A stretch of 64,000 nucleotides of DNA, from assembly GCF_000003815.2 (NCBI RefSeq), contig NC_049980.1:19759743-19823742 (forward strand), written 5' to 3'. Below, one piece after another: positions 1-64,000 of this stretch (position 1 is the first letter of the stretch; the number at the start of each line of letters is the position of its first letter). A model generated the notes under the pieces. That model was not told the DNA's origin and made no database searches. It was given only the letters and a program-made list of their open reading frames with translations. This DNA is from Branchiostoma floridae (lineage: Eukaryota; Chordata; Leptocardii; Amphioxiformes; Branchiostomatidae). A program made the translations under genes and the position numbers.

Positions 1-1260
1 ACGTCCCCGTTTCTTCAGCTGTAACTTGTCACCTGTGTCGGCCATCTGCAGTCGTTAACACAGTCGAACGTCAAAACCGGACTGCAATATTATGTTGCAA
101 AGGGTAACTAATAAAATATCTGAACGGTTGTCGCAGTTGTTTTTTTAAACCGTGCAACAATCTCAGGCGAGCTGTGATGGCATCAGCTCCACCACCGCCA
201 AACAACCCGCCCGAAGAAGCCTCTCAGAAGTTGTGCAGGAGCATGACGTACCTCGTAAAAAGCTAGTTAAGATACCCAGTGATCCTCCAAGCTGCATTTC
301 AAAACCGCTGGCCTTGACGTCTCACGTAAGATGCCATAAGGTCTCAACACGACCTGCAACTAGTGCGAGTCGTAGTATATAAAATGTGATGTATCATGCA
401 AGGGGTTAAGGGTTAAAGTGAAAAGGTCTACAAATGGCGGCGTGTTCAAAAAAATTCTTCCGTCGACTGTCTGTCCGTGAATCATGTCCGTGAATTTGCA
501 GTGCGGCAAAACGTCAAATATAAGCAGGTGTCCACTGCGGAAGTAACTCTAAGGACGTGGTCCTTCCTAAGACTGTTGACTTGTGACGTAGCTTGGCATC
601 CACAGTGTATCTCTCATTCATATCACTAATTGAAATCATGGCTTTTGATTGTGTTGACGGGTGTCAGAAGATAAAGTTGCCTCCGAGGTAACGTTATAAC
701 GTTATTCATCGAAATACCAACAGAATGGGAACCTCGGTAAACAGTAATAACTAAATGTAAACTGTATAAGACCATGCTTCTGTCCGAAGGTATTTCAGCA
801 CTACGTAAGGATGACGGACGGACAATCCAGGTCCTTTACCACTAAGAAATGGGATAAAGAACGGAAGGCCCTTCAGCACCAAGGATAGGCAGACAATATG
901 AAGGCCCAATAGGCATCACTACAATGATAGAGAGATACAGCCTGGAGAGGCAGGGAAGGACCTTTGGTACTATAAAAGGACAGGAATTCCTTCAGCACCA
1001 GGGACAGCAGGTGCAAACCGAAAGCATNNNNNNNNNNNNNNNNNNNNNNNNNNNNNNNNNNNNNNNNNNNNNNNNNNNNNNNNNNNNNNNNNNNNNNNNN
1101 NNNNNNNNNNNNNNNNNNNNNNNNNNNTTAGCATCGCGCGAACGCTCCTATTTCCTATTAAAATTTTATGTGGTTTGGGCAGTACACCATATCACCTGTA
1201 GTGGCGCTGCTGTATGCACACACGCACCGCCGCGGGTCACAGGGAAGAGGTCAACAGAAA
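1..1260. other. upstream region, no supported gene
   Basis: No exon with a recognisable domain was found. Short open frames exist (for example 152-382) but resemble nothing known to me. A sequence around 433-456 beginning ATGGCGGCG is closely matched by one at 1261-1284; both look like start-of-transcript or YY1-type promoter elements. Two head-to-tail copies of the palindrome TAACGTTA lie at 689-704. Confidence 0.5.
1028..1127. other. assembly gap (100 N)
   Basis: A run of exactly 100 N, the usual placeholder for a gap of unknown length. Distances across it are not reliable. Confidence 0.99.
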
Positions 1261-1306
1261 ATGGCGGCGCGCTCGAAAAACATCGTGGTGGTTTATGTTC
1301 TTGGTG
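1261..1306 (+). other. possible orphan first exon with a P-loop-like beta strand
   Basis: The ATG at 1261 opens the frame MAARSKNIVVVYVLGG and is followed by a usable donor (G/GTATTT at 1307). The string NIVVVYVLGG resembles the first strand of nucleoside monophosphate kinases just before the GxxGxGK loop. No exon carrying the rest of such a kinase was found downstream, so this may be an orphan, a duplicated first exon or chance. It could also be part of the 5' region of the next gene. Confidence 0.2.
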
Positions 1307-1385
1307 GTATTTAATCTTCATGGCACGGTAAAATAGGTTAACAACGGCTAGGTCAGGTCTACAGACCTGTGTCCCACAACTTGGT

Positions 1386-4300
1386 GTGATGTACCGCGCG
1401 ATTGTACCTTTCTCTCATGTAAAAATTCGCCCACCATCGTTTGACCTCCTCCAGAACATTTCTGCCAAAACATTTCGGTACAACATGTGTCGCCAGAAAC
1501 ACTACCGGCTTCCCATCCCGACAGAAGACCCGTTCCTAACCAGCGCCAGTGAAGTGTTAGACGTTCGCACGCCGGCTGAATTTGCAGAGGACCACATTCC
1601 CGGTGCACGGAACCTTCCCGTCTTAAGTGACCAGGAGCGAGTGAAAGTGGGAATCTTGTATAACGAGAATTCCTTCGAGGCGAGGAAACTCGGAGCAGCT
1701 CTCATCTCTGCCAATATAGGTAAGCTCAGATCTCTAAAGTACATTGGGTACCCACGAGAGATAATACAAAACTGATGTCCTTATGGATAAAAAAATGTCT
1801 TCTTTTGATGACACCTGGATATCTAAAGCACAGTAAGATCAGAACAATTGTAACGTTATGCAAAACTTTCTCCAAGAGGGTGTCAAACAGTGACACACTG
1901 GACATTCCATTATGGCTTTTGGGGAAAATAATGTTCGACTACCTGATTTGAAGAATTTGGTATTAGATAACATTCAATGATGAGAACAAATGACATGCTA
2001 CATGACCAATTACGCTGAACAAATGATTCAGCAACAATGCTTTGACATTGAACTAGAGCTGGTAATTAAAATAGCTTGCTACAGCTCACAGAAAAAGGGC
2101 ATGCAGGCCCTCTTGAAAGGCAGACCTTGACTACACCCTGGTTGGTAATTCAATGTACAAACATCAGTGTCAGTGCTATATACATGTATGTACTGTGTAA
2201 TCTTTTTTGTTGCAGCTTCTATGATCCAAGATGATTTGATAGATAAACCCAAGGACTACACACCACTTGTGTACTGCTGGAGGGGAGGGCAACGGTCAGG
2301 CAGCTTGGGAATCATACTGTCACAGATTGGCTTCAAGGTGGGTGAGAACCAGGAGAGACCCTGTAACACAGTGTACTTCTCATACAATTCTGAGCATGAC
2401 TCTGTCACAAATCACTGGCATTCACTATACTCCATACAGTGCTATGGTAGTTCCTGCACCATTGGACTTTGATGTCATTCAAACACCATGGTAAAGACAG
2501 ATAAGGTTGAACAACAGTTAGAAAGAGTAAGTCACAGTTAGTAAGTGTACCCTTTTTAAATCATGCCAGCACATGTACATTTTTGTACCAATCATCTGGC
2601 CAACAAACTCATTTATATAGAGCAAGCATTTCTTTTCAGCAACCACTTTCATCAACAGTCTATGTTTCCTTTTTTCACATTTTTGTACACATAGGTCTAT
2701 TTGCTGGAGGGAGGCTACCGGACTTACCGCCAAACAGTGGTGAGAGACATCAAAGAGCTGCCAGCACAGTTCAAGTTTCTCATGCTGTCTGGCATGACAG
2801 GTGAAGACCATTATACAAACATTACATTACTATTTTTGTGTGCCGGTAGATTTACATATATTAAGCAAGATGGCTAACCTATATCTTAATAATCTTACCG
2901 GTTGTATTTCTATATAGATACAATTCTAAATCAGAAGACAGGCCCATAAATGTACAATGTAAAACAGTAGAGTCACATCGCCTGTGTGACCAGGAAGCAA
3001 TGTAATACCTATGGTGGTGTGGTAACTGCATGACTTGTGGAAAAAATAATTCTTCTCTCTTTTTGACTGCAATACAGGTACCAGTAGGTAAAGTATGGCT
3101 ATGATGATGAAAGACATTCAAGTATCTGATATTCAGTATTGCTGTGTTGTTTCTGCCAATAGGAGTGGGGAAGACTTTCCTTTTACACAGACTACAGGAA
3201 AGGGGAGAGCAGGTTTTGGACCTGGAGGGAGCAGCTAGGCACAAGGGTTTGTACATTTTAAGATATGTAATGTCNNNNNNNNNNNNNNNNNNNNNNNNNN
3301 NNNNNNNNNNNNNNNNNNNNNNNNNNNNNNNNNNNNNNNNNNNNNNNNNNNNNNNNNNNNNNNNNNNNNNNNNNNNNNNNNNNNNNNNNNNNNNNNNNNN
3401 NNNNNNNNNNNNNNNNNNNNNNNNNNNNNNNNNNNNNNNNNNNNNNNNNNNNNNNNNNNNNNNNNNNNNNNNNNNNNNNNNNNNNNNNNNNNNNNNNNNN
3501 NNNNNNNNNNNNNNNNNNNNNNNNNNNNNNNNNNNNNNNNNNNNNNNNNNNNNNNNNNNNNNNNNNNNNNNNNNNNNNNNNNNNNNNNNNNNNNNNNNNN
3601 NNNNNNNNNNNNNNNNNNNNNNNNNNNNNNNNNNNNNNNNNNNNNNNNNNNNNNNNNNNNNNNNNNNNNNNNNNNNNNNNNNNNNNNNNNNNNNNNNNNN
3701 NNNNNNNNNNNNNNNNNNNNNNNNNNNNNNNNNNNNNNNNNNNNNNNNNNNNNNNNNNNNNNNNNNNNNNNNNNNNNNNNNNNNNNNNNNNNNNNNNNNN
3801 NNNNNNNNNNNNNNNNNNNNNNNNNNNNNNNNNNNNNNNNNNNNNNNNNNNNNNNNNNNNNNNNNNNNNNNNNNNNNNNNNNNNNNNNNNNNNNNNNNNN
3901 NNNNNNNNNNNNNNNNNNNNNNNNNNNNNNNNNNNNNNNNNNNNNNNNNNNNNNNNNNNNNNNNNNNNNNNNNNNNNNNNNNNNNNNNNNNNNNNNNNNN
4001 NNNNNNNNNNNNNNNNNNNNNNNNNNNNNNNNNNNNNNNNNNNNNNNNNNNNNNNNNNNNNNNNNNNNNNNNNNNNNNNNNNNNNNNNNNNNNNNNNNNN
4101 NNNNNNNNNNNNNNNNNNNNNNNNNNNNNNNNNNNNNNNNNNNNNNNNNNNNNNNNNNNNNNNNNNNNNNNNNNNNNNNNNNNNNNNNNNNNNNNNNNNN
4201 NNNNNNNNAATCCTCAGGGACTATCCTCATTTTACTCAAGACAGGATACACCTTAAAGAACTGCTGCAAACCCTTCACAAGTTTCACGGTGGAAAGAAAT

Positions 4301-4536
4301 TGGATTCCTGCTTTTGCTTAATTGACAACGCCAGATGGGAGGAGTTTGTTGAGTCCATATGACGGGAACACTATGATCCAGCTTACTCTAAGTCTGTGAT
4401 GAGGAATTCACAAGGAGGGCTTACTCATGTTACAACTGTTCAAGTGGACAGCATGGATGAGGACTATCTCCAGAGAACTCTTCTGGCAGAATTGTTGTCA
4501 TTTAGTAATAGCAATAACAGCCCTACAGAATATTGA
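1386..4536 (+). CDS. tRNA 2-selenouridine synthase-like protein, five exons visible, part lost in a gap
   Basis: In bacteria this family (MnmH/SelU) converts 2-thiouridine at the tRNA wobble position to 2-selenouridine using selenophosphate. Visible exons are 1386-1719, 2216-2337, 2695-2800, 3163-3246 and 4209-4536; the section between the last two lies in N. Exons 1-2 form a rhodanese domain with LDVRTPAEFAEDHIPGARN and the active-site cysteine in YCWRGGQRSG. Exons 3-4 carry the P-loop GMTGVGKT, followed by VLDLEGAARHKG, typical of the family. The last exon holds the C-terminal part ending around HYDPAYSKS, but a TGA at 4360-4362 interrupts it. The start may be 1386, giving a basic, acid-poor N-terminus that could target mitochondria, or the Met codon at 1485. 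Splice phases agree across all visible junctions. It is convergent with ERI2. Family assignment is secure; function in an animal is inferred. Confidence 0.88.
3275..4208. other. assembly gap (934 N)
   Basis: A run of 934 N. It removes the middle exons of the selenouridine synthase-like gene, downstream of the P-loop. Confidence 0.99.
4360..4362 (+). other. in-frame TGA inside conserved coding sequence
   Basis: The frame reads WEEFVESI-TGA-REHYDPAYSKS and then stays open for another 57 codons to a TGA at 4534. The residues after the stop still look like the family's C-terminus, so the reading frame was conserved through this position. Possible explanations are a nonsense mutation, a sequencing error or null allele, stop-codon readthrough, or selenocysteine. 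No convincing SECIS element was seen by eye in 4537-5000. Confidence 0.9.
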
Positions 4537-5000
4537 TGTCAGTGTAAAGGGTGCAGCCAGCATTGATTTTAAAATCATTTACAAATGTACACACAGATGT
4601 ATACATTATTTATCCATTTAACATGATGACTGTTGCATATGATGATTCACAAGTTTCTTGATTTTGAAATGCTCTTGTTGCTTCTCACATGCAGTATGAA
4701 GGACATAACAACCATTAAACTGTTTTGTGAATGCTAGATGAAAAAGTGCCATATACATTTTTATTGAAATATACATTGATACATTTAAAACGTCAGGATT
4801 GAAATTCCTGTTGAGCTACTTTTAAAACTCTAAAATGACATAATTACTGCTACTGCCATGTGACCACACCATCTGAACAGTTACATTTCCCAGACGTCAC
4901 TGTGGAGAAGTTAAGACATAATGACTGAGATACCGTAATTTTCCATGGTTGTCAGTCACTACTTAATACATGTTTTTTGTACTACATTGCAATGTTCCGT
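4537..5000. other. convergent 3' interval between the selenouridine synthase-like gene and ERI2
   Basis: About 460 bp of AT-rich sequence that should hold both 3' UTRs. A minus-strand AATAAA (TTTATT at 4760-4765) lies about 236 bp past the ERI2 stop and is a plausible poly(A) signal. No clear poly(A) signal was picked out for the plus-strand gene. Confidence 0.5.
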
Positions 5001-7238
5001 TTAGGCATCATCTAGGTCCATACGCGGTAATGGTGGCTCTATTTCTATATGTAGAAATGTTTTCCTTTTTCTACTTCTAGTGGAGCATAGATCTGTACTG
5101 TAATGCATGCTACTGTTTAAAGTACTACCCCTTGATCTATACAGAGTTTCCCATTTAAAAAAATTACAACTTTGTGCACTATCCCTCCTTCCTGTCCCAC
5201 AGACCCAAAACTGCTTGCCATGGTTGGGTCCTGGGTTCACTACGCTCCTTCGTTTGGCACGGCGACCACATGTGCAAAATGGGGGTGTGATCCTACTGGT
5301 GCGAATAACTAAAGGATTTCTTGCCACCGAATGTGTGTTGGAGCTGGAAGATCTTACTGACATCTTGTCTTCCATATGTTCTTGTTTTGGAGTTGTATAC
5401 ACACTAGCTGTATTAGAGCTCCCAAGGGTACCTTTTGCACTTGACCCCTCCACTTCAATTAATAGACTCTTCCGATTATTTGTTTGAGGTTGTCCTTTCG
5501 TTGTCATATCTGCACCCTCATTGTTTGGTCTGCTCTGATGATGACACTGTGCTGTCAGTGCCTTGTATTGTCCTGCAGTGTTGGGATGGCAAGGTCCAAA
5601 TTTGATACATTCCTTTTTGTCACATGTATCATTTGTTACTGTGTGAAGTACACTGTTGCCGAGAGTGGGAGCAAATTTCACACCTACCTTCCCAAGATTT
5701 GCTAGTAAGGTCGTTGACTTAGTGGTGGATGGTTGATGTCCTGTCATTGGCGATGTGTAAACATGACCACCTTGCCTTGTGGTTGAAGGTTGAGCATACA
5801 CCTTACCTCTAGGGGCAGACATGTTGGTAGTTGTTCCCTTGTACGCTGTATACTTTCCGCCTGCCACACATCCTTTCTTCACACTACTGGTACTTTTTGA
5901 TGGAAAGTTTTTACTGCAAATGGGGCTGTTGCTCCGCACTGAATCAGAGATTGTTGACGATGCATCATTGATCAATGTGCTGCTGGCAAGGGGTTGTCTG
6001 TTTTGCAGCTGCATTGGTTGCAACTTTGATGTCGTTGTGCTATTTACAATCGGTTGTCTATGTACAGATGGACTATTGTTGGTTGATTTTGATGAGCCAA
6101 GACTGTGTATGGTCTGAGGACTCTTGACCTGGTTGGTTATCTTAAGTTGGGGAACAGGACCAATCAGACTCTTTGTGATCTGCATCACACAGCCATCACC
6201 CATCATTCTCCAGGCCAGCTTGGCTGTGTTTCTTGCATCTTCGATCCCAGAGTGCTCTCTTCCCTCAAACTCTATTCCTAAGTCTCTAAGGGCCCCCTTC
6301 AATCCATTTGGTTTACGACCATAGAACTTCTTATAGGTAGCTCTCAGATCTAACCAACAATTTAAAGCATTTGGTTTGGAGATGCCTTTCCGGCGGCATT
6401 CATACAGAAGGCATACACCAAGATCCCAGTCAGACCAGGTAACAAAGGTGCCCCATTTGTTTGTTGTGGTCTTTCCAATTGTTTTGCCTGTCACAAAGTG
6501 GGCAGATTTCTCTGTTTGTACACCATTCAACCACCTGCTGAACTGAGCCAAGCAGATGTGAAGAGGGATTCCATGGTCAACTTGGTCCTGAGTTATTCCA
6601 GTCAGCTCTGTACAGAAATTACTCAAGTAAGGATGTTCCTCTGGCTGAACATACCTGCAGGTATGAAACGAAAGAAGTTGCGTATCTGCTTGTGTCAGTG
6701 AGGTGGGAATTTGCTATAATGTGATTAATTGATCACCTGCCTGGTTGACATCCTTTTTAGTTAACAAAGGGTCCCCTTCTTAGGAAGTGAATATGAGACC
6801 ACCACTAAATAAGATGGCAACCAACTTATATATATACCTAGCTATTTTAAAGAATACTGTGTAATTTCACCAGAAACTTTATTCAATAGTATGCAAATGC
6901 AAGACATACAAGCATGCTGCAGCCAGTGAGTTGTAATGTGGAGTAATGTTAAAACTGGGAACATAAATCCACAGCAATTGTTTCATGACTTACCTGTGGA
7001 ATTCTGCTTCTATCTCTCCCGTGGCTGTATTGAGAAGGACTGCGGGAAACTCTATGACCTCTGACTGTGCCCCTGCTGGACCCTCCTTATTCTTCCAACA
7101 TGTTGCCTCAAAGTCAATCACCACCAGGTAGCTGAAGGCCTGGGGAGTGATTCTAGGAGTGGTATTGCTGTGTTCTGCATGTCTGGGATGCTTCTTGATG
7201 ATACCAAGCTGCCTTGCTAAGGATTTGGTGGACTTCAT
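5001..7238 (-). CDS. ERI2: ERI1 exoribonuclease 2 (ERI2)
   Basis: A predicted 3'-5' exoribonuclease of the DEDDh class, 632 residues in two coding exons (7238-6994 and 6654-5001, joined phase 2 to give an Arg codon before YVQPEEHP). The exonuclease domain fills about residues 35-225. Motif I is VIDFEATCW, motif II is FVTWSDWDLG and motif III is HSGIEDARN with its His and Asp. A long Ser/Thr/Asn-rich linker follows. Near the C-terminus is a GRF zinc finger: CTCGRRAKRR, then FWVCGTGR and CNFFKWE. Vertebrate ERI2 has the same order and similar length. The start MKSTKSLARQLG fits the vertebrate N-terminus. An AG directly before the ATG hints at an intron in the 5' UTR. Substrate in this organism is unknown. 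Confidence 0.93.
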
Positions 7239-7319
7239 CTGTATTAGGAAAAAACTGTGTATGTATTTTAAGTTGGCAAACTTGTTGGCAACTTGGACTC
7301 AGTTGGAGTAGAGTTTCTC

Positions 7320-7503
7320 TTACCCTGGGAAAAACCAGACTCCTAAGACTAGTAAGAGTCCGTGTGGAAAGAGTTACCGATCCTGCACTCCCACAACTGT
7401 ACACCTGCCCCACTGCTGGGTCGTCGGGTAGGTGTAAATTGCAGGACGTGTGTGGCGGGGATCGATAGCGAACCCTTACCTTGCCAGCTGGTTTCGCAGG
7501 GTA
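7320..7503. mobile_element. 184 bp hAT-like MITE with 8-bp target duplication
   Basis: The ends are imperfect inverted repeats: TTACCCTGGGAAAAACCAG on the left, and CAGGGTAA preceded by CTGGTTTCG on the right. The 8-bp direct repeat AGTTTCTC flanks it at 7312-7319 and 7504-7511. An 8-bp duplication with short TIRs points to the hAT superfamily. There is no coding capacity. It sits about 80 bp upstream of the ERI2 start codon. Confidence 0.7.
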
Positions 7504-7769
7504 AGTTTCTCTGTAATTATTTGGATGCAATTGTTAACTACCAACTGTGTGAAGGAGTTTATATAATCTCCATGGTGTAAACAAGGTTTTGAACATTTTT
7601 GGTGGTGTGAAGGAAATATGCTAAAGTACTAAAAGTAAGTATAAGTTGTCACTATAACGTTATCAATATGATCAGAAATATCTTGCAAGAAAAGCAAGTA
7701 ACATTACTTTCACCAAAAAGCAGTAACTCAAGCAACTAGGAGAGTACGTCTTATCTGTGGGGGGCCTAA

Positions 7770-8160
7770 TGTCCTTTTGCATAGAGCGTAATTGGCCGTT
7801 TTAATTTTACGTAGAGCGTAGACGGGTCGCTTAATTCAACGTAGAGCATAATCAGTGCATTTTGCATAGAGCGTAATTGACTCTTTTAATCTAACGTAAT
7901 GCATTGTAGCTCCCAGGAATTTACCGAAAAACGTAATGAATTAATTGTGCGTACATCGGAATCAAACCTGCCCTAACCATTGCCCTAAGTCCCTTCAAAA
8001 TGCAGGAAATTGCGTTTCAGAGGGTCAAGATTTCAAAAGTTCTGCATAATGTGTGGGGAAGCTTTTGAATTGAGTGTAGAGCATAGAGACTATTAAAGAG
8101 GCTTCCTGAATTCAGCGTAATACGTAGCCGGCCACCAGAATCTAGCGTAGAGCGTTGTCG
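7770..8160. repeat. degenerate tandem repeat with core (C/A)(A/G)TAGAGCGTAAT
   Basis: Same-strand copies of the core, some of them diverged, occur near 7781, 7811, 7841, 7866, 8077, 8115 and 8143, about 25-33 bp apart in the better-preserved left part. A G-rich run (7758-7763) and a C-rich run (about 8163-8168) bracket the block. Nothing coding was seen. It looks like an old satellite-like array or the inside of a decayed element. Confidence 0.55.
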
Positions 8161-8190
8161 GGACCCCCCATGGGGGCCCTCATCTGTTAC

Positions 8191-8979
8191 TCTCTGTATG
8201 CTGGGAGAAGGCCATGTAATGTTACATCTGCTTGTTGATTCCTGTCATTGCAGCTATAAAACGTGGCAAGATCTGTGTCTTGTGATATTTGCTGTGTTGT
8301 ATCAAGGAGCTTTTATATCAGATGCTCGCATGCTCTCAGCTCTGGGCAAGGAGCTTGTGTTCCTGTCAGAATATGTTGGCCGAGAGATCTAGAAATTATA
8401 AACCTTCTTCTTTTTACAGCCCACATTCTTGGTGAAGAATGTGCTGGCTGTTTAAACCAGCTGAATCCACATTCCACAAAGAAGAAATAGAATCTGCATC
8501 GTCACTACCACGTTAATAATCCCCAAACAGACATTACCTCTTGAATACGAGTTCCTACTCAACCGAACTCTACTCTACTCTTTACCTCACTCAGCTTGGC
8601 ACGAAGTTCAACCTTCCCGCTCTCTCCCGCTCTGCCTTCTTTCAAATATTTTAATCTCGTCAGTTCCCGTTCTAGCAACCGTAATCTCCCGAGAGTTTGT
8701 GATGCTTGTCAGGATCAGTTCAAAAGAATATAGGTGACCTTATACACCTAAGACTCATATACTTGTGTATTAAGAAGTAGTTAGTCGCTATCAGGCCTTC
8801 AAAATATTTATAAAAATATTTAAAGATACGTTTAATACAATTGACTGTGTTTAATTGAAATGTGTTGGCAAAATCTATCGCACAAAAAATTGACACCCCT
8901 ATTTTGTGATAGACGTTTTGTTAATCACGTGGGCATCAATCCGCGCGTCATTGTCGGTGCCAGAGCAAAGGAGGCAGAC
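8191..8979. other. region upstream of the hnRNP M-like gene
   Basis: No gene is recognised here. The start of this stretch carries the string AAGGAGCTTTTATATCAG at 8304-8321, nearly the terminal repeat of the element at 32020-33225. The remainder should hold the promoter and 5' UTR of the hnRNP gene, but no TATA box stands out. Confidence 0.4.
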
Positions 8980-11900
8980 ATGTCTACTGAAGAAGTTGAA
9001 ACTCCCGTCGCGGAAAATGGCTCATCTGAGCCCAAATCATCCTCTCCAAAGCCAGCAGTTAAAAAGTGAGTACATGTATAACGATAGGATGTAGGAAATA
9101 GTTTCAGACTGCGTAGATAATTGTTAAGATTTCCTCAAAACAGAAGGTGTGGAAGTGACGCGTGTTTCACACAAAGGAAATAAAGATGGCGTCTTGTCAT
9201 CAAGTAGTGGAAATTTTGCAGTGCACGTGCTTCAAAGTACACCAATTAAGCCCTTTGTGTTTCAGATTTGCGCGAAAATGAATATAGGACTTCTATTAGT
9301 TTCTTTGAATAAGATCGGTGAATTTTGCATTTTTTGCTTTGTTTTTAGGCTGAGCAAATCACGTGGCCTTCAAAATTATTTGTGAGCCAAACTGGTCTAG
9401 CCGTGGCGACTTTGCATGGGAAGACTAATTAAATGGTAATAAGTCCTCCTATGCAAATGTGCCATGGTTAAAACTGGTCATACCTGTACTGTAGTTGTAA
9501 ATGGGTCGCCTCCATAACATGATTTTGTGTGGGACGCCGACAGTGCAGTCTTTAAACTTTGAGCACAATTGAATGTACTAAAAAAAATCGATAATTTATG
9601 ATTATTTGAGCTACCATACTCTGTAAGTTTTACAAAGAGAACTTTTATTTCTTCAATCAGAGGCTAGTGATATAATGATGTACAGGGGACCAGTGGACCT
9701 GGAACAAAACAAAGAAGTAACTGCAAGATGTTTGGTGTATTAAAATGCAACACCCAAAATTAATCTACCCACAGGTGACTGTTGGGTTAGGGCTAGTCTT
9801 TTGCATGCAGTCTTATACATGTACATTAGCCCTGTCAATAGCGGCGGATGGGCGCACGACAAAAAAACAAAACATGCTGCTGCACTTATCTTCAGAACTC
9901 TGGTGTCCCTCATTTTTTCACAGCCTTACCTAGCAAAGCATGCCAGGGCGTTTTTCGGGCCTAAAACTCCCAGCGCTGCCACTCTTTGTGCCCAGTCCCC
10001 ATTATTTTCAAATACCTCTTCGTCAATTAACCCGCCATTGTTGTTAATACTGGGTATACACTTACTGACCATTAAAGCTAGCCTGTGAACGAGACCTGCA
10101 GGTTTGTGATACCCCAGGTTAGAAAATGTCAGCAAAATGTACTGCAAAAATCTTGATTTTTAGTAGTTTTACCCTTCCATAGAATTTAAGTGCTGCAAAC
10201 AAGCATATTCTTATCATGCATTAATCAGGGAGAAGTCGTCGGGTGACAGAGACAACCGTAGTCGAGGAGGCAGGGACAGGAGAGATCGGGACCGTGACAG
10301 GCGCTACCAGCCTTATGGTCGAGAAGGGCGCGGTGGTGGTGGCGGTGGAGGGAGAGGGTCGCGTGCGCACGGCCAGGACCCGGAGAGAACTGTCTACATC
10401 AGTAACATTCCATATGAGATGAAATGGCAGGACATCAAGGACCTCTTCAGAGATAAGGGTAAAATTATATGTCTAGCTGTTTGTTTGTTCTGTAATAATC
10501 CCTTCATTGTGATTGTAAAACATTGCATATATTATAAAACTGTCTAAATGTTAGAAATCCCATGAAAAACTGCCCAGAATGCGGAAAAATATTCTTATCT
10601 CTTACAACAAAGTGTATGCAGTGAGTTACTTATTGTTCAGCTCAGTACAAAATTAGCTTTGTTGTTGAAGTTGTTGTGGTGCTACAAAACTAGTAGTGAC
10701 CACATTCAACAAAAATTTTAAATGGTCAGCTTCTGTATCCCTTTTGACAATAGTCCCTTAGCACATGCAATTGAGATTCTGTTTTGACATAGTGAATATT
10801 TGAGGTTTTCTTACCAGGACAACTTCATTATGACATATTACTGACTCAGATTGCAATTTTTCAGTCGGAGAGGTGACGTATGTTGAGATGTTCACAGACA
10901 TGGATGGGAAGTCCAGGGTAAGCGGGCCGTACTTTCTAATGTTTAACACTTCTAGAGATGTTCCAAATGTATGGACTGTTTTTGTTGCCCATTGATGTGT
11001 AGTTAAAATTTCAGTCTGCGACTAAGTCGTGTTAATAAATTATATACAACGGTTTCACTACAATTAGAAACAAGTGTTGTATGAATTTGAAATGCGGTTC
11101 TCATGACATTTTGTTTGTGTCAAGCTAAGAACGGTACTTCCAGTGATACAGGATTGTTATGGGTTTGGTTTTTTTCCCTCCAGGGCTGCGGTATTGTAGA
11201 GTTCAAAGACAAAGATGTAGCAAAGAAGGCTGTGGACAACTTACACAAACATCAGATCAATGGCAGAAACATCATTGTCAGAGAAGTGAGTATGAACATA
11301 TCATCTGTGTGGCTCAGTGCTTTTGATATTTTGAAAGTCTAATCTGTTTGCCATCAATATGCCTTGAAAAAGTGTTGTATTATTTCCATGAATTGTATCT
11401 GTATAATGCTGGCAAGTAGTTAACTAACCATTGTTTTTTTTGTTCTTCTTCAGGATAGCAGTGGTGAACTGCAGCGCAGAGCTAGAATCAAGAATGATCA
11501 GGGCATGCCAGGGGGAGACATTGGGGGTGGACCCATGGGGGGTATGGGTGGAGGAATGGGCAACATGGGAGGGGGTATGGGCAACATGGGAGGTGGAATG
11601 GGCAACATGGGAGGAGGCATGGGCAACATGGGAGGAGGCATGGGTAACATGGGGGGTGGAATGGGCAACATGGGCGGGGGAATGGGCAACATGGGTGGGG
11701 GGATGGGTGGCAACTCCAATGTCGACCCTGACCTGATGAGGAGGCTTAACAACGGAGACATCAGCAACGTTGTGTTTGTGGCCAATGTGAGTGTGACATA
11801 TGTCCAACTACCATCTTACCCATGTACAAAGTTTGTTATGAATGTTGCATGTTTTTTTCTGTTTCATTTGATAACCAACACATCAAGTATCCGTGGTCCA

Positions 11901-14900
11901 GCTAATGACAAGTTGGGCTAATTTACAACTAGTCACATAAAGTTTTTTCATCACTAAGCAAAAAAAGAAGCAGCCAAAGAAAAATGAAAAATGATAGTAT
12001 CAGTAAAATCTGTGGTTTGACTTGCATCTTTATTTGTGTAACACTTCAAAAAGATGTGACCTCATTAGTCTTTGCTTTTTGCTCAACAGCTTGACTACAA
12101 GGTCACTTGGAAGAAGTTGAAAGACATCTTCAAGATGGCAGGAAATGTGCTGAGAGCGGAGATCAAGACAGACAATGAGGGCAAGAGCCGAGGCCATGGA
12201 ACCGTCACGTTCGAGTTCCCACTTGAAGCAGCACAGGCTATCTGTATCCTTGAGCACTACAAGTTGAATCACAAAGCTAAGCTGTAGAAACCAGTGCACT
12301 AGCTATGCTAATAAAGTGCTTGCTTTGCTTGGCAGGTTCCGTCCTTGCCTAAAAGATCCCGAAGCCTTTAAAGCTAATTCTTTACACAGTACTCATACGA
12401 TAGCAAAGGACTATCCAGCGAGTGATATCAAGTCATTGCTTTATCAGTGATGAACATTGTTTGTAGTGTCTGTATGAAGTTGTTGTTATCCTTAACTTTT
12501 CTGCAGCCATGTTCAATGGCCAGAAGTTATTTGACAGAACTATGGTTGTCAGACCGGTAAGAGAAACTTTTTTTGTAATATCTTTCTCTGATGCTTCAAG
12601 CTGGTTATAATTATGCAATTGATTTTTTCCAGGTAGTTTTGTTTGGAATATACGAACTGCTATACAGTGCTGTAGGCAGATTTTTTAAAAATTCTTGCTT
12701 GCCAATTAATGGATAAAATTCAGCTACCCAGGCAAGTCACTGGCAAACAAACACTCTTTAGTAAGACTTTACGTGACACTATGCTTGGTACTCTGTGTTA
12801 CCAAGATTTGTGATATGGTTCTAAAAAGTATGCTTCTTTCAGGACTCCAAAGCACCAGGCGACATGGGTCGAGACCCTGGACCCAAACTGCCAAGTAGGT
12901 CTTACCTTATCTATGTCACGTATAGGCTTTTGGAGTGCAGCAGAAGTTCTAGGAAATGTGAAAGTGTCCAGGTGGTCATTATGATTTTATTGCTTGGGTC
13001 AATGGAGGAAGTGTTGAAAAGGATGTTGTGTTTACTCTGGAAAAGATATTGGATGATTTTTCCACAACAGTTTATGGAATGCAAACTAGCACGAAAGATA
13101 CACACTAACACTTAGTTCCTAAGTTCACTCCTGCTCAGGGCCTTGGAACAAAGCCTTCTTTAGTTCTTCTTTCCTACGGCCAAGTGCCCTCACGCTGTAC
13201 ACTGTCTTCTAAGCTATCTCTCTGAATGTGTTGTCTGTCACCACTCAGCATTACAGGGAGGGGAAGCAGAGGGACTTAGTGGTCAGTGATGTTTGTGCTT
13301 TCAAGTTGTGTGTCAATGGGAAAGTTGTTTTATACTGCGGCCTTGTTCAGACAGTATTGCATGAAGTTATTCTTTGTGTGTGTTTTTTAGATATTATTTG
13401 AATAGTCGTACAAACCATAAACTTTTCTCAAATTAAAATACCCTTTTCTGAGTTCAAGCGATATGGCTAAGTAACAAAGATAGACCTTCCCCTATGACAA
13501 AAGGGGGAAAATGGAATTCACAGGCATTTGATAACCAAACAAATTTTAGGTTACCAAAATTTCTATTGTTTCTTTTGTTTTCTGACGCAGCATTTAGTAA
13601 TTAAATCCCCTCCAATAACGAGAAAAGTAGCACAGTTACATATCAGATAGATATACCTGGCCTGCACTTACATCAGCGTATCCTCTTCTTCCTGTCCCAG
13701 TGTTGTGTACTCTCAAGCCTAAAAGAATCTGCAAGAAGGGCTTCTTAAAAACCAATCACACATTCTTTGAAAGAAAATAGTCTTGTATGATAGGATTTTG
13801 TGTTGGATGACAGTCATACAATTTTTGTGTGTAAGGATTTTCAGTGAGGCTGTTGCAGAACTGGCCTTCTCCAAAGATCTGCAGCAACATTTTCTCTTCC
13901 AAGAGTGACAAGACAGCTAGATTTTGTAGACACCCGCATGACAGTCCCAAGAATTTCCCCATGTTATAGTAATGTGGTTGTGGCCTTCCGCCCAGTCCCT
14001 TGCTTTCTCAGGAAGAATGGTTTTTACATTCAGCACTGAGGTTAACATGACTTGTTCATATTTCAGGTGGACTGAGTGGAATCGGTGCTGGACTCGGTCC
14101 AGGTGGACAGCCACTCAATGTGCACCAGATGGGCAGTGGTGGTGGTGGTGGTGGAGGAAACATGGGAGGAGGTATGAGATATATATATATATAATAAGGA
14201 TCAACTCTCATAATTCCACTAGATGCCATAATACTGCCACCTGGAAAAATCAACAAAAATTTGAACTTATCTATATTGATGTAGCATCAATAACCCCAAG
14301 GTATATATGTCACTCTGATATTTAGGTGTTCAAGACATTCACTCAATCTTGTGAAGGCCTGTATATGTTTTGGAATGTGGGAGTATTATGGCACCCAGCG
14401 AAATGGATGGAGCTGATGTTACACTTTTGTCATGTACCATTATCTTGAGCTGTTGCCATTGTCAAGCAAGCTGTTCAGTCTTTTGAACTATTTTTCAATC
14501 AAGGTTTGTTCTTCTCAACATTTATGTTGTCATATAAACTATAAAATGAATTAGTAACAAATTACTGTGGATGCCTACAAGCACAGAAGTGTTCTGAAGT
14601 TCTACGTTGTTTTTTTTAATTGCTTTTACTTAATTAATTTACTTTTGAGGAATGGGAAGTGGCGGCATGGGTGGAGGAGGAATGGGTGGAGGCATGGGAG
14701 GCGGCCTCGGTGGAGGCATGGGTGGAAATATGGGAGGTAAGTCGATGTCCTGATTTCTGTGAGTGTTTGTAGCCACATAACTGTCACAAGCACTGCCATG
14801 CTGGACAGTTGAACTTGGAAAGTAAAAATTTAGATTTCCCCCCAAAAAACATGGAAGAGTGGAATTTGCTGTTCTCACTAGATAGCTTTAAGCATTGCCT

Positions 14901-17900
14901 GCAGTTAAATGTGCAAATGCTACTATGTGACTTGCTTGCAAAGCTGCTGTGTTATGTAGATAAACACCAGTGATTTTCTTGTTACGCACATAGCTATAAA
15001 GCCAGTGTTTATGGTGTGTTGTTACTTCTAAGCATGCTCATACTGTTTTAAAAACATTGCTTCAGTGTACACTAGAGAATTCCATCTGAACATGTCATGT
15101 TCTGTCCTTCAATTTGTGTACTTTTTTCCCCCACAAGGTGGAATGGGCAACATGGGAGGCATGTCTGACCTTGGTGGCAGCATGGGTAAGTTGGATCATC
15201 ACTGAGGAGAAGACTTACCCCCATTGGTTCACTTGTTCACATTGGTGTACACTTACATTAGCTCGTGGTGGCATATCTGGCTATCGGGTATAGCCATTGT
15301 CCGTGTGAAATGCAGATACAAATGTATCAAAGTTAACTTCTGGTGAAAAGTAGCAGTTGTAAAAAAAATGCCAACAGCTAAAAAAGTTGGTAACTTTGTC
15401 ATAAGATTTTGATCAGGTAGAATGTAGAGTTGGACAGCTAATTTGCATTTACTTAAGCTAAATTTTGCTAAAATGTCTTAAACTAAAAAAATAACCCTTT
15501 ACATTATCCATAAATTGGGTTATAGTAGACTAGGTATACCTCTGGTCACTAGTAGTTTAGAAATGTGTTGTGAGGGTAGGGTGCTAGTGCTAGTGATAAT
15601 GGTGGTGAATAAAATGCGAAGAGTTACAAACAGAACTAAAGACAGCACACTACTTCACTTTCAGGTGGGATGGGAGGCGGAATGGGAAACATGGGAAGAG
15701 GTACGGTATCATTCGGGAACTTCAGTTCAAGGCAGTTCCTGTAAAATATGTGGATGTGGCAGACTACACATTCTGGATGCTGTTTTTCTTAATTTCAGTT
15801 CAGTGGAAACAATCATTTTTGTAATGTTATTTTGCTATTTATGTAAAAAAAAATCACCATGCTTTTGACTTTTTTTCCTACACCTAATTACACCTTGTAA
15901 TGTATTGTTCCATTACATCTTTTTTTCCTATTGGACAAAGTGTCAGTTTGTCGCACTACATATTTTACAAGGAATCATGTCTATCGCTGCGTCTGCAGGG
16001 TGTAGAGAATGAACAATATACAAGAGTTTCCCAATCACTTTCACAGTTAACATCTTAGTTGTACTGTAATTCTTGCAACAATTGCCAATTTGATCTTCTC
16101 AAATATAGATGCCAGGTTGTCAGTGAGCACGTCTAGGGAGGATATAGGGAGAGGCACAGGTTTGTGTGTGTTTTAGATGGCCAGAAGTAGGCTTGAAATA
16201 CTTCCTACCACTCACACTGCAGCTAGAAGTAGCCAGAGCAGGGCTGTTTCCAGGCCCCATCCCTATGTCCTGGGACATATTACGGGGAAAATCAACAGCA
16301 TTGGCTCCCCAAAAATTTCAAGCTGGCGACAACCCTGAGCCAGAGAAAACTTCCAACAAGTTTCTGCCAGCTTTTCATGTTTGCACTACAATCAATGGCA
16401 TCTAAAAAGATTACCATACCAAGATTTATCAATTGGCACATGTTAAAGTACATTGTGTATGATGTGTTGGTATCATACACATCAAAATGTATCTTTTGTT
16501 TGACAGTTTTAAAAATTTCCGTTTTCTCATTGTTCATTTACAACTTTTTTACTGACATGTGAGATGGTAGTATTTCAAACTTCAACATTTTGAGTTCTTG
16601 CAGTGTCTATGTAGGGCTTTTGTTGGTAACCAAAAAAGGCTATTGACAAAACATCCTATCTTAAAACTATTTCTGATGGCTTGATGTCTTCCAATCCTTG
16701 TAGTTATATAAAGGTTTTTGTAAGATTGATACATTGAAGGAAACTAAGCAAACAGTTCCTTGGGAAATATATTTCGAACACTTAAGTTCTTAATCTGAGA
16801 ACAAATGTATAACCCCTCCCCCCCTTATCCTCTTCAATGTTATGACTGAATCTTATAGATAGATTCCATATAGGTTCATAACTTAATGGATCAGACAACA
16901 GCCAAGACCACTACTTGCCTTTCCTACAATATATCACAGTACTAAAAGTACTTGATATAACCTAGTTTATTTGCTGTGGTTGACAATAACTAAATGTGCA
17001 GTTTTGGAACAGTGCCCTAACAATTTTATATCAAGAGGACTGATAATGTATCTTGACTAATGGGGAATATATGAATGGACAAAATGAGTTATATGCTGTG
17101 TCAGATGTTTGTGTATACTAACAATAGCAAACTAATAGGACTTGTCAATGACTTGCAAATGTCACAAGTATTTTCAAGTTTCAGATATGTGTAAAAAATC
17201 TCTACAGTGAGGACAAAATATACTATTGATATTGATTCAAACTCTCACATCCATAGCTCCATATTGTATGACAGTCAGCCTATAATGGAAAGACAAGCAA
17301 GTAATGTGGTAAAAGTTGCATTAGAAATGCAGCATTTTTATTAAAATCTTCTAGCTGACCAGTATTTTTACCATACTCTAATGGTAATGATGTCAACTAA
17401 GAAATAAGTAATGCAGTGAACAACAATGTTAAAAAATAGTTTTTTTCTAACAACAGGATGTTATGTTTCAGGTGGGCTAGGGATGGGTGACCTTGGAGGT
17501 GGCATGGGCATGGGAGGAGGCATGGGCAACATGGGAGATACCATGGGCAGCATGGGGGGAGGCATGGGCAGTCCTAACATGGGCAGCGGCATGGGCGGAG
17601 GATTCGGAGGCGGCATGGGAGGTGAGACAGTCTAATGATGTAGGCAGTAAAATTGTCACAAGTCATTTTTTTGATAATGTGCAGTCAATTTTCAAACCGA
17701 TGCCCTTTTGGCAGTCTTCGGGCTGTTTTTGCACGTTCAATTAGGCCAGATTCATGATTGTTCAAGTGATGTCTGTTTCTTAAGTGAAATAGTTAGCAAT
17801 AATCATATGTTATGTCTGCCAGAATGACAAGATTTGGTTAATCCACAGGAGGAAACATGGGTGGAATGGGCGGAGGCATGGGCAACCCCATGGGTGGTGG

Positions 17901-19683
17901 TATGGGCGGAGGAGGTAAGTTTCATCTTAGCTACCGTAGACATGTGTTTGGAGTAGCAGGGGAACGTAGCCATTCTTCAGTGTGTTGAAACAATTGTAAT
18001 ATCATGATGAAATACAGCATAGCAGTGTGATGAGTTTGCTGTGGGAAAACTTGTGTGCAAATGTAATACCACCAGGAATATTTTGTGATTAACTGTCTAG
18101 GGTCCAATTGGAGTGGTTGCGTAGTTATTATTGCTCAAGCTGCATTCAGTATCTTAAAGAAAATATTGTTTCTGATAATCAACTTTTGGAAGTTAAAACT
18201 AGTAGTTGGTAATGAAATAGACCAGAACATAAATGACTGTTGTTGTCTTCTCTACAAAATTGTTATGTAAACAATCTGGCATAATAACATTATTCTTATG
18301 CATTATTCTTATAACATAAGTCTTGTTACAGATTATATTTTTGTGGTTGCAACAGAATTAAGTAATGCTTGCATGGAAGTGTGCTCATAGTATTCCAAAG
18401 TACATGACATGGCTGACCTTGTATCTGCTGTGTTCTGTAGGTATGGGAGGAGGCGGTGGCATGATGGGAGGAGGTATGGACAATAACATGGGCAGAGGGA
18501 TGGGTGGCCGCAACAGGAGCTGCCAGATCTTTGTCAGAAACGTGAGTAGACAGAAATATGCCTGAACTTGTCTGCTACATGCTCTTTTGGTGGGTAAGAA
18601 TTTTAGACAATGTCGGACAAGACAGAAATTGGATGTTTCGATGGGATGTAGTGTAAATTTTGTTGCTTGTATGTTGATATTACTGTAGTTTTGCTGGATC
18701 TGAGTATGATTAGTTTTCTCTCTACTCTTTTGGCCCCATAGCTCCCATGGGCCTTCACCTGGCAGATGCTGAAGGAGAAATTCAAGAGCTGTGGTGAGTT
18801 AGAGCCTGGTCTGCCTTCTTTTATTCACTAAGTAAGAGTGGTTTGTTCTGTCACAGTCTGCTTGAAAATCCTTCGACATTCAAATTGTGATGATCTGTGA
18901 CAGCACTGTAAGTTCCAGTGTCATAATCAAAGCTTGTGACTCGTCAAGGCCAGTAACAGTATTTGAATATACTTACCTCCACCCAACAGATGCTTTGCCA
19001 TGTGTCTTATTCCGGGCCACTGCTTAACTATGGCCTACTATGATTTCATATTTCACGTTGTCAGGTTACGGTTGACTGTTAATTTTGTCCTGTATCTGTA
19101 GGCCGAGTGATGTATGCGGAGATCAAGACTGAGAATGGAAAATCGAAGGGATGTGGCACTGTCCGCTTTGAGACCCCTGAGGGTGCTCAAAGAGCTTGTG
19201 GTATCCTTTAAATGCGTTATTTTGTAGATGGATCTTTTGATTTATGATGGCTGCTTCCAAAATTTTTCAAGGGAGGTTACAAAGTTGTGCAATTTTTGTA
19301 TGTGCAATTTTTAAATCTTCCATTTCATGATGTTTTGTGTTCCAATTTGGGACACCAAAGTGTTTAAATAGCTGAGCTGGACAACTCAGAAATACACTAC
19401 AGGTGATTGAGTTTGTGCATACTTTGTGGAACCATCTTAAGTCATTTCTGACACCTAATAGTAGTAACCAATATTTGATCAACAAAAAAAAGAATGCACT
19501 TTATGTCATATGTGCTGGTTTCCTGATTAAGACTAATAATAAGAGTAAATATATTTGACAACTACTGACAATGAAGACATATTACACTGCCAAGTATTCC
19601 TTCATTCCAACGTCTCAGATATGATGAACGGCATCAAGCTGGACGGGCGTGAGATCGACATTCGCATTGATCGTTCTGTCTAG
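8980..19683 (+). CDS. HNRNPM: heterogeneous nuclear ribonucleoprotein M-like (hnRNP M / MYEF2 family)
   Basis: A nuclear RNA-binding protein expected to act in pre-mRNA splicing. Eighteen exons join in phase to 622 residues: 8980-9065, 10229-10458, 10865-10917, 11184-11285, 11454-11786, 12090-12243, 12507-12556, 12843-12894, 14067-14171, 14650-14736, 15138-15185, 15665-15700, 17472-17621, 17849-17914, 18441-18541, 18742-18793, 19102-19200 and 19619-19683. An acidic start and an Arg/Asp/Gly-rich stretch precede RRM1 (RNP2 VYISNI, RNP1 GCGIVEFK). RRM2 has VVFVAN and SRGHGTVTFE. A long Gly/Met linker leads to RRM3 (QIFVRN, KGCGTVRFE), which ends REIDIRIDRSV like vertebrate hnRNP M. The linker is of the MGGGMGNMGG type, unlike the Met/Arg repeats of mammals. 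Vertebrates have two paralogues, HNRNPM and MYEF2; this is probably the single ancestral-type gene. The nearest AATAAA is at 20693-20698. Confidence 0.94.
11530..11710 (+). repeat. 21-bp coding minisatellite (Gly/Met heptads)
   Basis: Inside hnRNP M exon 5, about eight near-identical 21-bp units encode the heptad GNMGGGM. Synonymous changes between units show they are not all recent copies. Because the units lack stops in any frame, long false ORFs appear on both strands here. Length variation between individuals is likely. Confidence 0.9.
16109..16159 (+). CDS. candidate cassette exon of the hnRNP M-like gene
   Basis: An acceptor (TCTCAAATATAG) and a donor (ACAG/GTTTGT) enclose 51 bp that is open in the needed frame. 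It has the same phase at both ends as its neighbours, so it could be inserted between 15665-15700 and 17472-17621 without shifting the frame. It would add DARLSVSTSREDIGRGTG, a Ser/Arg-rich piece unlike the surrounding Gly/Met exons. A 51-bp open frame alone is weak evidence. Confidence 0.35.
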
Positions 19684-22600
19684 GTCGGCTGGCCTGGTTT
19701 CGTGCTGTGAGCAGGGTCTGTTAGTTTTCCTGTGCTTCCCCACCGTCCTCCATTCCCTGCATCTCTGGCTCCCTGCCATTCAGCAGTTCCAAGTGTAGTT
19801 GTATCTGTGGTGATTGACATGGCTCCAGGGTGTTGTATTGGTAGATACTGTCCATTACAGCTGCAGAGAATCCACGCAATCTGACAACATATATTCATGA
19901 CTTCTAAGGTGGTTGACTTCATCGATGGTCAAAGCATCACAGAGTTATGATCGCTCAGTATGAAACATTGGGCTAGTGAATATCTTACAAAAGTAAAGTG
20001 GTTGAAGTTTAAGTCCTCAGCCAAAGTCTTTTCTGGATAAGGTTACAAATAGTCATCCACTGATTTTCCATGTTTTCAAGTTACCGCTGGATGGACCTTG
20101 TACATAGTGGATCACACAGCACAGAATTTTGTTATTTTATTTTCTGCTTTATCTACTGTTTTATCCAATTGTTTTTGTAAAAATAAGTGCCATTCCTTGA
20201 AATGCTGTTCTGTAGGGTTTGTTCCGTCAGAGATTTTGGAGAACATACGCAGCAAATCTTCAGTCATCATTTGAATCCAATATCCCAAGGAGTAACTGTC
20301 TCTTCCATGGCACCAGTATTGTAGCCCAAATCATTGGGCCTCTTGAAAATATTTTCTGTACTGTATAGTGTAGGCCATTTTACTGTTTCTTTTTACTATC
20401 AGTAGAACCAAAGTGTTAGTTCCTTAGAGTGGCACAGCAGTTTGATGTGGTCAAGAGACGATCTTGGATGCAACTGTGTTACTTAGTTTTCATCATTGCA
20501 TAGTCTTCTGTATGAAGGGTTATACCCTTGTTGCTAGTTGTTAAGAAACAAGTGTATTTTGTTCTTGGAACAGTATTAGTCTCTACCATCACCATCAGAT
20601 CCTGTCTAAAAGACAAGTCATTGTGGATGAAACTCTGTCAAATGTGTGTGGGTTGGATGAAAGAGGTTTGCATCAAGAAGGCCAAAGGACAAAATAAAGG
20701 TTGGCTTGTCAGATTTTGCTGGTGCCATGGTATTTTGTGTGTCCAGATTTCCTGTTGTTTATTCTATCCAAGGCATTGTCACCTTTCTAAGCTCTGTCGC
20801 ATGTAAACTCCATGTTCTCTTCACAGGAAGTGGGTTATGGCAGCAGAAATTGAAATTGCTGATGGGATTTCAACCGACTTTAACTACTATTGTCTTTCCT
20901 TTGACTATTCAATGTTTTCAATAGAGGGGATGGAAATTTTGGTGCTCAGAATACTGATTGGGCTTTGTTGACAACAGATTTTAAGTCAGAAAATTTATCT
21001 TACATTTTTGATTGATCTTAAAATGTCATTTCTAGAGTGCCATGTTCCTAGACTGGTTGGTTCATTGTTGAAAAAGGTATTTTTTTGTAGTCTAGTCCTG
21101 GACTTCTTCAAGTGTGATGTAATATGATGAACTTTGTTCCTGCAAAGGAATTCACTGTGAGATGCAAGTCCACTTTGAACTTGTTGGATTATTGACTAAC
21201 ACGAATGGTTGGGGTATCTCTACATACTGAGCAATTGCAACGGAGCAATTTGAGTCAAACAAGGAATACCATCATATGTTCACAATTGTATAATGCAGCC
21301 ATTTATGCCAGTAATATGTATTTAGGATGGTCGAGATTGAAAGTTCACAATTAATCACCAGGTTCATATATGACCCCAAGGAATACCATTGTTAATATTG
21401 CTGCATTGAACAACTGTCTTTGTAGATGTTGCACTTGATTTTTTCCTGTATCATGTTGCTGGCAAATTTTCTAGACTTGTCAGGATTTATATTATTGAGG
21501 AGAGCAAAGAAAAGGAGAAACCTAAGTGTCATGTATCTAGTCAAGTTATGTCATGTGCCAACATGGTGTTAATTAGTTGTGTTCTCGTAAAATGTTGGTT
21601 CTGTATATCATTTTATTTTCAGGGAACATTGTCTTTGGCTTTCAACCTTACAAATGCGAAGAAGGATGGATTTTTCATTACTGTGCTGGATGCAGCATCA
21701 ACATAGTGGTTCTTTGTGTAATATGTTGCTGTGAAGATAAGAAAACTCAACAATCTTTGCAAATAGGATTCGAACAGCAGATTTTTGTGGATTGGAGCGA
21801 TGTGTACACGTCAAGGGAAGATGTCTCTGTCTCTACATCTTCGGTGGCAAGCTGGTGCTTTGCAGCCAGGAATAAGATTTGCCATGATCGCCTTACTTAA
21901 CAGGAAAATAATATCACAACACTTCTAACACAGTGTAGTGATACCTTCAGCTTTGCCACCATGTGTATGCTCTGAGAAGACTGTAGAATGGATCAGTCAC
22001 AACTCACAAGGCAGCACTACTGACATGCCCATTTACCAGAAGTGCTGTTTCAAGTGACATATACAGAGCTACATGGTGATGTTTCACACTAGCAGAAATT
22101 ATGTATCTGATGTGATAATCTCACCAACAGCAGTTCTTAAGCGGTATTGCAAGGTAGTTTTCATGCATTGTATCCACCAGGAAAGGCAGCAAGAGGATCT
22201 AAGGTCACAAATTTATGTTAAAGAGAAGAGTTGTCCACCTATGCAACAAACAGAACACAGTTGATCTGTTTTTCGTGTGTGTTTCTGGTAGCTTGAGGCG
22301 ATTGCATCACTTTGTGTACAATGGGAAACCCATTGTATGTGTTTCAGTAATGGCCAGCTGAATGATTGCCTGCCTCACTGAAGATAAATGACCAGTAGAA
22401 TTTGTTACAGATATTGTCAATGAAATCACTTGGCTCACTCCCTCAGAAAATATGCATAATTAGATGTGCCCTTGTTGAAGTTGTCTGTTAATTATCTACA
22501 TTAAGGTCAAGATTAAAATTACTGGGCAATGCTTAAGAATAGTAGAAGGGCTTCACAGTTTCATACCTACCATGGATCTTCTATACATTCATCATCTACA

Positions 22601-24519
22601 GTCCAAGTGAAGTTCTATGATGGAGCACTAGCATTAGAATGTGTCTGTTTGGCAAATTTCAGAATTTTCTTTCCATCACTCGCAGTAGTAGGTAGTTCAT
22701 TGTGCTCAACACTTCTGGAAGTTCCCTTTGGTTGATAGCTTTGTTGTTGGACTTGTGATGTTCTTGTCCTTTTGGAGATAACTGGACAGAAGCAAGGTAA
22801 GTAAACCCTCCAACACAATGAATGCTTTCATGTAAAGGAAGCCTTCATTGTGTATTCAGGATGGGGAAGGTAAGTACACTGGTTATGAATCAACTATATC
22901 AAGTTTATTGTTGGATATTAGAATGACAAGGACACACCAAGTAAGGTTTATGATTGACATCATTTGAAAGGACCAGAACTTATGGGAGAGCAAAAAAAAG
23001 GAGACTGACTTTTTAATGTAAAGCTCAGTTTGCAAATGTAGGAAAATTAAATGAACAGTACTTAAGTCAAAATTGCAAATTTTATGTCCCAGAGAATATG
23101 TAAAAGGATTTAGAGCAGAACGTCTTTTCATAAGCTGTAACCATTCCCTGTAAAGAAATTCTAGAGTCGATTCCAAGTCACTGGGCGGATGTTTGTTGCC
23201 ATTGTTTAGAATTGATTTTAAAGTTTTGTAATTATATGTCTAGGACATTTGATACTTCAGAAATATTTTTAACACTGTTTCAACTTTATAAATATTTCTA
23301 CGGTCCTGTAAAACTTTGGAAATATTTATAATGTGGAACTGGATATTTGTAATGGTATCTATATAATGATAACAGCATTCTACCATTATTTACCATTTTT
23401 TGTAACATTTTGTAAATGGGTCAGTGGTCTAGGAAAATAGCAATTCACACATCCTTGCAAAGTATGGTTGGGTGTCATGCAACAATGGCCCACCACAAAG
23501 GATTCCCCAGTGCCCAGCAGTGAAATCTAAAAATATACAGAGGCAACAATAGGGCTTACTTTTATGTGGGCAATAAACTAATTTTACCATTTGGCAAAGT
23601 TAACAAATATTTCTAAATATTTGTAAATGTAAAATAATTACACAGGTTTCACAATTATTCTAAATAAATATATTTTTGCACAGTTACTTTCAAAACGTTT
23701 CTAAAATATTCAAAGGAATTAGAATAGATGAGGATTTTCTTAGTCATTTAAAAAAAAAAAAGTTTTTCATTGTGGTTTATATATTCTTTTATTCAAAGTA
23801 ATTCAGACTTATTACAAATATCACCTAAAACCCCTCATGGTGACTTGGAATGGACTCTATGGATGATATTCATGATAATCTCAAAAGGAAACAGTTCTGG
23901 CTTGATAGTAAACTTTGCATTCTTACACCAGATGCTATGCAATGTGATTCAAAACACTAATAAGTTTTTGCTTGGACACCCTAGAATTAATGGTTTACTC
24001 CATAAGATTTAATTGCCAATTGGCGTCAAACATAAGATACCATACTAAACACATGATGAAGGTAAGATGAACCAATTCATGTGCCCCAATATATCTGTCC
24101 TACAGTTTTTTTTACTTTTTGCCTTAAAAAATTATAGAAGTAAAAGTAGGAATTTGATTAACTTGGCAAGTGGGGGAGGATATAAGAAGAGATGTTGGTA
24201 AAGTAAGGATGAAAGGAGACAGATAATATATCTGTTTAGCTAACATAAGCCTACAAAATGTGCACTCTTCACAGCTAAGCACACTTTCAACAATTCTTGT
24301 AGGCATGTCTTTCATACTGTGCTACTGTCCTACTAACATTTGTCATTGTCTTCTTCCTAGAGCAGGATTATCGTCAATTAAAGGTGAATTTACAAAAACA
24401 ACTTGCATTGTTTCCAATTTATTGTTTATTATTTATGTGTGAGTGTGTAGTGTGAACCTATCAATATGCCAGTAAATGCTGGAATAGAAGATCATATTCT
24501 GACTGGTCTGAGACCTTTG
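19684..24519. other. 3' UTR of the hnRNP gene and gene-poor interval
   Basis: The first kilobase is probably 3' UTR, with AATAAA at 20693-20698. Beyond that no domain-bearing ORF was found. The segment from about 23215 to 23720 is very AT-rich and repeats a loose AAATATTTNTAA motif at least six times. An open frame at 21577-21900 has no recognisable features. Confidence 0.45.
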
Positions 24520-24527
24520 CATACAAC

Positions 24528-24961
24528 TAGAGGTGGGTACCGATACAGAAAATTCAGGTCCAGGTCCGGTTCAGGTCCAGAGGATAAGGTCCAGGTTTGG
24601 ACCTGAACCTGATTCAGTACGTAAGAACTTGTGAATGGACGATACTCAAAACAATGGTCCATTTTGCAACAAAAACATCTGTTTTGTGGAGTATTTGACT
24701 CCCAGTGGCGTTTTAAAATCCTACAGGGCTACTGTACGATTGGCTGTAAAACTTGGTAGAAATGACTATAGACTATACTCTACTTCGCTGTTGCTATTTC
24801 CTTCACCGGTAAGCCCCGAAACGTGTGAATTATAATGTGTTCATTTTCCAATCGGTCCAACATCCGGTTCACCCAATTTTTTCAGGTCCGGTTTTTCTGG
24901 ACCGGTCCAATGAGAAAAACCAGTACATCGTACCGGTACATCGTACCGGTACCCAGCCCTA
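24528..24961. mobile_element. 434 bp non-autonomous hAT-like element with 8-bp target duplication
   Basis: The left end is TAGAGGTGGGTACCGATAC and the right end is the complement of TAGGGCTGGGTACCGGTAC. The perfect 8-bp direct repeat CATACAAC flanks it at 24520-24527 and 24962-24969. Inside, motifs such as GGTCCAGGTC and ACCGGTCC recur near both ends as sub-terminal repeats. No transposase frame is present. TIR form and duplication length fit hAT. Confidence 0.85.
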
Positions 24962-24969
24962 CATACAAC

Positions 24970-25213
24970 CGTAGCAGCATTGGTGAGACGGCATTGTATT
25001 GCAAGAAGGGGCACCCATTTATTGGTTTCATATCACATGCAAACACCCCTAATGACTGCCCTCGAAGGGGGCTGGGATAGATAGTCACCCTGGTTTCACT
25101 GATGAGACTATGATCACCATGCTCATTGTCAGTAGAAGTTTAGACTGGCTTATTCTAGGCATTCAGTAAAGTTAAAGCATCACAAAACAATTTTCACACG
25201 CTAGATCCATTAG
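24970..25213. other. short interval between the hAT-like element and the COX5A-side terminal exon
   Basis: No feature was recognised here apart from possible 3' flanking sequence of the minus-strand exon that follows. Confidence 0.4.
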
Positions 25214-25355
25214 CTTTATTCACAATAGTACATTTGACAGAAACACTGTATGTTGAACATTAATCCAGTCTTTTGGGTCCTGCTAGCTGGCTGAACTCCA
25301 CTGAGTCTGAGATGCTGTAGTTGTGACTGTGGAACACATGAAACACATCTGATAC
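25214..25355 (-). other. downstream terminal exon with poly(A) signal (3' UTR or alternative C-terminus of COX5A)
   Basis: On the minus strand a good acceptor (CCTTGTTTCAG) is followed by 32 open codons ending at a TAA (25262-25260), then AATAAA at about 25219-25214. Entry phase 0 matches the end of COX5A exon 3, so splicing exon 3 to here would replace the normal last 38 residues with VSDVFHVFHSHN.. ..LAGPKRLD. The simpler reading is a noncoding 3' UTR exon or the end of one long 3' UTR. A terminal exon of another nested gene is also possible. Confidence 0.4.
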
Positions 25356-25559
25356 CTGAAACAAGGAAAAAGACGAAGTCTTCAATGTATCTTGATACAG
25401 CTGTATATACAAGGCAAGCAGTTGATGAAAGTGAGTAGCATGTAGTAAAAATATTTCATAAGAATCTTGCTGCTACAGGGAGGTGACTAGAGAATAAAGT
25501 TGATGTCAGCAGCGGAGATTTTCAGATTTAGTTAATATTCCAAAATCACAATTAAGTAC

Positions 25560-26154
25560 TAGCCTCCATAGCAGGCTCTCTATGGACTTTTTTGGCACTT
25601 TTGCTGGCCATTTCTTTTTGTACTGGGTCGCTGATTGCTGGCCTCTCCCATAGCCGTCCATTTTAGAGCCTGCATTTTTTCGGCGGTACAAAGTCATATT
25701 ATAAAACGATTAGCCATTCATCTGCCCTATTAACACATACGTTAGGAATAATTCAAAACTCCGTGAGAGGCAATTCGCAGGCTCCGCCCGAGCAAAGGCG
25801 TCGGACATACCGAAAGAACGTCGAACTGGTAAGTTTCACTTCTGTGTTTTTAAAAAGCAGTTTGACCCCGAAACCGTTAGAGAATTGTCGGGTCAGTGCA
25901 CACGGGGCGTGACAGCGCACTGTCCGCGTCCGGCGGAGATGCGTGCAGTTTATTAGCCATCCACGGCAGGCAGGGAATTTGCACCTCCTTGTTAATCGCC
26001 CTAATCGTTTTATAATATGACTTTGTACCGCCAAAAAAATGCAGGCTCTAAAATGGACGGCTATGAGAGAGGCCAGCAATCAGCGACCCAGTACAAAAAG
26101 AAATGGCCAGCAAAAGTGCCAAAAAAGTCCATAGAGAGCCTGCTATGGAGGCTA
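25560..26154. mobile_element. 595 bp long-TIR element with 9-bp target duplication (Mutator-like MITE)
   Basis: Arms of about 154 bp (25560-25713 and 26001-26154) are inverted and nearly identical, starting TAGCCTCCATAGCAGG. The 9-bp direct repeat ATTAAGTAC flanks it exactly at 25551-25559 and 26155-26163. Long TIRs with a 9-bp duplication are the mark of the Mutator (MULE) superfamily. The 287 bp interior has no transposase. Both arms contain the same small open frame as a by-product. It lies 60 bp beyond the COX5A stop codon, within the transcribed region if the downstream exon belongs to COX5A. Confidence 0.85.
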
Positions 26155-26213
26155 ATTAAGTACGTCTTTGTCACAATAAGTAGGAAATCACTACACACCT
26201 CCATAGTAGCCAT

Positions 26214-28337
26214 CTAGTATTTGTCCAGCCCAAGCTGCTCGGGAGTCTTGATGCCCAGCTCATCCAGCGTAGGCTGGATCTCCTGCAGCACGTATGGGTA
26301 GATCTCCTTAGCTCTCGGACCAGCCTTCGACTGAAAAAAAGATCATCCATTTTTTAATTATTATGCATTGGTGTAACTGTTAGGAATGTGAAGGAACTTT
26401 CTAATACACTACAAGGAACACAAACCAGGATATCCTACCTTGATGACCTCCAGGACTCGAACAGCTGATGCACTGTCATTGAGGCGACGGCAGGCTTGGA
26501 GGATAGCAACAATGATTCTGGGCTCTGGTACAAGGTCATAGCCAATCAGCGTGTTTACACCCTGCAAAGAATAGGCAAGTTAAAGCAAGCACCCAAAAGA
26601 TATTTTCAGGTGGGCATAGACAAGAAATTACATCATTCCACACAATAGAACAAATATATTATGGAGGCAAAAGTTATTTTGAGATCTACACAGACGGATT
26701 TGTTGGTAAGCTTTAAACTTGCTACTTTCTGAACATTTTATCAGCAATATCCAGATGAAACTGATGGCTGTCAAGCAGTTCTAAGGCACACTTATAAAGA
26801 GGTCCTTCACAGTGTGAGCAACTCCAATGGATCAACCATATTTATTAGTTTGGTCTTAATAATACACAGTTTGTACTTAATGTACAATGATTAATTTCGC
26901 AAAAGAAAAAATGTGCTAGCATTAGGCAAGAACAAACTTCCTTAAGATTATGTGAGTTTTTCCTCACCTTCCGCAACTCCCAGTCGTCAATGTCCTGTTT
27001 GCTGAAGAACTCGACCCAGCGACTGTCAAACTCCTCATCAGACATCACACCTCCACCTGAAGCATTCCGCTGGGCACACACAACTGGAACAACAAAGAAA
27101 TAAACTGTGTTCACTTTTGGTGAAACCAGTGGCACCATTCATCACAATGGCGTAATTTGGGGCTAGCCTGGGTGTCACCCTCTGTAGTAACCACTGGCTC
27201 AATCCTTATGCTAATTTGGGGCGAGAAACCCCCACCCCAAAACTTGCTTTAGTACAATTGCAAAGGCACAATGACTACAAACTATGAGACGAAACTAACT
27301 GCTTTCTAATACCTTACTACAATTAGGCCGTTTCTTAAAATACTGCCCAATAATAGGAGGTGAAGCACTGACATGTGAAGCAGCAACATGTGAGATTGTA
27401 CTTGTTCTGAACTTCTGATAAGTTGCCATGTTGATTTGACAATATGGATGACATCCACCCTAGCATCAATTTTGGACCATTACCATTGGAAAAACACTGT
27501 AAGTCCTACAATTTAGTACAAAGCAGCAGCAGAATGTGCCATAGATTTTAAGAAACATTGAATAGTGTCATAACATCGTAGAATATCACCCTCAATTCCA
27601 AGGTGAAAGAAAAAAGATACAAAAGAATATAAATGAAAAAATACCTTATTCTGTATGTGCGCAATGTTTAAACTGACTGAGCTGACCCCTCTTATTCTAC
27701 GGTGAAGGCAGTTCTATTGGCCATACTTTTTTTTTGCACGCTCGCATCAATTTTGGGTCAGATCATCATGAACTAGTTTTTATACCAAAACAAGAATAAT
27801 CTCAGATGTTACTGCTTCACAAATACCGGTAGTGTTTGTGTCCTTTGATGCACTGAGATATAAACTCTAGACAAGTATAAAATGTGTCAAGCATATCATA
27901 ACTTTGGGACATTCAACTACAAAATTATGATAATTAGTTCCACTAGTTCAGGATAATAAAAAGGGATTATTGTCTATGATGGGATAATAAAAAATTAAGG
28001 GTTTTCACCCAAAACTTCAACCACAAGTTTGCATATTAAAAAGTATTCAATCACTGCAAGTAATCAAGCAAGACTTAGAGTTGCCACCCTTGAACTTTCT
28101 GTGTAAAACTATGCTTTATGTACCACCTTCGAGACTACGTGACAAACCGTCAAGCGAGCACAAGACAGTGCCGCAGTGATGAAGGTCGAAAAAACTCAGG
28201 GGTCAAAAGAAGAATACGAACAGCCGCAAATTAACACTGATTTCCTTACCTAAACTTGGAGTGACGACTCTCTGTGTAACTGTTGGTCTTGACGCCCTCG
28301 CAACGTTAACAGCACAGTGTGCTAGGGCACGAAACAT
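26214..28337 (-). CDS. COX5A: cytochrome c oxidase subunit 5A, mitochondrial
   Basis: A nuclear-encoded structural subunit of respiratory complex IV, on the matrix side of the inner membrane. Four coding exons (28337-28250, 27083-26968, 26561-26439, 26330-26214) join in phase to 147 residues; the human protein has 150. The start [18 protein letters not shown] is Arg/Ala-rich without acids, a typical mitochondrial presequence. The mature part has [35 protein letters not shown] and the ending [17 protein letters not shown], all close to vertebrate COX5A. It is divergent from the kelch gene across 456 bp. A Mutator-like element sits just past the stop. Confidence 0.96.
27163..27211. repeat. 49 bp short interspersed element flanked by 10-bp direct repeats
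   Basis: The sequence CTAGCCTGGGTGTCACCC through GGCTCAATCCTTATGC is flanked by TAATTTGGGG on both sides (27153-27162 and 27212-27221). A related copy lies at 34128-34188. It is inside COX5A intron 1 on the minus strand. Confidence 0.6.
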
Positions 28338-28793
28338 GGTGAGGTTTTTGTCTTTTTCCAGCAACTTTCAACAACCCAAAATGGCGACCCGGTAAAGACC
28401 GTCCCACAGTCCTTTGCGGGCGATCCGCCGACCCCAAATGTTACCTCGCAAAAAATCGCGGTGTTTCGTCTCCGAAACGAAAACAATATTTTACCTAGAG
28501 CAATGTCAAAATTCCCACTGATGCCAATAAGTATGTTTTTATGCTAAAAACTGAAAAATTGCTTAGCGATAGGATTTTGTCCTGTGCTCTCAAAATCAAT
28601 TTTGCAAAACAAATTTCTTTAAGTCACTTGATCAATTTTGACCAATCAAAACTTAGCACTTATCCAGCATGGATTTCGCGCCAAAATTACAATAGTTTCA
28701 AAGGAAGCTACTGTACATGTACGCCACTGCGATCTCAGCTCCGAGAAGTATTGAAGACACCTTGAGATTACCTTAAAGATAACGTACAGAGAA
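28338..28793. promoter_or_regulatory. divergent promoter interval between COX5A and the kelch gene
   Basis: The two start codons face away from each other across 456 bp, so both promoters must lie here. A YY1-like site (CCAAAATGGCGACC, about 28375-28388) sits close to the COX5A start, as is common for nuclear genes of respiratory subunits. No TATA box was noted. Confidence 0.6.
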
Positions 28794-31700
28794 ATGGGGA
28801 ACGAGGCGTCTTCACAGAATCTGGCATACGGAGAGCGTCTTCAGAACGACGTTTCTGTGGAATGGAAGCCTTCAGGACAGCCGAGCCCTTTTCCCGCCAG
28901 GGAGGGGCACTGCGCCTGTGGGGTGGGGGGCAAGCTGGTCGTCTTTGGAGGAGTCTTGGAGGGAGTTCAAGAGAGTAACGGGGTGATCAGCTATGACGTA
29001 GGTTAGTAAAGGTCATATGTGTCATTTTATCTAGATTTATAAATGATGTCAAAACTGGTATATGAGGCGAATGAAGTACGTCGTGTTTTCGCGCCAAGCC
29101 AGCCAAGCCGAGACCGCTATAAACAACAGAACAGAACCTAGGATGTATTTCATTGATTCAGATAAATTATTTTGTCTCTCTTCGACTTCAAGCAGCTAGC
29201 AGTAGTAGTTGGCAACTATTATGTGTCATGACTTGCACAGATTTTTCTGCTAAATTTGCCATTTGCCACTACATTTGTACTTCAATTTTTCCATTTAATG
29301 TTTCTTTCAATAAATTGTTAATGGACTTATTTGCAAGCAGAGTCTGGAAGGTGAATTACCATACACCAGTAGGTCACCCCTGTCTTCAGATGTGACATGG
29401 AGAGGAGGTAACGTTAATCTCATTCATTCATAATTGCTCTTTTGATGCAGACAAAGGCACCTGGAGCAGTGTGCAGGTGAAAGGTCAGCTGCCATGCCCT
29501 CGCTCCGCAGCTACAATGTCGGCTGTTGGGACCAAACTCTACCTGTTTGGAGGGCTGAGTCATGATGTGGGGTGGCTAGACGACTTATTTGTTCTTGACA
29601 CAGGTAAGTTCAGTTTGTTCCAGTGTGATCCGATTGGCTGGCTTTAATTTGTGGTATGCAAGTGATCAAGAGGTGAGTAACCCTGTCTGTGGATCATGTA
29701 GTCGTTATTTGTTAAAACTAATAAAAGCCTGGCTTTTGTTGATAACTCCACATGCACACTACTGGAATTACAGTCCTTTGAAGGTTTCGTTTCAAGCCTG
29801 CATGTTAAAAAATGCAAATAATGCACCAGACTTCTTGACAAGCACAGGGGTATGCAGTGGATAAAACCTGCTGATCTGGTCTCAGGCAGCTAGTCTAACT
29901 GTGCAGTAACAACTGAAAGCAAAGAAACAGAAAAGCATAATTGTTTTTTCCTAGCTGTCCAAGTTCTTCAAGTAATGTTTACTTGAATTCAACATATATT
30001 GTAATTTACAAAATTACAGAAACCTGGTCATGGAATGAAGTGACTGACACACAAGGTCCTGCCCCAAGTCCCAGAGATAAGGTAGCTTCAGCCACCATTG
30101 GCAACAAGGTCTACTTCTTTGGTGGCTTTGGCCCCAAGGATGGGTGGGACACTGAGGAGTCCACCATGAGTGAAGATGAGGAGGAGGAAGAGGATGTGGG
30201 TCAGGGGGCCAAGTTCACTTGGTATGATGACCTCTACATCTTTGACACAGGTGGGTGAGGCTAGACTAAATGAGCTATACATTTGAAAATGTTTAATGAC
30301 GAATTATAAGTCCTTATCTAATTTCTATCCAGTAGTCTAGTACCTCTTTAGTTTTAGAGCAGAAATTGTGGGTTAGCAACTGGTCTGGACAGAAAGACAG
30401 TTGTTTTTATTGAGATGATGAGGATTGAACCTATTGGTTGCCAACCTTTCAGATACAAACACATGGGAAAACCCTGAACCTATTAAGCTGGGGGCACCCA
30501 CACCAAGAGCAGCCCATGCTTTGTGTGCTATGGGCAAAAAGCTGGTGGTCTTTGGAGGAAGAGACAGAGAGGCAAGAAAGAATGATCTGTATATTCTAGA
30601 TACAGGTGAGCAGAAAGATTATTATGCTTTGAAAAGTTTCAGAATTAAGGTAAAAGCTCTTGATAGATTTGTGTGAAAATAAGATTTGTGCTTCAAAAGG
30701 AAGAATGTTTCAAAATTTTGTTTTTTGGTCCCTAACTTTCTCATATTGAATTCGAAGCACGACTTTGCAATGACATAGGGAACTTGTTTGTGCATACCAT
30801 GGCAGTAAACATGATATGTACAGACATGTTTGACCTTCACCTCACATTTCCACCTATTTTGTGGCTTTTTATTTTCCAGAGACCATGAAGTGGCAGCAGT
30901 GTAAAGTCAGCGGTCAGCAGCCAGAGCCACGTTCCTTCCACACGGCCACAGCAGTCGGTCACCGGGTGGTCATCACAGGGGGAAGGGGTCTCCAAGACCA
31001 GCACTTTGCAGACTTCAACATCTTTGACACAAGTGTGTGAAGTCTTTTATGTGTATCGTTGCATGAGATCCTTAAATAGTTCATGAGGTTGCTACACAAG
31101 TGGAAACAGTTCATATTGTGCAACAGAAAGTATTCACGTGTCAACAATTTGATAGTCTTGCTACCTTCGTCAGAAAATCACTTGTCATTGACCATCAGAA
31201 GGGAGATATTGAATAAGCTTAGTCACATTTAGGATCATGGTCCTCTCACTGCAGCACCACCTAGGAGTACATTGTATAAACAGTTGTTATTGTCAAAGTT
31301 GTTCACAACTTCATGTATCTCACACATGTAGATGCACACTTTACAGCACAGGGCATAAGATTAGCAACCCTTTTTGATAAGTCTACAGTGTTAAAGATAT
31401 CAAGAAATGCTTTGTGTTAATAAGGTTCTGTTTGCCAGATAATACTTTCATTATGTTGTCCAAGTTAAAAAGACTGATGATATCAATATTATTAATAGTA
31501 ATTTATGTATTTCTGATAGAAATTTGTGTCTTGTTGTTTATCAAAATATTGCATATCCATGATCAAGCAGCTGGATGTAGTGATCATTCTTTGCCATTAT
31601 TCCTGAAGTAACCCTGTTTTCTCCTTGTGTTCAGAAACTAAAGAATGGTTGCAGCCAGCGGTACATGGAACCAAACCTGCTCCACGTGGCATGCACACAG

Positions 31701-34700
31701 CCACGGTGGTGGCAGACCAGTTTGTTCTGTTTGGAGGGTCGTCAGATGTAGATCCGGAGACCATGCAGTGTCAAAAGCGATATGCAGACCTCTTCTGCGT
31801 GCCAACAGGTTTGTAATTTGTTTACATTATGCTTACATTTGTAATTTGATACTTGAATGAGAATGAAATATAGGGCTCAAAATCCCCTTTTCTGCAAACG
31901 TGCTTCAAGTAACATTCAGAGTACATGCACCAATCAAATTTTACCTACAACACTCATTTTGTGCTATTTCGTTGAGTATGAAAATATTGTAAAGATGTTA
32001 CTGTTTGTTTTGTTAAAGCAAGGAGCTTTTATCAGGAGGAGAGAGTATGGAGTTACCCGCCCGCTGTGCGCCTTTGTTTGGCCCGTTAAATCCCGCAGCG
32101 CCGGCTTTGTTTACTGCCCTGCGCGGCGCCCGTCTGATCTGATGTTCGTAGCGCCGGTTGGCGCGGTTTCTATGCTAATGAGCCACGCGATTACGTCATA
32201 GCCCTCGAGCCAGCCCGAAGCCCGATCGGCAAGAGGCGAAGTGGGTCAGGTTTCCGACGATTCCCTTATTTGGAAAACTCGGCAGGCATGTGACTACGTC
32301 ATCTTGCGGTAGAGGGCACAATGGCGGACAGTTTGATATGTTTCTCTTCGCCGTACAACAAACATGGGCCAGTTTAGGCCTATTTTCGCGGGTCGAGGTC
32401 TGTTTTCTTGCGATAGAATTATGAATTTTCACATGTATTTTCAGATGGCTACTAAAAAAATATGACGTTTTTCTTCATTTAGCTGATATTTTTTCGTAAC
32501 TGTTGATGATGTGCTCGGTAAAATGGCGTGTTCACTGTTGGTCGAACCTTGCTCATTTTTGTCGAACCACCCGTGTTTTTAGAGGATACATCGGGCCTGG
32601 AATAAGGTGAAGGTAAGGCGGGAGAGCATAGTTTTCATGGTTTTCGTTACGATCGGGTTTTCGTATATAATGCCTTGAGTTCTCCAGGCATAATTTTGAA
32701 CTTTGTATTTGTATCGATTTATGAAATATATCTGTTGCATACTTAAAAAAAACTTGGTTCCTGTGATCATTGAGTCAGGTTTTTCACAGTCATCATTAAT
32801 TGTAGGAATATTACCAGTTTTTTTCGTAGACTTTGCCTCAGACAATTTTGCCTTTAGGCTTAGCCCATACCCGAGCGGCGGCGCTGTCCGGTCGCCGTAT
32901 GGCTTTGAAATTTCACCCTCAGTCAGAGAGAATATTGCCGCCGCTGTATGTATTCCCAAGGAGCTTGGTATTCCGAAGTTACTCTTCTGTTCAACATCGT
33001 CGACAAAATCGCAAAAATCAGATCGCTACACACAATGTTTGTATCCCCAGGCCGCCCCACCATGAAAATGACCACAAAACAAAGGGAAAACAAAAGCTTG
33101 CGTGGGTGAAATGTATGCAGATGCGGGGTTTTGACACGTGGGTGTTAATAAAATTTTGTCACCCGCTACGAACATACGAACAATGGAAACTAATTCGTAC
33201 TCTCTCCTACTGATAAAAGCTCCTTGGTTTAAGCAAGGCAACTTTGGGTCACTACTGGTTTGTGTCACTGCACTGATAGGTTTTAGGAGCCAATGCAGGT
33301 TGATATCAGAATACCTGCACAACTCCAATTTTACCTGCTTATGCAGGTGATATTTGTAGCCCTGCTGAAATAGCAAAAATTCATTTACATTTGACCATCT
33401 GAATTATCTCACTACAATCTACATATATCAATATGAGTCATGTTAGGCAACATCATATTTGCCTCCAGGTCTCATTTCATAAAATTCAGGGCTCTCTCCA
33501 GGACCCATCCCTCTGTATCCAAAGAAAATTTCAACCTATCAATTAAAGAAATAGAACTTAATGACTTAATGAAATTGTTGGGAATATATTTTCATTAGCT
33601 TTTAATGACTGATTTAACAACAAAAGCATGCTTGGAACTCAAACTAAGAATGGGACAAAAAAATTCAAAGTCACTTTATTGTGATTTTAAAGATATGACT
33701 TGATTACAATATGCTGTGTTCCTTTCCAAAATACTGTACCTTGTTGGAATACAAGTAATAAAATGTTAGTACGAATATAAAAGTGGAACAAAACAATAAA
33801 AGACAAGTTTTCTGAGGCTTCATTACTTTTTTCAGGAAATTTATTATAAATTTTTTATCAGAATAACCTCACAATAACAAGTTGCCATGTGTACTGAAAA
33901 ATACTACCTCAATTTGCAGCAATTTTGATTGCATCAGATTTTGAAAAAACATGATGTCACCATTAATTATCCCTGTTATTGGTGTTACCTACCCCATGGG
34001 GATTGCCTCGTTAGCGCAACGTCCTGTGCATAAATGTTTGATGAAGAAGTAAAACAGGAGAGCCTCATTAGTTATGCACAGCTGTGGCTGCTGATAAGCC
34101 TCCTGATTATAACAATGCTTTCATCAATTAGCCTGGGTACCATCCTCTGTAGTTACTGCTGGCTCAATCTTTTCGCTTGCCAGGCTAACATTCAGTGGAT
34201 CCCTGTTGTGTGTTTTCACAATGATTTAAGCTTAGAATGTCACACCAATCTATCAGCAATACACAATGCACTGGAGATAAGCTTCATGCAGCTGTCTGTT
34301 ACTACAAGCAACCTCCTTGCTACAAGACACCTTTCATAGATTCAAGGTTATATTATCGGTACTACGGTAGCATCCTTGATAGATTATTATTAATATATGC
34401 CATTGTCGTGCCAACGTACATGATTTCAAAGTCGTTGATGCCATATTTTCCGATATGGATTTTCATTATAATATAAATGTACCTTTATTTTTCTCAAGGT
34501 TTTTTTAAACTCCTTGATTTTTCTATATGGGATTGTGTGGTATTTTGCTATTTTTGGCTATTATCTGCAACCTGTTTTTCCAAGTTGCCGCCATTGTCTT
34601 TGTCCATAACCTGATATTAAGCTACCAAGTCTCTATGTTCCGCCAGGTTTTTAACCTCCCAGGTTCGTCTCTGCAAACTTGGCAGGTATGATAGGGCAAG

Positions 34701-37401
34701 GTTATTTAAAAATCTCCTTGGTAGTACATGTACTATGATACATCCCTTTGGTACTTGGTTGCACAGTGCACTTGAAGATGATGCAAACATGGAAAAGTAC
34801 AGGCAGTCTAAAATGTCCTGGAGTGACCTAATTTTCAAACCAGAATGTATCTTGGGTAACTTATGGAAAAATACCAATGTCATCACACCCTTTCCCCAAA
34901 TGGACCGTGCCTATATGTAGATTTGAGCTGAACCAAATTAATTAAGGAGATTATGCTTATTGTCTTAAGGAATGATGCAAGATTTTACAATCAAAATTGC
35001 TGACGTTCTATGTGCATATGTTTTGAGACACTAATTTGTTTGAAAAACATACAAGCTTTAAAAAGTTTGCACACATCCACGAGAATTGTGGTCCCCAAAC
35101 CCCCTCCATTGTTAGCCAGTTGGTACAGCCCACCAGACGTTGTCACTGCCCCTGCAGAGTTCACCTCAGCATATGCAAATCCAGCCTGACACAGAGCAGT
35201 GCCAAATCACCAGCTCCTGCATCCATATCCCCTCGATTTGCCTTGACTCAACTCCATTCAACATGGTTTTACCAACTACAGTGGAGAAGTTGCCAGTGAA
35301 AGGTAGATTGTGCTTTCCTTTGTTGTGTTCAGCTTCCTCTTGTGGAACAAAGAGATCTTTGGGCAGGGGAGATGGACAGCTTTTGTTGTGTTCGAATGGG
35401 TGTCACAGTGCCTTACACTGGGGGAAGTAAACAACAGGGCAACATTTGATTACTGGTAATCAATTTAGTGGAAGGACATCATGGAAAACTACTTTTAGCT
35501 GGGAGGAACATTCTGATGATGTATTATGGTCTCTATTTATATTTTGTCTGAAGATTTGACCTACAAAATTTATGTAGGACAGCTTCAGGCTTGGTGCCAG
35601 GACTGGTGATGGTTCAGATTGAGAATATGATTTTACATGGCCCCACCTTTTCTGCTGACATGTCTATGATCTGTACACTTTTGGGTGCTTAGCTTGGCTG
35701 ATAGCTGAATGAATTATGTTTCTGCATACTCAGTGAGTGGAAAGCAAATAGGCCCAGACTATGTTGACACTGGTTTACAAGGGTAGGCCAATTCATATAC
35801 TGAGTCATACATGATTTTCTTATATCCATATGTGCGAGGTATTCTGTCAATGACTCCCAATGCAGGTTGATGTATAGTATAGTGTCAGCACATCAAGGCC
35901 ATAATTTGTCCCTGTAAAATATCCTTGATCTGCGCCAACCATCTACAGACCAAAGATACATTTTATATTGAAGAAAATCAGCTGATATACAAGAAGAAGC
36001 ATACTACTACTAGTATTGTAGATTTCCTTTATTTTTGCAGTTGGAGGGTTAAAGGATGTTTTCATGTTATTCAAGCTTGCTGTAAGTGTTGAAACAATTC
36101 TGTAATACAATGGTAGTACAAAAATGGAACCACATATTCAGTGTCAAGATGTCGCATTGGAGAATTCACCATGAAAACAAAAGTAATGTCTTCTAAAGGT
36201 AGCCCATCTAATCTTTATGCAGATTGCAGGATAATCCTATTTGTTGTCAGCTAACATTCTAATGCAAACACTTTCCAATCATCTATCAGAACAATGACTT
36301 GACTTGTGTACAGTGTAGTGTGAATTTTTCTTTGCCAATTATCATAATTGTTTCTCAAACAATTATCCAACAGTAACAGCATGTGTCCAGCTGCTTCCAC
36401 ATGCATTGTCTTTTGGTTGTGTATCTCAGGTTATAAATTTGATCATTGATTGTTGTCCCAGTGCTGCCTTTCCCCCTATTTATTAGACATCACTCAAGAG
36501 TCCAGATTCTAGAAGTTTGCTTGGTTAGAATAGGAAAAAGTTCAGGACACAAAATTGATGAAAAATTTATTTTTGTAAGCCCCGTCCTCATGTAGTATAA
36601 ACATACTAGTAAATCAGAGGTGTGAATGACGCACACAAACATTTCCATGAGGTCACCCGACCAAATTAGCCATGAGATGTCAATACGGAGTGGAAGGTTT
36701 GTAATCTGACACTGTAATCAGGGTCTTGTGCATGACAAGAGTCACTGAGTGGATTAGGTTTACATTACAAGAACTCATATTTGCCAAGTCTGTGTGGAGC
36801 TCAATTTAGAATAAATTGTTCAGTCGTATCTTTCTCTGTTAATCCCATAGTCCCACCTACTTGTCAAAACATAATTATGCAGGACAAAAATGTAGAGATT
36901 CAACCAACATGCAGCCATGCATGTGCACATTAACTGATAGACTGATACGTAACTGATCAACACTGAAAGTGAGATTTAAAGCTCTAAACCACACCAAATA
37001 TCAAGTACAACTGGATATGATTTTGGAAATGGTCAAACATTTCAGGCAGAATCCACAAATCTTTCATCAGTGACACTAAAAGGGCCCTTTCCGGAGTCAT
37101 GTCCAGCTGCTTGAGTAATTACTATTTGGCATATCTTATTACACTCACTCTCCTCTCCGGGATGTCTAACCTTCATTGACGTATACAGCTCTAAACCATT
37201 TGTCTATTTTACACAGAGGAGGTTCTCAGTGGGAAGTCTATCCAGGTGACAGTGGAGGAGAACAAGGAGAATGCCCCTGCCACCACTGCCCCACCCCAGG
37301 ACGACCCCAGCCAGCCGCCCAAGGCTCCCACATGTCCTGACCAGCCCAGAAAGCCGCGCTCCTCCAGCTGGGAGGAAGGGGAGGTCCCTGGGATGGTATA
37401 G
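28794..37401 (+). CDS. kelch-repeat protein, form with first terminal exon
   Basis: A beta-propeller protein, 418 residues in this form. Exons are 28794-29001, 29451-29603, 30020-30250, 30453-30605, 30880-31032, 31635-31808 and 37217-37401. Each internal exon encodes about one kelch blade, with paired glycines (VVFGG, YLFGG, YFFGG, VVFGG, VITGG, VLFGG) followed by DDLF, DDLY or NDLY and a closing Asp-Thr. Three internal exons are exactly 153 bp and all internal junctions are phase 1. Blade 3 has an acidic insert (SEDEEEEEDVG). The start MGNEAS fits an N-myristoylation signal (Gly2, Ser6), suggesting membrane attachment. No BTB or F-box is visible. The tail is Pro/Lys/Glu-rich, looks disordered and ends GEVPGMV. 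AATAAA signals follow at 38050 and 38952. I cannot place it confidently with a named orthologue; KLHDC- or RABEPK-like proteins are nearest in architecture. Confidence 0.85.
32020..33225. mobile_element. 1.2 kb TIR element in a kelch-gene intron
   Basis: The ends are inverted copies of AAGGAGCTTTTATCAG, extending imperfectly through AGGAGAGAGTA. The flanks TGTTAAAGC and GGTTTAAGC are an imperfect 9-bp direct repeat (7 of 9). The left part (about 32050-32240) is GC-rich and unlike the host intron. No transposase was recognised, so it is probably non-autonomous. A single end-like copy occurs at 8304-8321. Confidence 0.65.
33226..37216. other. kelch-gene intron, no further gene
   Basis: AT-rich sequence with small open frames that show no domains. 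It contains the 61-bp element at 34128-34188. A stretch near 34610-34930 has a repeat-like look, but no family could be named. Confidence 0.4.
34128..34188. repeat. 61 bp miniature element with 9-bp inverted ends
   Basis: It begins TTAGCCTGG and ends CCAGGCTAA, perfect 9-bp inverted ends. The inside (CCTCTGTAGT, CTGGCTCAATC) matches the copy at 27163-27211. Confidence 0.6.
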
Positions 37402-39638
37402 GTGTGGTTTAGTGGAAGCAGTGCTGATTGTTAGGGTGGGAGGGGGAACTTGGAATTCTGTCCGTGGATCACAGTAAAACAGGTGCCAAGTAGAACTGCC
37501 AAGCATTTCCAAGGACTGTTGCCAAAAAAATTGGAGCTGTCAGAGGCATACACGATACACAGAAATGCTGGGCTGATGTCAAGCTTAATCAACTCCAGAA
37601 CTTTTTTCCATGTAGCAGTACTGTACAGTTTGTGTATATCACTATATATTTGGAACAGGTCTGCACATTCATACCTTTTCATGGGATAGAGAAATATTTT
37701 GAAGTACCAAACACCACCAATTTTGTAAGATTGATAAATGCTGCAGCTTGTTCATGTCCTGTATCTCAGTTCATGGCACAGACTGTGTGGACATGTTTAC
37801 CTCCAGGGTCTAGATTTCCATGATCCCTGCTTGAGAATTAACCAATCAACTAGCCAGTCATTGATCGGTCTCTGTGACAGATGTTTATCTATTTATCGTA
37901 CTGTAACAAGGAAGGATGCTGCTGAAGTCAGCTGTATCCAGAAGTGCTTCCTGCAGTTTAGGAGAATACAAACATTGAGGCTACTCTAACTAGATAAGAT
38001 GTACTTCACTTGATTTTATTTGTTAAGTTGTTATTGTTACCCACAGTACAATAAATGAAAGAGAGATAGTTTTCAGAGGGCAAAATGATAGATATATAAC
38101 TGATCATGTAAGATTCTGGTAAATAATACAGAAAAGACTGGGTAACAAATTCCAGAAAGCTGGAGCAGTAGGATTGTTAGACGAGGCTTTCTTCAAAGTG
38201 TCTTACATGAACAGTGATATACTTTGTTTCCCTGCCACAGTAATGTCAGTATAACAACAGATGTTCTGTGTCTTGGATAACATTATGCTTTAGCTCATAA
38301 GAACTCTCCTGTCTTCATTCATTCTTTTTTGTGTGTGAAAAGATGCCAGCTTGAATACTGATGATTTTTAAGTCTTGTTGGGAGAAGGAACCATTGTGAC
38401 ATGTGGAAAAGTAATCTGTGAGTCAGTACTGTGACTGTTGGGCATTGCTTGAATGGGCATGCCAGTAGAGCCTCCATGTGAAAAGTGCAAGAGCAGGGCT
38501 TGAAATATTAACATGCAATGTTCATGAACAAATCTGAGATTTAAGAAAATGAATAAAGATACTTGTAAGTTGGCAAGCCAAAAGAATACAGAGTAGATAC
38601 TACTACAATGTATTATGTATATTTACATATACAGTGTATTTATGTGTATGTATAACAAATATTGCTGAAAATGGAAACAAGAGTCAAGTATTTTGAGCCC
38701 TGTTCGGTTGTGCATGTTAAAACTAAATAGTGATGTCTTTGACTTTCCCAAGATTTTTGTCATGTTGTGAGGTATTTGTACCCTATGAGTACATACCAGT
38801 AATGCCTTTTTTTTAGAATGATTGGATTCAATGATTTACAACCTTGTGTATTATCCGAGGTTCAGTTAACAAAGATGATGATCATGTCTCTGCTCTTAGT
38901 ACTAATTGTGCATTCCAGAGTGTAAAATGTGTCTTAAAGTGAAGATGTGAAAATAAAGACAGGACTACTGTGTTATTTTGAAGCTAGTGAAGTTTTTATA
39001 GTCACATGCATAGTACATGTACATTGTACTAGATATTGTTAAACATGTTAGAATTAGATGCTTGTAGATTCACTGGTGGAACATTATACATGAATATAAA
39101 ACAGTCACCTAATTATGAACACATCAAACTTGTAGGACTGAGTTCCTGGGTAAAACAACCAATATTGAGGCTGTACATGTGGCGGCATTGCAGCCTGCCA
39201 GTTGATGAATGACAACTTCATGATGTACCTTATAATAAGGCCATATTGATTTGATATTGTGGCCTTTGAAAACGTAACATAAAATGCTGTCTTAGCTTTC
39301 AAAAGCATACAAATTAAAGCTCAACGTTGCAACATGAAAATGTTTCAGTTCATCTTAAAAAGACACCATTTCCATGGAACCGGGCAGATTTGTCGGTGGC
39401 ATAAGGAGTGCCCATTAGCCAACCTGGGTGGCCAATGAACACTCCTGTCCCGGCTACACGCCCTTGCCAGCGTATGATACATGTACTATCTATGCCTGTG
39501 GGATCTGTTGGAGATTACCAACATGACCATTCCTTGCTTGTGATTTTTTTTTTTGTCTAGCATATGAAAATTCAGTTAGTAACAGCCACCAACATAGGCA
39601 CTGGAACAATGTACACAAAATAAAACGGACTTTGTTTT

Positions 39639-39785
39639 CATTATAGAAATTTCTAAACTTTCTTTCCAACACTGAATTAATACAGGGACTTACCCTAAAT
39701 TTTCGGTCAAACTCCGTCGACCTTGTTAGGGTAAGTCCCTGTATCAATTCAGTGTTGGAAAGAAAGTTTAGAAATTTCTATAATG
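39639..39785. repeat. 147 bp near-perfect hairpin (60-bp arms)
   Basis: Arms 39639-39698 and 39726-39785 are inverted copies with one mismatch in 60, around a 27-nt loop. A 13-bp direct repeat, GGACTTTGTTTTC, overlaps the left edge (39627-39639) and recurs at 39818-39830. It is about 130 bp past the tetraspanin stop. It may be a foldback transposon, a hairpin in the tetraspanin 3' UTR, or an assembly artefact. Confidence 0.8.
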
Positions 39786-39915
39786 TCTTCTACCAACACA
39801 GATGAACTTTCATGCTAGGACTTTGTTTTCTTTCAGGTTCCTTGTTGTTTCGGTCACAGAAATAATCTCTTGGAACTGCACTCGCGACCAACATCTGCTT
39901 GGATTTCATTCCAGT

Positions 39916-40743
39916 TCAGACGACAGTTTGTTCTGTGCGTTCATCGCTTTGTCGGTTGTCAGGTGGGTCTGCCACATATACGCCAACCTTACTCTCCTGA
40001 TGGAGCCGAAACGCTTCACATAAAAACATCAGGAAAGATCCTACCTGCACCACGATGGCTACTGCATTCACTATTCTGACGACATTGAACTGATTCTGTA
40101 AGAATCCAAAGTACGCTCCCAGGCAAGGTCTTGTTGTCCAGAGATTGCCTTCTGGTGTTTTGTAACAGTCCCTGTCATTGGTCGTGCACCTGCAAGGTTC
40201 TGGGATGGAGTTGTTTGTATTTGAGTTGTTCCCAACATTTCCATCATCCCAATCGGTGAAGTTCCATATCCCACAGCAATCCAGCGAGGTTTGCAGCAAT
40301 GTCCACTCCGTGTTCGGAGCCCTGTTAACATTACGTTTGACGGCTTGTAAAGTTCTGTTGAGTTCAATACCCAGTTCTCCCTTTGTAATATTTTCACGAG
40401 CTGTGCAGGTTGCGGCTACTGCAAATTCTAGCATGACAATCACGACTAAAAGAATTCCAATCTCTCTCAAAGTGACTCCCTGCCTGAACCATTTGCGATC
40501 CCAGTGTGCGTGTACTATTATTGCAGCTAGAATCACTGTCAAAGCACCCCCAACACAGGTTAGAACGGCTTCGGTTTTAGCAATGCGTCCAGGAGTCAGA
40601 ACCTCCGCCCAAGACATTTGAAAAATCATCCAAGCTCCCGTTATAACCAGTGCTGCGCCCGGTAGTAACAGGACGACGACGAAAGCAATCAGAACTATTT
40701 GAGCATACGCTGCCCGTTTTTTCAATCGCTGACCTTTATCCAT
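39916..40743 (-). CDS. tetraspanin, single coding exon
   Basis: A four-pass membrane protein of 275 residues that would organise protein partners in plasma or vesicle membranes. Hydrophobic segments lie at about 14-40, 57-80, 92-113 and 226-250. The large extracellular loop between the third and fourth has the family hallmark CCG (LDCCGIWNFTDW) plus four further cysteines in PCRC, DC and PC, and several N-glycosylation sequons. The C-terminus EQTVV fits a class I PDZ-binding motif. It has no introns, unusual for the family and suggestive of a retrocopy or long-standing intron loss. It lies inside the kelch gene on the opposite strand. A TATA-like sequence (TATATAT, about 40792-40786) is about 45 bp before the ATG. 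The specific subfamily was not identified. Confidence 0.88.
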   Translation of the reverse strand: MDKGQRLKKRAAYAQIVLIAFVVVLLLPGAALVITGAWMIFQMSWAEVLTPGRIAKTEAVLTCVGGALTVILAAIIVHAHWDRKWFRQGVTLREIGILLVVIVMLEFAVAATCTARENITKGELGIELNRTLQAVKRNVNRAPNTEWTLLQTSLDCCGIWNFTDWDDGNVGNNSNTNNSIPEPCRCTTNDRDCYKTPEGNLWTTRPCLGAYFGFLQNQFNVVRIVNAVAIVVQVGSFLMFLCEAFRLHQESKVGVYVADPPDNRQSDERTEQTVV

Positions 40744-40785
40744 CGTAGCGCTGTTTCTGCCAAGTCCACAGAAGTGCAGTCACCC

Positions 40786-40792
40786 ATATATA
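40786..40792 (-). promoter_or_regulatory. TATA-like box of the tetraspanin gene
   Basis: On the minus strand, TTGTATATATGGG lies about 45 bp upstream of the start codon, which would give a very short 5' UTR. Position and sequence fit a TATA box, but no transcript start is known. Confidence 0.4.
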
Positions 40793-40977
40793 CAAGGTGC
40801 GTTGACAATCAATTCTACGACTGTCATCTGCAATAAAAAAAGGACACTGTCAGGTATTTTAACACTTCAAAATAACCGACATGCAATATAACGGGTTTGC
40901 GCTCAATTCTGACAGTTGCTAAGCTAAGTAAATTTGAATTGACACATACAATTACAGTCACGTAATTATGGCATCAT

Positions 40978-40996
40978 TATATATATATATATATAT
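40978..40996. repeat. (TA)n microsatellite
   Basis: An uninterrupted TA dinucleotide run about 19 bp long, upstream of the tetraspanin gene. Confidence 0.9.
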
Positions 40997-41444
40997 GAAT
41001 TTGTGAATTTTGATAACGCAATGCAAATGATACTTGAGCCATTACCCAATCAGGTTGTCTACCTGTGATGTTCTACCCCCTCGAACACACTCTATTATCA
41101 TCCAGTCCAAATCACTCATTGAACCGTGAACCGCTACCTAGCAACTGGCTCTCCCTATCTGTTACTGTGTGTTCAAGTGCTTTGGAGGTGGCCATGCAGA
41201 AATGGCAACAGGCAAATGGCTTCACAGGTGTGCGATCCGAAACGCAAACGCAAACTACACCTAAGCCCAGGCTTACAGCAACGCTGCTGTAAGAATGGAT
41301 GCAAATAACGGTTAAATATATATATAAGGCATATAAGTTAGTTGTAGTTCATTGTCAGTACTTGCTTAACAAGATTACATGTACATGTACAAGCGACTTC
41401 AAGCTGTCTGTGTCGCCGCGCATCATTTTCAATCAGTGCAAGTA

Positions 41445-42105
41445 CAGGGGTGCCTAAGCATTTGCACGAACCCTATGAAATTCGTACCGTATATTATGTG
41501 ATACACACGAATCACTATGCGAAAACGCACGAACATTATGAAATTCGCACGAATCACTATGCAAAAACGCACGAATATTATGAAATTCGCACGAATCACT
41601 ATGTGATTCACACGAACCTTATGATTTGCACGATCCTTATGCAAAAACGGCGGCCGGGAGGAGGCATGATTTTGAGCGTTTTTACCCGTGATATTTATAT
41701 TTCAAGGCATGGAATGGACATTTACCGTCGCAAAGATGTATTTGATAGCCTGTGAGCTACTGTTGTGCTTCATTTTCGGCTTGTTACATCGTATTTTCAA
41801 GGACGTTATATCAGGTATTAAACGTCCTTGGTATTTTCCGAAGCCGCCATCTTGAAAATCCCGCTCCGTCTGTCACGTGACCCCGGCAGTGGTTGCGCAA
41901 TTTCAATTTCGCATAAGGATCGTGCAAATCTCATAAGGTTCGTGTGAATCACATAGTGATTCGTGCGAATTTCATAATATTCGTGCGTTTTTGCATAGTG
42001 ATTCGTGCGAATTTCATAATATTCGTGCGTTTTCGCATAGTGATTCATGTGTATCACATAATATTCGAATTTCATAGGGTTCGTGCAAATGCTTAGGCAC
42101 CCCTG
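41445..42105. mobile_element. 661 bp foldback element with internally repeated arms
   Basis: Arms of about 200 bp (41445-41646 and about 41910-42105) are inverted and almost identical, starting CAGGGGTGCCTAAGCATT. The 5-bp direct repeat AAGTA flanks the element (41440-41444, 42106-42110). Each arm holds two to three tandem copies of a roughly 40-bp unit containing CGAATCACTATG and GCACGAATATTATGAAATTC. Open frames in both arms encode the same Tyr/His/Thr-rich string and are by-products of the repeat. The interior is short and more GC-rich. The ends look hAT-like, but the duplication is 5 bp rather than 8. Confidence 0.85.
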
Positions 42106-45006
42106 AAGTATAACCCAACTTTCTCCGTAAACACCGTCACTGTATCGTTGGAAAACGTATGAGACACTGTCGTTTCAAGTATTTCACAGACGACAAGTAA
42201 AAATGTCACGTACAACTCTCGTTAATAATTCAGGTCAGCGGCCCACTGTGTCCTTTGTACTGCGTCCCGCGGCGTCGGAGAACTACTGAGCATGAAATAA
42301 ACACGAGAAAAGCATTATTGTCGGTCTCTTGAGTATGTGATTGTATGACAAGCGCTATTAATATACATCTTTAAAATCTAAGATGTATCGTAAACATGTT
42401 TATTTTTCAACGTTATCTCTAACGTTAATTCAATGTATGAAATATCTATGTACAGACTTAAATGCGACATATAGTAAGTTGTAGATGTGACAGATGAATC
42501 CTGTGAAATCTTTAGAAATCGTCAGACTTTAAGGCTATTGTATATGTTGCTAGACTATACAGTTCCATCTACCTTATGTAACGTTACCATATACTCATTC
42601 AACGTTAAACCTACAAATACGACTACAGTAATATACCTACCGTCGCATGACGAGCCTGCATAAACTGCCGCATCCAGCCAGTCAGTGGCTGTGCCACGGT
42701 CACGAAATTTATTGTATCAGTTTCATTAGAAACATTATCTTCAAGTGGTGACAGACTGTAGCATTGTAGTGGAACGTAGTGGATCACTAGCTGGGAAGAC
42801 GGTACAGGCCAGGTGAACACGGAAATGCAGGTCCGCAGTTAGGACAACACTGCACAACCTTTCACCCCGGTTAATAAACACCGTCTCTTGACATGCGCAC
42901 TTGAGCGTAAGTACACCAATGAGTATCGATCCCACAGTGTTTGTCATTCAATCCTTGTTGTTTGCCGACTTAATGACTGGGGAGGTTTTTTGTAGAAGCT
43001 CGTGCTCACTCAATTTGAGGTAGATGCAACTCCAAAAAATTTGTTATGCATGCAATTGTTAAAACAACTTTTCTTGGCTGCAGCAGTCTTTCGATGCAAT
43101 AATGTTAATTGCAAAGGAAGATAACGTTAGTTCTTTTTCTTTCCTAGTAACACCGATCATGGTGATAGCTTTTTTGTTACTCCTGTGTTTTTCCTGTATG
43201 TAGGTATAACGTTAGGTGACACCTGTCAGCCGTCCTGCATCCGCACAATCCATAGGTGTAGTTTCTTTCCGAGTCAATATTTATAGCCATGTGTCTCACC
43301 TGTCTGACCTATCAGTGAGGTTATTCGCGGTATGTTTTCTCACGCGTTAGCGTACCTGCACTTTCCATACATGAAAAGTTTGCCACCTGCATGTTTTGCA
43401 AAATGTTTATCGAAACAGTCCTTCCACGCAGTGGAAAATTTACAACGGTTATACTTAAGAATTTTTTTCAGATGGGGTCATTTTCTCATGACGTCTATCA
43501 CGTTAGCCGCCCACTCTCCACAAATGTAAGGCGTATCACATGCATATTTTCTCATGACGTCTAGATAGGGCAGAGCGTCCTGCATTATTCGCACAGTTTC
43601 ACATGCGTTAACAGTTCCTAACTAGTGTGATACCAGGCCGCTTTAAGTATTTCTTTTATGTTTTTCAGAATGTTACGTCACCAGAAATCATAGTCTCAGA
43701 CCTGACATGCCCGGTGGAACGGCTTGACAAAATTGAATGATGATTTGAGTTACAGTGTGCATTTTGCAACGCACCTGTGTTGATTTAGCATACCTGTGCT
43801 TGGTCACGTAGACACGGGTCAGAACTAGTCTGTCCACGTGACGTATTGGAACCTTCCATCCAGCAAACGACAAGATAAAGGGGATTTAAGTGGCTACATT
43901 TTACTGTTATCGTATCAACACATGAACCATTTCCAAAGAAATTATACAAACGTAATGAAATGTAAATGCCTTTTTACACTTTGTCGCAGTAAGAGACAGA
44001 ATTTCTATACCTTTGGCAAGTACATCGCCCCCAATGCTAAAGTTATATGTTGTCGTCCAAGGTCATGATGTGACGTCATCGTCTAGAGTTCACTCGGAGT
44101 CGATTCTACATACAAGAGTGAAGCAAACGTGGCCTGCCTTATCCTGCCATCATATATCAGCCTGATTTCTGTTGTCTGTCTCAAGGACATCTGCATTGTG
44201 GAAAAATGGGTAACTATCACAATGTTCGCTGAACTAGGTCACGTTACTGTTAGCCATTGTGGCCACCGAGAGATTAGGGGGCGCCTTAACTTTTGTTACT
44301 AGTATTCAGTCACTGACCATACATATTGGATGTATAGAGCGTACTGGTACATGTGCATTGAAAATGAGCAACATACGTTACTTGTAATCCTCTGGTAACT
44401 ACTGAATGTGTAACCGTGATTACATATACTCAGTGTTGATCCTTAGTTCGCAATAGAAAAAACACTTACCCCTTTGCCAGCTCTCGCAATTTCCTAATTT
44501 TGTAGTGTGCTAAAATTTTGTACGGAAAGTTCCTCAAATGAAATGCAATGATATAATAATGCAAACATAAGCAACACCGGGTCAGCGGTGGTAAACGTTA
44601 CATCCTAGATTGATATGGTAAAGAGACGCCATCAGAAACGTTCCTAGTTTAGTACTGTTTCTGTGGATCCGTTTCGTCTGGACTTTGGTATAACGTTATA
44701 ACATAAACATTAGATCGATAAGCTCAAAATGTAAATAGATTGAGTCTTACACGATACAAGTGAGGTCTCGACGAGGTTGAAGGTATATCCGACAGGTCAT
44801 TGAACTCACCCTTTTCTTTGTTTTGGACTTAGTGGTATTGTTGACATTCACAACAATGCACAGGACTTTTCATTTGGGCATGTAGTCGAGTCCCCATTTT
44901 GGCCGACTACACTTGATTACCTCTACTCTTGCCTGTGTAGAGTCTAAGACATTAAACGGTAGATAAACAGACGAATATATTTGCATTGTTTTTTTTTCCT
45001 TTGCAG
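42106..45006. other. kelch-gene intron, no further gene
   Basis: No domain-bearing ORF was seen. Five copies of the palindrome TAACGTTA cluster at 42420-44698. Confidence 0.4.
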
Positions 45007-45194
45007 ATCAGAGTAAGAAACCGTCCGACAAGAAACCAGAGACATCTGAGAAGAAAGACGCTGGTGTTCAAGACCCCGGTCCCCAGGGTCACCAGGAGAT
45101 GATCCACCTGCCAGACCACCACAAAGCTGATGTCGAACATCACGTGACTGATGAGGGGGATTGGGTCTGCGATGACATTCCGGGCATGATGTAA
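45007..45194 (+). CDS. second alternative terminal exon of the kelch gene
   Basis: The acceptor TTTCCTTTGCAG precedes 188 bp in the same phase as the first terminal exon, ending at a TAA (45192-45194). It encodes about 62 residues: a Lys/Glu-rich start (DQSKKPSDKKPETSEKK), a His/Asp-rich middle, and the end DDIPGMM. AATAAA is at 45772-45777. Spliced to exon 6 it gives a 419-residue protein. The only similarity to the other two tails is the last five residues. Confirmation needs transcript data, but shared phase, length and ending make chance unlikely. Confidence 0.7.
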
Positions 45195-48100
45195 CCATGG
45201 CAACCGACTGCAAGACATTTGCTGCTTTTTGATTGGTTGGCTAATTAGTCGCTATGATCTAATTAGTCCCTTTCTTGAACTCGAGTCTGGTACATGTACA
45301 TTGTACAGTACATGTAATCCCTTTGTTGGAAGATATCATATGGACATTTGAAAAGTGTGATAATTTGATATATGCGAGTCGCCAAGGCTTTAGGAGAAGA
45401 ACTTAGTTTAAGCCTGGTATCCAAAGCTATCATAGCTATCAAGTCACGTCTGTCCTCTCCGCAAATGAGAGGCTTGTAGAAGGTATCACTAACGTAACGA
45501 CACTTACTGTTGCAATAGAAGTGCGCGTTTTCGAATTCAAACGATGAAAAAAAATGGTACCTTTCGAAACAAGTATAAATGAATAATTATAACCGTCAAA
45601 AGGGCAAGTGTACTTTTTTGATTAGCATTTCATTTGGAAATTGGGGCAAAATGTTGAAGCAGACGTATACGTTTTTTTCTTAAATCATCAAAATTGTAAC
45701 GTCAGGTATTAAATGATCAGTCTTATAGCTTCACACACTTCTGTCTCTTGCGTGGTGTCAATTTTCAGTGAAATAAACCATGGTTTCATAAACAATTGTT
45801 CTGCAGTTTGACAGTATGGGAGCCAGAAATATTGTCCAGAAGGTGGAGAAATACAGTTCACCTTTTGATTTATTTGATTTGTGGACCCGGATGTGCTAGC
45901 TACAGGTTGGGCGATGTTTGCAAGCACGTGACGTCATAAATACCATGCATACTAGTTAACTAACGCTGGAAGACACCGACCTGGAAATGTGCGTGCATAT
46001 GTCGTAACTATGTGCCTGTAGTTACAAATTCAAAATTGTAGAGGAGTACAGTAGGGTAGAGTACTTCGGTTGGATATCATATGAGTCTCCTACATTTTGT
46101 TTGAATTCACCTGACCTGGCAATGTCCAGGTTTAACTACCTACCATGCTGGACATCAATGTCACGCTTTGCAAATTGAGTGACGTCAAAACTAATACCGT
46201 GACGAGGTCACCACATGTGATATTGCTCACGTAGCACTCAACGCGAGAGTTGGCCAATAAAGGGATTGTGCACGCACGTGTCTAGCTATGATGTGCCTAT
46301 TCGGACCGCCATTTGAGCATTGAAGTCGCCAGGTATAATCAATTATGATAACATATATGCAGATTTATAAGTCGATCTGACTCTTCAGAACACTTTCTTG
46401 AGGAACTTTTTTTTATAATTGCCCAACTCTGCTTGAACATATGGAATCGCTCCCAGGAGAACGATTCTCTAAACAACTGTACTTTGTTTTCAGGCTTCCA
46501 ATGAAATGCCCCGGTATCTAGTCCGGGTAGGCCTTGTGACCGTGCGGGTGGAACTACTGGGCCACTGAATTCTACTGTTCACGTGTTCGTAAGGCGGTTA
46601 AGTCCTAAATGTATTCACCCCTCTTATATCATGCATGTTTCGAACTTATTATATAAAGATTACTTAATGAAGATTACCGAAGGCATGTTTATATCGATAA
46701 ATAGAGAGTTTAATAAACAAACACATGGATGATTGGAAACAGAAAGGAGTACACAGAGTGTGTGCACCCGTCCCTAGTTGATAAACAACTTTTCTTACCT
46801 AGGTACAAGTAGTCCATTACGAATCATGCCCACCGATTTCACTTTATGTTCAATTAATTTAGCGGTGTGATGACGAGTTATGCACATTCAAAACGGCTGA
46901 TTACTGATAAAAGAATAAAGTAAAGTACAGGGGTTAACAATAGTTGCAGACAGAAAGATAACATTGTTTAGTCAATGTCGTGAGGGACAGATCAGCGTTG
47001 TTTGCGAAACATGTCGGAGTAACCTTCTTATACTCCCCAAGCAGAGGTTCGGTTCCAGCAGCTGGTACAGCTTGGCGCGTTTTAGGCCTCAGGTTTGTCG
47101 GGCTTTCTACTTCGTCTTGTTCAAAGACAACTTCTCTGTGTTTTCATGGATAAATTAAGACGTCTATCTGTCGCCGGGTCCCAAGTTGAGTTTAAAAAAA
47201 AACTGGCAGGCCCTACCTCCTAGTCTGGTATGAGGCAGTATTATTTGCTGAGAGGACAGAAGAGACTGGGGAGCATACCGTTGGATACCAGGCCGGCTAC
47301 CAGGGCCCGGCGGTACCCCCCGAAAGCCCGGTAGCCGCAGGGTGTCCCACGGGGCCGCGTAGTGATCACGCCCGAAAGTGCAGAAAAACAGCCCGTAAAC
47401 TATCCGGAGGGGCCCGTTTTGAAAATGGGTCAGTGGCATTAGCAGGCTCAAAGAGTCTGAATTTTCTGATGGCGCATATAGGTTCTATTGAATTTGTACT
47501 CGGTTCCTATTGCCCTTTACCGTCTATGTGTACGGGAAACAATGACAGGGTGAAACCGAGTGCAATAGTTGAACTGATATGCCATCAAAAACCCTATTGT
47601 GTTAAGAAGGCTAGTCCGGAGCGGCTTGGACCGTTAAACACACAAAGGATTTCTCCCAGCCTTAACTGTATTTAAACAGCGTTGACCCTAGGGTCACCAA
47701 CAGTCTGAAGTAGGCTGCTGAACAGAGTCAGCTACTGTGAGGTCAATCTGACATCATATAGCTCACCAAGGCAATTTCTACGGGTGTAATAAAATTGACG
47801 GAAGATGCCAGGTAGGTGTTTACGATCGTAACTATTTTTGCTGGAGTGCTTCTGAGCTTGTTTTGCCTGATGTTTGTTGTATAGATTTCTGTAGCTGCCA
47901 TATGGCAAAGAGTTCATATCATTGCTCCATATGGAATATGTGTTATGTACAAAGTAAGGGTGGCGAAAGTGTCTGCCCGACGAGTGAAAGCTCCATATGT
48001 GATTTGTACTTAAATCGTTGAGATTTTTGTTTTGATTAGTACAGTATGCTGAAAAGTAAGCCTTTTTAAAAAGGGTGCCATGTTGGTATGTGCGACTGAC

Positions 48101-49130
48101 AAATTATCCCAGAACTATCATGCGAAGTGTATATCATTGTTCCGTCGTTGTTAGTTTCTGAACATTAAAACAGCGACAATTGTAAACGATTTATGCTCTT
48201 GGAGCTCAAGACGTGACGAGACGTCTGCCCTGTTCCCATAGAGGCCCTAGAGGGTACTAGAGGCCCCCTCGTGCAAACATACGAAACAACAGACGACACA
48301 AATGGGCTTCTGAGGTCGGGTTACGGGCGTGCTGAATGGTGACATCGTGACTGCATAGGTTCCCACTAGAAGCTTGTGCACGGATACGGGTGACCAAGGA
48401 GGTTACTAATCTCCAAGCAGAACTTGCGGCGGTTTAAGACAGTAACATAAGTTGGGGAAGGAATTTAACCGGCAGAAACCACCGCGGTGAAAGAAAATAC
48501 AACTAGTCTGTTGGACCGTTATAAGTGTCAGTACGTCGTATTTTATGGTGTGAGTAGAAAATAAGAGAAAATCGTTCCAGGGATATCAAGGAGGTTATGT
48601 GACCTCCATGGGGATATGTATTCGATGGAAAAACACCTAGTGTATGAGCAACTGCAAATTAAGTGCACAAGTAGATTGGGAGATACGTTTTATCGCGTTG
48701 TGAAAACATGTGCCGCTTCGCCACATTAGTTATTGCTGATGCACCCTGACGCCTGTGACCTCAGTTGACCCGGCCATGAACTTGGTCGTGATCACTGTCT
48801 GGACAAAAACTGGGCACAAGTGGTTCCTAGATCACTATATACATATAAAGTCTATTGAATCTTGTATAACTTAAGCGTCATTGAACGTTCAAGTAAAAAA
48901 TTGATTGAAGTAACAATGGTCGACTGTACTGTTTTTGTATGCTGTGAATGTCAAGCCTAATATATTACGATTTCAAGAGTTATATTGCCCCCACGTCTGG
49001 TCACGTAACGCATTGATTGCTCCACCCAGGTGAGTTAATGCCTGTTCAGCAAAGTGAGACATGATGCGTTCATGCTGTAACCCCAGTCAGACGTTTACTA
49101 GTATTTTTGTTTTATGTTAAATCTCGACAG
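45195..49130. other. kelch-gene intron, no further gene
   Basis: No domain-bearing ORF was seen. A GC-rich patch at about 47270-47380 with a minus-strand open frame (47451-47164) is repeat-like and not assigned. Confidence 0.35.
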
Positions 49131-49318
49131 AGCGACAAGAACAGCGAGCTGGCGGGTCAGGGACTGGCGATGAACCCAGACCTCATCCGTCAAGAACAAT
49201 GTCGTCATCCAACAACCGGTATCCAGTAGGACGCCGTCCCATAGCGGCCTCGTTCACGTCACAGAACGGGCCCAAGCGGTACGCAGGGCCGGCTGCAGAG
49301 GTTCCCGGCATGGTCTGA
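49131..49318 (+). CDS. third alternative terminal exon of the kelch gene
   Basis: The acceptor AATCTCGACAG precedes 188 bp in the same phase as the other two, ending at a TGA (49316-49318). It encodes about 62 residues: an Arg/Gly/Ser-rich basic tail (RYPVGRRPIAASFTSQ) that ends AAEVPGMV, matching the VPGMV of the first tail. Joined to exon 6 it gives 419 residues. Net charge differs from the second tail, which is acidic. Confidence 0.7.
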
Positions 49319-52254
49319 GGAGCTGAGAGTCTAAGACAGTTGTTTCACCCCTGCCCCAGCTTTCCTTGCTTTCCTACATCGACATGTAGATCTGATGTAA
49401 ATCTGATCGTCGTCTGAACCTAGCTGTTGACTGCAATCATGTCCGCATTTGTCAAGAGTTGTTTATTTCGTGCAGACATGCTGGCACTGACATGCAGTGT
49501 AGGCAAATGCATCATCAGTGAAAATTTGAATCACGCCACAAGTATGCTACACCATGTAACGTTATATACAAGAGTATGGGTTTGTCTCACGAATCTGGTT
49601 TTTACCATTACTTAATATTGTCTGATTAGGATTGAGCATCTATTTTTCGATCATTTGAATATAGCTATGCGTATACGTTTGCTTTGGTCGTGCTGTTGCC
49701 AGATTATTTCCTTTAACAGACAACAACATGGATACTGAAATCCTTATAACCTGCCAAGTATGTGCCCTGTCTGTATGTTGTTCAGACTTGTTGTAAACAG
49801 CTCAGCTGAAATATAGCAGCTGCTGTTCGCTGAATTCTATACTCGTTTGTGTGCCATGTAAATAGTTATTTGTATAAACCGATAAGTTACAATATAACCG
49901 AAATGTTAGAGTATAAAGTAGAACAAATCTCCAATATGAATGTCAGTACGAAAGACAAGATGTTATGTTATGTTAATGTGTTGGAGTGTTAAATATGCTT
50001 CTGGAATGGTTTCCTTTCAGACAAACGAAAAGCTGTATGTTCAATGGTCATCCAACTGGAGAAAATATCACAATGTTCAAGCATAACATTAAACTATAGA
50101 ACTTGCACCGCCTGTCTTACAGTTCAATAACTTGGCATTGAGTCATCGTCACCAATCACAGTCAAATCATTTTTTTACTAAACAAGGATGTAGACGCCGG
50201 AAGTTAGTTTACAGACACGATGATGTTCGTCCATCCAACGTCCTTGGTCCATCGGATGTCAGCCCAAAAAAAAAAAAAAAATCACCATGACCAAGAATGT
50301 TAAACCTTGTTTACCTCCTTGCCATGACAGAGACCCGATTGTACTTCTTCGGGTAATTTTTGAACACACCTTTATGCAGAGGTACGAAAACTGAAGCGGG
50401 TGACTACTGTGACTGTGACACAAAAGTTATTCGAATTGAAGAAGGCTGACAAGACAAAAGTACAAATATTTTCATCTAATCAACATAGCCAACAAATTTA
50501 CATGATGTGTATTTTTGACAGCGCAAGCAGACTTATTGTTAGTAGTAAAATATACAACTACTTACTGGTGGTTTTATTGCAACTAACGTTACCAACCTAA
50601 ATTTATGATAGGTAAAAGTGAACGAAAGGCTTTGAGGTGAGTTTGCCATTCATGAGTATGCGTTACGTGGTCGCCGTCATGCGTCATGCCGAAATCTGTG
50701 GAGAAGGTACCTCTGACAATACTACTAAAATCCGCTAGATGACGCGCGTGATTGGTGAAAACATGACATGACCTTTTGAACCGTCAACATCAGCATGAGG
50801 AGCTTGGCAAGAGGTAAGAAATAAGTCATGGTTGATATCTCTTTCTTTATAATCATCATTGTCGGGAGACACACAGTATCTTAATAGAATTTCTATTCGT
50901 GACTTATTCGCAAATTCTGACGATAGAAAGTTTTTAATCTAAAGTTATAAACGATAACTCGCGATCGTTGACAGATGGGGTGGGGGGCGTTCATCATCGT
51001 TTTACATATTCGATAGTCATTGGGATTATTGGAGAGGATTATGGGATGATCAGAAGAGGGTTTAGCCAGGACGAGGTGGTTGGATTTCAACCAAAGTCAA
51101 TCAAGTTAGCAACAGGTCACCTCCTTGTAACAATCAAATCTAACTTACTAGTTGACGTTATCGTTACAGTTGAAAGTAAACTTGCAGTGCTTTTGTATGT
51201 AGGTTATATTTTGGAAACGACACTCCCAATATATAATAGTAATAAGGAGTTTCATGTTTGTCACTATGCATGTGCAGCTAAATGTACAATGCTAATATAG
51301 CAAGGGTGAAGAAATTAATTTGCTAACATATAAATGAGGTCTTGTTTTGACAATACTTTATCCTAAAGAGGTTTGTACATATATAGACCATGTTAACCAT
51401 TTGCATGCAATGTCCAGATGCGTTTTGTTTTGTCTTTGGGTTCTTCACCTTCGATCCACAATGCATTTTGCTGCACATGTAACTTTACCTCTTTATAGTT
51501 CCAGTTCGGAATTTGTTTTGGGCGACGAGGTAGTGAAAATAAGACGTTATTCATAGGTGTCCCCCTTCGTTTCGGCACCAAATGTTTCGGCTACCGCTAT
51601 AGCAGTGTAACGTTATAATTTTTTGTATTTCTCAAAAAGTCTGTTCTTCGTAGCGTTTATTTATCTGTGGCACAGATTTTGCAATGCGGCCAACACATCC
51701 TGATATTAGTGCGCGGTAGCGGTAACGCGGTTTTGTCGCCTGATTTCCCAATTTATACATTCTATTTGTGTTGTGGGTGTCTTAGTGCCATCAGAGCTCG
51801 CGGAAAACGTATCCTGTAACTTTTCTTCCTCCCTTGGTATACAGAAAAAATCTTGACCTTCATTGCCATATTAGTCATTATCCCAGGAAAAATCCTTTTT
51901 TTTTTCATATAGCACTTTTCTGAGAGACAGTCAAATTGAGCCTGAATTGTTAAAAAAACCTGAACCGAGACCTTATATTGTAAACTTACTAGTATAGTTG
52001 TATGTCATTAAGTTGTGAGACACAGAGGTTACAAGTACTGACATCAAAAGATCTTCAGGCACTAAACAGACCAACCATATGATAACTATCAAGTTACAAG
52101 AGATAGAAACAAAACAAATGGTTTATGTGTATAACATATTTGTTACAGTTGACCCAGAAGCTTCACGTTCAACATCTAAAAACCAACATCTAGAAACCAA
52201 CAGTAACATCTATGTCAGCGCAGCAAGACTGTGAAAACAATATTTCATACCAAG
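49319..52254. other. interval between the kelch gene and LRRC28
   Basis: It should hold the 3' UTR of the longest kelch form and the LRRC28 promoter. An open frame at 50968-51300 lacks recognisable features. Three TAACGTTA copies are present (49557, 50584, 51608). A poly(A) run lies at about 50267-50281. Confidence 0.4.
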
Positions 52255-55200
52255 ATGGCCGCAGCAGTAGCTGACGTCCACTGCATAGTAACCCAGGCCA
52301 GACAGGAAAGGCACCTGATTCTGAACTTGAACTACAGTCACCTGAGCACCCTCCCTCCAGAGCTGGTTCAGGGAGAAGCCTTGGTCTTCCTGGAGAGACT
52401 GTTTGTGAAGAGGAACGTCCTGGTCTCACTGGTAAGGGTGCGAACTCTGATGTAGTAGTAATAGTGGAAGGTTGTATCGTTTGCTGACTGCTGGGCTTCT
52501 CTGACAACATAATACAGTTTTTCATTCCAACATCTGCTTGAAGAATACAGTTTTCCATCCCAACATCTGCTTGAAGACTGAGTATCAGTACTCAGCGCCT
52601 TGAGGGATCTGCATGCCAATGAGGATTTAAAATAAAGAATTCAACATATCCTAAATAGTGATGTTTCGGAAGTTACTGGTCCACATTATGAGCTTTAATT
52701 TGATACTTTACCCCAAGGGGGTTATGAGCAGTATTTTTTCTGGCAGGTGACGATTCATACACATTAAATTGATATTCAAAGATATTCCAAGTGTGAAGTT
52801 TCTTTGTGTTGTCTTTCACTTTTCTCCAGCCATTCAACATTGCTGAGACGTTACCAAATCTAGTTGAGTTGTAAGTAAATTTGATTTAAGAATTTGTCTC
52901 TGACCATTTTTTGGATGACTTCCGGTATAGCAACATGCATTGTCTGAGTATTTGATTGTGATTTACTAGATGCAAGTAGACTCTATTGAACTGGGTGAAC
53001 TGAACTGATATGTACTCCATATTAAGCAGTGCTATGTATAATAACAGAAAACTCTGATTTTAACAATCGTGATAACAATAACAGATTTCCTTTTGTTTCT
53101 TTTTCAGGTATTTACACTCCAACAACCTCGTAGCACTACCTGATGGTATGTAACAAGTTTGTGTTCTTTTAAAAGCCTGCCTTGTATTTTTTTGTTTTGG
53201 GGAGACAACAGAGGTGAGCAATCATCTGTTTTGTCTCCCCCTCCATTGTGATTTTGATGGTAAAGTTAAATGAAAAAAAAGGTACAAAATAAGCTTGCTT
53301 TTTCAAAACTTTGATTGAAGCCTATTTAAGGTTTTCCATCATTGTTTCAGTAATACCTAAACATTACCTAAAGGGTATAACGTTAACTATTTAAAAATGG
53401 TTATCTGTTAACAATTAGTAAAATGGGTAACTATATTTAAATGAATTGAGTGGAACATTTTTATTTTTAAGTTCCTTATGTCTATTCTTGCTTTTCCACA
53501 GAAATAGGAAACTTGCTGAGATTGAAGTCCTTGGATGTCAGCTGTAACAACCTGCAGGTGCTGACTCCAGCTGTAGGCAGGCTGCAGGTGCTCCAGACGC
53601 TCCACCTGGCCAACAACGACATCTCGGAGCTTCCATCAGAACTCGGGCAGCTGAAGAAGCTGCTGACTCTGGATGTGATGTTGAACCGTCTGACGGCCCT
53701 CCCCAGGGAGCTGTGTGGGTGTGAGGCGTTGCAGTGTCTCATGGTGGACAGGAACAGGCTCCTCAGTCTGCCCAGGTAATGTCCCAGTGTAACAGGCCAG
53801 AATGTCACCCCAGGGGAGAGTTTACCCTACAGAACTGGCAAGGGGTATGTCTTGGCCTGCTACACCTGTCACCTTTGTCATTATGAAAGATTTTGCAAAA
53901 AACTATTTGTGGCATTCTTCGGATGATCATAGATGTGTCATGCAAAATTTTCCTGTCTTGGAAAAGGTTATCATAGACCCTTGTCACACGCGGATTTAGG
54001 GGGAGGCCCGCCAAAAAAAAAAAAATCAAATGAAAACACAGTGCCACCGGAGGTCTACGCGGAGGACACAAACAAATCGATAACAACTTAATGTACAAAA
54101 TGATGTTTTGATTTTTGTAAACTGTCATATCCAATGTACATGTATATATATATATTTTTTAGAGCAGCTAGAAGGATATAGATTTATATTTTCCATGCCA
54201 TTTTGTTGATGAAAACCTTGGGCTATCATCCCTTGGGTGATCAGTTAGGCAATTTAGATACTGTAACTCTCATTGCTGCTCCCTAGCATCTTCAATCAGT
54301 ACTGCAGCACATAGGTGCTTGTACATGTGTTCTGAACAAGTTTGTATCAGATAAGTGTACAACCATTATTAGTACTAGTAGATAAATATATACCATTGCA
54401 CCAAAGAAAACTTGCGTGGCCAAAATTCTGGATTGCTGTTTCCCTCCTTATGAATTGCATGGTGTATTGACCCTGATGTGTGCATCCTTACAGAGAGCTG
54501 GTTCTGTTGCAGAGACTGAGTGAATTGTCAGCTGCCAGGAATCAGCTCACATATCTTCCTGCAGGTGAGGCCCCCCCATCTGTGTGCCGACAGAAAAATG
54601 TTACAATTTAATTTTTTTTTGTAGATACATTTCTTAGAATGAATACAAGCTAACTTAATTGCTTATATAGGTGCATTCAAAACATGAAATAAATTTAGTA
54701 TTGAAAACTGTTAATAATATTTTGGGTGATTTTGTGCCCACAATTTTTGTGCCTACAATTTTTGTGGTGATCTCTTACTGAGAACTCAGCACACCTGAGT
54801 ACTACAGTAAATTAAGTAACTGTCCTGTATTATCTTAACATCAAAAACTGTGAATACCTTCCCCTCCTTCCAGGAAGGTTGAAAGAAAGTTGTTTTGTCC
54901 AAATTACAGGAAGTTATTCTCCCATATCTAAGCCAAATCTCAGGCTACATTTATTTCCATTGCTCAATATATCTGTTTCCTGATAGAGAGTGAAGAATGA
55001 CAAAGCTTTCTATGTACTGTTCCAGACTTGGGCTGCACCGACTCTCTACAGTACGTGTACGTGGACAAAAATGCTGACCTCCGGACCATTCCTGTCAACC
55101 TCTGGCTGAAAGTAGTGGGCTGCAATGGGTAGGGTATCTTTTTGTTTTTTAATTATCTCCATGAAAAAAAGAGGCTATGTTTTCGGAAGCATTTGTGTAT

Positions 55201-57872
55201 GTGTCCTTGTGCCAACAACTTGAGAAGGCCTGAATGGATTATCTTTGGATTTTGTACTATGTGAGTGGGTCCTGATGAAATGTCAAAATAAATAGAATGT
55301 GGGCCCCCTAGTACCTTGTTTAAGTACTGCAGCGAGCTTTTGGTTTTCATATCTTGTGTTTGGTTACAATTTCAGGGTGATAGACAGTTTTTGTGCTTGG
55401 GAAGTAGTGACATAAATTTGGGCACTTTAGAGCCATATGTTCACCCTTTGAGTACTAGTACAGTAACATCTAGTTGTGACTGAGCCATGAACAAACGTTA
55501 GATATTCTACATGACTATATTTTGTGTATTTCAAGCACTATCTAACTTATTCTAAGCTAATCCAGCAATATGACATCTGTAAAGAGGTTACCTTTGAGCA
55601 GTGCAAAGAACACTCCGGGTGTATTGAGAGTTTCTACTCAGCTAACTCAACAACCACTTGTGTTACTTTAACTCACTCACAATAAGGACATGAGCCTTCA
55701 GAAGTTCTCTTCTAGCCCACTTGTGTAAACCACAAGTACTTTTAGGTACTTCAGCTTCAGATCCTCCCAACTTGACCCAGTCTGCCCGTCACAGACAAAT
55801 ACAAATGATGGTGACTGACATGACATTGTGTGTGGCTGGGTCCATTTGGGCAAGAAATCACAGGGCTTGTCCATTCGATCCTGAAATTAATGTTGAAATA
55901 ACAACCAGAAATATGTAGAAAATTGCTAGTACATACAAATGTGATACAGCCCATGCAGGGAACGTCCTTCACAGCAGTGGTGATTGTATATCCGTACTAA
56001 GGCCCTTTTGCTTGTACTATTGCCTTGCTCTGAAATGCAAACCAAGAGAAAGTTTGCTTCTTCTTTTGTGTGGATCTGTAAGAATTTAGGCAGAATTTCA
56101 AGCTCTGGATGCTTTGCAATTTGTACAGACTGCAGAGTGTGGTACAAGTTATCTGACATTAAGCACGTTGTTATGTTGATATGTGGATGAAAATTTCAGA
56201 AGGGGGTATCAAAAGTTTCAGATGTAGGGAGGGACGTGTGGCTGCACAGATGAGAGTTGTAGAGGTGTGACAGTGATGGATGGATGGTGTGACTGGGTGG
56301 GGAGGACATGTTCTACTGGAATCCCCCAGGGTACCATGTGTTACTGCAACACTGTCAGCACATCCTCCACAGGGAAGGGTTGTACTTGCCCTTCAGGAGA
56401 GGGCTGGTCAGCATTTCATGATACCCCACAGCAGAATACTAAAGTACATGGGCAGTTTCTGTAAACTGTTATGAGCTGTTTAGGTTTTAAGTTGATTTAA
56501 AATGACTTTTCATCCACAACTTTCGTTTGATTAAATCAAAAGGACATTGCTGAATTTACAGTGTAATGAGTGCAATAATTTTGCATAATCAATAATAAAT
56601 TTTCTCCTGTACATACCCTCAAAGGTGGATCTTTGATTTGAAATATTTTTAAATGTACAACCTTTTCTTAAATCCTAAAGAAATCTATGGAACAAGTATT
56701 TTTACAGATGCAGCTGGCCAAAATATACCCCTGGCCAGAACACACCAGAGAATATGCTGGGCAGGAGTATATTCAGGCCTGCTACACTGGTATATCCTGA
56801 TTCATATGGAAGTATTCATGTTACAGTTCCAAGGTTTTAAGTGCTGACCCCTCAACATGAATGTTTCAACTTGCTTTCTAGGGTTGCTAACTAGATTTAG
56901 TTTTTTGCTGAGGCTGAATGTTTCACCAAGAACATGTATATAAATTAAAGGGACTTGGTAGTTTTTCGGCCTATCCAATGTACAACAAAAACAGGATGAC
57001 ATTTTGTCCAATCCTCTTCAAAATACAACATGTAACCCATCTGCTCCTGTCCACAAGAATTGTATAGACACTGACCGATGCATAACGCATGATATGGGGT
57101 AAAAAATGTATCTTGCTTCTGTACTCCATATCTTTCATCACTGTACAGGTGTGGCTTGAAGAGACTATCTGAAGAAGACGACAAGACTGAACATAGGAAC
57201 TCCTTCCAGTATGGGAAGCGCACTAGTGTGTTCTTCCCTCCTGAGATCAGGAAGGTTCGAGATGCCACTGACCCCTGCCACGTATCCTCATTGTTAGAAC
57301 TGTCCCTGAGGGTAGTTCACATCAACCATAGGCAAGGTAAGCCGGTATATGTGTGCAAATTAATCAGTGTATAGTGGACCGATTTGTGTTGATTTCTGTT
57401 GACCAAAGTGATGTCTATTTTTTTTCCATCATCAGCAATTAAACTAGGGTATTCATTAAATGATAGAGAAAAAATGAAAATAAAGGCAAGTGTGGATGTA
57501 TCAAACCTTATACAGTCTGGTCTCTGGGTTGACATCTTGAAAGGTGATAGTCACCTGTTTATCAATTCTTCCACAAATGTCAATAAATAGAAAGAAGAAA
57601 AAATAGATAAAGGTGTGTGGTATTGTTTTAAAGGTGTGGTGGTCAGCAAAAAGGACCTGCCTCCTGACCTTTATGGCCTGGTCACCCTGCCCAGTGGGCA
57701 CTGCTCCCAGTGCTGTCGGCCTTTCTTCACACAGATGTACGCCAAGTTTTATCCTGTCAGAGAACTGGACGCAGAAAACAACCTTCACGCTGGCAGTGAG
57801 TTGTTTTTCCTTGCGTCGTGTTGTTCAAAAACATGCCTACTTTCTTATTCTCTACCCGTCAGGTTTATTTGA
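52255..57872 (+). CDS. LRRC28: leucine-rich repeat-containing protein 28 (LRRC28)
   Basis: A predicted intracellular leucine-rich repeat protein of unknown biochemical role. Eight exons (52255-52431, 52830-52870, 53108-53145, 53502-53775, 54494-54564, 55026-55128, 57149-57336, 57634-57872) join in phase to 376 residues; human LRRC28 has 367. LRRs run from about residue 20 to 210, with units such as NLVELYLHSNNLVALP, LKSLDVSCNNLQVL and LQTLHLANNDISELP. The C-terminal part has NGCGLKRL, then CSQCCRPFF and ASCCSKTC, Cys pairs that match the vertebrate protein and could bind zinc. The ATG at 52255 sits in AAGATGGCC, a YY1-like context; an in-frame ATG at 52231 would add eight residues. The last exon could also be read with a donor after 57793, but the direct reading preserves the Cys motif. 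Confidence 0.93.
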
Positions 57873-60800
57873 CTATCATATAGTTTATATAGGCCGAGGA
57901 ATGATATTATAGTTTTACACATGTTTCACACTTAACAATTCTGTGGAAGTCATAATTACATTTTATAGTGATTGTAAGTTAAACTGATTATTACATCTTA
58001 ACTGTCCATCAATGTTGCCAAAGGTGTTTAAATTTTTACTCTTAATTTGCAACATTTTGTCTTACTGTATAGTTCCAAGCGTATTGGAGAATGTACTTGT
58101 TGTAATGTATAGACTTAAAAATCCTTACAGCAACTAAATTACTTAAATAGTGCTGCCATGTTGGATGTCTTTGCAGTTGAAGTTTTTCTGAAAATGACTT
58201 ACTTGGCTACTATTATTATTAACTAAAAAGTCAAGTCAAGTCAAAGCCTTTATTTTAAGCTTGATTTCTTAATCAACAATGTAAATGTTATGGTATGTCC
58301 TCAGAAAACATACAGTCAACTTTGGGATAAAAAGATCATGTATGACAGAGTCATTTTGTACCAAGTATTTAAAATTGTTGCATCTTATACAACTAACAGT
58401 CCTCTTCAACAAAGTGATGCATTTCTCCTGCATCACTCATTAGTGTGATATCAGATAGAGACTATTAGGTTGAAAACCAAGTGCCCAAGGCTACCTCTTT
58501 GTACTGTCAAATAAGCCAATTATAGGATTGCTATGTACCCTTTGGCTAGCTCTTCCAGGAAGCTGGAATTTATTTACCAATTGCTGCCAATTATACAACA
58601 TGCTGCTCCCAAGGAAATTAGTTTTGCTTTCGATCTGGTTCTTCATGATTCTTTTTTTTTCGGGCAGAATAGATTTGCCTCAATTTGTAGATGAAAGGAA
58701 CCTTGCTTGCTGCAGCCGTATTTACAGAGTGTGCAATTTGGTACCAAACAAGAAGCCTGCAGACAGGTCTATATTTTCTTCGACAGTATTCTTTAATTTC
58801 CATAGATATAAATAAATTGATAAATAAAGAAATATATATACGTGTGTGTGTGTATGTATGTAACATATACATAAATTGATTGTCTCGAAAAGTTTCCATT
58901 TGTTGTCACATGATTATGTAATTATGTGTTCTACAATAAAATGATACAGTTTTCATCAGCAATTCTGTAGTTGTTTTCTCGAAAGTGTGAACAAAAAGAA
59001 TTATATTTGTAAGAGCAAGGAGGTTAACCTCCTTGGTAAGAGTAAATTACTCATGCCACTTCCACAGACCAGTTATAGCACATTTCTGTATATGCCTAAC
59101 ATTAGGTCTCTTCAGACTCAAGTAGATTTTTCACCTCAAAATCTACAGCATCACATTGGATGGGACACACTGATATACAAATGTATGTTAAGGCCCATCA
59201 GCAATCTCTAAAAATTATGTGATGATTGAGAGAACATTGTGCCTCCTGCGGAAAAGTGATTTAGAGTTTGCAGACATCGGCAAATCGCTTTTCCTGCTGT
59301 GTGACTGCCTTTATGACATGAATTTTTATAAAAGTCATGAAGGACCAAATGCATCTCTGCTTCACCATTGGGCATGAATCCAATAATTGATGAACATTTC
59401 TCTTCACATCTTGGAAGCATCATAAAACAAAAATTGTAAAAAAGCTCTAGAAACCCCTGATGGAAACCTTAGGGTCACACAAGTGCAATGTGTTGTGAAG
59501 CAACTTTGCAGTCTGCTTTATGATAACTCAGAACACCAGATAGGCACTGCAAGGTGGTTTGCAGGGGAGGTAGTGTCTGTTATTCTCTCCCAGCGATGTA
59601 CAACATTTCCATGACAAATGATGTCATGTGGCATCTGGTTGTGGAGCCCTGCACTGATGAGGGTCTGCCTTGACCGCACATTGTTAGGTTGTTACTGTTA
59701 CCACCTGATAGGTCTCATGAATGTTATTTTTATGTGAAACACATCCCTCTCTTTTTCAAAGCATGTGCAGACTTGAATCTTGAATCATTATTAAGCAATT
59801 CATGCAGTCCAAGCTGTAAAGTTGCTTATTCACAAGTATTGTCAATATGTTTGCCAAAATTCTGACATGTTCCACATTGTTTAAGGTTTTTATGAATGGT
59901 GCAGACAAAACATCATAATTCTACCATAAATGACTGGACCAGCCCTATATCAGATATATTATGGAGAATGCTGTTAGTAGTGTTCTTTCTCCCAGGCTGT
60001 GTGGAGCTGTTGCAATTATACCATTTTTTTGTGTAACAGCAAAATACAGCAGAATGTATCAAAAGTCTTAAAAGCTAAGTTAACAGTGTTAACATCAAAC
60101 AACCTCCTTGGATTAAAACAACTTTTTCTCCGTCCATTATTACATCTGTCCTTCCATCCTGGGATGAAATCATTGTACAAAAGATGAACAAAAATTTCAA
60201 CCATTCCTTCTCTATTAATCAAAAGTTGAACCTTCATAACAGTAATTGTAGATTTGACAACAAATGAACAATGCCAATTGAAGAAGCCATTTCAGAGGAA
60301 CAGCCCCGAATCACTCACACCTCTGATGCTGAAACTGTGAGGATGGAGAGAAATGTACAGCTGGAGAGCCCTGGCTGCAGTGCAGATCTGTGGAGTGACG
60401 TGTCCTGATCTCAGGGACACTGACCATGCTGGTGGTCCTGACCCCGAGCCACAAGTGCTTCAACCAACACAACTCCATTCTGGCTACCATCAGCAATTAT
60501 GGTTGCAAAAGTTCTTGTCAACATTTTTACAACTGATCTTTACATGTAGATGTAGTTTCAAGAGCTAAAGAAAAAGCTAGCATGTTAATGATTTAACTTT
60601 TAGTTTCACATCAACCAAGCAAGGTCATTGACCTCTCCAGAATTGGGCCAAACCAGATTATTTTGTGTTCAACATCATCTTTATTTCTCACAAGAAAACG
60701 CTTTTAAAAGGACACGTCTAAAATCACGAGTACAAGATGAAGGTTTAAAAATACACCTCGGACGACCCCTTATTCAGATACACAATGATCTGCAGGGCGC

Positions 60801-60944
60801 AAGGTTACAAAAGAAGTGGTGCTATACATCAGCCTTTCAATATTTCAATTCTATACGTCGCTTCTTAACTATTGCACAGATGTGACATTGTCAGTATGAA
60901 CTACACATACATTGCACAAGTGATCGGGTGTTTACAGTAAGATA
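57873..60944. other. intergenic interval, no supported gene
   Basis: AT-rich DNA with only short open frames. AAGTC repeats (about 58221-58236) precede a TTTATT. The part just before 60945 is probably the 3' UTR of the minus-strand retrotransposon copy. Confidence 0.4.
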
Positions 60945-62477
60945 TCATCGGCTGGAAAACAGCCCGGACGGCGACTCCCATACAGGGTTGTTCCTTGCAC
61001 AGTAAATTGCGTACGATGTGCAGAGGGCACAGTGTCCTAACCTGCGCTTCAACTCTCTCACCTCACTGTCCTTCTTACGTACAGGGCATAAGGATTTCAG
61101 CTTTTTGACATTGTCACTGTTCACCCATCCCCTGCTACCGACCTCTATTGTAACTACAGTAGCACTATAGTCGCTATGCGAGTTTAACTCTTCCTTAAGG
61201 TGTTCATATTTGGCAAGTTTTCTATCTTCAGCAGCCTGGGCATTTTGCTCAAATGGAACAGTCAGTTCGATAAGGGTTAGCTTCTGTTCGGCTGTGTTCT
61301 GAACAGTAATGTCCGGTACGAGAGATGTAGGGAGGATGTCTGGGGGTACTGTTGTGTGTGTCCCGCCCTCTATGACATCAGGGCTGAGGTCACATCGTAT
61401 TGTAACTGCTGACGTCTCCAGTGTAGAATGCCAGCGCTGCAGGGTGGTTACCAGCTCCTTCAGTACACTATTGTGGCGCCAAGTGTACCTGTCCGTCAGT
61501 GCCACAGGGCAGGCATTCAGGACATGCCGAAGGGACTGGTGTCCTTTACACAACGGACACTTTGTAGACAGAAGCTTCCCCCACCGGACTAAGTTGTCCC
61601 GTGTGGGGAGCCAGTTCGCCATCCCGTTCAACGCGAACTCAAAGACACCTCGCGGGGCATTGGACAGGGAACTTCTCCAGCTTGTGTCAGATCTTTCGGC
61701 CTCCAGTAGTTCTGTCCATCTACCTTGAACCGTAAGGGTGCTACAATGTTCCTCCACTTTACAATCATATTCCTTTTGCATCCTGGCTTTGACTGTTTGG
61801 CACAGCTTCTTCTTGGTTTGAGCTGGGGTTTCATGGTTGTCTTGGGATTCCTCGTTGGACAATATTGCTAAGCTTTGTTCAACGACTGTGTGGCATTCCA
61901 ACGTACCCGTTGACTTGCGCGAGAGGGACGATTCTCTTTCTACTTTAGCCTCCAGGGCATTCTTGACACTGGCGTCACCAGCCGTCAGGACTGTAGCAAT
62001 CACATTGGCGTGTTGTTGCATATAGATTTGTTCAACAGATGTGAGTCCTAGCCCATGGCTATGGTAGAGTATACCCGGGTCGGATGACTTCTTCATATTG
62101 GTCCATCTCTTAAGGTATTGTGTGACGCAATGGCTAAGTTCCCGCAGATGGGTTCTTGTCACATCATGAACAGTCAGGAGGTACCTAATGGCACCCTGGA
62201 CGTACACCCTGTAAATCTCGCACTTGTATTCTCCACGGACAGGAGAGGCGTCCACGTTCATGATGATTCCTCGTTGTGTGTCTTTTCCAATGATTGTCTC
62301 CTTCAAGATGTCAGAGACTGGTCCTGAAGAACCGCTTGCAGAGATGTATCCACCCAAGAACTTGAAAGGAGTTGAAATTATGTTGTCCATAGGGTGGTTC
62401 CCAATTGAGAAGGAGTTTTTTTTAATAATTTCGACAAAAAATGTCCCATGTGCATCACAAAACTTAAACCGTAACTG
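60945..62477 (-). mobile_element. 5'-truncated non-LTR retrotransposon, C-terminal half with R2-type endonuclease
   Basis: An open frame of about 510 codons with no introns. It begins inside the end of a reverse transcriptase (FSIGNHPMDN, then FKFLGGYI) and lacks the catalytic palm. Near the middle is a CCHC zinc knuckle (CPLCKGHQSLRHVLNAC), followed by a restriction-like endonuclease pattern: PDITVQ, LIELTVPFE, then KLAKYEHL. This order is that of R2/NeSL-type elements, which carry the endonuclease after the RT rather than an APE domain before it. A stop lies in frame just upstream at 62480-62478. Truncation at the 5' end is normal for target-primed insertion. The frame is intact, so the copy is fairly young. 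The first Met codon (62390) is unlikely to be a real start. Confidence 0.85.
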
Positions 62478-62480
62478 TTA

Positions 62481-64000
62481 CCTTTAACACAATATCTTGG
62501 AAGGAATTATAATCAACTTCCTCAGTTGCAATTGTCCCTTTGTTCTGCGAAAAGTGACACACAAATGTTTTTGACCATGCACAAATAAGTCTAGCAACAA
62601 TGTGTTGAAAGAGCACAGCCTTTGTGATTGCGTAGATCACTTAATTGATCATTCATGTTGAATCGAACTATCATTTAATATCCCTGCACTCCTGTTCACA
62701 ATGACCCCTACACCAAGGTCACACATGTATCCATGTGCCCTGTCACCTGTTACCCCTGACAACAGCTGCCACCTGCTGGTATGCCATTGGTCAGTCATTT
62801 AAGGCTTGATCCTCTAACAGAGTAAGGAATCATGTGCAGTTTATGACATTAGAAGATTCTCTGTCTCAGCATTGTGCACATGTGTTTGATGCTGGTCAGG
62901 AGTGAGGCTCTATGTTGCCATGGTAACATGGGGTATCCTGCAATGTGACCTGTTGTCTGCAGTTGTTTTTCCAGGGGGTACATCTGCTGTTTGGTTAACT
63001 TTTGGCCCATTAGGACATGCATGTCATAACGAGAGAGAGAGAGACCATGCCTCACAAGTAGAGAAAAGGTGCAATCACTGGTCATTCATTTGTGAGTGTT
63101 CAAATAACCAAAATAAAATCTATGCCTACTTTGACTATGTTTTTTAAATTCAGAAACAAGTCTTATACAGTATACTTTGTGCAGGGTTTTCTAAAGGGGT
63201 GTTGCATAGTGCAAGTGTGATGCCATTATGACAATACATCTGTCACTATAAATCTCTATGGGGAAGGGGAGACATCTCTTTTTGTACTCCATTGCAAGTA
63301 TGAACCTTGAAATCTAGCTTTTAAATATATGTAGATCAGGTTGCCCGCTGGGTTGCCTCATCCAAAAGCTAGGTTGCCCTGGACATTTCAGGTGGCCACA
63401 GGTTCAAGACTAATAATCTCGAGCTCTACAAGTAAATTACAATACTTCAAGATTTTCAGCCATTTATTGTAATGTTGCATATTTAACATTGACTTCAGAT
63501 AAATATTCTTTATGGTAATTTAGAAAATTCACACAGTTGATAAATTCCTGTATGAGGTCAAAACGTAACGCTTTGGTATGCGCATGGCCTGAACGTGCCT
63601 ACCCTGTAATGGGCCTGTTTTTTCGTTAAGATGAATTTTTGACATTTTCATCAATTATATTCTACCATGACTGCAGGTAATGATGATGAAACAATGGAGG
63701 TTGTTAACATAAAATGTGAGAGGCCCGTTGACCAAGCACCCCGTGGATTTATTCTGACAGTTGCATAATGACTAATGCAAAGTTTTTTTCTCTGTAGCTC
63801 AGTTCAGTCAAGGACACCACAATATTGAAACAATGCTTGTTCATAGAACCATGTGTTGGTAAGAAACTGCTGCAAAGAGAACAAAAAAAGAACTTTGTTA
63901 CAAATAGCCAGGGGCATCAGTTGTAGTAATTAACAACATCAGGTTGAAGTCTCAGAAAGTTAGACAAGAGCCATGGCAATTATGGTACCAAACAAGAAAA
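62481..64000. other. no recognised feature
   Basis: No exon, repeat with defined ends or RNA gene was recognised. A short (GA)n run lies at about 63031-63042. Confidence 0.4.

Follow-up and report, generated by a model that had tools for sequence, protein, structure and literature searches.

Alternative last exons are terminal exons that share an entry phase behind one constant part of a gene and swap its C-terminal tail, and they usually change the end of the encoded protein. For the kelch-repeat protein KLHDC2, seven residues of the C-degron pocket are given in one study (PMC11377542), and the carboxylate-gripping Arg/Ser/Arg triad also appears in another (PMC11470957). The known ends for KLHDC2, KLHDC3, and KLHDC10 are Gly, with Ala for KLHDC10 and Gly-Ser for the own end of KLHDC2, according to PMC11568203, where a protein's own C-terminus acting as a C-degron mimic is described for KLHDC2 and KLHDC3. 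The amphioxus locus described here, from an analyzed window of 64 kb, combines a kelch gene with three candidate last exons whose ends are alike.

The core of this gene comprises six exons on the plus strand (28794-31808), delineated by reading frames and splice sites, with all junctions in phase 1. Exon 1 (28794..29001) starts with an ATG and, with blades assigned by eye, encodes the last strand of blade 6 along with most of blade 1. Kelch repeats are encoded by exon 2 (29451..29603), exon 3 (30020..30250; this repeat has an acidic loop), exon 4 (30453..30605), and exon 5 (30880..31032), and the final repeat by exon 6 (31635..31808), which closes with a phase-1 donor; reading through that donor into the intron yields a stop after two residues. 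Judged from its sequence, the encoded protein is a six-bladed, KLHDC2-like kelch propeller. Among the PDB alignments listed, KLHDC2 provides the longest single stretch (E 2e-38, 35% identity, 92/261 aligned residues); a kelch-repeat-containing dynein heavy chain has a slightly better E (4e-39), but aligns as six short pieces. The protein also matches Pfam PF24681 (E 6e-81), a broad model whose 151 matches include many other kelch genes of this genome. In prokaryote and viral collections, no relatives of the propeller core were confirmed.

The N-terminus, MGNEASS, has the sequence pattern MGxxxS/T, the consensus for N-myristoylation, and is thus a candidate site; its first six residues, MGNEAS, are identical to the start of calcineurin B. 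A putative N-myristate may well tether the protein to a membrane.

By alignment to KLHDC2, the seven pocket positions (as given in the study cited above) map to K141, F157, and W188 in exon 3 (KLHDC2 K147, Y163, W191), R234 and R239 in exon 4 (R236, R241), and S267 and F268 in exon 5 (S269, W270). Five of these seven are identical and the other two are conservative changes from an aromatic residue to Phe, against an overall identity of 35%. Because five identities in seven have a binomial chance of 0.06 at that average, it is the triad, with its rarity, and not the count that carries the argument for a conserved pocket. The carboxylate triad is intact (R234, S267, R239 at KLHDC2 R236, S269, R241), and a regular expression for the R-S-R spacing matches this core and the KLHDC2 fragment and none of 25 other kelch loci of the genome, which represent 23 distinct places, have a blade pair readable by the expression in only 18 of the 25 cases, and, as in all kelch-locus counts, leave out L041-L045. 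Those five loci look by eye RABEPK-, HCF-, KLHDC3-, KLHDC4-, and LZTR1-like. At W321 of KLHDC2, presumably an eighth pocket position, the amphioxus gene aligns a Met.

Three candidate last exons follow on the plus strand: tail A (37217..37401; 185 bp, 61 aa, ending EVPGMV), tail B (45007..45194; 188 bp, 62 aa, ending DIPGMM), and tail C (49131..49318; 188 bp, 62 aa, ending EVPGMV), with A and B each occurring once in the genome. Each has a CAG acceptor, a phase-1 entry, and its own stop, and joining exons 1-6 to tail A, B, or C gives proteins of 418, 419, and 419 aa with zero internal stops; this spliced translation bears out the coordinates, lengths, common phase, and endings put forward in an earlier sequence-only reading. 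Exon GC (0.63, 0.53, and 0.61 for A, B, and C) exceeds that of the flanks, which is 0.39-0.41 for the 200 bp upstream and 0.40-0.47 on the downstream side; the proportion of 188-bp windows of the region that reach these values is 0.2%, 5.0%, and 1.0%, so the GC of tail B is only mildly raised. The pyrimidine content of the acceptors rises from C (0.60) to A (0.65) to B (0.85). No solved structure related to the tails was found at E up to 10.

The ending (D/E)(V/I)PGM(V/M) is rare. A six-frame scan of the window for [VI]PG[MLIV]x-stop returned, apart from the three tails, a single junk frame on the opposite strand, and the genome pattern GANRTNCCNGGNATGRTNTRR occurs at 9 places in 513 Mb (1 for the backwards control). 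Counted by eye, two of the nine places carry TGG and hence no stop, three are the tail exons, and four lie elsewhere, leaving seven endings with a true stop in 513 Mb; the four outside the tails are in open frames of only 6-22 residues. At this background about 5e-5 further matches would be expected across the 11.9 kb from A to C, where two were observed, and first-order Markov sequence of local composition gave 0 matches in 86.9 Mb. A chance origin of the three matching endings is unlikely.

Upstream of this ending, the tails have little in common. With the last 7 residues removed, the alignment of any two tails is no better than that of shuffled sequences (p 0.55-0.97), which upholds the earlier claim of divergence over most of their length. 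The linkers show one hint of residual similarity, a weak one between A and B (p 0.015, uncorrected), and none for A/C or B/C. The tails also differ in charge and are probably disordered. Within the ending itself, four of five degenerate codons differ synonymously between A and C (counted by eye), and the stop codons, also read by eye, are TAG in A, TAA in B, and TGA in C. Linkers that cannot be aligned, together with synonymous positions and stops that differ within the ending, are expected if selection acts on the protein end, and such selection is very probable here. A recent duplication of the flanks was also considered: blastn of the 3.4-4.5 kb regions around the tail exons yielded five short matches, all of them outside the tail exons. 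The sequence-only reading had proposed alternative last exons in tandem whose end motif is under selection, and this best fits the phase, strand, length, composition, and ending that the exons have in common. The flanks of the tail exons contain no convincing common DNA, so an origin by tandem duplication is not demonstrated.

The arrangement found, several terminal exons with the same entry phase and each with a stop, is that of alternative last exons, and it is likely that the kelch gene uses all three. None of the tails contains a BC box (L...[CSA]...[AVILM]), the element by which KLHDC1/2 receptors bind elongin B/C. When the stretch from exon 6 to tail C was searched for an overlooked BC-box exon, plus-strand intron matches to the regular expression came only in frames judged junk by eye. 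What is probably a closer KLHDC1/2 relative lies elsewhere in the genome (G000:C1:8096450-8098921); its last exon is BC-box-like (ICLDTIVHHKDVLAPLCSMLPRE...) and ends in GVGA; this gene (G000:C1:8.096-8.099 Mb) is the best genome match to the KLHDC2 fragment (66%, E 4.8e-9), and exon 4 of the gene in the window comes second (55%, E 2.1e-7).

The explanation we favor, to which we assign a probability of roughly 45%, is that alternative last exons equip an adaptor-free propeller with a self-docking end that mimics a degron. One gene would make a KLHDC2-type six-bladed propeller without an E3 adaptor box, and splicing would pick one of three last exons, each providing a 61-62 residue tail of its own charge and a free C-terminal peptide, (D/E)(V/I)PGM(V/M). 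This common peptide would occupy the carboxylate pocket, in cis or in a neighboring protomer, and in doing so is proposed to gate or assemble the protein, and the exchangeable linker would set strength, charge, or partner. Docking of the tail end in a KLHDC2-type pocket of its own, as was proposed earlier, gains from the likeness to KLHDC2, the mostly retained pocket residues, the lack of an adaptor box, and, indirectly, the ending common to all three tails, but the known ends are Gly or small residues and not Val or Met; docking is given slightly less than even odds. We conjecture that the two pocket changes to Phe might make room for a Val or Met end. A more specific and rather doubtful version is a membrane-tethered, adaptor-free C-end reader, its pocket gated by its own end on three splice-selected linkers, which would serve self-assembly or scaffolding and not degradation.

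The last exons could instead be alternative in the same way but present their end as a ligand for another protein, either one with an end-binding domain or a C-degron-reading E3. As such a ligand might, the motif occupies the extreme end of tails that differ in charge, and a C-terminal Val is common in PDZ ligands. To our knowledge, however, Gly at position -2 fits no usual PDZ ligand class. The preference of KLHDCX pockets for a terminal Gly or small residue, as given in PMC11568203, also speaks for an outside partner, but the gene's own conserved carboxylate anchor would then have no role in the tail unless it served the ends of other proteins, and we consider this explanation unlikely.

Tails B and C might alternatively be parts of separate transcripts, such as those of small intron-born genes, with an end derived from exon duplication and unused by the kelch gene. 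The introns required from exon 6 are long (13.2 kb to tail B and 17.3 kb to tail C), a tetraspanin ORF that is not part of this system (39916..40743, minus strand; Pfam PF00335, E 1.5e-22) lies between A and B, and upstream of C there is an ATG exon of two codons that has a phase-1 donor (47805-47811). Mini exons of this kind are nevertheless expected by chance at 0.375 per kb on the plus strand, and the interval between A and B yielded none; a search with the propeller core recovered the six exons of this gene and, beyond them, just five kelch places, all weak (E no better than 1.5e-6); and B and C match A in phase, length, and ending, all of which makes separate transcripts improbable. Least probable of all is that tail A, the nearest to exon 6, is used alone and that B and C are former exons, copied long ago and now left out of splicing, since nothing would preserve the ending of an unused copy and both retain open frames, acceptors, and the ending despite remainders diverged past recognition. 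Poly(A) signals (AATAAA/ATTAAA) are first seen 649 bp downstream of A, at 514 and 578 bp for B, and at 770 and 3313 bp for C, with a plus-strand AATAAA background of 0.64 per kb, and do not decide whether A alone is used.

Should the self-docking explanation hold, kelch propellers would recognize C-ends beyond the ubiquitin system as well, and a gene could use alternative last exons to fix a short end motif while varying its tether. The three tails would form a natural experiment on linker tuning of self-docking, and their common end would allow purifying selection to be tested sharply in the genomes of lancelets. Literature searches found no paper combining KLHDC2 and amphioxus; among the matches listed, PGMV was absent, and no such gene appeared by title under alternative last exon, kelch, and amphioxus.

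The gene differs from known KLHDC2-type systems and from known alternative last exons, yet is related to both. It shares with KLHDC2 and KLHDC1 the kind of propeller, a blade-3 loop ending in Trp (W188/W191), and the R-S-R anchor, encoded in amphioxus by exons 4 and 5, and its length (418-419 residues) is near that of the KLHDC2 chains (406 and 412). It departs from these KLHDCX C-degron receptors in the absence of a BC box from its tails, in its N-terminus, in its three candidate last exons, and in an end residue that is Val or Met and not Gly. In the autoinhibition of KLHDC2 and KLHDC3, as described in PMC11568203, the protein's own C-terminus, with a Gly-Ser or His-Gly end, fills the carboxylate pocket in a tetramer that regulates a ubiquitin ligase; we infer a similar filling here, in a gene where no ligase adaptor was found. 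In contrast to alternative last exons in general, this kelch gene keeps the end and changes the linker.

The kelch gene of the window (G000:C2:19759743-19823742, on contig C2 of this 513 Mb genome) encodes its propeller in six plus-strand exons (28794-29001, 29451-29603, 30020-30250, 30453-30605, 30880-31032, and 31635-31808), with phase 1 at all junctions, followed on the same strand by three candidate last exons: tail A (37217-37401, 185 bp), tail B (45007-45194, 188 bp), and tail C (49131-49318, 188 bp). All three have a CAG acceptor and phase-1 entry and, when joined to the six kelch exons, each reads through without an inner stop, yielding predicted proteins of 418, 419, and 419 aa that end in GEVPGMV, DDIPGMM, and AEVPGMV, respectively. 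Exon joining and translation thus confirm the shared entry phase, the lengths, and the EVPGMV, DIPGMM, and EVPGMV ends claimed in the sequence-only reading. A genome search with tails A and B placed each, as DNA, at one genomic location. The GC contents of tails A, B, and C are 0.63, 0.53, and 0.61, versus ∼0.40 upstream and 0.40-0.47 downstream, that of tail B being only mildly unusual (5% of windows reach it). Of 11 mechanically listed phase-1 terminal-exon candidates, tail A has the highest GC and tail B the next highest; the list required a good acceptor, and tail C fell short of its pyrimidine threshold.

The DNA class GANRTNCCNGGNATGRTNTRR occurs at nine places in 513 Mb, versus one for the backwards control. 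Three of these are the tails, two read TGG in place of a stop, and four lie elsewhere with a stop, preceded by open frames of 6 to 22 residues, which may leave room for very short exons. The rate set by these four predicts ∼5e-5 further matches across the 11.9 kb span from tail A to tail C, versus two observed; no match turned up in 86.9 Mb of first-order Markov sequence with the local composition.

Once the last seven residues are excluded, no pair of tails aligns above shuffles (p 0.55, 0.62, and 0.97), bearing out the claim that they differ over most of their length, and the ungapped identity of B and C is at random level (0.25). There is a faint excess of similarity between A and B (p 0.015 before correction), and the tenth residue from the end is Trp in both (Gly in tail C). 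In the endings of A and C, four of five degenerate codons differ synonymously, and the three stop codons are all different. The shared ending could stem from exon duplication, as the near-equal lengths suggest, although the flanking DNA shows no sign of it, or from convergence; whatever the origin, these synonymous and stop differences, with the unalignable remainder, form the pattern, at the sequence level, of a protein end preserved while the rest has drifted.

Several other features lie in this window. A COX5A gene (26200-28345, minus strand; Pfam E 1.8e-41, exons joined by eye) and the kelch gene are arranged head to head, and since their start codons are ∼0.45 kb apart, a promoter is possibly shared. 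A tetraspanin ORF (39916-40743, minus strand) falls between tails A and B; if the kelch gene uses tails B and C, it would enclose this tetraspanin gene. Downstream of tail C, a plus-strand leucine-rich-repeat gene (52250-55150; Pfam LRR_14 9.6e-18 on one exon) marks the right-hand limit of the kelch gene. An ATG with a phase-1 donor (47805-47811, plus strand) could splice in frame to tail C, giving a 64 aa protein with the EVPGMV end; chance alone is expected to produce mini exons of this kind. Four inverted repeats, with arms 94-99% complementary, are probably terminal-inverted-repeat elements: one at 25560-26154 (longest arms 154 nt), and three in the long introns before tails A and B, at 32013-33232 (35 nt), 39639-39785 (60 nt), and 41488-42067 (137 nt). 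N runs (1028-1127 and 3275-4208) total 1034 bases.

The propeller matches PF24681, a broad model (KLHDC2/KLHL20/DRC7 kelch domain; 6e-81). Among solved structures, the top score belongs, by a small margin, to a dynein heavy chain (4e-39), as six short pieces, followed by human KLHDC2 (2e-38), as one stretch of ∼270 residues. In KLHDC2, R236, R241, and S269 are described as binding the C-terminal degron carboxylate, and Y163, W191, W270, and K147 as touching a ligand with degron-like binding (PMC11470957; PMC11377542). In the structure-search alignment these become R234, R239, and S267, and F157, W188, F268, and K141, with KLHDC2 numbering inferred from chain offsets (7/7 expected letters matched). 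Five of the seven pocket residues are thus identical and two are aromatic-to-Phe changes, versus 92/261 identical overall; taken as a count, five of seven is not striking (binomial 0.06). KLHDC2 W321, a further pocket-lining position, is Met here. The R-S-R triad is judged more telling than this count, because its spacing is present in the window core and KLHDC2, and a scan of 25 other kelch loci in this genome (at 23 distinct places, read as single-exon frames, with a readable blade pair in 18 of the loci) did not find it.

A search with the KLHDC2 fragment had its best match in a gene on contig C1 (G000:C1:8096450-8098921; 66% exon identity, E 4.8e-9). The last exon of that gene reads ICLDTIVHHKDVLAPLCSMLPREL..., BC-box-like by eye, and ends in GVGA; exon 4 of the window gene was second (55% identity). 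No BC box was found in tails A, B, or C, and the kelch-gene introns held no convincing BC-box exon. Given the tails and the better match on C1, the window gene appears to encode a KLHDC2-like propeller, is probably not the KLHDC1/2 orthologue, and is, on this evidence, no cullin adaptor. A genome search with the propeller core found no close second copy.

By eye, the N-terminal strand closes blade 6, which would leave the tail free. The protein start, MGNEASS, fits the N-myristoylation consensus, and this predicted modification would put the kelch protein on membranes. KLHDC2 and KLHDC3 are described as burying their own pockets with their own C-termini (Gly-Ser and His-Gly), in tetramers, and the known pockets of the family as accepting Gly or small terminal residues (PMC11568203). 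The window tails differ in ending in Val or Met, which makes docking the weak step of the proposal. The window propeller keeps the carboxylate anchor and has one kind of free end, carried on three different tethers; this combination suggests self-docking as in KLHDC2 and KLHDC3, in which the end peptide would fill the propeller's own pocket or that of a neighbor, and splicing would exchange the tether behind a constant kind of end.
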